The notes beneath the pieces were generated by a model that was given only the letters and a program-made list of their open reading frames with translations, ran no database searches and was not told where the DNA came from. From the NCBI GenBank assembly GCA_018340805.1, contig JACMZG010000008.1:16081384-16145383 (forward strand): DNA of 64,000 nucleotides, written 5' to 3'. Origin of the DNA: Microvelia longipes (taxonomy: Eukaryota; Arthropoda; Insecta; Hemiptera; Veliidae). Of this stretch, positions 1-64,000 are shown one piece after another. Positions within the stretch are counted from its first letter, which is position 1. Every line of letters begins with the position of its first letter. The position numbers and the translations under genes were made by a program.

Positions 1-363
1 AATCCTCTTGTCCAAACCCTACATTCCAGAACCATTCCTTCTAATCCTCCACGGCGCCTTCGACGACAGTGGCCGAGTGACCTTCTTTATAATCAATATT
101 AATTTAATTCAAAAACGCAAAACATTTCAGAAAATTCAACTATTCAAAATTCAACTAATTTCTATTCCACTAATTTAGTTCAAGCCAAATTTTATATTAT
201 AAGTAAAATTTCAACATTTACCTAACCACGCCAAGGAGTATCACCACTGGGTGATTCCTCCTATCAAGACTGCCAAGTCACTTTAACCAGCATTAGCACT
301 ATGTCAAATACATTTATTGTAGACAATAATCAATAAAGTTAAAAAAAAAAAAAAAAAAAAAAA
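1..363 (+). mobile_element. 3' end of a non-LTR retrotransposon with poly(A) tail
   Basis: A reading frame enters from the left edge and stops at 100-102. Its last residues, NPPRRLRRQWPSDLL, are rich in Pro and Arg and end in Trp-Pro-x-Asp-Leu, which I associate with the C-terminus of Jockey-type LINE reverse transcriptases. About 230 bp of AT-rich 3' UTR follow. An AATAAA lies at about 331, and an uninterrupted run of about 24 A starts 8 bp later. A signal that close to a genomic poly(A) run is what target-primed retrotransposition of an RNA leaves. The clade is inferred from a very short stretch. The alternative is the 3' end of a processed pseudogene. Confidence 0.5.
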
Positions 364-364
364 A

Positions 365-780
365 TTATAAAACATCATCAAATATTTACCAAAAGTCTTT
401 TTACTATTAGAATTATATACCATCATCAATTATATCCCAAAAGTCTTTTTACTATTACAATTATATACCATCACCAAATATATACCAAAAGTCTTTCTAC
501 TATTAGAATTATAAACCAACATAAAATATTTACCAAAAGTCTTTTTACTATTAGAATTATATACCATCATCAATTATATCCCAAAAGTCTTTTTACTATT
601 ACAATTATATACCATCACCAAATATATACCAAAAGTCTTTTACTATTAGAATCACCATCATAGCAAAAGTATTTTTACTATTAGAATTATACTATCATCA
701 AATATATACCGAAAGTCTTTTTACTATTAGAATTATATACCATCATCAATTACATACTAAAAGTCTTTGTTCAGTTTAAA
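365..780. repeat. 48-bp tandem satellite, about nine units
   Basis: The phrase AAAAGTCTTTTTACTATTA recurs at about 391, 439, 487, 535, 583, 631, 667, 711 and 760. The basic period is 48 bp and the last units are shortened. Units alternate in three flavours (CATCATCAAT, CATCACCAAA and an ATTTACC type). Units 4-6 repeat the order of units 1-3, which gives a 144-bp higher-order period. It starts directly after the poly(A) run of the preceding retrotransposon. Confidence 0.85.
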
Positions 781-1639
781 TTTCGGCTATATCTGTGTTA
801 GTAGTAACGAAAATCACACATGATACAGAGTAATGAGAAATCAGTACAGAAAATCCAGTACGGGGTCCCTCAGAATAACTTTTCCTCACTGCATTGGATT
901 CGCTAAGCTCATCCAATCTACTTCGGACTCGCTTCGCTCGTCTTCAGAATAAAATTAGCGTCATTTGTTTTATGAAAATTCACTAAATAGCAGCAAATTT
1001 ATACGGTAACACGTCTTACATATTTATTACGTAAAGGGATAAAGTTGTACTTAATTTAATTAGATTATTTTTCAATTGTAAACAATTAAAAAAATCGTAT
1101 ACACGTTATTCGATAAAAATTATAAAATGCTGATAATGAAATGAACCTAAGCACTTTTGTTGCTAAAATTTAAATTCATCGGAACATCTTTCTGTTTTTA
1201 TGAAATTTTCCCACATTGGCGGTTAATGGCGTAATAAAAATTATTCTCTGAATAGCACGATCAGACCTAAAATATTGACCTTTTTAGGTCTAAACTTTTA
1301 CTCTCCAGCATAAATACACAGGGAGCTATGAGGACACACACACATAAATGCAGACAACTTTGAAAAAACCACTTAGGAGGTCTTAAAAACATTTGAAACA
1401 GATAGTTCAGGTGAAATATCGGTTGCGAATTTTTAATGCAACACAATATTATTCGTATATACGTACGGTATAAATGAGGAAAAGTAAAAATTTCGCTTCA
1501 TAATGAAATAGACTTAAATACTAACAAAAAAATGAAACATTTTATACGACGAGTTTCTGAAGTTTCAATCCTGTTTGTATCAGGGCTACATGCATGGAAA
1601 TTTAGCATGAAATTATTTCTAATTCTTATAATTTTATTT
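781..1639. other. AT-rich stretch without a recognised gene
   Basis: No coding potential is visible. At 890-945 there is a stretch with GGACTCGCTTCGCTCGTC, an inverted relative of the core found in the array at 2480-3530. A short CA run lies at about 1337-1346. Confidence 0.5.
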
Positions 1640-2470
1640 GAACGAACGTAAGTGAGTTCTTACATTCAGAAGATTGGGACGGCGCGTATGTTTGTTTGTA
1701 TGTTTGTATGTTTGTGTGTTTGTGTGTTTGTTTGTACGTGTCGCGATAACTGCCGTAAAAATTAACCGATTTTAATAAAATTTTGTATATAGGTTAAACT
1801 AATTATGTGTCAGAGCTGTATAGTTTTTGGTAATATTCCGAAAAATATTTTCAAAATGGCAGCCAATATGGCGGACCGGATAAAAAAAAATTTGAGCGAA
1901 AAAATCATGTTGTATATCGTTTTCAAGCTCTTAAAGAGTAGAAAAAAAATTTATGTTTCATGGTCAACATTTTAAAATTTTTTGAATAATTTAAAAATGG
2001 CGGCTAAAATAATGAACTCAAAAAATTTAAAATTAAAGGAATAACTCGAGTAATATATCGTTGTAAAGCTCTTGATTAGTAGAACAAAAAATGTTATATA
2101 CTTAATTCCGAAAAATTCAACATGGCGGCCATAATTTAATATAATAATTAGTTTTTACTAATTTTATAAGAATTTACAAGATAAAGATCTATTGTAATAT
2201 ACTTTAGGTACTTTTATACAAGTAAAATTAACAATATGTCAGAGCTGTATAGTTTTTGGTAATATTCCAAAAAAATTTCAAAATGGCGGCCAATATGGCG
2301 GACCGGATAAAAAATGTTTGAGCAAAAAATCGTGTTGTATATCGTTTAAAAGCTCTTAAAGAGTAGAAAAAGGAAATGTATTTTTCATGATCAACATTTC
2401 AATTTTTTTTAATAATTTAAAAATGGCGGCTAAAATAATAAACCCAAAAAATTAAAATTTAAAGCAAGCC
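1640..2470. repeat. ATGGCGG-bearing repeat, two tandem 428-bp units
   Basis: The block opens with a TGTATGTTTGTGTGTTTG-type run and a CGATAACTGCCG stretch. A 428-bp unit then occurs twice, starting near 1807 (TCAGAGCTGTATAGTTTTTG) and near 2235. Inside each unit the phrase AAATGGCGGC recurs at roughly 140-bp intervals (about 1855, 1996, 2120, 2281 and 2421), followed by a related tail containing TATATCGTT and AAGCTCTT. I recognise this as non-coding mobile-element sequence and cannot name the family. It runs directly into the array at 2480, so the two may be parts of one element. Confidence 0.65.
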
Positions 2471-2479
2471 CTTTTAACT

Positions 2480-3535
2480 ATGTATTATTATAAACATACG
2501 CAATCAAGCGAGCGAAGCGAGCCTTTTTAACTATTCATTAATATTAAATATAAGCAATCTAGCGAGCGAAGCGAGCCTTTTTTACAATATATTTTATTAT
2601 AAATATAAGCAATCTAGCAAGCGAAGCAAGCCTTTTTTACAATATTTTATTATAAATATAAGCAATCTAGCGAGCGAAGCGAGCCTATTTTTAGCTTTGT
2701 TGTATTATTATTATAAATATAAGCAATCTAGCGAGCAAAGCGAGCCTTATTTACAATATATTTTATTAAAAATATAAGCAATCTAGCGAGCGAAGCGAGC
2801 CTTCTCAATGAATGTATCATTGAAAATATATATATGTATCATTATAAATATACGCAACTAAGCGAGCGAAGCGAGCCTTTTTTACAATATGTTTTATTAT
2901 AAATATAAGCAATGTAGCGAGCGAAGCGAGCCTTCTTTTACTATTTATTATTATAAATATACGCAATCAAGCGAGCGAAGCGAGCCTTTTTTACTATGTA
3001 TTTTTTTAAACATACGCAATCAAGCGAGCGAAGCGAGCCTTTTTTACTATGTATTTTTATAAACATACGCAATCTAGCGAGCGAAGCGAGCCTTTTTTTT
3101 AAAATTTGTATTATTATAAATATAAGCAATCTAGCGAGCGAAGCGAGCCTTCTCAATGAATGTATCATTATAAATATATATATGTATCATAATAAATATA
3201 CGCAATTTTACGAAGCGAGCCTTTTTTCTAAATCTAGCGAGCGAAGCGAGCCTTCTTTTACTATTTATTATCATAAATATACGCTATCAAGCGAGCAAAG
3301 CGAGCCTATTTTTAACTTTGTATTATATTAAATATAAGCAATCTTGCGAGCGAAGCGAGCCTTTTTTACTATGTATTTTATAATATACGCAATCTAGCGA
3401 GCAAAGCGAGCCCTTATTTAACTTTGTATTATTATAAATATAAGCAATCTAGCGAGCGAAGCGAGCCTTTTTTAGTATGTAAATGTTAAAGATACCTAAA
3501 CTAGCAAGCGAAGCGAGCCTTTTTGAGTTTCTACT
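2480..3535. repeat. About 19-copy tandem array with mirror-symmetric GAGCGAAGCGAG core
   Basis: Units of about 50-75 bp each carry AATCTAGCGAGCGAAGCGAG followed by CC, then a T-run, then an AT-rich spacer containing TATTATAAATATA. I count about 19 copies. Most are exact in the core, with variants AGCAAGC or GAGCAAAGC, and one truncated copy lies at about 3207. The core GAGCGAAGCGAG reads the same forwards and backwards on one strand, so it is a mirror repeat and not a palindrome. Long open frames here on both strands, with Ser-Glu-Arg-Ser-Glu-Pro periodicity, are by-products of the repeat and not genes. Confidence 0.9.
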
Positions 3536-4036
3536 TTAAAATAGTATAGCGTCCGAATGTTTTGATAGACTCTTTTCGCTTGCTTTAACTAAATAATTTT
3601 ATTTGATGTATACTTTGACGTGAGTTCCTGATGCAACGCATTTCTAGTAAATAAATAAATATAAACAACATTCTCTCCACTAAAGGTAAAATGTATTTAC
3701 AGAGCCGGCTTTCAACTGTAAACAGGTGAGGTGCGAAAGAAAACGTTAAAAATAAACGGTTTATTTTTTTAGACAGAGGTTTAAAACTTATTAATTAGTT
3801 CCTATATTCAGCAATTGAAATGTTTCTTCCGATTCCAATAGAAGGATTAGAATTGAAATTTGGACGCTAATTTTTATATATAATGTGACATAAAAGCTTG
3901 CCGGTATTAATCAAGATTAAGAATTACGACTACATGATATCCGCGTCATCCAGTATGATAAATTCTGTAGAAAGTCCTGATATACCATGTGCACTTTGTC
4001 TATAAGTAAATGTATATATGATTGTCAATATTGTAG

Positions 4037-4230
4037 AAGACGAAAGCTGTGGAGAAGGGGATGATGGGAAATCTCGATCAGGCAGAGGAAAGCCGCGTAG
4101 AAATAGAACAACGTTCAGCAGTGGCCAGCTCGCTGCATTGGAGCGAGTGTTCGAAAGAACACACTATCCAGATGCCTTCCTTAGAGAGCAGCTTGCTAGG
4201 AGAGTATGCTTGTCTGAAGCTAGGGTTCAG
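4037..4230 (+). CDS. Homeobox gene exon: N-terminal three quarters of the homeodomain
   Basis: It encodes an acidic then basic lead-in (Gly, Arg and Lys rich) followed by homeodomain residues 1-46, ending ...SEARVQ. The donor is at 4231 (GTCTGT). The open frame extends to an ATG at 4018, but AG at 4035-4036 is the likelier acceptor. Confidence 0.8.
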
Positions 4231-5825
4231 GTCTGTATATCATGTAAACAGTTAATTGCTATTTACCTATAAAACAAGTTTACTATATATATATTTACTA
4301 TAAATATATATTAGTACTTCTGGATAATCGAGAATAAACAGCTAGGAAAAAATCTGATATGAAACTTGCGGCATACGCAAATCAGTCAAGACTTGAGACT
4401 GGTGTTGTCAGATTATTTTGTAACATTTAATTGTTTGATCAAAAAAATTAAGGATTGTGATGCGTGTTTTTATTTCCAGGTTTGGTTTCAAAACAGAAGA
4501 GCGAAATTTAGAAGAAACGAGCGAAGTATGTTAGCTCAGCGAGCTCCTCCTCCGGAACAGCCACTCGCACCAACACCCGCAGGTTTGAACACCAAATTCG
4601 TTATGTTCAAGATTCTACTTAAACCCTCAATAATCTCTTGGTGTTAAACCTGACAATTTGTTTTAATAGAGACAATGGGAAATTAGGCCTCACTTAACTT
4701 CTATATACCTATTCTTTATCTTGATCTGCAATCATCATCCACCTAAGCCGGTTATTTATTCTAATACAATATTATCTTATATTATTATCTTATCGATATG
4801 TTTAATTTTCCTTGTGTTAATAAGTATGGTCGAAATTTCTCTTTAACTCGGCTTGATCGCAATTAACCCCCTGAACATTTTTATAAAGGCAAGAATTCAG
4901 TAAAACTGCTTTGTGGCACTAAACGTTCATAGAACTCCGATATTCCAGCAGTTTTTTTTAAAGGGAATAAGCTTTAAGTTCTATAATAAAAACAAAAACT
5001 CAAATTTTAGCTTTTATCTATTTTTATTATATTTATCAAAACATTTGTAGAAATTATTTATGGATTTTGCTATCACATCAAAGCAAACAAATTTATTACA
5101 CCTCTGTAAACGTTATGGATCTATCAAAAAATTCTAGACCAAAATACAAAATATCGAATTCATCTTATTAGATAGTTATATTAAAAAGATGCTATTATAT
5201 TAAACATTTATAAATGCTATTCATTTAACATTCATAACAGAATATTAAGGTACCTATTCTTTATCTTGTTCTGCAATCATCATCCACCTAAGCCGGTTAT
5301 TTATTCTAATACAATATTATCTTATATGAGTATAATTTTATAATATTTCATAGGAGTATCAGGTAATGCTGAGTGGAAGCAGCAGTTAATGCAGTACTCT
5401 CCAGTAAGTGGCGTACAACCACCTCCTCAACATTTTTTTCCCCCTGGTGAGTTACGGAGCATACTTGGTGTCTTGAAAAAAAGTTAGTCCGCATGCCGGG
5501 CGAACTTCTTTTGAAATACATACTTCCGTGCTTAACAATCCGCATTTTTGTTTTTTTCCATATGTTTTCTGTTTAGACTATATAAAGAGGGTAGCTCACC
5601 ACTCATATGTGATCATTTAATGATCACATGCTAAAATTCCTGACTTAAAAGAAATTTAGGTTTTACCCATTTTCAGCATTATGTATATCTCGAACAATAA
5701 AAACCATCATATATTAGAGCAGTGTTAACTTTTTAATACCTGTAGTTTAATAGAAGTCAGACTTTATCTAAAGCATTAGAAGATTAGTTAAGAAGATAGT
5801 GTTAACGAGATTTATATGTATATAT

Positions 5826-5912
<87 letters not shown>

Positions 5913-6458
5913 GTGTGTATGTATGTATGTATTTGTGTGTGTATATAAAGTATCGCGAAACGATTTTTTTTGTGGTTTGGGGAGTTAGAGATAAATTTTG
6001 GCCGCACTTTAGATTCCGACTCCCGACATGCTTCCCATCACATTTTTGAATAATTTCTAAGGAAATCCTAAGGCAAATACAAAACCATTTAGTTTTAGGC
6101 ACGAGTCTCAAAAAATTATCCGCTGAATCATCTTCGATATGTAAGGTGTGTTCGATAACTATAGTAGAGCGATTGAGACATTAATAATAATAAATGATAT
6201 CGTAGAAAAACAAATTTAGACAATCTGATTGCTATGCTAGGAAGAGGATTACCAACAAATAAAATGGTTTATTCTGTTCTTTTGATCAATTTCTTAATTA
6301 ATTTAATAAAAATCTACAATATATTTACAGGAATAGGGTACGGTGGAGGAATGCAAGAACAAATGATGTCCTGCACCCCCAACACACCAGCTTTACATCA
6401 CCCTAGTCTCGTCAGATACCAGAGAGACGTGCTTCAGCCTCACCACAATCTCTTATAG
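4037..6458 (+). CDS. Paired-related homeobox protein (Prrx type), 3' four exons
   Basis: This is a sequence-specific DNA-binding transcription regulator of the nucleus. Readable exons are about 4037-4230, 4480-4582, 5354-5446 and 6331-6458, all in phase with GT/AG borders. The first two encode a complete 60-residue homeodomain with [19 protein letters not shown] and [19 protein letters not shown], interrupted by an intron between Gln46 and Val47. Position 50 is Gln and 51 is Asn. [17 protein letters not shown] and KFRRNER are the signature of vertebrate Prrx1/2 and the fly CG9876 type, which I prefer over Shox, Arx or Otp. The tail is rich in Pro, Gln and Gly and ends at TAG 6456-6458. I see no OAR/aristaless motif. 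The start is uncertain: an ATG at 4018 is open, but an acceptor at 4035-4036 (TTGTAG) suggests that 5' exons lie outside the window or unseen. Confidence 0.85.
4480..4582 (+). CDS. Homeobox gene exon: recognition helix
   Basis: It opens with [20 protein letters not shown] straight after a TATTTCCAG acceptor and ends after one base of a Gly codon at a GTTTGA donor. Homeodomain helix 3 lies here. Confidence 0.85.
4706..5326. repeat. 76-bp direct repeat pair inside the homeobox intron
   Basis: The same 76-bp sequence, starting TACCTATTCTTTATCTTG and containing CCACCTAAGCCGG, lies at about 4706-4781 and 5251-5326. I see one mismatch. The second copy ends about 28 bp before the acceptor of the exon at 5354. 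The 470 bp between them hold no coding signal. Confidence 0.85.
5354..5446 (+). CDS. Homeobox gene exon: Gln/Pro-rich linker
   Basis: It is joined in phase (phase 1 on both sides) and encodes [19 protein letters not shown] followed by a run of prolines and HFFPPG. Borders are TTCATAG and GTGAGT. Confidence 0.75.
5474..5558. repeat. Fragment related to the inverted-repeat element at 38949-39383
   Basis: GCCGGGCGAACTTCTTTTGAAATACATACTTCCGTGCTTAACAAT-like sequence resembles the terminal repeats of the 435-bp element at 38949-39383 (GGCGAATTTCCTTTGG, GTGCTTAACAAT). It is one arm only, inside the homeobox intron. Confidence 0.45.
5815..5945. repeat. (TA)n(TG)n microsatellite
   Basis: About 65 bp of alternating TA run into about 30 bp of TG and then a TATG/TGTG tail. 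It lies in the last intron of the homeobox gene. The open frames across it (Tyr-Ile and Thr-His runs) are artefacts. Confidence 0.95.
6331..6458 (+). CDS. Homeobox gene terminal exon
   Basis: The acceptor is TATTTACAG at 6322-6330. The exon completes a Gly codon, then reads a Gly/Met-rich segment and [17 protein letters not shown] before TAG. There is no OAR-like motif at the end. Confidence 0.75.
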
Positions 6459-7849
6459 TATCAGATCTTTCCTTTTTCATTTTTTGGATAATTTTATTTT
6501 TATTATGATAATTGTTATTTGTCTGAGATTTCATACCAATAAGTATAATTTGCTGATCTTCAATATCTTTATTATAAGGTATATTCTTGTTTGAAGGAAC
6601 TATGATATGTCTGGTAGTTTTTGATGCCCAGTACCATATTTGAGTAAATTGCAGGAAAAATGGTAGGGTTGCCAACACATTTTTACTGACGAAAAGTTTC
6701 CTTCTAAACTCGGCAATCCTGAATAGTCATACTTTCGTTTAAAATAAGAATTAATGAGTTTAAAACGAACATTTATTTTAAAAATCTCCAGAACTTTGTT
6801 AAATTATAGTACTACTAATAAAGGTAACGCCTCGTAACGTTTATATTGTTATGACGTCCCTCAACTAGGGTAATTGATTTGTACATAGTTTTGCTACCAG
6901 CAAAACTACAGCACGTAGTTGTGCACATGCAACTACAGCATGTGCTATACGCATGTACAGCGTGTCCGTTATGAATTATTGGCAGGAACCAATTAGAGCC
7001 TCGAGATCTCCCCTAATCTGGGCGTTGAAAACTAATAGACATACCATAAATTAGCCAAAAGGTAATTTATTTTTAAATGAATGTCAATTATTACCTACTG
7101 ATAAATTACTATCTATAATCTACAGTGACCCGGTCACCACCAAAGATACTAAAATTATTAGAGGGAGGATTAGGGTTGAATTGCACATTAATAAGGGATC
7201 TGATAGTGTGACAATATTCATTAAGTACCTTACTCGTACTACAGCCTCCCTAAAGAAGGGAGTCTAAAGAGTTCCCATCACTCTACAACCCCCATCGGAG
7301 CACATATTTATAATGCACAAACGGCGGGCGTTTTTTCAGAGAATTCATTTTAAATCACTTTTTACAACACAAATAATTAAAGAATAAATGTAATAGATAA
7401 TAATTACAACTTATTCAAATTCATTTCACTTAATTTATGTCAAAATAATCGATAAATAATGTCAAAAATAATGTGAAATTTTAATTATTATGAAAATCAA
7501 AAATGACGTCATTAATGTACAGTTATGGTACCTAGATATCCAGACAATAATACCCCTTGTATCCTTCCTTTAATAGTATAAGCAAAGAGTATAGTATAAG
7601 GCTATACTATATTAATACTATAATCCTAAGTATTATCCACCAACGAAAGATCTTGACCTTTATGACATTAACAAAGGAAGCTTAATAAGATATTTATTCT
7701 TAATAAGATAGTATTTTATTTTAATGTGTCACACTACAAAACACACCAAATAATTTTATTTATAATCAATTCAAAACTTGCATGTACATAAAAATCTCAT
7801 CATTAGTAGGTCTTATTATTACATTAAAAAATTTTCATGGTGCTAACAA
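6459..7849. other. Intergenic, no gene seen; short hairpins at 6884-6962
   Basis: A cluster of short inverted repeats lies at 6884-6962: AGTTTTGCT/AGCAAAACT and GTAGTTG/CAACTAC. Otherwise the sequence is AT-rich with no supported coding frame. Confidence 0.45.
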
Positions 7850-8199
7850 CAGGGTGTTTCACTAAAACGTCCTACAATTTTGCTTTAAATAAGTGTGAAT
7901 GTAACTCTTAAAAATTACAAAGGGCAGAAAGATGACTAGTCCTAAAAAAGGTTAAGTCTAAATATCTTGGCAGAAAAGAGATAGCGAGGGTAGAACTCAA
8001 CTTCCTCCTGAGCTTGCGTATACTTCAAGCATTCAAGCAATGTTGCCCTATAGGTTTCCACAGTAAGGTAAATAATCAAATAAAGCTATGGTATTCAACA
8101 AACATTGGAATTAGAGGTTGAAACAACACAACAAATATTTTTTCAGAAATAATAATGGACTTATTTCTGAAAAAATAGAAGGCTTAGTGAAACACCCTA
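7850..8199. mobile_element. 350-bp MITE with CAGGGTGTTTCACTA terminal inverted repeats
   Basis: The left end CAGGGTGTTTCACTAA at 7850 is mirrored by TTAGTGAAACACCCTA ending at 8199. There is no coding capacity. An internal hairpin (TTTTTCAGAAATAA with TTATTTCTGAAAAAA) lies at about 8140-8176. The CAGGGTGT terminus resembles the end of the IS630/mariner-type transposon at 15231-24421, so that class could have mobilised it. No clear target duplication was found. Confidence 0.75.
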
Positions 8200-9077
8200 T
8201 TTATAAATTAGTTTTAGAGAAAATAATTTAAAATAAGTATGTGTAATTTGTCTGTAAATAGATAATGATAAATAAATTGGTTACATAAGATTAATATATT
8301 TTAGATTTAACTAGTTTAATTTTTTTTCAATCCCAACTTCTTTTGAAAATTAGAGCTACTTGCAGTTGAATTTTAGCCCAATAATAGTTATTGACACTAA
8401 TAATAGTTATTATTAGTTACACATAATCATTACTCCCGAGCAATTATTTGATGGTTCCCAGAAACTAACCAGAGGGGTTAATAGAGTTGGATCCTGATGT
8501 GAAACCGATGTTATCATGCATTTTTATCCCGAGGCAAAGCCGAGGGAGTTAAATATAGCGAGGCTATAATGCTCTCGAGGTCTTACAAATTACAAGTCGT
8601 TTCTTTTAATTTCTTTAAAATGTCATCAGAGTATTATAATTTTTAATATAAATCCCTCCTTAATTTAACCGTTATAAATAGCGGATTTAAAACGATTCAG
8701 GGATTTAGTATGATGTGTTTACATAGTAAGTAAATATTATTGATGCAGTTAAAATCAAAAATAAATGTGTTGGTTTAACGATTAAATAAAAAAACTGATT
8801 GTCAGAATTGAACCATGAATCTTTAGGATTGATTATAAAATAATTCTTGAATGATTGCGGAAGTGCCATTTATTCGTTGTTTTATTCACTGCTTGTATTT
8901 CAAGACCAGGGTGTAATCATACAATTTCCTCTTAATATTACAGAGTTGATAATTATTTTTTCACTTCAGAAAGGAAAAATCAGTTTTAAGGTTATCTTGA
9001 CATGAGCTCCAGCAAGGAATATCAAATTCACTGGTGCGGGAAAAATTGGTAATTTTGAGCATTTAGTTACCAGTGTT
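8200..9077. other. Intergenic sequence, no gene seen
   Basis: This is 3' flank of the CYP302A1 gene. A GAGGCAAAGCCGAGGGAG / AGCGAGGCTATAATGCTCTC stretch at 8529-8580 is of the same flavour as other GC-rich repeat islands at 28560-28640. No coding signal was seen. Confidence 0.4.
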
Positions 9078-9188
9078 TCACCATGGGGTGAACGATAAAA
9101 CAACAGGTCTATCAGGTTTATTGATGAGCGGAGTTATTATGCCTAAATCACCATTGCCTTTCCATTCTACTTTGTACTCTCTGAATAC
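9078..9188 (-). CDS. CYP302A1: CYP302A1 exon 8 (C-terminus)
   Basis: The acceptor is TTTTTACAG. It encodes VFREYKVEWKGNGDLGIITP, LINKPDRPVVLSFTPW and a TGA stop. It has no ATG and is too short to show as an ORF, but fits the dib C-terminus (LINxPDxPV). Confidence 0.88.
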   Translation of the reverse strand, partial: VFREYKVEWKGNGDLGIITPLINKPDRPVVLSFTPW

Positions 9189-12100
9189 CTGTAAAAATTG
9201 TTTAAGTAAGTATGCGCTAAAGTAATATACAAACCAAGTAGTTTAACACATACGATTTCTGTCAGACATGGCCTATAGTTTACATTTTGTCCACCAGGGA
9301 TTTGGCCCCAATTTTCCTATGGGCGCCGCCATCTTGTTTTACCCTTGTAAATGTAAACAAACTAGTTACAGTACTCGACATTATCAACTTTACTTGAAAA
9401 TGTCACTTGGGTAGTTTTTTTTTACATACTTTATATAGTAACATAGTGATTATTACCCTCAAAATAAAAATAAGAAGATTCTGTTCGGCCCTTCTTCTAG
9501 CTAGGCACGCTCGTGGCCCATGTCCGAACGGAAGAAGTAAGTATGGATGAGGTCTACCTTGATACATCTCATCATTCTGAATCCACCTCTCCGGTATGAA
9601 CTCTAGAGCTCGCTTGAAGTTCTTCTCTTGTCTGCAAGCTACCATGTTCTGTGTCATTATCAATGTCTGAAAGAAATTCATCAATATCAATAAATCAGAA
9701 CATTTAAAGTAAACTCAACTAGTTGTGGCGTTACTTTTAGCAGGATCGAAAAAATGTATCCCTGTTTCATACATTATAAAAACGTCAGCAAAAATTGTGT
9801 CAGACCATCAAAACAGATGTCATAGATTTATCTAAATTGCATGATATTTGGAATTTCATGAATTTACATTTCATGCCGTTTCTACTGATATTGGATTCAC
9901 TGTAAAACGACTGACATACTACTACTGATAATCTACAGATAAAATATTATCCCGATCATATTTATTATTATTTGCTCAGCCAACTAAGGTTAAATTAGTT
10001 GATTTTGATTTATTACCAATAATAATAAAATATTAAGATGATCAGCAAGATTATTAGCGGCAGTAAGTCAGTCGTTTCACTGTTAATTCAATATCTGTTC
10101 CAATCTAATCCAATATAGGTTTGATCTTGGTCACCAAACTGGCAAGATGTTTAGCAGATCTCAACAAGACTGTGGCATACTAACTTTCTCGAAAACCCAT
10201 AATCAGACATTCCTTATTAACATCATCGAGTTGTTTAATGTAACAAACTTTCTTATTTCCCTCTAAATTACATTGTGGTATGCAATAAAGCAGGTGAGTA
10301 TAAAACAATAAACAATAACTTTTCAAGATGACCCTTTTAAAAAATTCTAAAGCAGCTAGAGTCCTGATATAAGAGATCAAAGGCGCAAAAGCGAGTTAAG
10401 TATCTTTTTGAAAAAAAAACAAGTATTATACAAACGCTCCAGCCATCCTCGAGCACGAGCTTTGCTCTTTCGAAGATTATTAATTTTAGTTTTTAATGAA
10501 TACAGTGTGCACTTTTGTTTTTAGCAGAATAAACTATTTTTATTTATTTTATTTATTTATTTATTACACTTGACTTACTCCTTTTGGTAATAAGTATCCA
10601 CTTGGTAGCAGAACATCTTGATTTAGATATCTTGACGTTCCCACTGATATTGGATTCAGTCTAAAAGTTTCTTTAAGCACAGCGCGAGTATAATTAGCTT
10701 TTGAGAGAACCGAAGAAGTTATAACATCGGATGATTTTGGCAGAAGGTTTACTGATTCATCGTGCAGTTTTCTTTGACATGCTTGATTTTGACTTAGTCT
10801 GAATAACATGAAGCAACTCGTATAGCTCGTCTAAAAAAATAAAAAAAGTAATTTACTGATTTATGTAATTCCACAATTTCATAAATTTCGCTAATAAATA
10901 GATGACTATAATAGTTACAAGAATAGCTACAGGGACCTCTGCCAGGGACTATTCGGAGCTAATTATGGATGCACCAAGTAATACTTACTGGTGTAGTACT
11001 TGCACCGTGTAGTATAATACAATTTATGCCTACAATTTTACAAGTTGTACTCGGCAAGAATAATTTGTTTTAAAACGGTTGGATGGTAAATCAAACAAAG
11101 ATGTATCATCTGCACATGAAGAGCATTCTACAAACAGTTTTATGATAATTTATAATTAGCGTTCATTTGTCTAAGTTGCCTCAGACAAGCAAGCTGCCAA
11201 ACATGTAATAAACTTTCAAGGCATTAAGGCATAGTAGTTAAAAATTCTTTTAATATGTATGAAAGTGGCTATGACTCTTGAATCTTTAAAATCTTTCATA
11301 TCGGAATATTTTGCAATTGTGAAAGATCTTTAAAAAACCTCACATAACAATACTTTTGCAGACTACACAGTCAAAGGAGTCATATGATGCAGCATAAGAA
11401 GAAAGTAAATAAAGGCTAATATTTAAAGAATGCCTTACAGTGTCCACGCCGCCCAGCAGCAAATCCACTATCATGCCAAGAAGATCCTTCTCGTCTACTC
11501 CTGATAATTTTAAAAACTTAGATACGATGCAGTCTACCTCATCCTTTCCTTTTGAAGATGCTTTAAAATCATTCATGCTTTTCAGCGCTAATCTGTATAT
11601 AAATAAGAAAATAGAGGATTTATTTACTCTATCCAATCACACAAGATTCAGTTTAATTTGGTCCATTTTATCCCATTAAATTATACTTTGCTTCCCTCCT
11701 TCCTAAAAGGAGGTTTCTCTTCTTTTGCATTGCATTAGCAAAAGCATAGCATCTAATTTTTCATCATATGTCAACGTTTTAGAACCTAAAGATTCCAAAA
11801 ATCAAAAAAAATGTGTGCCTACATGTATGTACGAGTGTATTGTTTACAGCTCAAACGGCTGATCCAATTTTAATAAAACTTAGCTTAAAAAACAAATTCT
11901 TTGAGAGGAAGACAGATTTTGGGGTTTATCTAACGCAGCGTATCAAAATGGCATCTCATGTCAAACTTTAAAAACACAATCATTAAAGATTACGAAAAAA
12001 TATTTTTTTGATAAAAAGTGTCTCTAATAAAGTTTTCTAAATAGAAAGAAAACTCTACTACATCTCAAGATTATATCCTGAGTACAGTTCTCAAGATATA

Positions 12101-15100
12101 TCTTGAGAACTGTATATAGATAAGTCATAGCAATTATTACTTGCTAGATGTTGAGAACATAATTACTTTAGTTATAGTAATTATTAGTCTTACATTCCTG
12201 AAAATGCCTCCCACAGTGGAAGGGTAACGTCGGATTCTTTATCTACATTGACGTGGTCACCACCGGAAAGTGTGTCAAAAAGTAAAAGTGTTTATTTGCA
12301 CGGCCTTCCATAGAGTGCCGTATTTCAGTAAAGTATTTTTCTTTAAACATTAATTAACTATTTTTTTGTATAAGTGACATTTATAATTTGTATTTAAATT
12401 TTCTGAAATAAATGCATTAAAAAAAGTCTTTCTAATGATTAATGATGTTTTTGAAGTGTTTGTACTGGAAGAGTCTTTATCCACTAGCACAGTTTTCGAG
12501 ATATTAATATAAATGGATGAGCACATTTTGTGTTAACACGCTAGCTCATAATGTAATGAGCATATAAGTAAATAATTACATACTCCAATATTTTTTAAAA
12601 CTAGTTAGGAAAGTTTTGTTCTATGATGAGCATGTTTTCAATTATATTCTGCAAATTTTAAGTAAGAGATCAAATTTTCAAAAAAAGTTGATTTAAAATC
12701 AAACCTTTCAATCGCTTCCATGTGTTTCTCAAAGAATTTATAAGTTTTAGTCTTAAAAAATTTCCAAATGAATTCAGTACCGTCGGTTTCCAGGATGGAT
12801 TCATTACAGCCCTCAGCAGATTCAACTAAACTATCAGCTATTTGATTTGTAATGCTCAGTAAAGATGATTTTCCAAATAAAGCTGCCCACGTTACTGGAA
12901 AAACCATTTTGTCTGATTATTAGTCATTGTCATAACCCTTTAGGGTCACTTTAACACAATTATTGTATATAACAATATCATATTATGTTAAATTTTCACA
13001 AAAAGTAAATCTTAGCTTAGGTAAGATTATTGCAGGTTAAAATCTAAATGCTAAAGCTCAGTTATTGCTCTGCAATATAAGGGTATTTTTTTTAAAATAT
13101 CAGTAGGGGAAAAGTTGACCCTCGGTGGGAATTTGTTATACATTCCAATTTAGTTTGATATTATTTAGGCGACCAAAGAACCTTCTGTCTGATTGGTATA
13201 GCGTATAGAAGTAAGGCAAACATCTTCCTATTCTCTATTCCTAACTTCCAATTTCTCACTTACATTTGTGAAAAAACTTCAAGTGCTTTAAAAATGTATG
13301 ATTTTATTTGAGTTGCAATAAAATATGTATATACTTATGTATAAGATTTACATTTCATGTTGAGTCTAGATACCAATGGAAGAAAATCATCTATACAGTT
13401 TCCCTTTGAACCGACGTATTGTGCGAGAAATTCTCGCGTTATGCTGTCAGCTGTTGAAAGAAACTGTCTGGTTTCCTGCAATGGACTGACTGGCTGTTGA
13501 AATGCTTGTCTTAGCCTCCACCATTCCTCTCCATTCCTTAACAATCCATTAATTTTTATTAGAGATTATAATTAATTTCCGAAAAGGGAGAGGAAACCCC
13601 ACCATTCAAAGAGGAAGGCATATCTTTCAAAAGGAGAGAGGAAGGTAAACTCCCTAAGAAACTATACATACCACTAGAAACATAAGCTCTATTATACCAT
13701 TAGAGCCAACAAAACAAACTGGACACAACCACTTTTTGTGAAATTTTAAAGACTTGATTTACAACTGAAAGATTTTGAAATTAGGGTAAATTCAAATAAA
13801 AGTTATACCTGCGTATGATATAAAAATTTATAAATTTCGGCGATCATGGCTTTGCTTCTTAAAATTAGTAAATAAATCCAAGCGCGTAAATTGCAATTGG
13901 TTCGTTTATTTAAAATAACCAAAAATTGATAAAGCTTGAAATTAAAGAATTAAATTGTGAGAGGTATAACGAAATTTTATAGGTCTAGGTTGACAAAATG
14001 TTGATCAATTAGGACAAATAACAATTAATATCTTTTTCTTAAACAATTTTTATTCAGTAAAAAATATTACTTAGTTGATTTTACATAGTATAGAATCAGG
14101 TAACGCAGGAGACAATATCGTTAAATACTTACGAAGGGAATAATCCTCCAGAGTTGTAAAGGTTAGGCCTGTCTTTCCTATATTTTTCTATAGCCAGATG
14201 GCTTCTTCTCTTAGGGAATTTCCCTTCTGCTTGAAAAACAGCCTGTATATCAGCAGGGCTGAACACGTTTACAGCTTGTAAACCTGCAATGTTCTCCAGA
14301 ACTACTTCGCCGTATTTTTCTAATTTCTTACTTCCGACTTGATCAAGATGTGAGACATCGTATTCGCCTATATAATTAAAGCTTAGCTAAGTATTCGCAT
14401 ATTGTCTAAAAACTAAAAACGTTAGATGAAGAGAAAGATTAATATGCCTTCGGAGGTGAAGGGTAGATATCGAAGAGAGTTGGTCAGCATTGGAATAAAA
14501 TTTGGTACTGCCCCCGTCACAAAATATCTGGTCACCGTAATGAGCCAGAATATACTAATAACTAAATGGATTATCCGCTCTTAGATTTAACTCAGTTTTA
14601 ATAACTTCTGTGCGTTTATTAACTTCAAATCACTTATTACGCTCTTTATAGACTGAAATAAAAAGAAAGCTTAAATCTTGCAGCCTTTTTGCATATTAAA
14701 TTTTAAATACCTAGTCAGCAAAATAATAAGATAATGTTATTCAATATAAAGAGAAACTTAAAAAAGTATTCGATATTCAATACGCATGGAAGCTGTGAGC
14801 CTTAAAATTTCACTCAACAGTTTTAAAATAGATAATGATAATAGATTTATAAAGCAATAAATACAATTTAAAATACGAAGAGAAAGCACTCGGTTGAGAT
14901 AAATTGGGAGGAAACGCGGAGCAGATGAAACAGACAAAATTATCGCACTATACTCGCTTTGATTTCCCCATTTAACCAATGTAAATATCAATATAAGTTT
15001 TGTCTGCCTATGCGATGGGCTGCTGCTCACATTTAGCATAGGAATCATTTACAGGGCGAGTTAACAGGACTGTATATAGAACTTACAAGGAAAACATAAT

Positions 15101-18100
15101 AACGCAATTAAACATAATTTGTGTACATGATTTTATATTAATAAAAACCCTATTCGTTATTTATGTTGCTAATTTATATATATATTTATATACACCCTGT
15201 ATATAGGCAACTCCATCCGTGGACACCCTGTCCACGGATGGAGTTGCCTATACGTGTAAATGACAAAAAATTTCATTTTTTCGACAAAAAGTCACCATGT
15301 ACCCAGTACCCAAAATGTACAATTTTTTAAAATTCGCCAAGAGAGAAGTAGGTCTAATTTTGATTTTACGACAAAAAGTTATTCTTCAAAAAGTCACTTA
15401 TTTTTAAAAAAAAATCAATTTATGCAATAAAAACATGACAATCATTTTTCACCATTAATTAAAATTATTATTTTTTTTTATTCATTTGTTTTTGTTTTTT
15501 ATTTTGTTTTGATTTAATGAAAACACAAAATCAGCTGATTAATTAATTAATAATAAATGTAAACAAACTCCACGTGTATTTTGTTTTGTACTTTAATAAA
15601 TACTTATGATTTTGATGACTTGATTAAGTAGATTATTACTTTTTTTTATTTGCAATTATTGAAAGTATTATTCGTACTTAAATAATTATTGAACTTGTAC
15701 TAACTAAGACATTATTTTTTCAAAAGTGGTAAGTTAGTGATACCGGCAGCCTTGCTGTTGCCAGAAAACCCATTTTCTTGATATTTATAGACTATGCTCC
15801 ATGTACAGTTACCAATAGTAAGATGTCTACTTCTCTTTCTGTCCCCCAATTGGAGCGGACATTTTTAATTCATATCTTTCGAATCGGCCAATCATAGGCC
15901 TCCAAAATATCCCAATAGGATATAAGACGCTCGAAATCGAGCGTCTGGATCAGAAAATCAGGATCCAACAGAAGAGCAAATCAATACGAAGATCGATCAA
16001 CCTGAAACGATCCAGCAAGAAACCTCGAAGCGATCCAGAGATTGCCGAGAATCACCAACGAAGAGCCTTCGCAAGCTTCTTGTAGACATCTGCTGCTGAT
16101 GACTGACATGGAGTGCCAACGGTGGAGTTGAACTGACTGGATGTGTGTTCTCTACTCACCCTTCTCACCTCTCTCTACTCACCACGGCCTATACGCTGTC
16201 CCTCTCGGGAATTTTTGCGGTGGCTCATCCCTTCAAAGTCAGACGCTGTCCCCAAGGGGAATTCTTGCGTCTGGCTCGTCATAACGGTGCTTGGTAGCCC
16301 TAACGCTGTCCCTCCTGGGAATTCTTGCGTTGGGCTTGTTGGTTGGCTTCCGCTGTCTTCTCAGACGTGCAGGTCGCAGCCAAGTCCTCGCTGTCGTTAA
16401 CACGAACTTGCGACAGGATTTGGTACCAACGGTCCTTGTCAGGACCACCCAGCACCGTCTACGAGGCGGCAGGAAACATCGCTCCAGAAGGCGCCAAGAA
16501 CGATGGGCACGACTGGCAGAAGCAGACTACCAGCTACCGTCATTACTAGACCCTCCACCACCCGTCACCTACACTCTGGAGAACTTCCTCAGCAGTAACC
16601 TCAGAGACCCGAGGCTCACGAAGTTCAATCCCTGCAACACTGCCGTTGTGTGGGATTACACCGAGCAAGATCCCTTGGTAGACGACAACACAAGCCAGCA
16701 GCTCTTCCCGTACTCTCCGTCGAGGCCTGGTATGGAACCAGAAGGCTACCTACCCCATTAAGTCGGGACCACCACGCTACAAACGGTCCTTGTCAGGACC
16801 ACCACGAATATCGAGATTCGCTATCACAAGAAAGTATACCGCACGCCGTATCATTTGGCGCCCAACGTGGGGCTGATTAACATGCTAAATCAGCTTTGGC
16901 GAGAATCGCCCTCCTCTAACTAGAGCTAGCTAAGCACATCAACTCACCACTCTACAATCAACTCGTTTCTACTCTCCTCTACACTACTCTTCTCTACACT
17001 ACTCTCCTCTTCACTACTCTCCTCTACACTACTCTCCTCTACACAACGAATCAGCTCTCGAATGCATCTCCACTTGTCTCCTCTACACTCAATTTCTTGG
17101 ATCGGCTAGAATCCAAGTGGCGCCCAACAACCTCACTAAATCTTCTCAACCTCTCTGAGCTTCACCTCAACTTCTTTATTTCTCTCCACAATGTCCAAGA
17201 GTAGACGTAGGCAACCTAGCCCTGCGAAAGCAGAATCTTCGGCTAGCGCTATTGCCAGCACCGTCGCCTCAAGCCTTATTCAAGCCCTTGCGCAAGTCAA
17301 AATACACGACAAGGAACTTCGAGACTTCCATGGGGATGATGAAGAAAAGCCCGAGACGTTTATTCGACAACTCGAAGACTACTTCTCCATCTTTCAACCA
17401 TGCACCGAGACTCAACTTGAATGGCAACCAAGCATTTAAAATCTTCAGCATTAGAGTGGTGGAAGCCACGACGCGCCACCATAGACTCCTTCGAAGAATT
17501 TAAAATCCTCCTACTCAAGGAATACTCAGGCACGAGACGACTGGATAAAATCCGAGCGAAGATTTTCTCCGAGACTCAAAAGAAGTCTGAAGGTGTTGTA
17601 GACTTCCTCTCACACAAGATAAAGATGATTAAAAGGTTTGACCAACCGTTCGACGAAGCAGAGACATGCGAAGCGTTGGTAGAACTGACAGAGCCAAAGC
17701 TCCAAGTACATCTCTTGTCAAATCTACAGACAACATACACTAATCTCCTAGTAGAAGCAGCCCGGTTCGAGAGACTGTTGAAACTTATGGAAACGGAAAG
17801 GCGAACATATCCACCGACTGCTCCAGCGCGAGATAGCACCAAACCCAATCCATCTGCACCTCCGAAGGCAAATAAACCACCTCCACGCACTAACGAGTTC
17901 TCGTTGCCTCCATGTCGCTACTGCCCATGCGGCACTTTCCACCGAGACTTCCAGTCCTGAAGAACATGCGGCAGGAAAACGAGAACGCGGTCGACACCAA
18001 GGTCGAGGTGAAGACCGCCGAGAGAAAATGGAATCGACCTGCCTCAACCACGCAGCCACACCTGCACGGATCCCACGCATCCGTTTGACTTTCACCGATA

Positions 18101-21100
18101 AAACTATCCACTCAGCCGTCGACTCAGCAGCTTCGCACAATTTCATCCCAAGACGCAACCTGCCGAAAGACACTCTCATTCAACCTACAGACTAAAGGAT
18201 GTTATGCTGGCGGAACCCAGGAAGAATATGCTCATCATTGGGGAAGCAAACATCACGTTTCAAATAGGAGATGAGACACACACCCACCGGTTCGCAGTCG
18301 TCAATGATCTTGTGGAAGGATGCATCCTGGGTCAACCTTGGCTTATCACCAATAAAGCAGTCATGGATTTTGAGCGATCTTGTCTGCACTTCGGGAACCA
18401 CATCCGTCGGGTCGTTTACTGGACGCTAAAACCACCCACGGTATCCAAATTGTCTACTGAGGAAATTATGGAAGCCACAGCAGACACACCTATCAGCGCC
18501 AAAGAACCCCTTCAGCGACTCCTTCGGCAGCACGCCGCACTCTTCTCGTCTGAAGCACCTCTTGGCAGAACCACGTGTACCACGCACGAAATTCACCTCA
18601 CGTCAGATAAACCAATCCGGTGTCCTCAGTACAAATACTCCGATGAAAAGAAACAAGTAATTCAACAGAGTATTACTGAGATGCTGGAACAAGACATCAT
18701 CGAACCCTCAGACTCACCCTTCTCTTCTCCCATTGTTATTGTAAGGAAGAAGGACGGAACTCCGAGGTTCTGTGTCGACTACAGAAGGCTTAACGCCGTT
18801 ACCACTGACATCGCATCACCACTTCCCCACGTGTCGGATACACTGAAAGACCTGGGCGAAGCCAAATACTTCTCTACACTCGACCTCAAATCTGGCTACT
18901 GGCAAGTGCCCATGGATAAGAAGTCGAAGAGATACACCGCCTTCGCAGTACCAGACGGAGGCCTCTTTCAATTCAAGGTCATGCCCTTCGGATTGAAGAA
19001 CGCACCTGCGTCATTCCAGAAGATGATGACTCAAGAAGTCCTAGTAGGGTACCTGCGCAAGTTTGCTATAGCCTACCTGGACGACATCATCGTCTACTCT
19101 AACTCTCTCGAAGAACATCTTCATCACCTAAGTCTCGTCTTGGAACGACTCCAACGCCACGGACTTACCTGTTCTTTGGGAAAATGTTCCTTCATCAAGA
19201 CGGAACTACACTACCTGGGTCACCAAGTCACCAGCAACGGTAACTCACCACAATCACGCCACGTTGAAGCTTTAAAATCGGCAAGCATTCCTACGAGTCG
19301 TAAAGAAGTCCGATCCTTCCTCGGAATCTGCAACTGGTTACGAGAGTACGTACCTCAGTTCGCCATCATCGCCGCACCGCTCACCGACCTACTATCTACC
19401 AAGAAAAGATGGTGTTGGAACGCCACGGCTCAAGCTTCTTTCGACCAACTCAAACACATCCTTAGCCAACCTTTGGATTTAAAACGTCCTGAACCAGAGC
19501 TTCACTTCGTCTTACAGACCGATGCCAGCGGTGTGGAGCTTGGAGCAGCTCTCTACCAAGAAACGCCGACCGGAGAGAAACGCGTCGTATCTTATGCGAG
19601 CGCACGTCTGCGACCGCACGAGAAACGCTACCACTCCAACGAGCTGGAATGCCTCGCTATCGTATGGGCTATCAAGCGCTACCGGCCGTACTTGGAGAAT
19701 AAGCACTTCATCCTCCGTACCGACAACAAGGCGATGACCTGGCTTCAGTCTCTCAAAGACAAGAACGCCAAACTTCTCAGATGGTCTCTCCAACTCCAGG
19801 AGTACAACTTTACTCTACAGCATGTTAAGGGAATCGAGAACCATCTTCCTGATGCTCTCTCCAGACACCCTTGCATGGAGGAGTGCGACCTGGAGGAAGA
19901 CAACGATAAAGAATCCCCAAGCTCCGTCCAGAAAACAGAAGAAGTCGAAACCTCCGCAGCAGTTCTGGAGATCACTTCACTACCTACACGAATTCTCCAA
20001 GCTCAAGAAGACTCAGACCATATGCAACGTATGATCCACCAGTGGGAAAGAGTGCATCGCATTCCTGCCAACAGACGCTCACACGAAGACACTCTGTACT
20101 ACAATAACTTCACCGTCAGAGACGGGCACATCTACGAGGTCGACGGAGAAGGTGTTAAACCGTTAGTACCAGACGAGATGGTCCCCTACGTCCTACGGGA
20201 ATACCACGACTCAACTCACGCAGGCCACCCCGGTAGGGATGAGACTCTCCGAGCCATCCGACGCCGATACTTCTGGGACACCATGCGGAAGGACGTCACC
20301 CGCTATGTGAAACAGTGTGTAACCTGCGTTCAACATAAGAAACACATACCTCGATCTAAAGAGACACAACAACCCAGACAGGCAGAGAGACCATGGGATA
20401 CGATGTCAATCGACCTCATGGGACCCTACCCAGAGACACCAAGAAAGAAGAGGTTTATCTTCACGGTAGTGGACGTCTTTTCAAAATGGATGGAGGCGTT
20501 TCCACTAAGCTCAACCGACACGAAACTTCTCGTCTCAACTCTCGAACGTGAGATCTTCCCACGCTTCGGCTACCCGAGAGTGTTGTTAACGGACAACGGA
20601 CCCCAGTTCCTGAGTCGTCAATGGGCAACATTCTGTGAGAAGAACCACATCGAACATCACCTAACCCCACCTTTCCATCCAAGAGGAAACCCGGTAGAGC
20701 GGAAGAATCAAGACCTTAAGGTCGGTCTCCGACTCCACCTACTCAACGAAGATCACCGCAGCTGGGATCTGCACATCCCCCAGGTACTCTTCACGCTACG
20801 CACACGACGAAACGAAGCCACCCAGAAAACTCCAAGCGAGATCCTTTACGGCGAAAATCTCCCTAGACCTGGAGACTGGGATCTTCCTCAACATCCTTTC
20901 GAGGAAAATACCACCGAAGCTAGGCAGGTTCGACTCAACCAAGCCAGCGCTTCGCAACAAAAGTACAATCAGGCCCGTTTCTCCGAGCCTAAAGAACCTC
21001 TCTACACACCAGGGCAACTAGTCTTCGTTAAGACTAATCCCACCTCTAACGCTAACGCCGGTGTTTTAGGAGCATTCCGACCCAGATGGAACGGACCTTT

Positions 21101-24100
21101 CACCATAGTGCGTCGAAGTGGTGCAGGCACCTACGTCATCAGTGATGGTCAAGAGGAATACACTCAACACGCTGACAGACTTCGCCCTGCACACACTCCA
21201 CCTCCGGACATCGATCCTTTTGAAATCGAAGAAGAGGACTCCGAATAACCTCCTTCGAATTCTACACTTGTAAATATCTTTTATTAGTAATTTTTTTACC
21301 TTAGTTCAATTCACTTACCTATCTAGTCATTTTATTGTAAATACTCATTAAGTTAATTTGTAAATAGTAATTTTGATAAAGACTGTGCCTAGTCTTAAGT
21401 AATTGTAAATTGTTGTTTTTTCTTTTAGTCATTAACTGATGTGAAAAGCGCTATGCCTTAGCGTCATCAGAATTCGTTCGTACACTGTGTCTAGTGATAC
21501 TTGTTGTTAGTTTAAGTTAGTGTTACTTGTTGTCTTTAGTTTAAGTTACTTAGTTTAAGTTAAATTTTTTTATTAATTTAAGTTTGTTAATTACTTTAAT
21601 TTTATTTGTAATAAATTATTCCACCACTTAAGTCGATAAATATAAGAAAAGCGGGTTTTCGTGTCTAAAGTAGGGTGGATTGATACCGGCAGCCTTGCTG
21701 TTGCCAGAAAACCCATTTTCTTGATATTTATAGACTATGCTCCATGTACAGTTACCAATAGTAAGATGTCTACTTCCTTTCTGTCCCCCAATTGGAGCGG
21801 ACATTTTTAATTCATATCTTTCGAATCGGCCAATCATAGGCCTCCAAAATATCCCAATAATATAAGACGCTCGAAATCGAGCGTCTGGATCAGAAAACGA
21901 GATCAGAAAATCAGGATCCAACAGAGAGCAAATCAATACGAAGATCGATCAACCTGAAACGATCCAGCAAGAAACCTCGAAGCGATCCAGAGATTGCCGA
22001 GAATCACCAACGAAGAGCCTTCGCAAGCTTCTTGTAGACATCTGCTGCTGATGACTGACATGGAGTGCCAACGGTGGAGTTGAACTGACTGGATGTGTGT
22101 GTTCTCTACTCACCACGGCCTATACGCTGTCCCTCTCGGGAATTTTTGCGGTGGCTCATCCCTTCAAAGTCAGACGCTGTCCCCAAGGGGAATTCTTGCG
22201 TCTGGCTCGTCATAACGGTGCTTGGTAGCCCTAACGCTGTCCCTCCTGGGAATTTTGCGTTGGGCTTGTTGGTTGGCTTCCGCTGTCTTCTCAGACGTGC
22301 AGGTCGCAGCCAAGTCCTCGCTGTCGTTAACACGAACTTGCGACAGGATTTGGTACCAACGGTCCTTGTCAGGACCACCCAGCACCGTCTACGAGGCGGC
22401 AGGAAACATCGCTCCAGAAGGCGCCAAGAACGATGGGCACGACTGGCAGAAGCAGACTACCAGCTACCGTCATTACTAGACCCTCCACCACCCGTCACCT
22501 ACACTCTGGAGAACTTCCTCAGCAGTAACCTCAGAGACCCGAGGCTCACGAAGTTCAATCCCTGCAACACTGCCGTTGTGTGGGATTACACCGAGCAAGA
22601 TCCCTTGGTAGACGACAATACAAGCCAGCAGCTCTTCCCGTACTCTCCGTCGAGGCCTGGTATGGAACCAGAAGGCTACCTACCCCATTAAGTCGGGACC
22701 ACCACGCTACAAACGGTCCTTGTCAGGACCACCACGAATATCGAGATCCGCTACCACAAGAAAGTATACCGCACGCCGTATCATTGACGATATTAATAAT
22801 ATGTTTACTAAAGCTAATTTAAATAACTTTTTAATTTTTTAAATTTTTATTAATTCAAGATGTTAACGCAAGAACAGAGAATATACTTGGTTCAGTGTTA
22901 CGGTATTGGGGACGTAACATACGCTCGAGCTATAGAACTGTTTCATATTAGATTTCCTAATGTTAACGCAACCAGGCAAAATTTAAAAAAAAATTGAAAA
23001 ATTTGTGCAAACCGGCAGTCCGACGTAAAAAAGCAGAGAAAAGAATAATGAAGACGACGCAGCAACATTGTTGGTACTAGATTCCGTAAGGGATAATCCC
23101 TCCAAGTCGCTCAGAATCAGACAGCAGGAACTAATGATCAGTAAATCTCACATACAGAAAATTTTGAAAGTAAACCAATACCATCCATATAAACCTCATT
23201 TTCTACACAAACTAGAAGACGGAGACGACGCACTAAGACTTGACTTTAGTTTGACATTAGGTTATATTACTTTATTTATATCGTTGACTTTAGTTTGACA
23301 ACGAATAATATTAAGCGACGAATCGACTTTTAGTACCAACGGACATGTATCCTCACAAAACGCACGATACTGGACACAGGACAATCCAATTATTCTATTA
23401 CTACAAACAGTCAAAAATTTAAAAAAGTAAATGTATGGTGCGCCATGACACCAACAAAATAATTGGACCATATTTTTTAGACGGGGCACTGAACCAAGAC
23501 AGCTACTTACATTTATTAGACAATTTTTTTGGCCACAGTTAGACGAAGAAAATTTAGACTTTAGACAAAAAATGCATTTCCAACAAGATGGATGTCCGGC
23601 GCATTCAACCTATAACGTCAGAGATTGGTTAGACCATAAATTTCCAGGAAAATGGATAGGACGATTTGGACCTATTGCTTGGCCTGCGCGTTCCCCTGAC
23701 CTAACAACAATGGATTTCTTTCTGTGGGGTACTTGAAAAACAGAAAGTATTTCACGAAACTGTTCCTCATGATGTAAATATTTAAAAAACAAGATACGAG
23801 AAGCAGTGGAAACAGTGAACCGAAGAAATGTTAGGTTAGGCAGAGTCTATAATGAATTCAAGAAAAGATTAGAACTGTGCGTCGAACGTGGTGGTTTACA
23901 TATTGAATAATACGACTGCGTTATTTTACTTTTCCTTATTTTTCTTACTTTAGATTTTTTATTTATTTATTTAGATTTAGAACATTGTATTTATTAAATA
24001 CATAGTAGAACAGATTTAATATGTAGTTTGTTTACATTTATTATTAATTAATTAATCAGCTGATTTTGTGTTTTCATTAAATCAAAACAAATAAAAAAAC

Positions 24101-25441
24101 AAAAACAAAAGAATAAAAAAAAAATTTAATTAATGGTGAAAAATGATTGTCATGTTTTTATTGCATAAATTGATTTTTTTTAAAAATAAGTGACTTTTTG
24201 AAGAATAACTTTTTGTCGTAAAATCAAAATTAGACCTACTTCTCTCTTGGCGAATTTTAAAAAATTGTACATTTTGGGTACTGGGTACATGGTACGAAAC
24301 TTTTAGTCTGCTCAATCTTCGTTTCAAAACAAGCAAAAATTTTTATAAAGAGTGACTTTTTGTCGAAAAATGAAATTTTTTGTCATTTACACGTATAGGC
24401 AACTCCATCCGTGACACCCTGAATATATATAGTGGGCACGGATATTTTAGGACCTACTTACACAAAATCGGGAAGCATCAGTCTTCTGAATGTCTCTATT
24501 GCCCTGGTCTCATTGACAACGTAGAACATACTTTTTTTGATTGTACTAAATGGACCAACGAGAGACTAAATCTAACCATGATATATGGGCCAATCCACCC
24601 GACACCATAGTAAATGTCATGCTCAAAAACGAGGACTCGTGGGAAATGATCAATACCTTGCTGAGAACCATCCTGCGAGCTAAAAAAGGTGATTTAGACA
24701 ATGTTATATAGGAGCACTTTACCAATACTGTAGTTATAATTTATTTAATATTTTATTTATTTTTTATTTATTTATTTATTTATTTATTTTTTATTTTTTT
24801 TTTTTTTACTATATTATTATTACTTTTTTTATTTTATTTATTTATTTTTTTTTTTTTATTATTTTTTTTTCTTTTCTTTTTTATTTATTTATTTCATTTA
24901 TTTTTATTTTTTTATTTTTTTTTGTTAGGTTTTGAGGTCGGTTCTAGGCGTTGCAGATTTCCTTGCAACGTCTGGACCCACATTAAAGCTTCGACAAAAG
25001 GAGACATAGGGGGTAAAATGGGAGGGAGCCGGAAGGCTCAAGATAAGACCTAGCCTGAAGTAATGTGAATAACGGTTCCAGCTAGGTTTAAGGGGTTTCG
25101 CGGAGTGAGTTTTAGTTGGTATGAGGCAGACCCTGAGTCCAACACTGTTGACAGACCGCTGTCTTCGTGCGTAAATGCATTTCTCTCTCTTTTTTGGTAA
25201 CATTTTTCCCGCAAGAAAAATTTTGCCAGAAAAAAAAAAAAAAAAAAAAAAACATTTTTGCGGTAGCTAAGAAGTGTTCAAAATGCATACCTGTAATATA
25301 CTGCCATGACGTCCCTACGATAGGATACTTTTTCGGGCCTGGTATTTCTGCTATGGTCTTGTATGATCTTTTACTACCCACTGGTTCAAGAGTATCTCTA
25401 GCCAATACTTTGAGGGAGTTGCGTAAAGATGAAAATATCAT
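9078..25441 (-). CDS. CYP302A1: Mitochondrial cytochrome P450, ecdysteroid 22-hydroxylase (disembodied)
   Basis: It hydroxylates C22 of 2,22-dideoxyecdysone in mitochondria of ecdysone-making cells. Eight exons: 25291-25441, 14133-14367, 13352-13536, 12705-12894, 11439-11592, 10579-10830, 9457-9666 and 9078-9188. All have GT/AG borders and matching phases, and sum to 1488 nt (495 codons plus stop), close to the fly protein's length. The N-terminus is short, basic and Ser-rich, as in a mitochondrial presequence. Landmarks: IPGPK 33-37, KRRSHLAIEKYRKDRPNLY, NGEEWWRLRQ, I-helix GGVDT 301-305, ExxR 359-362 (ETFR), PERW 414-417 and heme loop PFGHGPRACLARR with Cys at about 443. The RRSHLA, EWWR and HGxRxCxARRxAEQN block separates this from CYP315, CYP314 and CYP301. 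No stop or frameshift interrupts it. Intron 1 is about 10.9 kb and packed with transposons. Confidence 0.9.
9457..9666 (-). CDS. CYP302A1: CYP302A1 exon 7 (heme loop)
   Basis: It encodes TLIMTQNMVACRQEKNFKRA, FIPERW and PFGHGPRACLARRRAEQN. The donor GTAATA follows ILR. The open frame that reads on past it to 9403 is intron. Confidence 0.92.
10579..10830 (-). CDS. CYP302A1: CYP302A1 exon 6
   Basis: It continues the I-helix with TSYTSCFMLFRLSQNQ, then the K-helix AVLKETFRLNPISVGTSR, ending LLPKG. The acceptor is TTTTTTTAG and the donor GTAAGT. Confidence 0.9.
11439..11592 (-). CDS. CYP302A1: CYP302A1 exon 5
   Basis: It encodes LALKSMNDFKASSKG to the I-helix end LLLGGVDT. The acceptor is TTATATACAG and the donor GTAAGG, splitting the I-helix. 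Confidence 0.88.
12083..12114. repeat. Perfect 32-bp palindrome
   Basis: TACAGTTCTCAAGATA is followed immediately by its exact reverse complement, with no spacer. It lies in intron 4 of CYP302A1, in a repeat-like stretch at 11815-12125 that has TGTATGTACG and CCAATTTTAATAAAACTT phrases resembling the element at 1640. Confidence 0.9.
12705..12894 (-). CDS. CYP302A1: CYP302A1 exon 4
   Basis: It encodes TWAALFGKSSLLSITNQIAD to ...FEKHMEAIE. The acceptor is TTTTTCCAG and the donor GTTTGA. The ETDG...FIWKFFKT segment matches the equivalent dib region. Confidence 0.88.
13352..13536 (-). CDS. CYP302A1: CYP302A1 exon 3
   Basis: The exon starts with G, completing Ser, then NGEEWWRLRQAFQQPV, the C-helix WxxxR region, and ends ...SRLNMK plus T. 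The acceptor is GATTGTTAAG, which has a weak pyrimidine tract. The donor is GTAAAT. Confidence 0.85.
14133..14367 (-). CDS. CYP302A1: CYP302A1 exon 2
   Basis: It encodes EYDVSHLDQVGSKKLEKYGE through KRRSHLAIEKYRKDRPNLYN to GGLFPS. The acceptor is ATTATATAG and the donor GTAAGT. The start codon track misses it because no ATG opens it. Confidence 0.88.
15231..15569. repeat. Left terminal inverted repeat of the DNA transposon
   Basis: It runs from TCCACGGATGGAGTTGCC to TGTAAACAAACT and pairs with 24025-24421. Just outside, 15202-15223 is the exact reverse complement of 15231-15252 around CACCCTG (15224-15230). The end is therefore a 22-bp-arm palindrome. Confidence 0.85.
15920..15946 (+). promoter_or_regulatory. 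LTR TATA box followed by a 22-nt hairpin
   Basis: ATATAA (15920-15925) abuts AGACGCTCGA-AA-TCGAGCGTCT (15925-15946), a perfect 10-bp-arm inverted repeat. It is positioned where transcription would start about 25-30 bp downstream. The same arrangement occurs in the 3' LTR at 21860-21886. The start site itself is inferred. Confidence 0.6.
16185..16340 (+). repeat. Three tandem hairpin units in the LTR
   Basis: Each unit of about 55 bp reads ACGCTGTCCC...GGGAATTCTTGCGT. The inner TCCC/GGGA and outer ACGC/GCGT pair to form a two-step stem. In unit 2 the outer stem is AGACGC/GCGTCT, and in unit 3 AACGC/GCGTT. The stems differ in sequence but stay paired. The units are repeated in the 3' LTR (about 22115-22270). 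Confidence 0.8.
16856..16873 (+). other. Primer-binding site, tRNA-Lys type
   Basis: TGGCGCCCAACGTGGGGC starts 2 bp after the LTR. It is the exact complement of the 3' end, including CCA, of the insect tRNA-Lys(CTT) as I remember it. It primes minus-strand DNA synthesis. Confidence 0.9.
16970..17046 (+). repeat. Pyrimidine-rich short tandem repeat in the gypsy leader
   Basis: CTACTCTCCTCTACA-type units of about 15 bp are repeated about five times between the primer-binding site and the gag start. Confidence 0.8.
17191..17960 (+). pseudogene. Gypsy gag, frame-broken
   Basis: This is the structural capsid/nucleocapsid polyprotein. Frame 1 runs from ATG 17191 to a stop at 17439 (basic N-terminus, then LEDYFSIFQP). 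The protein then continues in another frame from about 17421 (ALEWWKPRRATIDSFEEFKI) to 17960, ending near a Cys/His cluster (CRYCPCGTFH). The W-W core and the GTRRLDKIRAKIF segment are typical gypsy gag. The frame change falls mid-capsid, where programmed shifting is not expected, so it reads as a mutation. Confidence 0.8.
17961..18203 (+). pseudogene. Gypsy protease N-terminal half, out of frame
   Basis: A basic stretch leads to IHSAVDSAASHNFIPRRN (GAC at 18121), the place of the retropepsin active site. The usual D-S/T-G reads D-S-A. A stop follows at about 18193. The second half (GEANITFQIG...ILGQPWL) sits in the frame of the long pol ORF. Confidence 0.7.
18204..21248 (+). CDS. pol: Gypsy Pol: protease end, reverse transcriptase, RNase H, integrase
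   Basis: 1014 codons are open. Residues 1-65 finish a retropepsin (ILGQPWL). RT shows FCVDYRRLNAVT, STLDLKSGYWQV, FGLKNAPASFQ and catalytic YLDDIIVYS (about 290-298). RNase H starts at QTDASGVELGAAL (about 438) with NELECLAIVWA and RTDNKAMTWL. Integrase has an HHCC zinc motif (HAGH...CVTCVQHKK), then SIDLMGP, LTDNGPQF and NPVERKNQ as the D-D-E triad with usual spacing. A basic C-terminal fold with FRPRWNGPF and HADRLRP follows. There is no chromodomain and no env ORF afterwards. All catalytic residues are present, so this half could still be active; the break upstream in gag suggests it is not made normally. Confidence 0.95.
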   Translation: MLAEPRKNMLIIGEANITFQIGDETHTHRFAVVNDLVEGCILGQPWLITNKAVMDFERSCLHFGNHIRRVVYWTLKPPTVSKLSTEEIMEATADTPISAKEPLQRLLRQHAALFSSEAPLGRTTCTTHEIHLTSDKPIRCPQYKYSDEKKQVIQQSITEMLEQDIIEPSDSPFSSPIVIVRKKDGTPRFCVDYRRLNAVTTDIASPLPHVSDTLKDLGEAKYFSTLDLKSGYWQVPMDKKSKRYTAFAVPDGGLFQFKVMPFGLKNAPASFQKMMTQEVLVGYLRKFAIAYLDDIIVYSNSLEEHLHHLSLVLERLQRHGLTCSLGKCSFIKTELHYLGHQVTSNGNSPQSRHVEALKSASIPTSRKEVRSFLGICNWLREYVPQFAIIAAPLTDLLSTKKRWCWNATAQASFDQLKHILSQPLDLKRPEPELHFVLQTDASGVELGAALYQETPTGEKRVVSYASARLRPHEKRYHSNELECLAIVWAIKRYRPYLENKHFILRTDNKAMTWLQSLKDKNAKLLRWSLQLQEYNFTLQHVKGIENHLPDALSRHPCMEECDLEEDNDKESPSSVQKTEEVETSAAVLEITSLPTRILQAQEDSDHMQRMIHQWERVHRIPANRRSHEDTLYYNNFTVRDGHIYEVDGEGVKPLVPDEMVPYVLREYHDSTHAGHPGRDETLRAIRRRYFWDTMRKDVTRYVKQCVTCVQHKKHIPRSKETQQPRQAERPWDTMSIDLMGPYPETPRKKRFIFTVVDVFSKWMEAFPLSSTDTKLLVSTLEREIFPRFGYPRVLLTDNGPQFLSRQWATFCEKNHIEHHLTPPFHPRGNPVERKNQDLKVGLRLHLLNEDHRSWDLHIPQVLFTLRTRRNEATQKTPSEILYGENLPRPGDWDLPQHPFEENTTEARQVRLNQASASQQKYNQARFSEPKEPLYTPGQLVFVKTNPTSNANAGVLGAFRPRWNGPFTIVRRSGAGTYVISDGQEEYTQHADRLRPAHTPPPDIDPFEIEEEDSE
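21249..21680 (+). other. Gypsy 3' untranslated region and polypurine tract
   Basis: AT-rich non-coding sequence with a degenerate TTTAAGTTA repeat (about 21510-21590). It ends in AAAGTAGGGTGGA (21667-21679), the likely plus-strand primer, one base before the LTR. Confidence 0.7.
21681..22783 (+). repeat. Gypsy 3' LTR
   Basis: 1103 bp, nearly identical to the 5' LTR. Differences: a shorter CTCACC stretch near 22100, a missing base in the third hairpin unit, and a short AAAACGAGATCAG insertion near 21894. It ends GTATCA followed by TTGACGATATT. Confidence 0.93.
22860..23910 (+). pseudogene. Tc1/mariner-IS630-type transposase, decayed
   Basis: The transposase of the inverted-repeat element. 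ATG at 22860 opens MLTQEQRIYLVQCYG with RFPNVNATRQNL, a helix-turn-helix of the kind seen at the N-terminus of many insect transposases. After several frame changes, RDNPSKSLRIRQQELMISKS follows (about 23090), then FQQDGCPAHSTYNVRDWLD and WPARSPDLTTMDFFLWG (about 23580-23730), the second and third acidic-residue regions of the DDE core. The end RRLELC-like KRLELCVERGGLHIE stops at 23908-23910. At least four frameshifts or stops make it inactive. Confidence 0.85.
24025..24421. repeat. Right terminal inverted repeat of the DNA transposon
   Basis: It is the inverse of 15231-15569. An extra stretch of about 60 bp (around 24294-24360) is absent from the left copy. It terminates CCATCCGTGACACCCTG at 24421, directly against an R1-like LINE fragment. 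Confidence 0.85.
24422..25251 (+). mobile_element. R1-like LINE 3' fragment with 3' UTR and poly(A)
   Basis: The frame NIYSGHGYFRTYLHKIGKHQ continues to a Cys-Cys-His-Cys knuckle (CLYCPGLIDNVEHTFFDC), the C-terminal signature of R1-clade reverse transcriptase ORFs. After a 1-bp frame change it reads LLRTILRAKKGDLDNVI and stops near 24712. A T-rich low-complexity stretch (24740-24925) interrupts it, then about 300 bp of 3' UTR and 22 A residues end at 25251. The coding part abuts the DNA transposon terminus at 24421. The poly(A) ends 40 bp before CYP302A1 exon 1 on the opposite strand. Confidence 0.8.
24740..24925. repeat. T-rich (TTTA)n low-complexity tract
   Basis: About 185 bp of T with interspersed A (TTTATTTATTTA and long T runs), apparently expanded within the LINE 3' region. 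Confidence 0.9.
25291..25441 (-). CDS. CYP302A1: CYP302A1 exon 1
   Basis: ATG at 25441-25439. It encodes MIFSSLRNSLKVLARDTLEP, then the IPGPK hinge, and ends in ...WQYIT plus one base (GTATGC donor). A TTTTTACAG just upstream of GCAAAAAGCGCTATG could be the acceptor of a 5' UTR intron. Confidence 0.85.
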
Positions 25442-25688
25442 AGCGCTTTTTGCCTGTAAAAATATGTTTTTTCTCGTTACGTTCCATTTTGATATGTTAT
25501 TGCTATAATGAAGATTATTAAATAAACCAATGCCTCTAAATAAGATTAAAACAACTAAAATAGAAATACTAAAAATTACTTAAAATACGATGTATTATTA
25601 AGTATTAAACATTTTTATAAAATACCTAATAAATAATATAATTATAAACAAGGTAAAAGAGTAAATTTTTTGGACTGGTGTGATATAT
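25442..25688 (-). promoter_or_regulatory. Remaining proximal upstream region of CYP302A1
   Basis: Only 247 bp separate the CYP302A1 start codon from the Penelope-like element. The stretch is AT-rich, with TTTTTACAG at about 25455 (read on -) as a possible 5' UTR acceptor. I can name no specific factor site. Confidence 0.3.
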
Positions 25689-25897
25689 ATTTAGAATTTA
25701 AATTTCTTGAAGACTACAGTCCTTTATAAATATTAATTTATTTAATAACCTTTACATAAATCTTCACAACGTTTCATTGAGCGAAGCTCAACATCTTCAG
25801 GTGAAATCAAATGAAACTAAATTTGTAATGTAAAAAATTTTTTTATAAATGAAATATAAAATTTAAATTAATTTAGAAAATGACAGAAAATGTCAGT
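25689..25897. repeat. Left inverted terminal repeat (pLTR-like)
   Basis: Reverse complement of 27950-28157. It carries the inverted form of the hairpin motif TTGAGCTTCGCTCAA (25775-25795). Confidence 0.85.
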
Positions 25898-25904
25898 AAA
25901 CTAT

Positions 25905-26133
25905 TCAACCATACAACATCAAAATTGCTCAAAAAAATCCATCTAATCTAAAATCTCGTTTTTATTCAAAAATCAAGGATCCTATTACAACTTTAGACCG
26001 TTCAAATATAGTTTATCGAATTCCTTGTAAAAATTGTGATAAAACATATACCGGTGAAACCTCACAGTTATTTCTAAACAGGCTTAGGGTCCATAATAAA
26101 AATGCAGACAATTTAGACACAAATACAGCTTTA
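25905..26133 (+). pseudogene. Penelope GIY-YIG fragment, first copy
   Basis: Nearly identical at DNA level to 26501-26731. It codes NIVYRIPCKNCDKTYTGETS, the Y-x-I-x-C and T-Y-x-G-E-T core of a GIY-YIG nuclease. It is followed by sequence that normally lies before this domain (ALYLKQNNYPATLVDRLI-like), so it is the result of a local tandem duplication with a period of about 597 bp. Confidence 0.75.
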
Positions 26134-26316
26134 TATTTAAAACAGAACAATTACCCGGCAACACTTGTTGACCGATTAATTAAAGAATACATTAAAGGTA
26201 ATTTAAATGATGATAAAGTCGAGAATTTAAATTTAAATGTCAATATTCATTCCACTCCTATTTCATATAATCAATCCCGTGTTAATCTCAATTCAACTTC
26301 ACAAAATCCTTTAAAT

Positions 26317-26808
26317 TTGACATCTCCAATTAGTCCTATAGTATATAACAAATCTCCAATAACTTCAATACACAAGAATCTATCAAAAAATAGTAATAAC
26401 AATCCTTCTACAAATATAAATTCAAATAACACCAATGTTCAAAATCCTAAATTTGCATCCATACCTTATTTCGGAAATCCTACTAAACAGATTATAAAAC
26501 TATTCAACCCATACAACATCAAAATTGCTCAAAAAAATCCATCTAATCTAAAATCTCGTTTTTATTCAAAAATCAAGGATCCTATTACAACTTTAGACCG
26601 TTCAAATATAGTTTATCGAATTCCTTGTAAAAATTGTGATAAAACATATACCGGTGAAACCTCACAGTTATTTCTAAACAGGCTTAGGGTCCATAATAAA
26701 AAATGCAGACAATTTAGACACAAATACAGCTATAGCGGAACATATGACCAAGAAAAACATAAAATTGATAACGACAATGTTAAAGTATTACATTCCGAAA
26801 ACATTTGA
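26317..26808 (+). pseudogene. Penelope ORF 3' part with GIY-YIG endonuclease
   Basis: 163 codons are open. An Asn/Ser-rich linker is followed by KLFNPYNIKIAQKNPSNLKS, NIVYRIPCKNCDKTYTGETS and LFLNRLRVHNKKCRQ. After a frame slip near 26700 the expected AEHM-type segment and DNDNVKVLHSEN follow; RRILESLY appears in another frame to about 26850. The endonuclease nicks the target for retrotransposition. Broken and without the reverse transcriptase. Confidence 0.75.
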
Positions 26809-26882
26809 ACAAACGACGCATTTTGGAAAGTCTTTACATCAAAACTGACCCCAACACATGAATAAAAAACAGGATACTATAA

Positions 26883-27823
26883 TACGACACACGGCTAAAA
26901 TCAATTGACAGCCCGCCAAAATCTCAATGCTTTCAACCCTCTTTTTTTTAATAAAAAAATCCCTTCTTTTATGTAACAAAAAAAATTCCCTACTCTGGCA
27001 ACACTGAAAGTCAGGTTATGTTTTGAATTTTATTATTTGTTTTTATTTGATATCGAATTTTTTTATTTTTTAAAATTATTTATTTACTTTTTAAGAGGAA
27101 TATTGTTGTATCTTATAAATTTACCAACTAAGTGTTGCTTTAAATTGTTCGGGAAGTATGAATTAAGTGGAGTTAAAGTGTGTTAATTACGTAATGCAAT
27201 GGATCATAATAGTTCTTTGATAAAAGTTTGACGATTTAAGTTAAATTGCCAGCTATAATTACTTTTTTCCAAAACAAACTGCTTTTTTGTGTCAAGTTTG
27301 TATAATTGAATGCGTATTGTTTCATATTATAAAAATAATATGACACAATATGCATTCAAGACTTAAAAAAGTCAAGACTGTCATCTATTGAAAGACATGG
27401 CATTTTCAAAAAAAATGCTGTCTTTTGGTTGACGAGCACAGAACCTGCGCTGTACTCAATAGCAAGAATGCTTGAAGAATACGTCAATGTCCATGCGTCA
27501 AATATAGGTACTCAGATCATATTACAACTTCGCAATAATTGGACAAATTGAACAGATTGAATGAAACGAAACGAAACGAAATCAAACAGATCAATATGCA
27601 CAATGAGGAAAATAAAATCGAACAGGAAAATAAAAGCGACGCGAGGTTACAAATATTTTACAACCAGTGTTGCATTTTTATGATTTTATTACGAAAAGGT
27701 ATTTTTTTATAACCGAGGTTGGCATGAGGTGGAGGGGAAAGAGCGGGGTCGGTCTGAACCAATAGAATTTCTTCCCTCACAGATTTTTGGCGCGCTGTCA
27801 ATTGATTTTAGCCGTGTGTCGTA
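26883..27823. mobile_element. 941-bp non-autonomous element with 42-bp inverted repeats
   Basis: TACGACACACGGCTAAAATC at 26883 is mirrored at 27823. The arms match over about 42 bp with one or two mismatches (to GCCAAAATCT). The interior has no coding frame. A near-perfect hairpin lies at 27306-27359 (TTGAATGC...GCATTCAA, arms about 24 bp). It is inserted in the Penelope-like element. No clean target duplication was seen. Confidence 0.75.
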
Positions 27824-27949
27824 CTAACAATATAAATAGCATTTATTCAAATATTTAAATTTAAAAAAACCCCCTAAAAATACAGTGCCTCCGTCTACAA
27901 ATCACCGTTATCTTAATAATCTGTCTATGCCTCCTTAATATTTTGATTC

Positions 27950-28157
27950 ACTGACATTTTCTGTCATTTTCTAAATTAATTTAAATTTTATATTTCGTTT
28001 ATAAAAAATTTTTTTTACATTACAAATTTATTTCATTTGATTTCACCTGAAGATGTTGAGCTTCGCTCAATGAAACGTTGTGAAGATTTATGTAAAGGTT
28101 ATTAAATATTAATATTTATAAAGGACTGTAGTCTTCAAGAAATTTAAATTCTAAATA
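27950..28157. repeat. Right inverted terminal repeat (pLTR-like)
   Basis: It contains CCTGAAGATG, the stem TTGAG-CTTCG-CTCAA and then TGAAACG (28046-28077). Confidence 0.85.
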
Positions 28158-29855
28158 AACAAGGTAAACTAATTTAGCTATGAAATATAATAAATCAGAG
28201 TAATAGTGAAAAAATAAACATGGAAATATTGTTAGTAATGACAAATTACAAGAACAACTCTGCGTGATATTTTGAGTGATGCAACAACATTAAAGCAATA
28301 TTTGCTGCCTCTAAAATCTCGTAACAAGTATTTAAAAAATCCTTTTCTACTTGTTTATTTATTTAAGTTATAAGTTTCTTATCTTAATTTTATAAGTTAT
28401 TGTTATCTCAATTTTTAACTGTAACTGGTAAAAATTAAACATAATATTCTAAAGAATAATAATCTTATGTTTATTTCTCATACGTAAGAAGATAAAATAG
28501 TATGCTACTATGTAATGTAGCAAAGGAAACATTGCCGACTCTGCAGGCAAATCACCATTTGCCTGACTCGGCTTCGCCTCGTTAATTACAAGCCTCGGCT
28601 TACTCCTCGGCGAGAAACTTCCATAGCCTGCCCTCGCCTTTGGCATGGGGGCTTATTTATAAAACTCGTCAGCAAAATTCCAATTGCAGCTTAGTAGCAT
28701 AATATACTACTTTAAAAGTTTAAAGTGACGCAAAGTTAAATAAGCACAAAATATAATCAGTTCTTCCTCTCATAGGACTTTATGTTTGTGTCAAGATTAA
28801 TTTAAGTTATATCAGCCGTTTAAGCTGTAGCGTGTTTTCAAGAAATATGCACATTCATACACTCATACATACATAAAGACACCAAATGTTATTGGATTTT
28901 TGGGACTTCTAGGAGCTGAAACGTCGACATTTGTTAAAAAAAATTAAGACCGACTTTTTTTAAACAAATGTTAACGTTTCAGCATCTACAGATCCCTTTT
29001 AAACAAATGTTAACGTTTCAGCATCTACAGATGCAAAAAATCAAATAACAATTTTTAGCTTTTCCCTCATTTTAGGAGGTAGGAAAGCAAAAAATCGCTT
29101 CAATAACAATAAACCCATTTAACCTTGATGCAGAAATGTAAGAAATAAACAAAATAAAGAAAAATACCTTGATTTGCAGTTATGAATCCAATATAGCGAG
29201 ACCAGATCTTCGCCCTTCGATCTTGTTAAATAACTTAACGATTATTATAATAAAAGCAGATATGCACTACTAATTATTTAAAATAAATAAACAAATATTT
29301 TCAATTAGTGAACGTTATAATTTACTCTGATTGTTGCTATACAAAAAATTAGTCGACGAAGACAAGGTTCACAATGAAGTTTAATACTATCTCCGATACC
29401 CCAACACTGCTGACGAAGCAATAGTTAGAGTAAATAGTTTAAAACAATCCACAACAAGCCAAGTGGCTTTTATGAAATAAGCTACTTGTTATGTGGTATC
29501 TGCTACCAGCCTTGCTTTTCAAAGAAAATCACAAATACTCCAAGCTTGTGACTATTCTATCAAATAATCGATAGCAGAGGCTAGCTATCGAGGTCGTGAA
29601 TGCTGATATGTAATGGCAACAGCTACGGGTTTAATTTGAATCAGTTTGTTAACTAGTGGTAGTGGAAAATGTCACTGTTACAGCAGATTAGTGGCTTATG
29701 CCGAACAAGCTAAATGTAAAAGGGTATTTTATAAAACTCATAGAAACATGTGTCTGCAACGGAGATAAAATACTATGTGATCTCTGATACTGTCTGAGCC
29801 GACGTTTTACATAATTTAAACAGTAAATTAAATATTTATGAACTATGAATCTAAT
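28158..29855. other. Intergenic; small tandem repeat at 28958-29033
   Basis: No gene seen. Two copies of AAACAAATGTTAACGTTTCAGCATCTACAGAT (in part) lie side by side at 28958-29033. An inverted relative GAAACGTCGACATTTGTT at 28919-28937 can pair with them. A GC-rich island of CTCGGCTTCGCCTCG type lies at 28560-28640. Confidence 0.55.
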
Positions 29856-29859
29856 CTCC

Positions 29860-30210
29860 AAGGAGGTTCACCCCCAACCGTAGGTCTACAAAGTCATTAA
29901 TAAGGAGTGAAGCAGGAATAATAAATTCAAATAAAATACAGGCCTTAGGCCTGTAGCCGCTACTCAGCGTTGCGCCGCTTCGCGGCCACGTTGTTGCGAT
30001 TTCGTATTCTAGGTATTTAGACCGCTTCTCAGCCACGTTGTTATTGTTTCGTATAACTGTTGATTTATTATTATTTGTAGTCGTAACACATTTTGCCATG
30101 CATTGGCGAAATTTCATCATCTCTTGTTGTGTTTTAGTTTTGTATTTGTATGACGTATTGTATCTAATTATGTTAGCTTTTGACAATAAATTCTATTCTA
30201 TTCTATAATT
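29860..30210 (+). mobile_element. Probable LINE 3' end with (TTCTA)n tail
   Basis: AATAAATTCTATTCTATTCTA closes the stretch at about 30184-30206, a tail style known from insect LINEs. Upstream is a 3' UTR-like sequence with the palindrome CAGGCCTTAGGCCTG (about 29939). The frames visible on - are not convincing genes. Confidence 0.4.
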
Positions 30211-30434
30211 AAGTTATTTACCAATTGTGTCACTAAATATGGTGGTCCGATTGAGCTAAAACCGGTCCCTATCGTTTTTCAAAATGCCTACGACTTTTTT
30301 AAAAAGGCCATTTCGAGTTCCTTCCGCGTTCCGGGCCTGCTTAGCACGCTACAAGGCCCCCACGCCTCCTTTTGGAAACAAGTTTGTTGTCCTGTAGCAG
30401 TTTATCGTTTTAGTACTTTCGTAGGGGCATACCC

Positions 30435-31396
30435 AGAGGTTTTTTAATGTAGGGGGATGACGAGATATGTCGATTTCTATGTAACATAGTGACCCTTTGA
30501 GGATAAAAAATAGAGAAGAATCCATTACAAACTACTTATCCAAACAATAGCACTTACTTAGTGACAACGCAGTTCATGCAATCAACCCCGAAGGTCTTAA
30601 ATTTAAAGGCAAACTTACCTTCCGATAAATGGTTATTTATGTTACCTATTGTAGGTTATAAATAAATAATGAAAGTAATTTATTTTAGGTTTTTTTTTGG
30701 CACGTCAATCCACTGTAGACTAGACTAACTTGGAGTAGAGAACTAAGTTCGGCGACGTCCAAGATCGTATTTCAAACTGCTCTAAACTATGTTTTGTGAC
30801 GAATCTCGAGCAAGAAAAATCTAAGAAGTCTAAAGAAATCTAAGAGTCCTACTCTTATCTGCACTTTTTACTCCTCGTACACTCTACTTTAATCGGTAGA
30901 GACAGAGTAAAGTAAAGTCAAATAATGATCTGGCGGGTAATCACACTTATCATACGTGATAACAACAATTTTTGTGTAGTTACCGATGTATTTTAACAAT
31001 ATTAAATAATTTATCCACTTTTTTATATGTATAGTAATAATTTAGTAAATAGTAGTAGTTTTATATTAATAAAACGGAATATTGGTGGTAATTGTTGTGT
31101 TTTTAATTGTTTTGTGGACTTAGTAAACTATCAAAGATAATTTTTCAAGTCCTTATTGTTCACCTTACTTCTCGTACGAATTGTGAAATTCTTACGTGGA
31201 ATGTGACTAAATAGTTATTCTTTTATACAGAGGTTCTTTAATGTAGGGGGATGACGAGATATGTCGATTTCCATGTAACATAGTGACCCTTTGAGGATAA
31301 AAAATAGAAAAGAATCCATTACAAACTACTTATCCAAACAATAGCACTTACTTAGTGTCAACGCAGTTCATGCAATCAACCCCGAAGGTCTTAAAA
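30435..31396. repeat. Direct repeats of about 168 bp, 794 bp apart
   Basis: TTTAATGTAGGGGGATGACG to CCCCGAAGGTCTTAAA occurs at about 30440-30603 and 31235-31395 with about four differences. The roughly 630 bp between them carry no coding frame. The layout is that of a miniature terminal-repeat retrotransposon or a simple duplication. No primer-binding site was identified. Confidence 0.7.
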
Positions 31397-31794
31397 TACA
31401 GGCCAGGGGCAGGATATACTATCTTTAATAAAGAAAAGAATCAAATGAGCTCTGGTTATAGTAATCATAACGTATATTGCCGAAAATTGGATGCACTAGT
31501 CCGAACTGAAAGGAAATGTGTGTACGTCATTAATTTGAACAAAATTAATTAAAAACTTGCACTTGTCCTGTGATATTTTACTAAACATAGTGAAGATAAA
31601 ATAATAACTATTGAATCAAATTTTAGGCAATAAAATAACAATTTTAACGAAAATTAAAGTAAACAACGATTAACTAACACTAGGAAGGTTGTTTACACTT
31701 CATATCAATAGAGATATAAACTAAAGGGGCATGCCATAACTTAATACGTCGAGGGGGCTAAAACATTTTTTTGGGCTCTCAGAGGCGCTGTGTG

Positions 31795-32170
31795 ACCTTA
31801 TTTAAACCTCCTTCAAAAGTGAGTCAAGGTTATAATAAATAGATTGTTTTCGACTTCCCGCTTATTGTTTGCATATTGATTTGTATTTTAAATGTTCTTC
31901 TATATAAGTTACTGTAATTGTGTACTGGCAATATTATTAGGTATATTTAAAAGTAAAGGTGGTCAGGTTACTTTTTCCATGTTCCAAAATTTAACCTCTA
32001 GGGCCTCTCTAGTTATAATATCTCACATTTTTTACCCTTTTTTGTTGCGCACGCATCTAATCCAGAGGTTACTCTAGTAATAGTTAACCATAGAAATATT
32101 ATTACTAGAGAGGTCCAATAGGTTATATTGCGAAACATCGAAAAGTAACCTGACCACCTTCGATTATAAA
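31795..32170. repeat. Interspersed repeat copy with GGTGGTCAGGTTACTTTT inverted ends
   Basis: GGTGGTCAGGTTACTTTT at about 31960 is mirrored by AAAAGTAACCTGACCACC at about 32142, and GTGAGTCAAGGTTATAATAA lies at 31814. A diverged copy of the whole stretch lies inverted at 35930-36200. Confidence 0.65.
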
Positions 32171-32251
32171 TACAATAGAAAATCAGATAAGCGCAGTGGA
32201 ATTTTCTACAATAATATCAACACCAACAACGTCTTTCCACTAATTTAAACT

Positions 32252-32689
32252 TTAATTTAATTTAAGCCGAGGAAGGCAAATATAGGAGTCAGTAATGTTT
32301 CCTTTCCTGCCTCGTTCCACACAATATTTTATCGGCGAACAGTAATAAATCAAAACTAGCATTGTTGAAAAACTTATTACGTTTGTATAATGTTTTATAT
32401 TTACATTTTCTTTGACTGATAATACAGATCTTATCATCGAGAAAGTTGACCTCAGAGTAGCGCTCGATTTTGTGTTTGACAGTTCTTTTAAATACGCTAA
32501 CATAACGTTTTCACTTACATTCTTTAATTTTTTCTCTGAGCACCATTCGTTGAACACTTCATATGCTTTGAGATACCTACTTCCTAATTTGCCGGGTAGT
32601 AGGCTCTCTTTGGCATTTGTAGCTATTTCCAAAACATCCGGCGGGGTATGTTCGAAATGTTCGTCTATATCTTCGACGATATTCATCAC
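32252..32689 (-). pseudogene. N-terminal fragment of a tyrosine recombinase (Crypton-like)
   Basis: The frame reads KESLLPGKLGSRYLKAYEVF, then SENVMLAYLKELS and STFSMIRSVLSVKENVNI. This is the SAM-like core-binding domain of tyrosine-recombinase genes common in arthropod and other invertebrate genomes, usually ascribed to Crypton-type elements. Similarity fades after HYTNVISF, and the catalytic domain (R..HxxR..Y) is absent, so the copy is truncated. The family is from memory; a DIRS-like source is not excluded. Confidence 0.6.
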
Positions 32690-34440
32690 AAAACGCTATA
32701 GAATACACAAACTTTTAAACTGTATTAAATACGGGTTCGAATGATTAAAGTAGTAAATGACTTGACAAAAAAAAGATGAGATAATAAACCCAAGACAAAA
32801 AGTGTTGCCTTTAATATAATCGATAAAATTTATTTCTAATTAAAGATTTACATTACAAATTGTTTTATTTTAAATTTAATTAATTAAATAATGTAATTAT
32901 TCATTATATAAATTATTAAATAAATTCAATAGGCTTTTTTTATTAACTAATAATGTTTACAAAAATTATCTATTAACTTTCTTAACCAGCATAGGCAGGG
33001 GCGGCTGGAAATGCTACTTTCCTACCTAGGCAGGTAAAGTGCAGTTTCATGTCTAATTACCGCAGATCTGGGAAATGCTACTTTCTCGCCTAAAATTAGT
33101 TAAGTAATGCTTCATTTTCCTGCCGTGAGCATCTGCTCACGGCAGGATTTTTATCTAAAAATATTTATTTCATTAATATATAATCTTTAGACTTGGATAA
33201 TATATTATGTACGTCCACATTCGTCAATGCAAAGCACTCTGTACCTCCGTCAAACTTTGTGTACAGACAAATATCACATTCTGCTCTCTTAAATTTCATT
33301 TTTTTCCTACAGTAAAATCATTAAACCTAATGTTCCATTAAGATTTAGCTCTTCCGGTGGCGAGCGCTGTGGGTGGCCTCTTTAGGGATATGGGACATCA
33401 TGGATAAAAACACAATGCTCTATAAAACAGAACTCTACTACAATGCTTACAAAACTGAACTCCCAGAAAATACTTCACAGAGGAAGCGAAACGTCGGAAT
33501 CTTCATCTATTTGTAAAATATACTTTAAAAAATGTTTAAGAATAAATTTAGAAAACCCCTTCCCATTGTTATACCTACACTTTAATTTTATGCATGTTCA
33601 TTTATATTTTTTTAAATTAGCAATTATAATTCATTTTACTTAAAGACTTTATATTGAATCTCAACACTGTTTGTAATTTTTTAATTTGTCGTATTATTCT
33701 ACTTAATCTATTTTTTCTAAATCTCTTTTAAAATTAAAAAAAAAAACAGTGTTGCACATTAATATAAAAATTGAATTCCCACACACAGGCACAGCCTTGT
33801 GGGTTTCAAGACTGGTTCCATGCATCCTTTCGTCTAATTTGATCTCCTGATTTATTTAAAAAAGAACCAAATTGACTTTCCCTCCTAAAATAAAAAGTAT
33901 TTATATTTTTTAAATTATTTATTGTTAAGACTACGATGTTCCTAAAATTTTATTTTCTGTTTCATTGTATATTTTTTGTTTTATAGTATATTGTTTCTTT
34001 GTATTTCATAAATAAATTTGAATAAAGTATTTGTATTTCATACCCAGGAAATGATAAGAGCTGTTGTATCCTCCCTATAAGTATTAGTCTCTTTGTTAAG
34101 GAAGGATATACCCATTAGGTGTTGCACATAGTTAAAGGATATAATATAAAGGTGCTGCAAACCAGAAGTGAATAAAAGAACTAACCCGTAAAGAGCCCCA
34201 AAAGCGGTGGTTCTTAACCTTTTTTGTATGGCGACGCCTTTTTAGAATAGACAAGTGAACATTAATATTATAATACAGTTCTTTGCCGTACCAATAAATA
34301 CACATTCAAAGGTTTATAAAATAAATCTTGATGTGACCAAACAAAAGTGTCAGCCATATTAATTTTGTATAACAAAAAAGTGAAAAACAAGAAGAATTTG
34401 TTTATTTGTAAACAACGTTTATTTATTTTACGCAAACCTT
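32690..34440. other. Intergenic; strong hairpin at 33119-33148
   Basis: TCCTGCCGTGAGCA-TC-TGCTCACGGCAGGA is a perfect 14-bp-arm hairpin in a stretch with repeated GGAAATGCTACTTTC phrases (33010-33095). No gene seen in the rest. The last 100 bp are 5' flank of the rumi-type gene. Confidence 0.6.
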
Positions 34441-34444
34441 AATT

Positions 34445-35626
34445 ATGAAGTTATTGTTATCTGTTTTTACTTTTGTCTCGTTTGATTTGATTTTATGTGA
34501 AAATCAGTGTTCTTCTAAAGAAGATTGTGATAGTAATTTAAATAATTTGTACTCAAGTTTCGATAACGAAATATTTAAGCTTATTGAACTAGCCAGAGTA
34601 AGTTACAAGCCTTGTCAATTCAGCAACTGTAGTTGCTTCTTTAACGTTCTAAATAATGATTTGAAGCAATTTAAAGATGGTGTGAGTAAAACTTTGTTTG
34701 AACAAGCAGTAGGGAAAGGTGTCAAGTATCAGATAATTGACGGCAGACTCTACAGAGATAGAGAATGTATGTTCCCAGCCAGGTGCTCGGGAGTCGAATA
34801 TTTTTTAAATTTATTGAGGAAAGAAGTTCCTAACTTAGAAATAGTTATAAATGTTAAAGATTGGCCTCAAATTAGTAAACATTTCACCACAGCTCTTCCT
34901 GTATTTAGTTTTAGCAAAACTAAAGATTATCATGATATATTATATCCTGCATGGAGTTTTTGGGACGGAGGACCAGCTATCAAACTATACCCTACTGGTA
35001 TTGGTAGATGGGATAAATTCCGTGAAATTTTAACTAAGGAAGTAAAATCGTTTCCCTGGAAGAAAAAAAAGAATAAGGCATTCTTCCGTGGTTCGAGAAC
35101 CAGCGATGAGCGGGATCCATTAATATTATTATCGAGAAAGAAACCGAGTTTAGTTAACGCTGCTTATACTAAAAATCAAGCTTGGAAGTCGGATCAGGAT
35201 ACTCTTGGCAAACCCCCAGCTGAAGAAGTATCTTTAGAGAGGCACTGCCACTACAAATATCTTTTTAACTTCCGAGGTGTAGCAGCTAGTTTTCGATTTA
35301 AGTTTTTATTTTTGTGTAAATCCCTTGTATTCCACGTGGGAGATGAATGGATTGAATTTTTCTACCCTTCTCTTTTACCCTGGATTCACTATGTCCCCGT
35401 TAAAAGCCCTACTAAAGAAGAAGAATTAGAAAAACTAATCAATTTTTTTAAAAGAAACCCTGATGTGGCAGAGAAAATTGCCAACGAAGGGTTTGAGTTA
35501 GTTTGGAATTCGTTAGATATGAATAATATTAAATGTTACTGGAAAAATTTGTTGTTAGAATACCATAAATTAATAAAATATAAAATAGTATTAGATCAAA
35601 ATTTAATAGATGTTACTAAATCTTGA
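34445..35626 (+). CDS. rumi: Protein O-glucosyltransferase, rumi/POGLUT1 type
   Basis: It transfers glucose from UDP-glucose to serine in the C-x-S-x-P-x-C consensus of EGF repeats, notably of Notch, in the ER lumen. 393 residues, single exon. There is a hydrophobic signal peptide at 1-18 (MKLLLSVFTFVSFDLILC). The CAP10/GT90 domain follows: KGVKYQIIDGRLYRDRECMF, PVFSFSKTKDYHDILYPAWS, IYPTG-like LYPTGIGRWD, FFRGSRTSDERDPL, NAAYTKNQAWKSDQDTLG, FRGVAASFRFKFLFLCKSL and HVGDEWIEFFYPSL. This is rumi rather than KDELC1/2, which carry an N-terminal filamin repeat. Fly and human proteins end in KDEL/KTEL; this one ends LIDVTKS, with no retention signal. The start is the first ATG. AATAAA lies at about 35756. 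No stop or frameshift. Confidence 0.93.
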   Translation: MKLLLSVFTFVSFDLILCENQCSSKEDCDSNLNNLYSSFDNEIFKLIELARVSYKPCQFSNCSCFFNVLNNDLKQFKDGVSKTLFEQAVGKGVKYQIIDGRLYRDRECMFPARCSGVEYFLNLLRKEVPNLEIVINVKDWPQISKHFTTALPVFSFSKTKDYHDILYPAWSFWDGGPAIKLYPTGIGRWDKFREILTKEVKSFPWKKKKNKAFFRGSRTSDERDPLILLSRKKPSLVNAAYTKNQAWKSDQDTLGKPPAEEVSLERHCHYKYLFNFRGVAASFRFKFLFLCKSLVFHVGDEWIEFFYPSLLPWIHYVPVKSPTKEEELEKLINFFKRNPDVAEKIANEGFELVWNSLDMNNIKCYWKNLLLEYHKLIKYKIVLDQNLIDVTKS

Positions 35627-35929
35627 TTTTATTGGGCAATTTATTGAGCAATACAATCAAGACAATTTTATTATATTAGATTTTAAGAATTTGCAATACA
35701 AAAGATTTTATTTTTTATTATACTCTGTCTGTTTTTATTTTTAAATGGTATTTAAAAATAAAAAAATTAATACTTGGTTAAAAAATAATGCATAAAGTCC
35801 TGGTTCCATGACTCTTAGTATTTTAAAACCATTATTTTTCCCTTTAAGTGCTTTATTGAACTAGACGAAAAAACCAGTCATTACTATACTAGGAAGTTAA
35901 TATTAACTCTTAACTTATAATTAAAAACT
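35627..35929. other. 3' flank of the rumi-type gene
   Basis: AT-rich; candidate polyadenylation signal AATAAA near 35756. No other feature seen. Confidence 0.4.
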
Positions 35930-36205
35930 CTTAGGAGGTAAAAGTAGTTAGTAGTTTATTATTATAATTAGTCCCATTAAATAATAAAAATATTACTACT
36001 AAGAGACAGCTTATCATTTGAAATATGAGAAAAGTAACCCGAGCACCTTTGATTATTATAACTAAATAAACAGTGCAAAATTATTGTAACACAAAATAAT
36101 ACTAGAGCATTTATAATATGAAGCCAAGTTCAAACAATGTGGGAAAAGCTGACATTTGATTTATTATAACCTTAACTCACTCTTGCAGAAGGTTACAATC
36201 AAGTT
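35930..36205. repeat. Inverted, diverged copy of the repeat at 31795-32170
   Basis: AAAAGTAACCCGAGCACCTTTG (in part) near 36030 and TTTATTATAACCTTAACTCA at 36160 are the reverse complements of elements in the first copy. The rumi-type gene lies between the two. Confidence 0.55.
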
Positions 36206-36286
36206 TTATGGGGCCCAGCAAAAATGTTTCAAGTCTCCCTATGTGCTGAGATATTCCTGTCTAGTAATATATCTCTAAGCTCACAC

Positions 36287-36326
36287 TTTTGTATCTCTTC
36301 ACACTACAGTGTGAAGAGATACAAAA
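36287..36326. repeat. Perfect 19-bp-arm hairpin
   Basis: TTTTGTATCTCTTCACACT, AC, then AGTGTGAAGAGATACAAAA. No mismatch. It lies in otherwise plain AT-rich sequence, inside a short open frame of no known similarity. Confidence 0.9.
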
Positions 36327-36329
36327 AAT

Positions 36330-38948
36330 GTGTTTCAAACAAGTGCAAACGTTTTAATGTTTCTTTGAAATTCTCACTTGTATTAGTTTGTAATGTTCTG
36401 TTAGTGAGTCACTAATAAAGTAACAACCATAATGGGTGTGAAGTCCATGAGTGTGATCAAAATCCATTTCAGAGATCTTTGATCAGGAAAAACTATTTAC
36501 AAGCGTGTTGTTGAGACATTATTAATCTAATTTGCAGAGTCAACAAAATTTAAAAAAAGTCATTAAACTGTGGGTGAAAGTTTTTTGTCAGGAAGAATTT
36601 ATCTTTTTAGTCCACAGTTGATACGACTACTCTTAGTTAAAAGTGGAGGGCTGAATTGGGCAAAACTGGAGAGTACTTAAAGCTAAGGTTCCCAGGTTCA
36701 TATCTTGTTACTGGTGATATTTTTTATTTGTGTATTTACACAATATATGTTTATAATTACAAAATAATTCTGGCTCAGAGGTTCAGAAACCTGGCATTTT
36801 TTTTTAAATGTGCCTTTCTTGATCAACAATCCATTCTTGCTAAAGTTTCTGATTTATGCTCTACAACCTGAGCAATAGCATTACTACTTTTTCCTCAATC
36901 TTTCTGGATTTTTCAAAGGTAATAGGCTAAACAAAAATCAGCAAAAACAGAGCATTAAATGAGTGCGAGTAATGCTGCGCAGTTTATATTTTGGAATTAT
37001 GACCATAGTTTTGTAAAACCTATGAAACACATGTGTGCATTTGCTTTGAAAATTCAGAAAAAAATATATACCTAGGAATGCTACTGCTTCGGTTATAAAG
37101 AGTAACCCGGAAATTTAAGCAAGCAAGAAAGCAGGCATTTAAAAAAAATCACCTGGCTTGTGGACTTCTGTGCCAGAATTATTTTTATTTGTATATCTTT
37201 TTTACAGGTGTATTTTAGTGAAAAGACCAGGTTTCTTCTTTGATTCCATCTTATTAATGTTTACAAGTAACCAAGTTCTGATTATAGTTTACTTGTTATG
37301 GTGGTTAGCTTGCCAAAATTACTTTGGTACCCTCTTAACAATACACCTAATGTTAGGGTTCAATGTAAAAGTGGTAACAGTTACATTAGAGATGAATGAA
37401 TCTCTTTATTTTTCTTTCTGTTGATTTGATAGTTAATAATAATCAATTTTTTATTAGTCCTACCTCAAAAAAAATAATTTGGTTGAAAAAGATTAGTGTC
37501 TTAGCAATTTCCCAACTCACTTAAGAAAAAAATCGAATTCCTTTTCTGATTTTGGAAGAAATCTAGTTTTTCAACTAATTTGTTGTATATCTATTTCCCT
37601 CATAAAGATATGAGTTTGACATTACATTACAAATGCATAGTTATTTATGTACAAAGCCCCCAGACATAATGGACAGATTATAATACATACATTGAGTTAG
37701 TATCTGATTATAATATTATAATATAGTACATTGCGCTAAGATCTGATTTATTTATTAAAGCAATATTAAGGATAATTTAGAGGTGGTTACCACCTCTAAC
37801 CATGTCTTATGGTTTCTATTAATATATGTCAAAAATAGAACCTTTACTTTAGGAATTTAAAAATTAAATAAACATAAATAATTAAATTATGTGTAGATAA
37901 TTATTGTTCATCAATATTTATCAACACTATCGGACAGTAAGGATATTATAATATGAGTCAATGGGGTTGCCCTTAACAATTGATGCCTCAGAAGTTAACC
38001 TAAAGGCTTTTGTTAGTTTACATAATAAATTAATTTAATTGTTCAGGGGTCATAATAAAAAAAAAAACATTCAATAGGATTTGATTATTAGTTTGCTATG
38101 GGCTAAACACAAATAAATACATAAATTTATTATACATGGTCTTCATTTGATGTAATCAAACCAAACACATTCGAAGGTTATAACCTGACTTTTTTCAGAT
38201 CATTGCAGGAATCGGTATGGGCAGTCAACAATGAAAATGTACTATTTATTCTTGCAATGACATAAATTTTAGACTATAACCTAACCTGTCAAAACCTTAT
38301 CTAACATTTCATTCATAAAAACCCTCCCATTGAATTACCTTATAAATTCCATCAGCTTGGTCTCATTGTCAGTATAGTACAACATGTTACTGACAGACAG
38401 ACTTTAAATAATTTATTATTTTTAAGTCATATCTAGATAATTTATTTATTTATAATAAGGTGCTTAAAAGTCATTAGCACCTCTACTTATTATTTATTGT
38501 AGTTAAGATAGATAGTTACAAGATATCCTTTCTATTAATTTTTAGATATTTTTTAAATTAATTTGTGTCATGGGTATACATATAAACTCAGTAATAGAAA
38601 TCAGTGGTGTATTTAATATGTGATATTTATTTTTAAATTGCCATATTTGCTCTGTAGTTCCTTTATTTAGAGCTTGTTCTATGTCAGTCAACTATGTAAA
38701 TTCTACAAGCTACAAAATAATTGATTCTGTATTTTTTTAAGAATTACATTTTTTGAATATTTTCTCTTGCTTATTTTATTTTGCATACCCTTTTTATTGA
38801 TCACTGAACTTAAGTTTATATAGGCTAAATGTATTGCACATAAATATCAATGTTGCTGACAGATAGATGATATCTAAATGTGACAAAGTCAACTACAGTA
38901 ACACAATGTAGGCATGCTGGATGTAGCATTTTAGATGCACAAACATTA
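36330..38948. other. AT-rich intergenic sequence, no gene seen
   Basis: Only short open frames without family resemblance. Phrases such as AATTCTGGCTCAGAGGTTCAG (36766) and CTGTGCCAGAATTAT (37169) suggest old fragments of the element at 38949. Confidence 0.4.
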
Positions 38949-39383
38949 AATTCTGGCGCAGTGGTCAGGCGAATTTCCTTTGGAATGCGTGTTTCTGTGC
39001 TTAACAATACATTTGTAGCTGGTTTATACTTCATAACTTGAGCAATTACTTAATTATCAAGTACTACATAACTAATTTATTATGTATTTTTCAAAGGAAA
39101 TACGCATAATTATCCTGTTGGTTTTAAAAACTATGCCTCTGAAATTTCGCATTGCACACCATTATTTACCCTATTTTATGCTTAGGTGGTTTTATGGTTG
39201 GGTTCTATAAAGACTTTAGCACATTTCCTTTGAAAAACACAGAAAAAATGAGTTACGAGTAGTGCTTGATAATTAGTAACTGCTCAAGTTATAAAGCATA
39301 AATTAGATCCTTAAGTAAGAAATTAATTTTTCAGCAGGGAAACACGCAATACAAAGGAAATTCGCCCGGCATGTACCAGAATT
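38949..39383. mobile_element. 435-bp MITE with long inverted repeats
   Basis: AATTCTGG...GGCGAATTTCCTTTGG at the left is mirrored by CAAAGGAAATTCGCC...CCAGAATT at the right. Pairing continues inward for more than 100 bp (CATAACTTGAGCAATTACT against AGTAACTGCTCAAGTTAT). There is no coding capacity. A related arm occurs at 5474-5558. Confidence 0.75.
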
Positions 39384-39429
39384 GTTTTGTAGTTATAAAC
39401 TTTATAAAGTAAAAAAATGATAAACACTT

Positions 39430-39512
39430 ATCGTCCTTTCAAGGAATCGAACTCAGGCACCTGGCTTCGAGTGCTCGTATCTACTCTAGACCACTTTCAT
39501 TCAACTCACTGG
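39430..39512 (-). mobile_element. tRNA-derived SINE head (Pol III promoter-like)
   Basis: On -, an A-box-like TGGTCTAGAGTAG (39481-39493) is followed about 40 bp later by a B-box GTTCGATTCC (39443-39452), with GAGCACTCGAAGCC between. Spacing and order fit a tRNA-type internal promoter. It does not fold as an intact tRNA that I can see, so a SINE or tRNA pseudogene is likelier than a tRNA gene. Confidence 0.5.
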
Positions 39513-39514
39513 TC

Positions 39515-41420
39515 CAAAAAACATAAAAAACAACTCCCCACTTGAAATGTGTTGTTGTTTAGGGGCCATATTTTAGGTTAATTCACCACTGTTTTTTACT
39601 TCTTGGTCACTTAGAGTGGCATTATCGAATTCAGACCTGATTTATTCGATTCAGCGCCCTAAAATACATAGAAAACGACACCCTACTCGAAATTTATTTT
39701 GGTGGTTGATTGACTAAAATTTTGGTTTCCGGTAGTTTACCATGGTTTATTCGACTTATTGGTCACTTTAAGTGGTCGTATCAACTTTGAACCAGTTTCA
39801 TTTGATTCAGCCTAAATCCTAGTACGCTTTTTTGCGACAAAGAATGTTAACCCGATTTGACTGGGTTAGTTAAGACACAAAAATCTGGTTTTTAATAGGG
39901 TTCATGTCCTCCCCAAGGTTGATTTTTGTACTGTTTGATTAAAAAATATTAATCGGTTCGAAAGATAATGTGTTTATAAGAAAGTGTCAAGAAACACACA
40001 CACAGGTCGAAGGTTTGGCTCCTGCCATGACACCTATCCCATAGAGAATTTTATCCCAAAGGAAATTTGCTAAAACAATGCCCTTAACTTTTGAAATTGG
40101 TCTCTTTCTACAGTAAACACACAGCTGGAAGTTTAATTTTTCCTTTTTTTGGTAACTTTGAAAACATGAATTACAGTATGACAGTTTGATACCAATATCG
40201 CCATATTCTGGTGAATTTTCACAAAACTATTTTTAATATGGGTAAATTAAACAATTAACCCAAATATTTTGGGTTAATAACGATAAAGGATCAAACTAAA
40301 AGAAAATTTCACTCAACCATTTTTTAAAAGATTTACTCTACTTAGGTTAAATACATGAATTAAATAAAAACTAAGTCATTATTCACACAATACACATAAA
40401 TAATGGATTTATCACAGTAATAGTCTCTCAGAGTAAATATTAGGATAAAACACTAGCAGAAACAAAAATATAATTAATACTCACTTGTTATAAGCCCTTA
40501 TAAACACGTTATAAACATTATAAAGTAAAATGTTAATCACCGGTTAAGCAGATCCCCTAGGGCCAGGAAGAATAAAATTAGGCCTTAAAAAAAGGCAGTT
40601 AAGGACAATACCTGTTTAAACTCTATTTACCACATAACATAATGTTATAAGAAATATATATTATGAAGGACAGCACTCTTAACATGTTAAGGGGATAATT
40701 AATTCAATTTGTGTGACTTAAAAATGCTTAAGTAAAATGTTCTCTACAAAAACAAACAAACAGATCAAATATTCTTAATAAATAAATTCAAAATAGTCTC
40801 TCCTCAAAGTTTATTTACAACAACTAGACTGACTTTCAAACTAGTTTCAACCCAGACACAAGGGAATTATGAAATACTTGAGTCTTTAGATTATATAAGT
40901 GAGTGAGGCTCAACTGCATTATTCTAATACAACAATAGTCTGGACAACAGTAGTGACAAAATGTAAATTGGATTGAGTTATCTGCTGAAGTCAGAATCCC
41001 ATATTTAAGAGGTTTAAAATCAAACTTGACTGATAAGAAGTTCAATTTCCCACTGACCACAAGCAGTGCTTTGTCTGATTCTAGAACCGTAGTTGAAGTT
41101 TTTTCTTGTAAACAAAGCATCTATGTATTTAATATCACACAATAAACCAAAACGCTAATCAGCAAAGGTACAAACAAAAATAAATTATTGATCTAAGATT
41201 TGAGGACATATTTGTTGTTTGTCCTCATCTCAAATCATATGCAAAATGATTCAAGCTGAATTAACACTTCTTAAAACAGTTAATAAGGCAATAACAAGTG
41301 CTACTTTTACTCCTTAATAAACTGAAACCTCTAAAAAGTAATCTGTTCAACCCCAATATTTCTTGAAATACAGGATTAAAATTTCACTTTACACGCATCT
41401 TTGACGGATGAGACTAGAGC
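39515..41420. other. Degenerate repeats and 3' flank of the RPC4 gene
   Basis: TGGTCACTT(A/T)(G/A)AGTGG phrases recur at about 39604 and 39759, suggesting three old tandem units through 39830. The open frame on - at 40836-41120 resembles nothing I know and may be RPC4 3' UTR or chance. Confidence 0.4.
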
Positions 41421-41422
41421 TG

Positions 41423-41545
41423 CTACGAGTTAGTTAGAAGAGATTGCCAATCAGGTGATACTATCATTCTAGAGGTAACATTCCCGATATGAACCATATT
41501 ACCTGTCTTATTAGAGGCGGTCATATCGACAAGAGCTATCACATC
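41423..41545 (-). CDS. POLR3D: RPC4 terminal exon
   Basis: 40 codons plus TAG, DVIALVDMTASNKTGNM to SPDWQSLLTNS. The acceptor is GTTTGCAG. It has no ATG start and overlaps no long open frame. Confidence 0.85.
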   Translation of the reverse strand, partial: DVIALVDMTASNKTGNMVHIGNVTSRMIVSPDWQSLLTNS

Positions 41546-44500
41546 CTGCAAACATAAGATAATAATATTTATTTCCATCAATAAAAATACAAAAAAACAC
41601 ATTAATGTTTATGATGCTAAAACAATTTTTATATGAGGAATAAGATTGTTTATTGATTTTACAATCTTAAAAAAATAATTTACAAAACACAAATTTCTTT
41701 ACTTTTTGATGAGAGTCCTCAATAAGTGTTTTTGAACACCAAGAGCGAGGGCAAAAATTATCACTATCACAGTTAATAATTTTTGGCATTTTACCACAAT
41801 TTTTTTTAGTTTATTAACACTATTTTCCCACACTGTCAACTGATTATAACTGCGTGCTACACTATAGGTTAAAATGATGTTGGTTAGGACTTAATTATTT
41901 CAATATAGATTACCAGTCATACATTTTCCTAATTTAAATCCCACAGGAAGTAGTTAGCTAATAATATTTCAACAAAAACTTATAGCAAAAAAACTTATAA
42001 ACTAGCCGATCATTCTGATATTCTGATTGAAATTGATACAACTAGTAAAATAAAAGGTAGTAAATATTATTATGTTCGACCTATTACTAAACGTGGTATG
42101 GAGTTGTATCAGTTAGAATTAGCAAGTATTAACTGGGAACATCTGTTTTTAGAAAGTGATATTAATACTCAGGTTACTAAATTCATGAACATTCTTAAAG
42201 TTCTCCATGATAAATCCTTTCCTTTGCAGAGAAGATTATCTCATGTTAAAAAAAGTAAAAATAAGCCTTGGTTTACACCAGAACTTAGAGAAATCAGAGA
42301 CAGGCTTACCAAGTTGTATGATTTAAAGCAGGGATATGGTGGGAAGTTTGAGAAAGATTTTAAGAAGCTAAAAAAGTTATATAGAATAAAACTGGATGAA
42401 AGTAAAAAAAGCTTATTATGCAGATAAAATTGAATTTTCTAGTAATAAAACAAGTGAAGCTTGGAATTTAATTAATTCTCTACGTAACAGTAAGAAAAGG
42501 GAAACTGGTGATTTAAATTCTGATCAAGTTAATGACTTTTTTGTCAACTCTGTTAAAAACCTTGTTATCAAGTTGAATGTTGACAGTAAGAAAGCAGCTG
42601 AAGTTGTCACAGATGTTATAGATAAAGCAAACATTGTGTCTGTGCACTTAAAAGATTTGCAGAAGAAGGAGTGACAGGGAAAGAAATTGAACATCTAGTA
42701 TTAAATATGGCTAACTCAAATAGTAAAGATGTGTATGGTTTATCTAATAACATGTTAAAAGTTATAATTAACCTGGTTATAGAGCCTGTTACTTTTATTG
42801 TAAATAGATGCTTACGTCAAGGAATATTTCCAGATGCTTTCAAGATATCAAGGATAGTCCCAGTATACAAGAAAGGAGATCCAGAAAAAGCTGATAGTTA
42901 TAGACCAGTTGCTATTATTCCTGTTGTATCAAAGATAATGGAATTGGTGATAAACAAACAACTTCAAAGTTATTTTGAGAAAAACAATTTATTCACAGAG
43001 TCTCAACATGGTTACAGAAAAGGACGTTCTACGGCAAGTGCTGTACAGTCAGTTGTTGAATTCATCACACAAGGCTTCGAAGAACAAGAAGAAACACTTC
43101 TTGCATGCTGTGACCTTAGTAAGGCCTTTGATCTGGTTCCTCACGAGTTGTTGCTAGAGAAACTGAAACAATACAACGTAACAGATTTAGCTTGGAGTGT
43201 AATTAATAGTTATTTAAAGAATAGACAACAATGTGTTGTAATTAATAATAAAAGTTCAAAGTACTTACCTGTTGAATGTGGAGTGCCTCAGGGTTCTCAC
43301 CTCGGTCCTACACTTTTCTTGATAGCCATTAACGACCTACCCTTGTACCTGAAAAAGAAAAACAATGAAATTAAGTCAATTAATTATGCAGATGATTCTA
43401 ATTGGGCTGTAAAAGGAAAAAAGAGAGAGAATAATCAAGTTGTTATGGAGGATCTATTGAAGCAAGTCCTTACCTGGTTCAATATCAATGGTTTTAAACT
43501 AAATGAAGAAAAAAACTCAAGTTATTAACTTCTCACTAAGAAAAGATTTAGAACCTCAGGTGATTAAATTCCTTGGTTTTCATTTAGATTCTAAATTAAG
43601 TTGGAAAGAACATATTAAGCAGATAGAGACAAAGCTTTCATCCAGAGTTTACTTAATACGATCTCTTTCAAAGTATTTAGATCAAAGTTCGTTAAAGTCT
43701 GCATATCATGGATTGTTTGAATGCTACATGAGCTATGGAGTTCTGCTGTGGGGTCATGCTGAAGCTGGAGAGATTTTCCTTAAACAGAAAAAAGTTATTA
43801 GGATAATAGCTGGTGCTAAATATGATGATCATTGCAAAGACTTATTTAAAGATTTAAGAATTTTAACTTTTTATAATTTATTTATTTATCAGTGTCTTAA
43901 GTATGTCCATGTTAATTGTTATAAGTTTGTTAAGTTTGAAAGTGTTCATTGTCATAATACTAGATATAAAGATAATTTAGTACTTACCTCTCATAGGTTA
44001 AGCAAGTCCAAGACTGGTTTCAGTAATTTAGGTATAAGAATGTACAATTTACTAAATAAGAGAACCAAAGAATTAGATACAAACGCATACTGTGATAGAA
44101 TTAAAGAATTTTTGCTTTTAAACCCTTGTTATAGTCTAGATGAGTTTTTAAATTAGGTATTTATTGTTAATGTTGCGTTTTATTTTATGTTAGATTTAAA
44201 TATTTTGACTGTGATATTACTTTTAAGTATATTACTATTATTATATAAGTGAGAATTAATGATTTAAATCTTTTTGACTGTGATATTACTTTTAAGTATA
44301 TTACTATTATTATATAAGTGATTTTTACGACGTTTGTAATTGCAGGTATATGTTTACTACAAATAAACTATAAATTATTATTATAAATTATTATTATTAT
44401 TATTATTATAACAAGTATAAAAAGTAACTTATACTTATAAAAAGTATAACAAGAGAAATGTATCAAGATAAAATTTACCTGTTTAAAAGAAGGTTGAGTA

Positions 44501-44619
44501 CCAGAGTCAACAAGAAAGTTGGCATCACCAAGTACAAGTCTAGCCTGGCCGTTCTTTAGCAGCTGCAACTTTCCTATCCTACCTTCAGGCAAATTCTTTA
44601 AACAACTCTTTTCTTCGGC
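41423..44619 (-). CDS. POLR3D: RNA polymerase III subunit RPC4, last two exons
   Basis: RPC4 forms with RPC5 the TFIIF-like heterodimer of Pol III, acting in initiation and termination. Exons 44479-44619 and 41423-41545 join in phase 0. They read NLPEGRIGKLQLLKNGQARL, VLGDANFLVDSGTQPSFKQ, then DVIALVDMTASNKTGNMVHI, GNVTSRMIVSPDWQSLLTNS and a TAG stop. The pattern LPEGxxGKL, LxLGDxxxxVxxGTxxSFxQ and GxVxxxxVxSPDxxSLL is the conserved C-terminus of RPC4/RPC53. The upstream exons are not recognised within the window. The 2.9-kb intron is filled by a LINE on the opposite strand. Confidence 0.85.
42671..44156 (+). pseudogene. LINE reverse transcriptase and C-terminal region
   Basis: Two overlapping open segments (42671-43528 and 43503-44156) together make the RT palm with FADD-like YADD, thumb and the Jockey-style tail (FLGFHLDSKLSWKEHIKQ, GVLLWGHA). 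One frame slip separates them after NEEK. It is lightly decayed, much younger than the LINE at 45950. Confidence 0.85.
44193..44405. repeat. Duplicated 3' UTR unit and (ATT)n tail
   Basis: TTTTGACTGTGATATTACTT plus TTAAGTATATTACTATTATT occurs twice in tandem, then an ATT microsatellite. Confidence 0.85.
44479..44619 (-). CDS. POLR3D: RPC4 penultimate exon
   Basis: 47 codons, AEEKSCLKNLPEGRIGKLQ to SFKQ. The acceptor is TATTTTAG and the donor GTAAAT. Confidence 0.85.
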
Positions 44620-45039
44620 CTAAAATAATATAAATACTATTAGGGAATCGTTCTGGCAATGATATCATAGTTTATAAGGTAGACCAAAAGTTGAACCTAA
44701 CGTAGACCAAGTTTTAAACATATCATAATCGTTTATTCTCTAATAAGTACAACTTTTTTAATACAATGAGAATCGTCATGCTTTTACATATTTACAAAAA
44801 ATAAAAAAAAAAGTTAAATAAATAAATAGTTAAAATTCTAAAAGTTAATAATCAAAAGGACAAAACATATTTTTATTTATAAAAAGGACTTGATCTGGTA
44901 TATGACTTTACTTGTTAGGTATTCCTTACTTTTCTAATGAACTTTATAAAACTCTCCTCTTTGTGCTCGGTGAAAAAAAAATTAATTGACAATGCACCCA
45001 AATCTCCTTTGTGGGTAAGTAAGAAAATAATTAAATCAA
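44620..45039. other. AT-rich intron or upstream sequence, no feature seen
   Basis: It should be RPC4 intron if the gene continues upstream. No coding signal was recognised. Confidence 0.35.
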
Positions 45040-47270
45040 GTAATAGTCCAAAAAATGTGTTGATAAAAAATCATATTTATCATTAAACAAAATTCACAAA
45101 AACATAGTCATTGGAAATAAGCAACAATTTATAAATAATATAAATAAAAAAATAAAATCAGCTCCTAACAGTATAAAAAAGGGATGGACCATTGCAAGGC
45201 AAGGAACATTAAATAAAAATTCAGCTCCTAAAATATTGTTTTAGAAGTACCTTCAGAGTCTGGTGATTTGATAATTAAGGATGTCATAGAAGTTGCTAAT
45301 AATTTTGGAGAATATTTGTCTCAGATAGCTTTTCAGTTAAAACAAAACTTTCCTTATGACATCTCAACCAAACTTGGACCTAGTTTTTTAATAATGGAGA
45401 ATTTTATGTATGATTTTGTTTATTTTTATTAATTATCTTTATAAGATTATTATTTATTTATATATTTTTGCCTGATATAATCTTAAAGATGTTTCCGGCC
45501 TCCAGGTTACTACTAGCGCCACCTAGTGCGTAATTATACTTATAGTTTTAGTTAGTTGCCTATCCCCTTCCGTCTTGCCGCTATGTTTTGTGCTAATGCA
45601 ACCGCTAACTAATCCGCTACTTAAACCAAAACCGGTTTTGAATGTGAAACCGGGTTCAACCGCTTACTTCTGTTATTTTTAGTATTATCAATTCAAAGAC
45701 ACCCGAAAACCCAGTTCTACCTTTTATGCAGCCAGGACGTCACCGAGGCACCGGTGCTCTCTCCATTATCTCTACAGAAATCAGGTACAAACTTCCACAT
45801 TATTCAGGCTTTAATTATCTTATTTATGACATTTCTATCTTTTTATTATATTATTGGTTTATTTTCCCCGTATACAGCCCTCTATAAAGTAACACCCGCC
45901 TTGGTTTGCGATAATAGTTTTTCTTTATTGCTAGGAAACGCACTGAACCACCAAATAAATTCAATGATATTTAACTGTAATAATTCTAAAAAAGAGTGGG
46001 CCAGAGTGCTAAGCATGCTAAAGAGTAAGAAAAGCCAGAGCCCCGGTGGCATACCAACCAGTGTGGTAAAGAAAAGTTTATCTGCATGTACTGATATTTT
46101 TATTTATGTTCTAACGCATTGTTTCTCTGCGGGTGTTTTTCCTGCTGTGCTTAAACAATCATTAGTTGTTCCAATTTCTATTAAGTTAAAGTTAAATTTT
46201 TATTAACTACAGACCAATATCATTATTAAGTTCTTTTTCTAAGCTGTTTGAAAAATTAATCTACGTAAGACTTTCAAGCTTCATAGTCAAATACTCAATA
46301 TTATCCCCTGTACAACATGGCTATAAAAAGGGTTACTTTATAAATACAGATACAGCTTATGGTGTTTAAATAATAATTCAAAGTATTGACAGTAAGTATT
46401 ACGTAGTTGGAGTTTTCTTTGATCTCTCAAAAGCCTTTGACATAATTGACCATCAAAGATTATTGTATAATTGTACAGTATGGAGATTCGAGGCATTTCT
46501 TTCGATCTTATTTGCTCATTTTTGTTTAATAGTTCATTTAACGTTTCTGAAGGGGGTAAGAAATAAAAAAGCTTTAATTCAACTTTTGGCGTCCCTCAAG
46601 GTAGTATTCTCAGTCCCTTACTTTTTGCATTATTCATTAATGATCTCCCAAGTTACCATAAGAAGTATTGTTCTGACGGTCATGTATGTTGACGATACTT
46701 CTGTCTTTATTTACAGACCAGACCTTGATACTCTTGAATGAAATGTAAATTTGTTATGCTTAGATGGTGTTCAGCTAATGGTTTGGTCATTAATGCTACC
46801 AAGAGTGTATCACTAAATGTTCTCTACCAAGAATATAGTCAAAAGGAGCTTGAATATAATGATTTATGCAAATCCCATGAAATCTGTGCCTTTCACCAAC
46901 TTATTAGGCTTACAAATTGACAGTCAGTTTAAATATCATGAATTTACATAGAAAGTTAAAGCGATACAACTCAACAGCAGTTCTTATGATGTTATATCAT
47001 GGCAAGATATATCCACACTTAGTTAACCATATCATAACCTGGGCAGTTAGTGCTGAATCCTAAAGAGTATTTCTAGTCCAAAAAAGAATAATTCGCCTGA
47101 TATTTGATGTAGCTCTTAGAAAATTGACTAAACCAATATTTAAGTCGCAAAAAATATTAACTTTTTATTTGATTTTAATTCTTGAGTTTTGTAAATACGT
47201 AGCTCAGTTTTGCGATAAATTCAAAACTAGAAAAGATATTCACAACTTAATCGCAGTCTTAGTCGCAGCG
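45040..47270 (+). mobile_element. Decayed LINE, two pieces
   Basis: The first piece (about 45140-45430) codes DVIEVANNFGEYLSQIAFQL, the segment between endonuclease and RT. After about 500 bp of other sequence (45430-45900, GC-richer, possibly an insertion) the RT resumes: KSQSPGGIPTSVVKKSLSAC, then many stops, GVPQGSILSPLLFALF (about 46595), MYVDDTSVFIY (46683) and WCSANGLVINATKSVSLN. It is heavily mutated and dead. Jockey/CR1-like by motif. Confidence 0.7.
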
Positions 47271-47389
47271 TAGGACGTCTATTTTTAAATTAGTTTCTTA
47301 TAATACTGCAATTGCATGCTATAACCACTTTACCTGGAGAACTTAAAAATCATGAAGAAATCTTACTGAAACTCATAATGTCAAGAACA

Positions 47390-47950
47390 TTCAGAGGTTC
47401 CTAAGAGCAGTGAACTTTCTAAATAAATTTATTCAGTTATACTCAAAAGTTACAGCTCCGTTAAGAGAGCTTCATAAAAAGAAAAATACTTGGTATTAGT
47501 CAGAAAGCCAGACGCAGGCATTTAAAATTCTTAAAAATTTAATAGTTGAGGCTTCCACATTGAAAATATTTAACCCTAAAGAAGAGATAATTATACAATG
47601 TGATGCCAGTAAAGATGGTATTGGTTGCTGCTTATTACAAAAGGGCCAGCCAGTTAACGTTGCGTCAAGAAGCCGGGCAGAAGCCAAGATAAAATATTAT
47701 CAAATAGAAGGAACTCCTTACTTTTACCACTCATAGGTTTCATCAGTTTATTTATGGACATCCCAAGGTAACTATTTTTACCAATCATAAACCTTTAATT
47801 AATTTAAATAAAAAGGAAATTTATATAAATACTGCAAGGCTGCAAAGAATGCAACTAAACATTTTGAGATATCAATTTGATCTAAGATACTTACCCCTAG
47901 ACGTAGTAGCAAGCCATTTGGTTAACACTTCTAGTATAGTGTATATTACT
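47390..47950 (+). pseudogene. Gypsy Pol fragment (RT end and RNase H)
   Basis: FLNKFIQLYSKVTAPLRELH (about 47415) is the RT connection segment, and IIIQCDASKDGIGCCLLQKG with VASRSRAEAKIKYYQIE (about 47590-47710) is the RNase H start. Stops and frame changes follow. It is not contiguous with other gypsy parts. Confidence 0.75.
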
Positions 47951-48354
47951 TTATAGGTAGGTATTTGAGTATAGCTAGTGAGAGAGGTGGGGAGTAATAT
48001 TCTTGAGTCTCCAGCAACCAATAAGCAAGAGGGGCTCGTCTCTATAGAAGAGATATTTCTTATCATAATACTATTGAACAACAAACCACTTTGTTGTTCA
48101 CTGTCAATTGAACAACAAATTATTCTTTTAGAAAACGCTTAAACAAATGCACCTACGTTTTTCCAAATATTTTGATTTATTCTTTATTAATTGATAGCTA
48201 TTATTCATTAATTATCTAGTTAATTAATTGTTGTTGATAAGTGTTTATTTCAATTGTTAGTTTAAAAATATTTGTTTGTTTTTATTATCTGGTTTAGAAT
48301 TAAAGACAAGTCTGTACAAGACTATTAGATACTATTACCTTTTCCTTTTAATAA

Positions 48355-48920
48355 AAATTTGAATTCCCTTGTAGTTATTGTCATGAAGAGTTTAAAAGGA
48401 AAATTTACTTAACGCGGCATGTAGCACGTGTCCATAAAAAAGAAGATCATTCCTTCCATTGCTATCATTGTAATAACTGTTTCATGAATATCAACTGGCT
48501 GACATATTCAACGTATTCACTTAAAAGAAAAAAAAATCTGTTTGTTTTAAATCGGTGCACCACTTTTTGTTACCTGAACATTTAAATAAAGAACATAATT
48601 TTGTTATAATGACTAAGCAGTTTAATAACATGGAAGATTTTTACAAGTGGAAAGGAGACTATGAAGTGGCCAGTAAAGTTAATTACACCAAATACAGAGG
48701 CGCAAGAAGTAATCTTTCAAAAGAATAAGAAATTCAAATTCGTTTGTTTTCGCAAAAGTCATTATAATCCTAAAGGCAAAAGTATAAGGCATTTGAAAAG
48801 TTTGGGATCCAATAAATGCGTTGTAAGTTGTTCATCTAAAATAAAAGTAACGGAAAATAGAGATGGTTTTGTTTGTGCGGAGATAGTGGATACTGACGTT
48901 GGACATGACCAGTAAGTTAA
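48355..48920 (+). pseudogene. Zinc-finger/DNA-binding N-terminus of a transposase-like gene
   Basis: A C2H2-like stretch (CSYCHEEFKRKIYLTRHVAR, then HCYHCNNCF) precedes NMEDFYKWKGDYEVASKVNY and, after a frame change, FRKSHYNPKGKSIRHLKSLG and DVGHDQ. I recognise this order from the N-terminal part of multi-copy, uncharacterised arthropod genes thought to be transposase-derived (MULE-like). I am unsure of the family. Several frameshifts; the catalytic part is missing. Confidence 0.5.
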
Positions 48921-48924
48921 GACC

Positions 48925-49808
48925 AGTAAATATAATAAAGATGGGTGAGAAACACATCTTTTAGAAAACAGATACCCGGCACAATGCAGTCTTTGGACAA
49001 AAGTTTGAACATAAAGATCAAAGTACAGAGTTCAATAAATATAAAGTTACATCTAATCAGAGTAATAATGTAATCAATCCAAATAGAGATGAAATAAGAG
49101 GTGAAATAGTTAATGATAATGCTAATTATAAGCAATTAGAGAATAACTCTCAGTTAAAAACTACTGTGCCAGCCTTACATCGCAAGACAAGTGACAATAG
49201 AGAAAATCGTAATTGTTTTTCAGAACCATATGTTGATATTAATGACCTTTTAAAATATGAAGGATTATATTGGAGATATACACAACTCTAATGAAATAAT
49301 AACATACGTTTTACCCATGATAGAAATGTTCATAGATTATAAAAAAAATGTATGCTCTCATACATACCGGATGTTTCATAAACATATTTTCAGAAGATTT
49401 AGAGCTAGAAATTCATAAAACTCATCATTGCAGTATAATTGGAATTTAAAGAGAAAACTTTGAGTGGACCATTTGATAAAAAGGCATCATATCTACAAAG
49501 AAACAGGCATTGATAATTATGAAGTTTCATGATACACCAGAAATAACATTTAATGCTTTAGTACTATCAAATCTAAAAATATCAGGAATTCTAGAATTAT
49601 AATTCTTACCTAAATTAAATTCTATTATAGAAATTAAACAACAGAAATTGTTTATGACGATTGAAAATTTACAACATTGTTTACCAATAAAGTCTAATCA
49701 GATTGGGAGTTTTAATATTAAAGTTTTAAAAGCTAATTAAATGCTTACTCACATACCGAAGTGTGTTTCTTCAGTAAAGCCAGTTACCTGTTACAGTTTT
49801 TTATCATA
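48925..49808. other. AT-rich, no convincing gene
   Basis: Possibly further decay products of the preceding gene. No motif recognised. Confidence 0.3.
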
Positions 49809-50368
49809 TCAGTGAAAATCACGCCCATCAGATATGAAGTGAGATATTGGATTTGATGATTTTTTAACAAAAATATAACTTACATTATCAGGACCAGGGG
49901 CTGAGTAAGAGGAGGATGTTAAGGTTCGTTCTAATTCGATTTTGAATCTAAAATTATAGGGTAAGTCATTTGCTAGTAGTATTACTAGAGGATTAGATTT
50001 AGATTCTTGCTTAAGTTTGATAAACTTCTCTGAATATTTAGGTCCTTGAGATATGGATGATAAATATGTGACAAACTTTTCCGCAACAGTGGATGGTTCT
50101 GACGTAACAATGATAAATTCATCAATGAATATTGCTATGTTAGAAGTGTTCCCTTTTCCTGGCATGACATGAATCATTTGCCACAGTTCCCACTGCTGGA
50201 GTCACTATTTAGATTCTCCACCCATTTTGGCCAGTATTGCTTTTGAACTTCTCTTCTCTGAACTTGTTTCCTTAATCTATTTAATGCCTTTTTGTTTTCC
50301 TTATTTATAGGTTCTAAAGTCAGAGACCACCATGGGGAAGATAGACCACAGAGCTTACATCCACTCAT
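49809..50368 (-). pseudogene. LINE fragment (endonuclease end to RT start)
   Basis: Two frames on - (50368-50174 and 50177-49809) read SPWWSLTLEPINKENKKALN, then GPKYSEKFIKLKQESKSNPL, NFRFKIELERTL and SAPGPDNVSYIFVKK. P-W-W after the endonuclease and S-x-x-x-PGPD at the RT start are typical of Jockey-type elements. The RT palm is absent. Confidence 0.7.
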
Positions 50369-50390
50369 GGATATACAGTGGTTTGTACAT

Positions 50391-50625
50391 ATTTAATAGT
50401 GACCATGCAGGCTTTAAACAACTAGTAATATACAACACAATTCACAATACAACATAATAATAATAAAGTTTTTTTTATAAAAAACAAAATGGAGTTCGCG
50501 TTCTTGTAAAAGCATGTTGTATTTTAATTTTATAAATAATAAACTTTATTATAATGTTGTATTGTGAATTGTGTTGTATATTACTAGTTGTTTAAAGCCT
50601 GCACGGTCACTATTAAACATGGCGC
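50391..50625. repeat. Foldback element, arms about 85 bp
   Basis: TTTAATAGTGACCATGCAGG...AATAAAGTTT (50391-50475) is mirrored by AAACTTTATT...GCACGGTCACTATTAAA (about 50540-50620) around a 65-bp loop. It lies between the LINE fragment and a gypsy gag. Confidence 0.85.
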
Positions 50626-50734
50626 AGACGGAGGACGTTTAATGCATAACAAAAAAGTAGATTGGGTTCGAGTATCTTGGGGACATAGTTCTGTTTAAAA
50701 AGTTTGTTGTGTTTATTCAATAATATTTAATAAA

Positions 50735-51578
50735 ATGAGTGGATCGGAGTGTAGGGTGCCCAAACCCTTGGTGTTAGATGAAAACATGACTAAAAACTGG
50801 GTAAGTTTTAAGACTCAATTTCAAATTTATTTAAAAGCATCGGAGGCTACAGAAAAAAGTGAAGATGTCAAGATAGCAAAATTTTTGAACTTCATTGGGG
50901 AGGAATGTATAGAAATATGACACTTTCAATTTCAAAGTTGACGTTTCTTTGAAAGAGGTACTCAAAGCCTTTGATGATCATTTTATGCCTAAACGGAATG
51001 AAGTATATGACCGTTTCAAATTTTTCTCTAGGAATCAAAAGGAGGGTGAACCTCTTGATATTTTCTTCAAAGATTTAAAGATTTTGGCCAATAGTTGTAA
51101 TTTTGGGGATCAACTGAACAGTCTACTTAGAGATAGCATTGTGCTTGGCATTGTAGATAAGGATTTACGCGAAGTAATGCTGAGAGTTCCTGAACTTAAA
51201 TTAGAGGGTGCTATTCAAAGGTGCAAAATTGGAGAAATGGCGCATCAACAAGCCACTGATGTAGCAGGAGAGACCAAAGTACATGAGAGTAGGGAGAAAA
51301 CAACACAGGTCGACTCTCCGAGCACTTCTAATAATGTAAATAAAGCAAAGAAGCATAATGATGAGAAACAAATAGAAAACCAAGTAAATAAAACAAATAG
51401 TAAATCATATAATAATCAAAAGAAATGTACTAAATGTGGGTTTGACCATAGATGGGGGGCTTACCCCGCATATAATAAGCTTTGTGCTAAATGCGGTTTT
51501 AAAAATCATTATGCTTCTATGCGTACAAATAAATATAGAAAAGTGGTAGTTTTACCTAGAAAAGTGGATGAAATTTAG
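50735..51578 (+). pseudogene. Gypsy gag with Cys/His motifs
   Basis: ATG at 50735 (MSGSECRVPKPLVLDENMTK). A frame slip comes at about 50918, and it reopens at 50949 with KAFDDHFMPKRNEVYDRFKF. Near the end CTKCGFDHRWG and CAKCGFKNHY are nucleocapsid knuckles. Stop at 51578. One indel breaks it. Confidence 0.8.
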
Positions 51579-51689
51579 GGTAGGAATAATGGTGGGGATA
51601 ATGGTAAAAGAGGTGACACTGTATTTGTAGTAGATTAGATTAAGAGTAATAATCAAACGGAATGGATTAAGGAAGTTGGGTATAGGAAC

Positions 51690-51845
51690 AAAAAGTTAAA
51701 CTTTAAAATTGATACGAGAAGTCAATTAAATTTGATACCGATGAGGATTTTGAAGCTGTTTGATGCAAATTTAGAAAGAACTAATATAAAAATACAAGCA
51801 TATGGAGGATTTATATTGACATCTGCTGGTAAAATACTACTGTGA
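51690..51845 (+). pseudogene. Gypsy protease fragment with altered active site
   Basis: LNFKIDTRSQLNLIPMRILK: the D-T-G triad reads D-T-R, which would abolish the catalytic loop. Stop at 51843. Confidence 0.65.
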
Positions 51846-52086
51846 ATATAGTATGTAATAATATTGTGCAAAATCTTGAGTTTGTGGTAGTTGATAACGA
51901 TAAGTGTACACCTATATTAGGATTAAAAGCATGTAAAGGTTTTAGATTAAAAATTGTAATTGTAAAATGAGGTTAAAAACAGGTTTATATCAGAAAATAA
52001 AGATGTTTTCACAGGAACAGGGGAGTATCCAGAAGAAGTTAGTTTAACGTGTGATAGAAATGTGAAACCAGTGGCTCGACCTCGAC

Positions 52087-52890
52087 ATGGAAAAGAGAAG
52101 ATTAATAGAAAAGGTAACAAACCCTGAAGGTTGGGTGAGCCAATTAATAATTTTAGAGAAACAGGATGGGAGTTTGAGATTGTGTTTAATCCCTAAAGAT
52201 TTAAATAAAGCTCTGAGTCGAGATTTTATTAAGATACCTAAAATATCAGAGTTAACGACAGACTTGGGTGGTAAAAAAGTGTTAACTGTTTTTGATGATC
52301 GTGAGGGGTTTTACCAAATGAAGCTTGATAGAGACTCAGCAAATATATGTACTTTCAGCACACCATTTGGATGTTATAAGTTTTTAGTGCTTCCTTTTGG
52401 AATTAAGAGCGCCCGAAAAGTTTCATAAAATGACACAGCAACTTTTTGGTCATATTAAGAACGTAAGGGTGTATATAGATGACATACTGGTGGCAACGGA
52501 GGATGAAGCGGAGCATGATAGGGCTGTTAATGAGGTATTAAGAATAGCAAGAAAAAATAACATAAAACTTAATGAAAATAAGTTACAATATAAACAAGAA
52601 AAAATAAAATACTTGGGATTTGTGTTTAGTAAAGAGGGTATTGAAATAGACTCAGAAAGAATACATGCAATTAAGAATCTGGAAATCCGAGAAATAAGAA
52701 GGAGTTACAACAGGTGATAGGAACGTTTAATTATTTACCTCCTTTCATTGACAAGCTTAGTAACTTAATTGAACCATTAAGAGAGTTACTTAAGAAAGAT
52801 GTTCCCTGGCAATGGTTGCCAAAAAATTCTGCCAAAATATTATTTGCATGTATTAAATTTCACTATGGACAGTACAACAAAGTATTTCAT
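52087..52890 (+). pseudogene. Gypsy reverse transcriptase fragment
   Basis: NPEGWVSQLIILEKQDGSLR, VFDDREGFYQMKL, FSTPFGCYKFLVLPFG, then in a second frame from 52397 VRVYIDDILVATEDEAEHDR (the YIDD catalytic site) and IKYLGFVFSKEGIEID. A third frame at 52714 gives GTFNYLPPFIDKLSNLIEPL. It ends before RNase H. Confidence 0.8.
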
Positions 52891-53516
52891 TTGTAAAGGT
52901 GCTAATATCTTCTTCAATGTTGCTAGGAATAGGATTAATTTCTATGCTTTATCTAAAACTAGCCCAATGTGATAGGACAGGATGGATTAGGGAAGTTGGT
53001 TTAAGAGATATTATAATTGATATATATGAAGCTGTGTCCTGGACGTAATTTGTTTACTTGGAAACAAATTACCATAGGTAATATTTTTTTAACTAATAAG
53101 TCTAGTTCTCAAGCTTGCTTTCTAAGCCTCTAGAGTTCCACTATAATATTATCTTGGTTTCTTTAATCAACAAACATTACTCCTGTGCATCACACACTAT
53201 TCCCTCAGAGAAGACAACACAGTTATTCTGATGAGAAGGGGAAAGGAGGGGTAGAGGGTCATAAGTCGGCATCGACATTTTTTTTGGGCCCAAAATATCA
53301 GGCTGTTCCCCTGACTCTGGAGTCGAGGGAGTCTCGAGGGCGGGTTCTTCCAGGTAGAGGATTTTTTGATAACGTCAATGCATTTAGGGAGGAAGTTGGG
53401 ATTAGATTGTCATTAAAGGGCTTTTGTCTAATGGTAGATGGAACCTGATGGAGATTTCGAAAGGGGATGTGAGATTGATAGAGAGGATTTTCTAGTCTGA
53501 ACTTTGAAAGATTGGT
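52891..53516. other. No identified gene
   Basis: The open frame 53185-53448 (+) resembles nothing I know. A protease-like scrap related to 51660-51720 lies at about 52970-53030. Confidence 0.35.
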
Positions 53517-54154
53517 TTATTGATTGATCCATAGATCTAAATTTATGGGATGGATCAAGCAGAGAAGATTTATAATGTCTTCTAATAAGCTCAGGAACTT
53601 AAAAAACCCTTCACTTTCAGGGACTATGGTTTTATTAGAAGTTTGGGGAGAAAGCTCGGATACTTTGCTTACCACTTCAACAAACTGAGGAGGTAAACTA
53701 ATTTTTTGAGAGGATAATGTATTAAGTTTTTGATAAAATTGAGGAGATAAATGATTTAAAGTTTCTTTCATATTAATAATATGGTATTGAACAAGGTTTA
53801 TCAGTTTCAGGGTTTGATGTGACTTTAGCGGCATAAGACCTCTGTGTGGGTTGACAAAGGGTTTGCTGCAGGCTATTTCACAGGCTTCTAGAATAGGTAA
53901 GAAGTGGAGAGGTGGCTATTATTTCTAAGACACTTAGACCTCTTATTGTGCCTCCACGTGAAGTGGAGTGACTTTATATCTTGAGCATTTTCTCTATGAT
54001 ATAGCTTTGACATTTTATAGACATGGAATAATGCTCCAAACCACAATTGTGACATTTTAGGGATTTGTTTGTTTACTAAATCCACATTGGTAAGACACTT
54101 ATTTATAAGATGACAGTATGTTGGGGTTATATTAGGATCCGCCATTGTTGGCAT
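53517..54154 (-). pseudogene. Unidentified minus-strand reading frame, copy A
   Basis: Two frames on - (54154-53888 and 53834-53517), probably one ancestral gene broken by a slip. The start MPTMADPNITPTYCHLINKC is followed by KMSQLWFGALFHVYKMSKLY; the second part begins MPLKSHQTLKLINLVQYHII and is Ser/Gln/Leu-rich. I cannot assign a family. Structural-protein-like genes of mobile elements or an old viral insertion are possible and neither is shown. The downstream end (FFKFLSLLEDIINLLCLIHP) exists only in this copy. Confidence 0.45.
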
Positions 54155-55735
54155 TACGTGCAGTTGCTATAAAAAATGATAGGAGGATACACTCAAAGGT
54201 TATCCTCATTCTAAAAATGTGTCAAAAAATCTTAAAATATAAAAATCTTTATTTTTGCCCCAAAATCCCCAAATATTGATAGGTTATGGGCCTAGAGCTG
54301 TTAAAATTTAAAAGTTTGTTAAGTGTTGATTATAGAAATTGGTTAATAGTGTAAAAATCAGGAGTGGTCGTTGTAATGTTGCTCTTATGAATGATTAATA
54401 TTATGTTGCTCTTAAGATGTATGCGGATATATGTTCGGTATGATATAACAACAACTATCTTTTAATCTGTTGTGTTATTTTATTAATTAATTAATTAATT
54501 CATTTAAATCATTTTCTTTATTCAAATTATAATATTATGTTATTTTATTCATTTATTATTACTTTTTCTCTGTAAATTCTGTATACATGCGTTACACAAT
54601 GATATTTCTGTATATATTATTAGGCTATGATAATTTTAATCTGTATTGACACAGTAAATCTTGTACAGGACTTACAATGGCATTACTCTGCATAGCTGTC
54701 TGACCTATCAGGCCCAGGCTGATGGATCCATAAATAGATTTTAGTAATCCTAAAATTATAAATTTGATCTAATAAAATTTTATAATTTTGACTAACCACT
54801 TTGTGGCAACTCTAAACTATTAGAATTTGCACAATTAGTGTTATTTTTTACCTCATAAATAAAGTTAGATGTTAAAATATTTAAAGCATTGCTGGACATT
54901 TTAAATCATATAAATAGTCTTAGAAGACACTTAACATTAAATTATAATACAACTTCATTCCATTTAAATCAATAATATTTTTCAATTATTTTAATAGAAA
55001 ATTACTGTAAGCTGTTTAAACATTTTATTAAATAAAGTGGTATAAATGACCTTAAAAGAAGAAGAAACAAGAAACGAGAAAAGAACCTAACAAGAGCCCT
55101 TCGAACTTGCACCAGTATAAAGAGAATTAAACATCGCTCAATAACCAACAAAAGGAAAAAAAAAATTTAAAGATAGTATTGTCAGCCATACCTTGCTGGT
55201 ATAGACAAGAAAAAAGAGAAATTAAGAAAAAGAATATTAATTAAAAGTATTAGTTGTGTAATGAGTTTAGTTATCTTCATTTATTTGTAAGATACTACAA
55301 ATTGGCGACGAGGATGGCTGATAAAAATAATGCTGTGTTGGTTCCATTGGTTACTGTTGTTGGCCAAATGTCTGAATACAAAAGTGAGTCTGATAGCTGG
55401 GACATTTATAAAGAAAGACTAGACCAGTACTTTGTAGCAAATGCTGTAGCTGAGAGTAGAAAAGTAGTGGTGTTGTTGACACTAATTGGTGAGGATGCTT
55501 ATAAAACTTTAAGGAATGTTTGTCATCCTAAACTTCCCAAAGATTTATCGTATGATGAGTTATGTGCCAAGTTGGCACATAATGAAAGACGAAGAATCAA
55601 TAGAAGAAATAGATATAAGTTGGACTGACGAATTGACTGTAAGTTGTGAGACATTTAGAGGGGGTAGTAATTCAGTAGAGATTTGTTTAGATTTAGTTAA
55701 TTCAACCTTTTATTTTATGTTATTTTATGTTTTAT
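53604..55735. repeat. Duplicated segment, copy A
   Basis: Nearly identical to 57325-59083. The order is an unidentified minus-strand reading frame, about 270 bp of AT-rich sequence, a stretch ending ...ACTACAAAT before TGGCGACGAGGAT (possible LTR end and primer-binding site), then a gypsy-like gag frame. Copy A carries about 745 extra bp (about 54497-55243) flanked by ATTAATTAA. It ends in a TTA microsatellite. Confidence 0.85.
55254..55628 (+). pseudogene. Truncated gypsy-type gag, copy A
   Basis: After TGGCGACGAGG, ATG 55314 opens MADKNNAVLVPLVTVVGQMS, then DSWDIYKERLDQYFVANAVA, LLTLIGEDAYKTLRNVCHPK and DLSYDELCAKLAHN. The W-x3-RLxxYFxAN and L-x-x-IG-x-x-x-Y-x-x-L pattern is typical of arthropod gypsy gag N-terminal domains. 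An upstream in-frame ATG at 55254 is probably not used. It stops at 55628 without zinc knuckles. Confidence 0.75.
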
Positions 55736-55849
55736 TATTATTATTATTATTATTATTTTATTTATTATTATTATATTTATTTTATTATTTTATTTTATTA
55801 TTATTTTATTTATTATTATTATTATTATTTATTATTATTATTATTATTA

Positions 55850-55888
<39 letters not shown>

Positions 55889-55890
55889 TA
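55733..55890. repeat. (TTA)n microsatellite
   Basis: About 155 bp of ATT/TTA repeats with TTTA interruptions. It lies where the gag-bearing duplicate copy A breaks off. Confidence 0.95.
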
Positions 55891-56094
55891 ACATAAAACT
55901 GTCTTTTATCGTGTTGTTGTGGTTGTTGTGGCTTATTTTAACTGATGAAGGGTGCATTGAGATGTTTGCACCATTTGAATAAACTTAGTGCATACATAAG
56001 AGCTGCTGTTAGATGGCAATGTCTTTCACTTAATTTATGTTCAAATTCTGCTTTCAAGAGGATTATCTGAAGTCTACCCCTAACTTCAGGTAAA

Positions 56095-56235
56095 ATAAAA
56101 TTATCAGTTAAAGCTGGGCTCTGTGGTGCTGTGGCAAATTATCTGAAGTCTGGACTTCATCGACGACTCTACAACTGCGAATCGATGCCCACCTCAAGAA
56201 AATAAAGTTTCACCGGGGCAAAGACTTGAAGGGCG
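56095..56235 (+). mobile_element. Possible tRNA-derived SINE fragment
   Basis: GCTCTGTGGTGCTGTGGCAA (about 56119) as an A-box-like start and GCGAATCGATGCC (about 56178) as a B-box-like element, with CATCGACGACTCTAC between. The B box has one mismatch to the consensus, and the spacing of about 57 bp is long. Confidence 0.3.
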
Positions 56236-57275
56236 TCAGTCTCAACCTTCATGATGATAATATTCCACTTTAAATAGAATTTAAACTCTTTTATTGTTTA
56301 AAATTATATATCATAATAAAACTAAGCTGAATTGATTTTTTTCTTTTTGTTCTAATTTCTGTATGACCAACACCAATTTAGGAGGTTTGTCATACAGGCC
56401 CCTAGGAAACCCTTAATCTATATTTCTGACTTACCTTAGCATTCTACATTACAGTCAGACGCATACTATAGCTCTTAAATGTGTGCCAAATAGTAACTTG
56501 GCACATATTTATTTATATAGATGTCCACCAGTGTCAAGGTAGACAGCATACAATATTTGGAAAATTTTTTTTTGATGAAAAGTGTTTCTCATGTTGCAAG
56601 TTAATATTTGACTTAAGATTTTCAACACAATTACATATTGGTGGAACTTAGCAGTTTTCTCGTTGCCAAAAGGTTTTATTAAACAGGAGTTTTCATGCAA
56701 TATTATCACAAACAGTGGCAAACTGGCCAGTGAGCACAAGGGGAACAGCCCTCCATAAACTAATATAAATCAAAGTGTGTAAAAATGAGGGGTCAGGGGT
56801 AGAGACAGCCTTCCGACTCCCACCTTTTTCCTTATAGGTGAAACGGACTTGCTTTCCATCCAGGAGAGTCCACTTGCATTAAGAGTTCATCTACTATGCT
56901 TAAAATACATATCAAAACTCATAAAATGTGAAGGAATCAATTTTTTCTTAGTAGCCCTAAGTCAATCATGAAGGAGGTTAGACAGAGTCCCTGAAGGCCC
57001 AAAAATGAAAACTCAGACCTTTTAATGTATTGAGATAGGCTATGCCCCATCTAGTGATATATCTCTATGATGGTGGGATATGTGGCGCTTCAATGCAGAT
57101 AATTAGAGGATCTGAAAGCGACAGAATTTGCTCAGGACCATATGAAGGGTGGGAGTTGGAAAACTGTCTCTTTACCAACCCCTTATTTTTACTGGCTGAT
57201 ACAATTTTAATGAAAATTGGCATAAAGTCCAAAATTGTCAACAATTTTTTCTTACAACACTGTGTTAAAATGATT
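56236..57275. other. AT-rich, no identified gene
   Basis: Short open frames on both strands without family resemblance. Confidence 0.35.
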
Positions 57276-57276
57276 A

Positions 57277-57324
<48 letters not shown>
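57276..57324. repeat. (CA)n(TA)n microsatellite at the edge of copy B
   Basis: ACACACAC... then TATATA... up to the first base of the duplicated segment. It replaces the sequence found at the same place in copy A. Confidence 0.95.
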
Positions 57325-57330
<6 letters not shown>

Positions 57331-58204
57331 TTCACTTTCAGGGACTATGGTTTTATTAGAAGTTTGGGGAGAAAGCTCGGATACTTTGCTTACCACTTCA
57401 ACAAACTGAGGAGGTAAACTAATTTTTTGAGAGGATAATGTATTAAGTTTTTGATAAAATTGAGGAGATAAATGATTTAAAGTTTCTTTCATATTAATAA
57501 TATGGTATTGAACAAGGTTTATCAGTTTCAGGGTTTGATGTGACTTTAGCGGCATAAGACCTGTGTGGGTTGACAAAGGGTTTGCTGCAGGCTATTTCAC
57601 AGGCTTCTAGAATAGGTAAGAAGTGGAGAGGTGGCTATTATTTCTAAGACACTTAGACCTCTTATTGTGCCTCCACGTGAAGTGGAGTGACTTTATATCT
57701 TGAGCATTTTCTCTATGATATAGCTTGACATTTTATAGACATGGAATAATGCTCCAAACCACAATTGTGACATTTTAGGGATTTGTTTGTTTACTAAATC
57801 CACATTGGTAAGACACTTATTTATAAGATGACAGTATGTTGGGGTTATATTAGGATCCGCCATTGTTGGCATTACGTGCAGTTGCTATAAAAAATGATAG
57901 GAGGATACACTCAAAGGTTATCCTCATTCTAAAAATGTGTCAAAAAATCTTAAAAATAAAATCTTTATTTTTGCCCCAAAATCCCCAAATATTGATAGGT
58001 TATGGGCCTAGAGCTGTTAAAATTTAAAAGTTTGTTAAGTGTTGATTATAGAAATTGGTTAATAGTGTAAAAATCAGGAGTGGTCGTTGTAATGTTGCTC
58101 TTATGAATGATTAATATTATGTTGCTCTTAAGATGTATGCGGATATATGTTCGGTATGATATAACAACAAATTGTAAAATACTATTATACTATATTTCAT
58201 AAAA

Positions 58205-58231
58205 ATATAGAATATATTGATATATAGATAT

Positions 58232-58312
<81 letters not shown>

Positions 58313-58325
58313 ATAGAGAGATATT
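58205..58325. repeat. (TA)n microsatellite
   Basis: About 95 bp of TA repeats with imperfect GATATA borders inside the insert specific to copy B. Confidence 0.95.
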
Positions 58326-58598
58326 ATATAATGATATATATATATTGATATATATATATTGATGATATTGATATATTCAAATATATTGAAATACTATATT
58401 TCAAATTGTAAAATACTAAAAAGAAGAGGTCCTATGGCTCCAAAAAAAAAAAATAAAAACAAATAAAGAGATGGTTTAAACAAACAGTGAGTAATGTCGA
58501 ACATATTAAGTTAAAGACAAAAAAATAAGAAAGAAGAAGAAGAAGAACAACAACTATCTTTTAATCTGTTGTGTTATTTTATTAATTAAAAGTATTAG

Positions 58599-58973
58599 TT
58601 GTGTAATGAGTTTAGTTATCTTCATTTATTTGTAAGATACTACAAATTGGCGACGAGGATGGCTGATAAAAATAATGCTGTGTTGGTTCCATTGGTTACC
58701 GTTGTTGGCCAAATGTCTGAATACAAAAGTGAGTCTGATAGCTGGGACATTTATAAAGAAAGACTAGACCAGTACTTTGTAGCAAATGCTGTAGCTGAGA
58801 GTAGAAAAGTAACGGTGTTGTTGACACTAATTGGTGAGGATGCGTATAAAACTTTAAGGAATGTTTGTCACCCTAAACTTCCCAAAGATTTATCGTATGA
58901 TGAGTTATGTGCCAAGTTGGCACATAATGAAAGACGAAGAATCAATAGAAGAAATAGATATAAGTTGGACTGA
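58599..58973 (+). pseudogene. Truncated gypsy-type gag, copy B
   Basis: Differs from 55254-55628 at one visible residue (KVTVLL instead of KVVVLL) and is otherwise the same, including the stop. It is preceded by the same TGGCGACGAGGAT. The sequence diverges from copy A after 59083, where the BEL/Pao leader begins. Confidence 0.75.
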
Positions 58974-59083
58974 CGAATTGACTGTAAGTTGTGAGACATT
59001 TAGAGGGGGTAGTAATTCAGTAGAGATTTGTTTAGATTTAGTTAATTCAACCTTTTATTTTATGTTATTTTATGTTTTATTAG

Positions 59084-60266
59084 TTTTATGTTAAATTGTT
59101 GTTTAGTTTTAGTTAAAAGTTAGTCTAGCGCTCTGACTAGCCCCACCCTTATGTGATAAGCGGGAATGCGCTAGAAAAAGGCCTAGTGTTTCAGTCCCTT
59201 ACCAACCTACCGCTATGAACGGCCGTATCATTTTATATTTTACTATTTGTATCATATTTATTTCATTATACCGTTTATTAAACTTACTTTGTGTTCGTTT
59301 TTATGATTATCAATACAGTCCTCACCTACCGTGCTATGTACCAAAACATTTGGACCTTCGCCGGATGATACACCGTATTTACCGTTAATTATACCGTCAT
59401 TTACCGCCATTTACACCGTTATTTACCGTTAATTATACCGTCATTTACCGCCAATTACACCGTTATTTACCGTACCTACAATTACATCGTTATTTACCGT
59501 ATCTATAATTACCGATATTTACCGTCATTTCTTAATACCGTTTGTTATACCTACAAATCAGGTATTAAAGTTTATTAAAAAATTACGTATTTACCGTAAT
59601 ATACAAATTACTCAAGTTTAACAAGAAGTTTGATGTTACATTACCGTTAAATAACAAACTGCTGAAGAACTTTACCTTGTTTGTGAACTTAGTTTATTCA
59701 TAAAAGTTACCGACAATACCTGAAATAATTACCTTAATTAAAAACCTGAAGAAAGAAGAATTAGCTACTTGCTGATTTGTATGCTGAAGGATAAGTTTAA
59801 AACCAATTATTTTATTATATTTTATAATAATAATTTACCTCCATGTACCAAGAATTTTGAGCTTGTTAATAAGTTGGTACTTTATATGATTGGTACCTAA
59901 TATAATTTGGCTGGGTTTTTCGTTAGGAGAAGGTAAAGTAGGTGCTGTAGAGTCTATTGGGACCTATCCTACCTCTTTCCCCTGACTCTCCCCCTCTTCC
60001 CCCTGCGTGGCATAATACAACGAGTTCTTTCATGCTCGCTATCGGCCCGTTTGTTCTTGCTTACTGATATCGCACTTTCTAAGAATCAGTTTATTCATTC
60101 TATTTCTTTCATTTTAACTTATCTAATAAAACTATTATTTATGTCCTTATAGATTATCTTTCTTTATCTTTCTTTACTAAAACTTTTAACCGTTTTAAAG
60201 TTTAATTTTGTTCTATTTAAAAATTGTTAACTTTTATGTTTTTGATAAAGGCATTATAATTTTAAA
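59084..60266 (+). other. Leader (possible LTR) of the BEL/Pao element, with 44-bp tandem repeats
   Basis: It is rich in ACCGTTATTTACC phrases. A 44-bp unit occurs at 59381-59424 and 59425-59468, with further degenerate units to about 59560. TGTTAAATTG at about 59089 could be the LTR start, but the partner LTR lies outside the window and I could not fix a primer-binding site. Confidence 0.45.
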
Positions 60267-61730
60267 ATGCCGAAAAACTCAAAGCCTTCCCCTAAAACCC
60301 CTAAACCACCAATTCCAATGGAACCTAATCAAAATCCAGAAACCGTATTATTACTTAAAAAGAAAAACCTGGAAAAAACCAATAATAAAATGGTAACATT
60401 TATTGAAAATTATGATGTGTCGTTGAAATCTCAGTTACCTTCACGACTACAAAACTATCAACCTCTCTTGACAGAATATAAAAATATTTTAGAAGAGCTA
60501 GAACTTTTAAATACAAATTTTACCTTTGATGAAGACTTCGATGAGGTCGAATCGACTTATTTTAAAAATATTGGAAAGTTAAACGATCTATTAAAAGACA
60601 ATACGAGTGATGTTAAACCAGATACTCACCGTGATAATGCATTTAATATTAAATTACCTCCAATATCGTTACCTCGTTTTAACGGCGATCCGAAATATTG
60701 GGTTACTTTTCGAGACAATTTTCAATCGCTTATTCATGATAAAACGAATATACCGTACGCTCAAAAGCTACACTATTTAAAATCCTGTTTAAGTCAGGGA
60801 GCGCTTGATTTAATTAACAATTTAAAAATTACTGATGATAATTATTTGATTGCTTGTTGCTTAAAACCCGTTATTCTAATTTACGAATTATATCTCAAAG
60901 CCACGTTAAAGCGTTGCTCGAGTTACCGAAAATTAAAAATAATTCATTCAAAGAACTTAACGAACTGTTTACGAATTTTAAGAATGTTGAAGCATTAAGA
61001 GCTTTAGATAAAGAAGTCGACTCATCTGATTTTTTACTTGTACCAATATTATGTTCTAAATTAGATATTAACTCTTAAAAAATGGGAAGAATCGCTTTCT
61101 CCGGAGGATAATTCCCCAAAATTACTAACGTTAAAATCGTTTATTCTTAAACAACTTGCAATTTTACAAATTTCTAAAGATAGTTCTTCTTCCACAAACA
61201 ACGATAAAAGCAGTAATTCAAAATTTGATAAAAATAATTTTAACCCAATAAAACTTCTAATTACCAAAATAAAAATTATAAAAACCAACCTTATAACCAA
61301 CCGTCTACCCTAGTGTATAGTTCCTCACCGAAAGGAACCAGTCATACTTATTTTGACAAAAATAATAAATCTTTTAAAGACAATTCACCTAAATGTCTAG
61401 TATGCAAAGATTTTCACCGACTGTATATTTGCCCTTTAATCAAATGACACCTCGAGAACGATTAGCTAAAACAGAGAGTTTAAACATTTGTAAAGTGTGT
61501 TTAAATAATAACCATGACACAGCTAATTGTAGAACGACCACTAATTGTAAAGTTTGCAACAAACGACATTCTACTCTTCTCCACATCGATGGATATAGTA
61601 GTGGAAGTAAGGCTGTTACTGGAGCAGTAAATATGAGTGGATGTAGTCAAACTTCTGAACCTAATTCAGCTATGACTAGCAAAACGCTTCTAGCCACTGC
61701 AGTTGTAGAGGTTCAAATAAGTTTGGAGAA
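60267..61730 (+). pseudogene. BEL/Pao gag with zinc knuckles
   Basis: ATG 60267, Lys/Pro-rich start, then NIKLPPISLPRFNGDPKYWV and FRDNFQSLIHDKTNIPYAQK, the Pao gag core. A frame slip comes near 60845 (continues LLELPKIKNNSFKELNELF). Two knuckles follow at 61480-61580: CKVCLNNNHDTANC and CKVCNKRHSTLLH. At least three frame changes. Confidence 0.85.
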
Positions 61731-61734
61731 TCAG

Positions 61735-61943
61735 TACTCATTAGAGCTATGATTGATACTGGAGCTGAAAATTCATTCGCTTCAGAGCATTTAACTCAAA
61801 TATTAAATTTAGAAAAACTTAAGATAAAACCATTATCAATTGTTGGAATAACCCAAAATACTGCTGTTATTTCTAATTATGTATCTGTTGTCATAAAATC
61901 AACTTGTACTGACTACAAAGTACCTTTAAATCTACTTGTCTAG
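61735..61943 (+). pseudogene. BEL/Pao aspartic protease
   Basis: MIDTGAENSFASEHLTQIL keeps the D-T-G-A active site, followed by LSIVGITQNTAVISNYV. It is the N-terminal part of the protease; the frame stops at 61943 and continues in another frame (DVLLGA-like LFLLGAEVAFEII at about 62050). Confidence 0.8.
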
Positions 61944-62239
61944 AAAAATCATAGACAAACTACCCAATGTAAAATTGATACATCTAATTGGAACTTACCT
62001 GATAATATTGCTTTAGCAGACCCAATGTTTTATTGCCCTAGTAGAGTTGACCTTTTGTTGGGAGCTGAAGTAGCTTTTGAAATAATTAAAGATGGCGTTT
62101 GTAAATTAAGCCCATCCTTACCTACCATAAGAAATTCCTCTCTTGGTTGCAAAAGTATGTACCTCATTTAGCTGGTGACTTACCTGATTTAACCATGAGT
62201 TGTATAAATATTGATTGCCATGAAAATAATTAGAAAATC

Positions 62240-63250
62240 TTATCACTAAATTTTGGGAAATAGAAGACCTTTCTAAATCTAAAACACTGTCTAAAGAACA
62301 AAGACAGGTTGAAGAATATTATTCAGATACCACTACCAGAGATTCTTCTGGTAGGTACATTGTTAAATTACCCTTTAAAGGAAATCCTTCTGATCTTGGC
62401 GAATCTTACAATTTTGCTTTGAAAAGATTGAACAGTTTACAACGTAAATTTAAAATTAATCCAGATATTCACGACCAGTATAATAGCTTTATAGAAGAGT
62501 ATGTAGCCCTCGGTCACATGGAAGAACTCTCTACAGAAGAAATAGATAAAGTTATGGCTGAACCTCATTACTTTATTCTCATAGGGAAGTGATAAGAGAA
62601 GGAAGCCTAACTACCAAAATTCGAGTGGTGTTTAACATCTATGCCTACGTCATCAGGAGTTTCCTTGAATGACATTTTAGAAGTTGGGCCACCGACAGAA
62701 GGACATTTTTAATATTATACTAAGGTTTAGATCACGTCGATATGCCCTTGTTGCGGACGTAGAGAAATGTTCAGACAAGTATTAGTTTATAAACCTCATA
62801 CCAACTTCCAACTAATTCTTTGGAAAAAACCAGATGGAAAATTAGTTGTATACCGTCTATTAACTCTTACTTATGCACATCTCCGGCTCCTTACTTGAGT
62901 CAGAGAAGTTTGAACCAATTAGCTTATGAAAAAAGATAACTTTCCGTTAGCTAGTGCCTGTGCTCTAGAGGATTTCTACGTCGACGATTTGCTTGTGTCT
63001 GCCGATGACCTTGAAACCCTTTATAATTTACATCTCAACTTTCTGAAATGATGCACAATGGTGGCATGAATTTGCGGAAATGGGGATCTAATAATAAAGA
63101 ATTTATTGATTCTTTAGCCAAGAATGAACCTGATATTGAATGTTTTACCTTAGATTTATCTAAAGATACAGGAATTAAAACACTTGGGTTAACTGGATGC
63201 CCAATGAAGATGTTTTTGTGTATAAAGTTAACATCGAAATTAAAGAAAAC
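62240..63250 (+). pseudogene. BEL/Pao reverse transcriptase
   Basis: FWEIEDLSKSKTLSKEQRQV, GRYIVKLPFKGNPSDLGES, FIEEYVALGHMEELSTEEID, SSGVSLNDILEVGPP, EKCSDKY-type region, and FYVDDLLVSADDLETLYNLH (about 62978), with YVDD as catalytic centre, then MHNGGMNLRKWGSNNKEFID. It is spread over several frames. Confidence 0.85.
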
Positions 63251-64000
63251 TTAACTAAACGCTTTGTTTTAAGTCAAATTTCAAAAGTTTATGATCCACT
63301 TGGGCTATTAGGCCAGTCATAATAAAGGCAAAAATATTTATTCAAAACCTGTGGCTAGAGAAAATATCTTGGGATGAGCCACTATCTTCCAAACTTGCTG
63401 CTGTTTGGGAAACTTTTAGCGCTGATTACTTAATTTAAATAATTATGCGTTACCTAGATTTATAGCTGAGTCGCCTGCAGTTGCTTCATATGAGCTACAC
63501 GGCTTCTGTGATGCTAGCGAGGCCGCATATGCTGCATGCGTTTACCTGAAAATTACTTACCTTAATCGTGAGCCATCATCTAATTTATTATGTTCCAAGT
63601 CGAGAGTTGCACCAAAAAGCTCACTCTTCCACGCCTAGAGTTATGTGGAGCGTTGCTTTTGAGCAGATTGATTACCAAAGTCTTAGAATCTCTTAAATCC
63701 TTTAAGTTTAGTAGAATATACTATTGGACTGATAGTACCATCGTATTGCACTGGATTGCGGCTGACTCTGTTAGGTGGAAAACTTTTAGGTAACAGAGTT
63801 TCAGAAATTCAGGAAAGTACTCACAATGGAACTTGGTTGCATGTTTCATCATCGCAAAACCCTGCAGACCTGGCTTCCGGAGGTTTAAACCCTTCCAAAT
63901 TTATTGAAATGAATGACTTTTGGATGCATGGACCAGACTTTATACTATTGAGTCATACTTTTGAACCTCCGGTTTTAAATCATGACTACGAAAACTTACC
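63251..64000 (+). pseudogene. BEL/Pao RT connection and RNase H
   Basis: ISKVYDPLGLLG opens the connection. LHGFCDASEAAYAACVYL at about 63500 is the RNase H start, and KLTLPRLELCGALLLSRLIT with YYWTDSTIVLHWI the middle. QNPADLASGGLNPSKF leads to the edge. Frame breaks persist to the end. Confidence 0.85.

What the first reader, a model, noticed from the sequence alone, without database searches (positions are those of the whole stretch)
14368..25290. Three-level transposon nest inside intron 1 of CYP302A1
Intron 1 of the ecdysteroid 22-hydroxylase contains an IS630/mariner-type transposon (terminal repeats at 15231-15569 and 24025-24421), with a 7.0-kb gypsy element inserted between its left repeat and its transposase start, and an R1-like LINE fragment against its right end. 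The P450 exons still join perfectly in phase (1488 nt), so a gene essential for moulting seems to tolerate about 10 kb of young insertions. The near-identical gypsy LTRs show the last event is recent and may be polymorphic.
Basis: partly seen in the sequence, partly recalled or inferred. Interest (0 to 1): 0.75.

Follow-up and report, generated by a model that had tools for sequence, protein, structure and literature searches.

The report
Transposon nest in a moulting-gene intron
The first intron of a true-bug moulting-hormone gene has been swollen from about 0.9 to 10.9 kilobases by three mobile elements that landed one inside another, while the gene itself still reads intact; this is an ordinary kind of event, of some interest because a fly study found this gene class free of such insertions.

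Summary
The minus strand carries an intact CYP302A1 (disembodied) gene: 8 exons, 1488 nt, GT-AG introns, within the heteropteran CYP302A1 clade; no other locus of the assembly matched it at 80% or more (86 of 130 candidates scored). Intron 1 is 10,923 bp (the other six 268-1112 bp), 92% of it mobile DNA. A LINE 3' remnant was entered at a TA by a Tc1/mariner element of DD41D long-TIR type (ends of ~375-430 bp, 41 residues between D2 and D3, transposase broken), and that by a 7,046-bp Ty3/gypsy. Five gypsy-free mariner copies elsewhere read straight across the gypsy site, with target TTAG duplicated but for one base; seven of seven fetched LINE copies continue across the mariner site. LINE sequence left of the mariner is missing, and the mariner's left end is a palindrome whose core occurs once in the assembly: a private rearrangement. 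LTRs differ by 3 substitutions in 1089 sites, so the gypsy is recent but not necessarily polymorphic. Splicing, expression and polymorphism were not testable, and the protein is on a long branch. Ordinary intronic nest, notable because the five ecdysone P450 genes of Drosophila were reported free of insertions.

The parts
25291..25441 (-). CYP302A1 exon 1 (coding part), ATG to donor GTATGC
14133..14367 (-). CYP302A1 exon 2
9078..13536 (-). CYP302A1 exons 3-8 (13536-13352, 12894-12705, 11592-11439, 10830-10579, 9666-9457, 9188-9078)
   Evidence: p450 Pfam E 7e-58
14368..25290 (-). Intron 1, phase 1, 10,923 bp, 92% mobile DNA
15202..15252 (.). Palindrome at the mariner's left end: an inverted copy of its outermost ~25 bp; its 27-nt core occurs once in the assembly
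   Evidence: (94% self-complementary)
15229..15603 (+). Left inverted end of the DD41D mariner, with GACAAAAA repeats at 15262, 15283 and 15370
15604..15737 (+). Mariner interior left of the gypsy; last four bases TTAG are the target site
15738..16853 (+). Gypsy 5' LTR, TGATAC...GTATCA
16856..16872 (+). Primer binding site TGGCGCCCAACGTGGGG (tRNA-Lys type, recalled)
17421..17957 (+). Gag piece (Retrotrans_gag E 8e-7); gag is split over frames
18204..21248 (+). Open pol ORF, 1014 aa: RT, RNase H, integrase
21681..22783 (+). Gypsy 3' LTR
22784..22786 (+). Second copy of the TTAG target site with one base missing (TTG)
22860..23907 (+). Broken DD41D transposase, several frames
23987..24421 (-). 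Right inverted end of the mariner
24430..25252 (+). LINE 3' part: zf-RVT-like coding piece with a frame change, (ATTT)n tract 24739-24921, 3' end and A-run 25230-25252
25688..28157 (+). GIY-YIG-bearing remnant (Penelope-like, recalled) with inverted ends, 246 bp upstream of the CYP302A1 ATG

Best explanation
An ordinary, probably neutral intronic transposon nest in an intact, single gene. Shown from sequence: complete coding exons and splice sites; a gypsy inserted at TTAG in a DD41D long-TIR mariner; that mariner ending where a LINE resumes at a TA; all three antisense to the gene. Inferred: an intron of about 0.87 kb, like its neighbours, received a 0.8-kb LINE tail; the mariner landed in it; a break and fold-back repair at the mariner's left end removed the LINE's remaining part and left a private palindrome; the gypsy came last. 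The spliceosome removes all of it as one 10.9-kb intron, so it is tolerated because it is intronic. No benefit to the host is needed.
For: Exons and GT-AG introns; best named hits Ranatra 51%, Lygus 48%, Nezara 48%; heteropteran clade of 9 rows with support 100/100 in a tree of 34; no other locus at 80% or more in the assembly (86 of 130 candidates scored). First intron of phase 1, as described for dib in insects and Daphnia (PMC2276477, passages). What is left of intron 1 without the elements is 872 bp; other introns are 268-1112 bp. Five of five gypsy-free mariner copies that cross the gypsy site read GGTAAGTTAGACGATATT there; sister gypsy copy B has a 4-bp duplication, ATAG; among the two LTRs here and three of other copies, most differences are private to one LTR, as expected after insertion. 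The window's LINE starts at the TA of CTCCTTAGTGGGC, and seven of seven fetched copies continue upstream. D2-D3 spacing 41 in the window and in 83 of 120 listed homologues, the other 37 not matched by my pattern.
Against: No RNA evidence of the 25291-14367 junction. LINE sequence left of the mariner is absent (only AT-rich matches of 22-36 nt). The mariner's right flank is AATATA before the LINE's TA, not a clean TA. LTR gaps outnumber substitutions 7 to 3, and sister LTRs too carry private one-base gaps, so base-level assembly errors are possible. 10 of 100 otherwise invariant residues are changed and the branch is 1.1 against a median of 0.52. The gene-sense strand of the intron carries 40 AATAAA hexamers and two strong YAG|GTRAGT motifs.
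Confidence: 0.86

Rival explanations
1. The insertions lower or redirect CYP302A1 expression: premature poly(A) or cryptic splicing in the nest, or antisense transcription from the gypsy 3' LTR through exon 1. The allele would be a weak one.
For: 40 gene-sense AATAAA hexamers in the intron; all elements point towards exon 1; the LINE ends 38 bp from the exon and a GIY-YIG remnant lies 246 bp upstream of the ATG; long branch and 10 changed residues of 100.
Against: 495 open codons and all splice sites kept; apparently the only copy. The divergence is spread along the protein and the sister row P0005 is long-branched too, so it looks older than the nest.
Confidence: 0.14
2. The gypsy copy is a recombinant or an assembly mis-join, so its flanks do not belong to one insertion. 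My odds for this fell from about 0.25 after the genome could be searched.
For: No exact target-site duplication of 3-8 nt; LTRs differ more by gaps than by substitutions.
Against: Five empty mariner copies join exactly these flanks, and the duplication is TTAG with one base missing; LTR differences are mostly private to one LTR; both flanks sit in one mariner with matching ends.
Confidence: 0.05
3. The mariner did not enter the LINE; the LINE is a 5'-truncated insertion that happened to land against the mariner. My odds for this fell from about 0.4 after LINE copies could be compared.
For: No LINE sequence left of the mariner; the seven fetched LINE copies are themselves short, so little would be expected there.
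Against: The LINE resumes exactly at a TA, the target of this superfamily, 8 bp after the mariner end, and seven of seven fetched copies run on across it; the missing side is the rearranged one.
Confidence: 0.12

Closest known systems
LTIR DD41D / rosa elements of the Tc1/mariner superfamily (Apismar5.1 of the pea aphid; Lsra); DD41D/VS (Visitor) in bees and vertebrates
   Same: D2-D3 spacing of 41 with a final D; long inverted ends (375-430 bp here, 466 bp in Apismar5.1); about 2.16 kb without the gypsy (Apismar5.1 2,307 bp) (PMC5490172 passages; PMC8472432 passages)
   Different: Terminal sequence differs from the ends printed for the aphid elements; transposase broken; gypsy inside; no phylogeny against these reference elements was made
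Ty3/gypsy retrotransposons without env ('17.6' and 'K02A2.6-like' in database names)
   Same: LTR TG..CA, PBS, RT-RNase H-integrase order; 79% identity over 1014 aa to P0230 of an unnamed public contig; 4-bp target duplication in a sister copy
   Different: No ORF over 26 codons between pol and the 3' LTR, so no env; gag broken; one base of the duplication missing here
Transposon insertions at insect P450 genes (Chen and Li 2007, PMC1852546, passages)
   Same: Insertions in introns and flanks of P450 genes
   Different: There they were at xenobiotic P450s, and all five ecdysone P450s of D. melanogaster, CYP302A1 included, were free of insertions
Inverted repeats pairing in large introns (Shepard et al. 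2009, PMC2773006, passages)
   Same: Oppositely oriented repeats could form a stem that shortens the distance between splice sites
   Different: Proposed for SINE/LINE pairs in vertebrate introns over 50 kb and said to be practically absent in Drosophila; here the two ends of one DNA transposon

Membership tests
CYP302A1 (disembodied) | p450 domain and placement among named CYP302A1 proteins | tested here: met
   Pfam E 7e-58; best named hits CYP302A1; heteropteran clade 100/100; best of the loci compared for six CYP302A1 queries
CYP302A1 (disembodied) | 22-hydroxylase activity | not testable with these tools
   taken from orthology (PMC2276477 passages)
CYP302A1 (disembodied) | residues conserved in the family kept | tested here: inconclusive
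   90 of 100 columns invariant in ten homologues kept; those ten keep 90 of 91-99
DD41D long-TIR (LTIR/rosa) mariner | 41 residues between the second and third catalytic residue, last one D | tested here: met
DD41D long-TIR (LTIR/rosa) mariner | long inverted ends (about 460 bp in aphids) | tested here: met
   375 and 430 bp
DD41D long-TIR (LTIR/rosa) mariner | TA target-site duplication | tested here: inconclusive
   TA directly outside both ends in 2 of the 4 copies whose ends were printed (L019, L022); L020 and L021 have it on the right but a changed left end or flank; in the window the left end is rearranged and the right flank is AATATA before the LINE's TA
DD41D long-TIR (LTIR/rosa) mariner | phylogenetic grouping with Apismar5/Lsra | not tested
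   no reference transposase of that clade in hand
Ty3/gypsy | RT-RNase H-integrase order, LTRs and PBS | tested here: met
Ty3/gypsy | short target-site duplication | tested here: met
   ATAG in sister copy B; TTAG with one base missing here, judged against five empty copies; the exact-match test alone failed
R1-clade LINE | R1-type endonuclease and RT | not testable with these tools
   only a ~95-residue C-terminal piece is left; zf-RVT below cut-off, no convincing PDB relative

The most novel reading that the evidence does not exclude
The mariner's own inverted ends act as a splint for splicing. They lie 874 nt after the donor and 861 nt before the acceptor, and in the pre-mRNA they can pair as a stem of about 360 bp (predicted -475 kcal/mol; shuffled arms -81 on average), looping out 8.4 kb with the gypsy and leaving an effective intron of about 1.7 kb. 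The same stem would be an ADAR or Dicer substrate, and the antisense gypsy inside an ovary-expressed gene could feed small RNAs against that element. The nest would then be buffered by its outer element, and might serve genome defence, rather than merely being tolerated.
Probability: 0.1. Interest if true: 0.65.

Novelty: new member of a known kind. Interest (0 to 1): 0.3.

Why it matters
It is a counter-example, in a true bug and in what looks like the only copy of the gene, to the report that ecdysone-making P450 genes are kept free of transposons (PMC1852546); the exclusion need not hold for introns. It also offers a natural test of whether the paired ends of a DNA transposon can neutralise the splicing cost of a later insertion. 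In itself, nested transposons in an intron are commonplace.

Tried and rejected
Alternative exon 1/2 splice sites: a donor 11 nt upstream paired with an acceptor 14 nt upstream would also keep frame (by reading the sequence, no score computed), but the donor context is poor; rejected in favour of CAG|GTATGC. The missing conserved proline at the junction was first taken as a warning; 5 of the 56 homologues that matched my pattern, of 79 examined, have the same short form (three Daphnia, Thrips palmi, one unnamed), so it is not evidence against the model.

No target-site duplication, hence a recombinant gypsy: held at first from an exact-match test, rejected after the empty copies showed TTAG with one base missing.

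Recursive splicing: the two YAG|GTRAGT motifs of the gene-sense intron (21321, 19171) did not pass my 70% pyrimidine filter; two other YAGGT sites did (19892, 14713), of which 14713 (TAG|GTATTT) is a weak candidate. No ratchet point is claimed.

'Antisense orientation avoids poly(A) signals': tested and not supported; 40 AATAAA on the gene-sense strand against 12 on the other, summed over the parts.

Rfam: nothing at gathering score in the window; in 25.6-28.3 kb three sub-threshold matches (two miRNA families on one AT-rich hairpin, one Streptococcus sRNA), taken as chance. IMG/VR scans for the transposase (17 pattern matches, none confirmed), the LINE piece and a 22-nt end pattern gave nothing. 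The LINE piece has no BLASTP match to the ORF at 43503-44153 and only chance-level PDB matches (ribosomal L34, E 1.7 and worse). Literature searches (rows listed: 16 of 17, 12 of 124, 12 of 22, 12 of 1,438 papers) showed among the listed rows no paper on a transposon inside CYP302A1 of a bug; this is a statement about those listings only.

LTR dating: 3/1089 with a recalled fly rate of about 3-3.5e-9 per site and generation gives roughly 0.4-0.5 million generations (Poisson range about 0.1-1.4 million); not used as a firm claim. The window's 5' LTR is as near to a sister copy's 3' LTR (3 substitutions in 1116, one gap) as to its own partner.

Full report
What the gene is. The minus strand from 25441 to 9078 carries eight exons of 1488 nt in all, with GT-AG at all seven introns and an open product of 495 residues. 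Pfam gives p450 at E 7e-58. Among 107 proteins found (7998 candidates scored), the best named are CYP302A1-like proteins of bugs: Ranatra 51%, Lygus 48%, Nezara 48%. A tree of the window, 31 CYP302A1-like hits chosen by me and two outgroups (34 rows) puts it in a clade of 9 rows, whose named members are all heteropterans, with support 100/100. The host is thus very probably a true bug; its assembly holds 664.6 Mb. In that assembly the protein matches eight exon stretches of this locus at 80-97%; every other match is at 55% or less (57 matches, 86 of 130 candidates scored). Two P450 clusters on another contig, of which I held 10 kb each, score about half as high with six CYP302A1 queries and equal or lower with a CYP12-like one, so they are probably other P450s. 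Best-scoring solved structures are the mitochondrial CYP11A1 and CYP24 (60 of 258 shown).

The exon 1/2 junction. Intron 1 is phase 1, in line with the first phase-1 intron described for dib (PMC2276477, passages). The joined protein is two residues shorter here than ten chosen homologues and lacks a proline that all ten have. Of 79 homologues examined 56 matched my pattern, and 5 of those have the same short form. The protein is divergent as a whole: it departs at 10 of 100 columns invariant in the ten, while each of the ten departs at 1 to 9 of 91 to 99 (in the one with 9, 8 are gaps), and its branch is 1.1 against a median of 0.52.

The nest, outside in. Intron 1 is 10,923 bp; the other introns are 268 to 1112 bp. 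About 92% of it is mobile DNA, and 872 bp remain without it. The oldest layer is a LINE tail at 24430-25252, ending in an A-run 38 bp from exon 1. At least 39 other copies, 94-97% alike, lie in the assembly (40 of 169 candidates scored). Its coding piece changes frame and scores below Pfam's cut-off (zf-RVT), so the R1 label is untested. The window's LINE begins at the TA of CTCCTTAGTGGGC, where seven of seven fetched copies run on upstream (six printed in the sense direction, the seventh by alignment); 8 bp before it the mariner ends at 24421. So the mariner most probably entered the LINE at a TA.

The mariner has inverted ends at 15229-15603 and 23987-24421, with 4 substitutions in 361 aligned sites and one 60-nt gap. 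Its transposase is spread over several frames, but the stretch with the second and third catalytic residues is in one frame and has 41 residues between them. The read-through protein matches 1033 proteins (120 listed), the best at 54%. Long ends with DD41D are the marks of the LTIR group described from aphids (PMC5490172, passages), where I place it provisionally. It is a large family here: 92 matches to one end with 40 of 809 candidates scored. The left end departs from the other copies, of which three of four printed begin CAGGGTGTCCACGG: in the window it is a palindrome of about 51 bp whose 27-nt core occurs once in the assembly. No LINE sequence lies beyond it, only AT-rich matches of 22-36 nt. 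My reading, an inference, is a break with fold-back repair that also removed the LINE's other part.

The gypsy lies at 15738-22783. LTRs end in TGATAC and GTATCA and differ by 3 transitions in 1089 sites and 7 gaps of 41 nt; a five-LTR alignment counts 5 substitutions. Pol is one open frame of 1014 codons with RT, RNase H and integrase, 79% identical over its length to a protein of an unnamed public contig. Gag is broken, and no frame over 26 codons lies between pol and the 3' LTR, so there is no env. G+C is 0.49 against 0.31 in the rest of the window. Five gypsy-free mariner copies read GGTAAGTTAGACGATATT across the site; the window has TTAG on the left and TTG followed by ACGATATT on the right, a 4-bp duplication with one base missing. 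A sister gypsy copy on the same contig is flanked by ATAG on both sides. Most LTR differences are private to one LTR, in sister copies too, as expected from changes after insertion or from small assembly errors.

How it works. All three elements lie antisense to the gene. The simplest account is that the spliceosome removes the nest as one intron and nothing is gained or lost. Against a carefree reading, the gene-sense strand of the intron has 40 AATAAA hexamers (the other strand 12, summed over parts), and the gypsy's 3' LTR points at exon 1. The most interesting alternative is structural: the mariner's ends lie 874 and 861 nt from the splice sites and can pair (duplex -475 kcal/mol; 30 shuffles -81, sd 8), so the outer transposon could loop out the inner one. 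Repeat stems in large introns were proposed for vertebrates and said to be practically absent in Drosophila (PMC2773006, passages). Editing in long intronic hairpins is reported in a bug (PMC10937787, passages), and dib transcript rises with insulin in ovaries of Rhodnius (PMC9819625, passages). Antisense insertions of the endogenous retrovirus Tirant in host 3' UTRs feed small RNAs in fly ovarian soma (PMC13226689, abstract and passages); that work stresses exonic, exported transcripts, which speaks against an intronic source.

Novelty. Nested transposons in introns are common. What is worth noting is the gene: in D. melanogaster all five ecdysone P450s, CYP302A1 included, were reported free of insertions while seven of eight insecticide-resistance P450s were not (PMC1852546, passages). 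This window shows an exception in a bug, in what looks like the only copy. Splicing, expression and polymorphism could not be tested, as no reads are at hand.

Noticed in passing
25688-28157: A remnant with a GIY-YIG match (E 2e-5; Penelope-like, recalled), ~213-nt inverted ends 97% alike and an internal ~238-nt direct duplication 99% alike; it ends 246 bp upstream of the CYP302A1 start codon, so exon 1 is hemmed in by mobile DNA on both sides.
   Followed up: partly
25442-25466: A good-looking splice acceptor (CATATTTTTACAG) lies 12 nt upstream of the ATG on the gene strand, so an untranslated first exon may exist further upstream and 'intron 1' may be the second intron.
   Followed up: no
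15202-15252: Palindrome at the mariner's left end that looks like fold-back repair of a transposon end; its core occurs once in the assembly.
   Followed up: yes
L032-L038 (about 1427-2550): The LINE family seems to exist as short (~0.8-kb) copies: in L032, L035, L036, L037 and L038 of the seven fetched copies the shared part starts at the same 5' point of L032, as in a non-autonomous derivative.
   Followed up: no
G000:C542:15615140-15615969: Mariner-end fragments repeat about every 290 bp, as if a tandem array had formed from the inverted ends.
   Followed up: no
53604-59089: Two near-identical stretches in the same order: 53604-54454 with 57325-58170 (99.4%) and 55235-55744 with 58580-59089 (98.6%), near degenerate RT frames at 52.1-52.7 kb.
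   Followed up: no
60267-60998: ORF of 243 aa with DUF1759 (E 8e-16), recalled as a domain of BEL/Pao elements.
   Followed up: no
34445-35626: Single-exon ORF of 393 aa with Glyco_transf_90 (E 2e-98), a host-like gene about 9 kb upstream of CYP302A1 and facing away from it.
   Followed up: no
363-768 and 2462-3524: Tandem arrays of 48-bp and about 53- and 106-bp units downstream of CYP302A1.
   Followed up: no
32255-32689 (minus): 145-aa ORF with a weak match to the phage-integrase SAM-like domain (E 0.016, below cut-off), possibly a tyrosine-recombinase element remnant.
   Followed up: no
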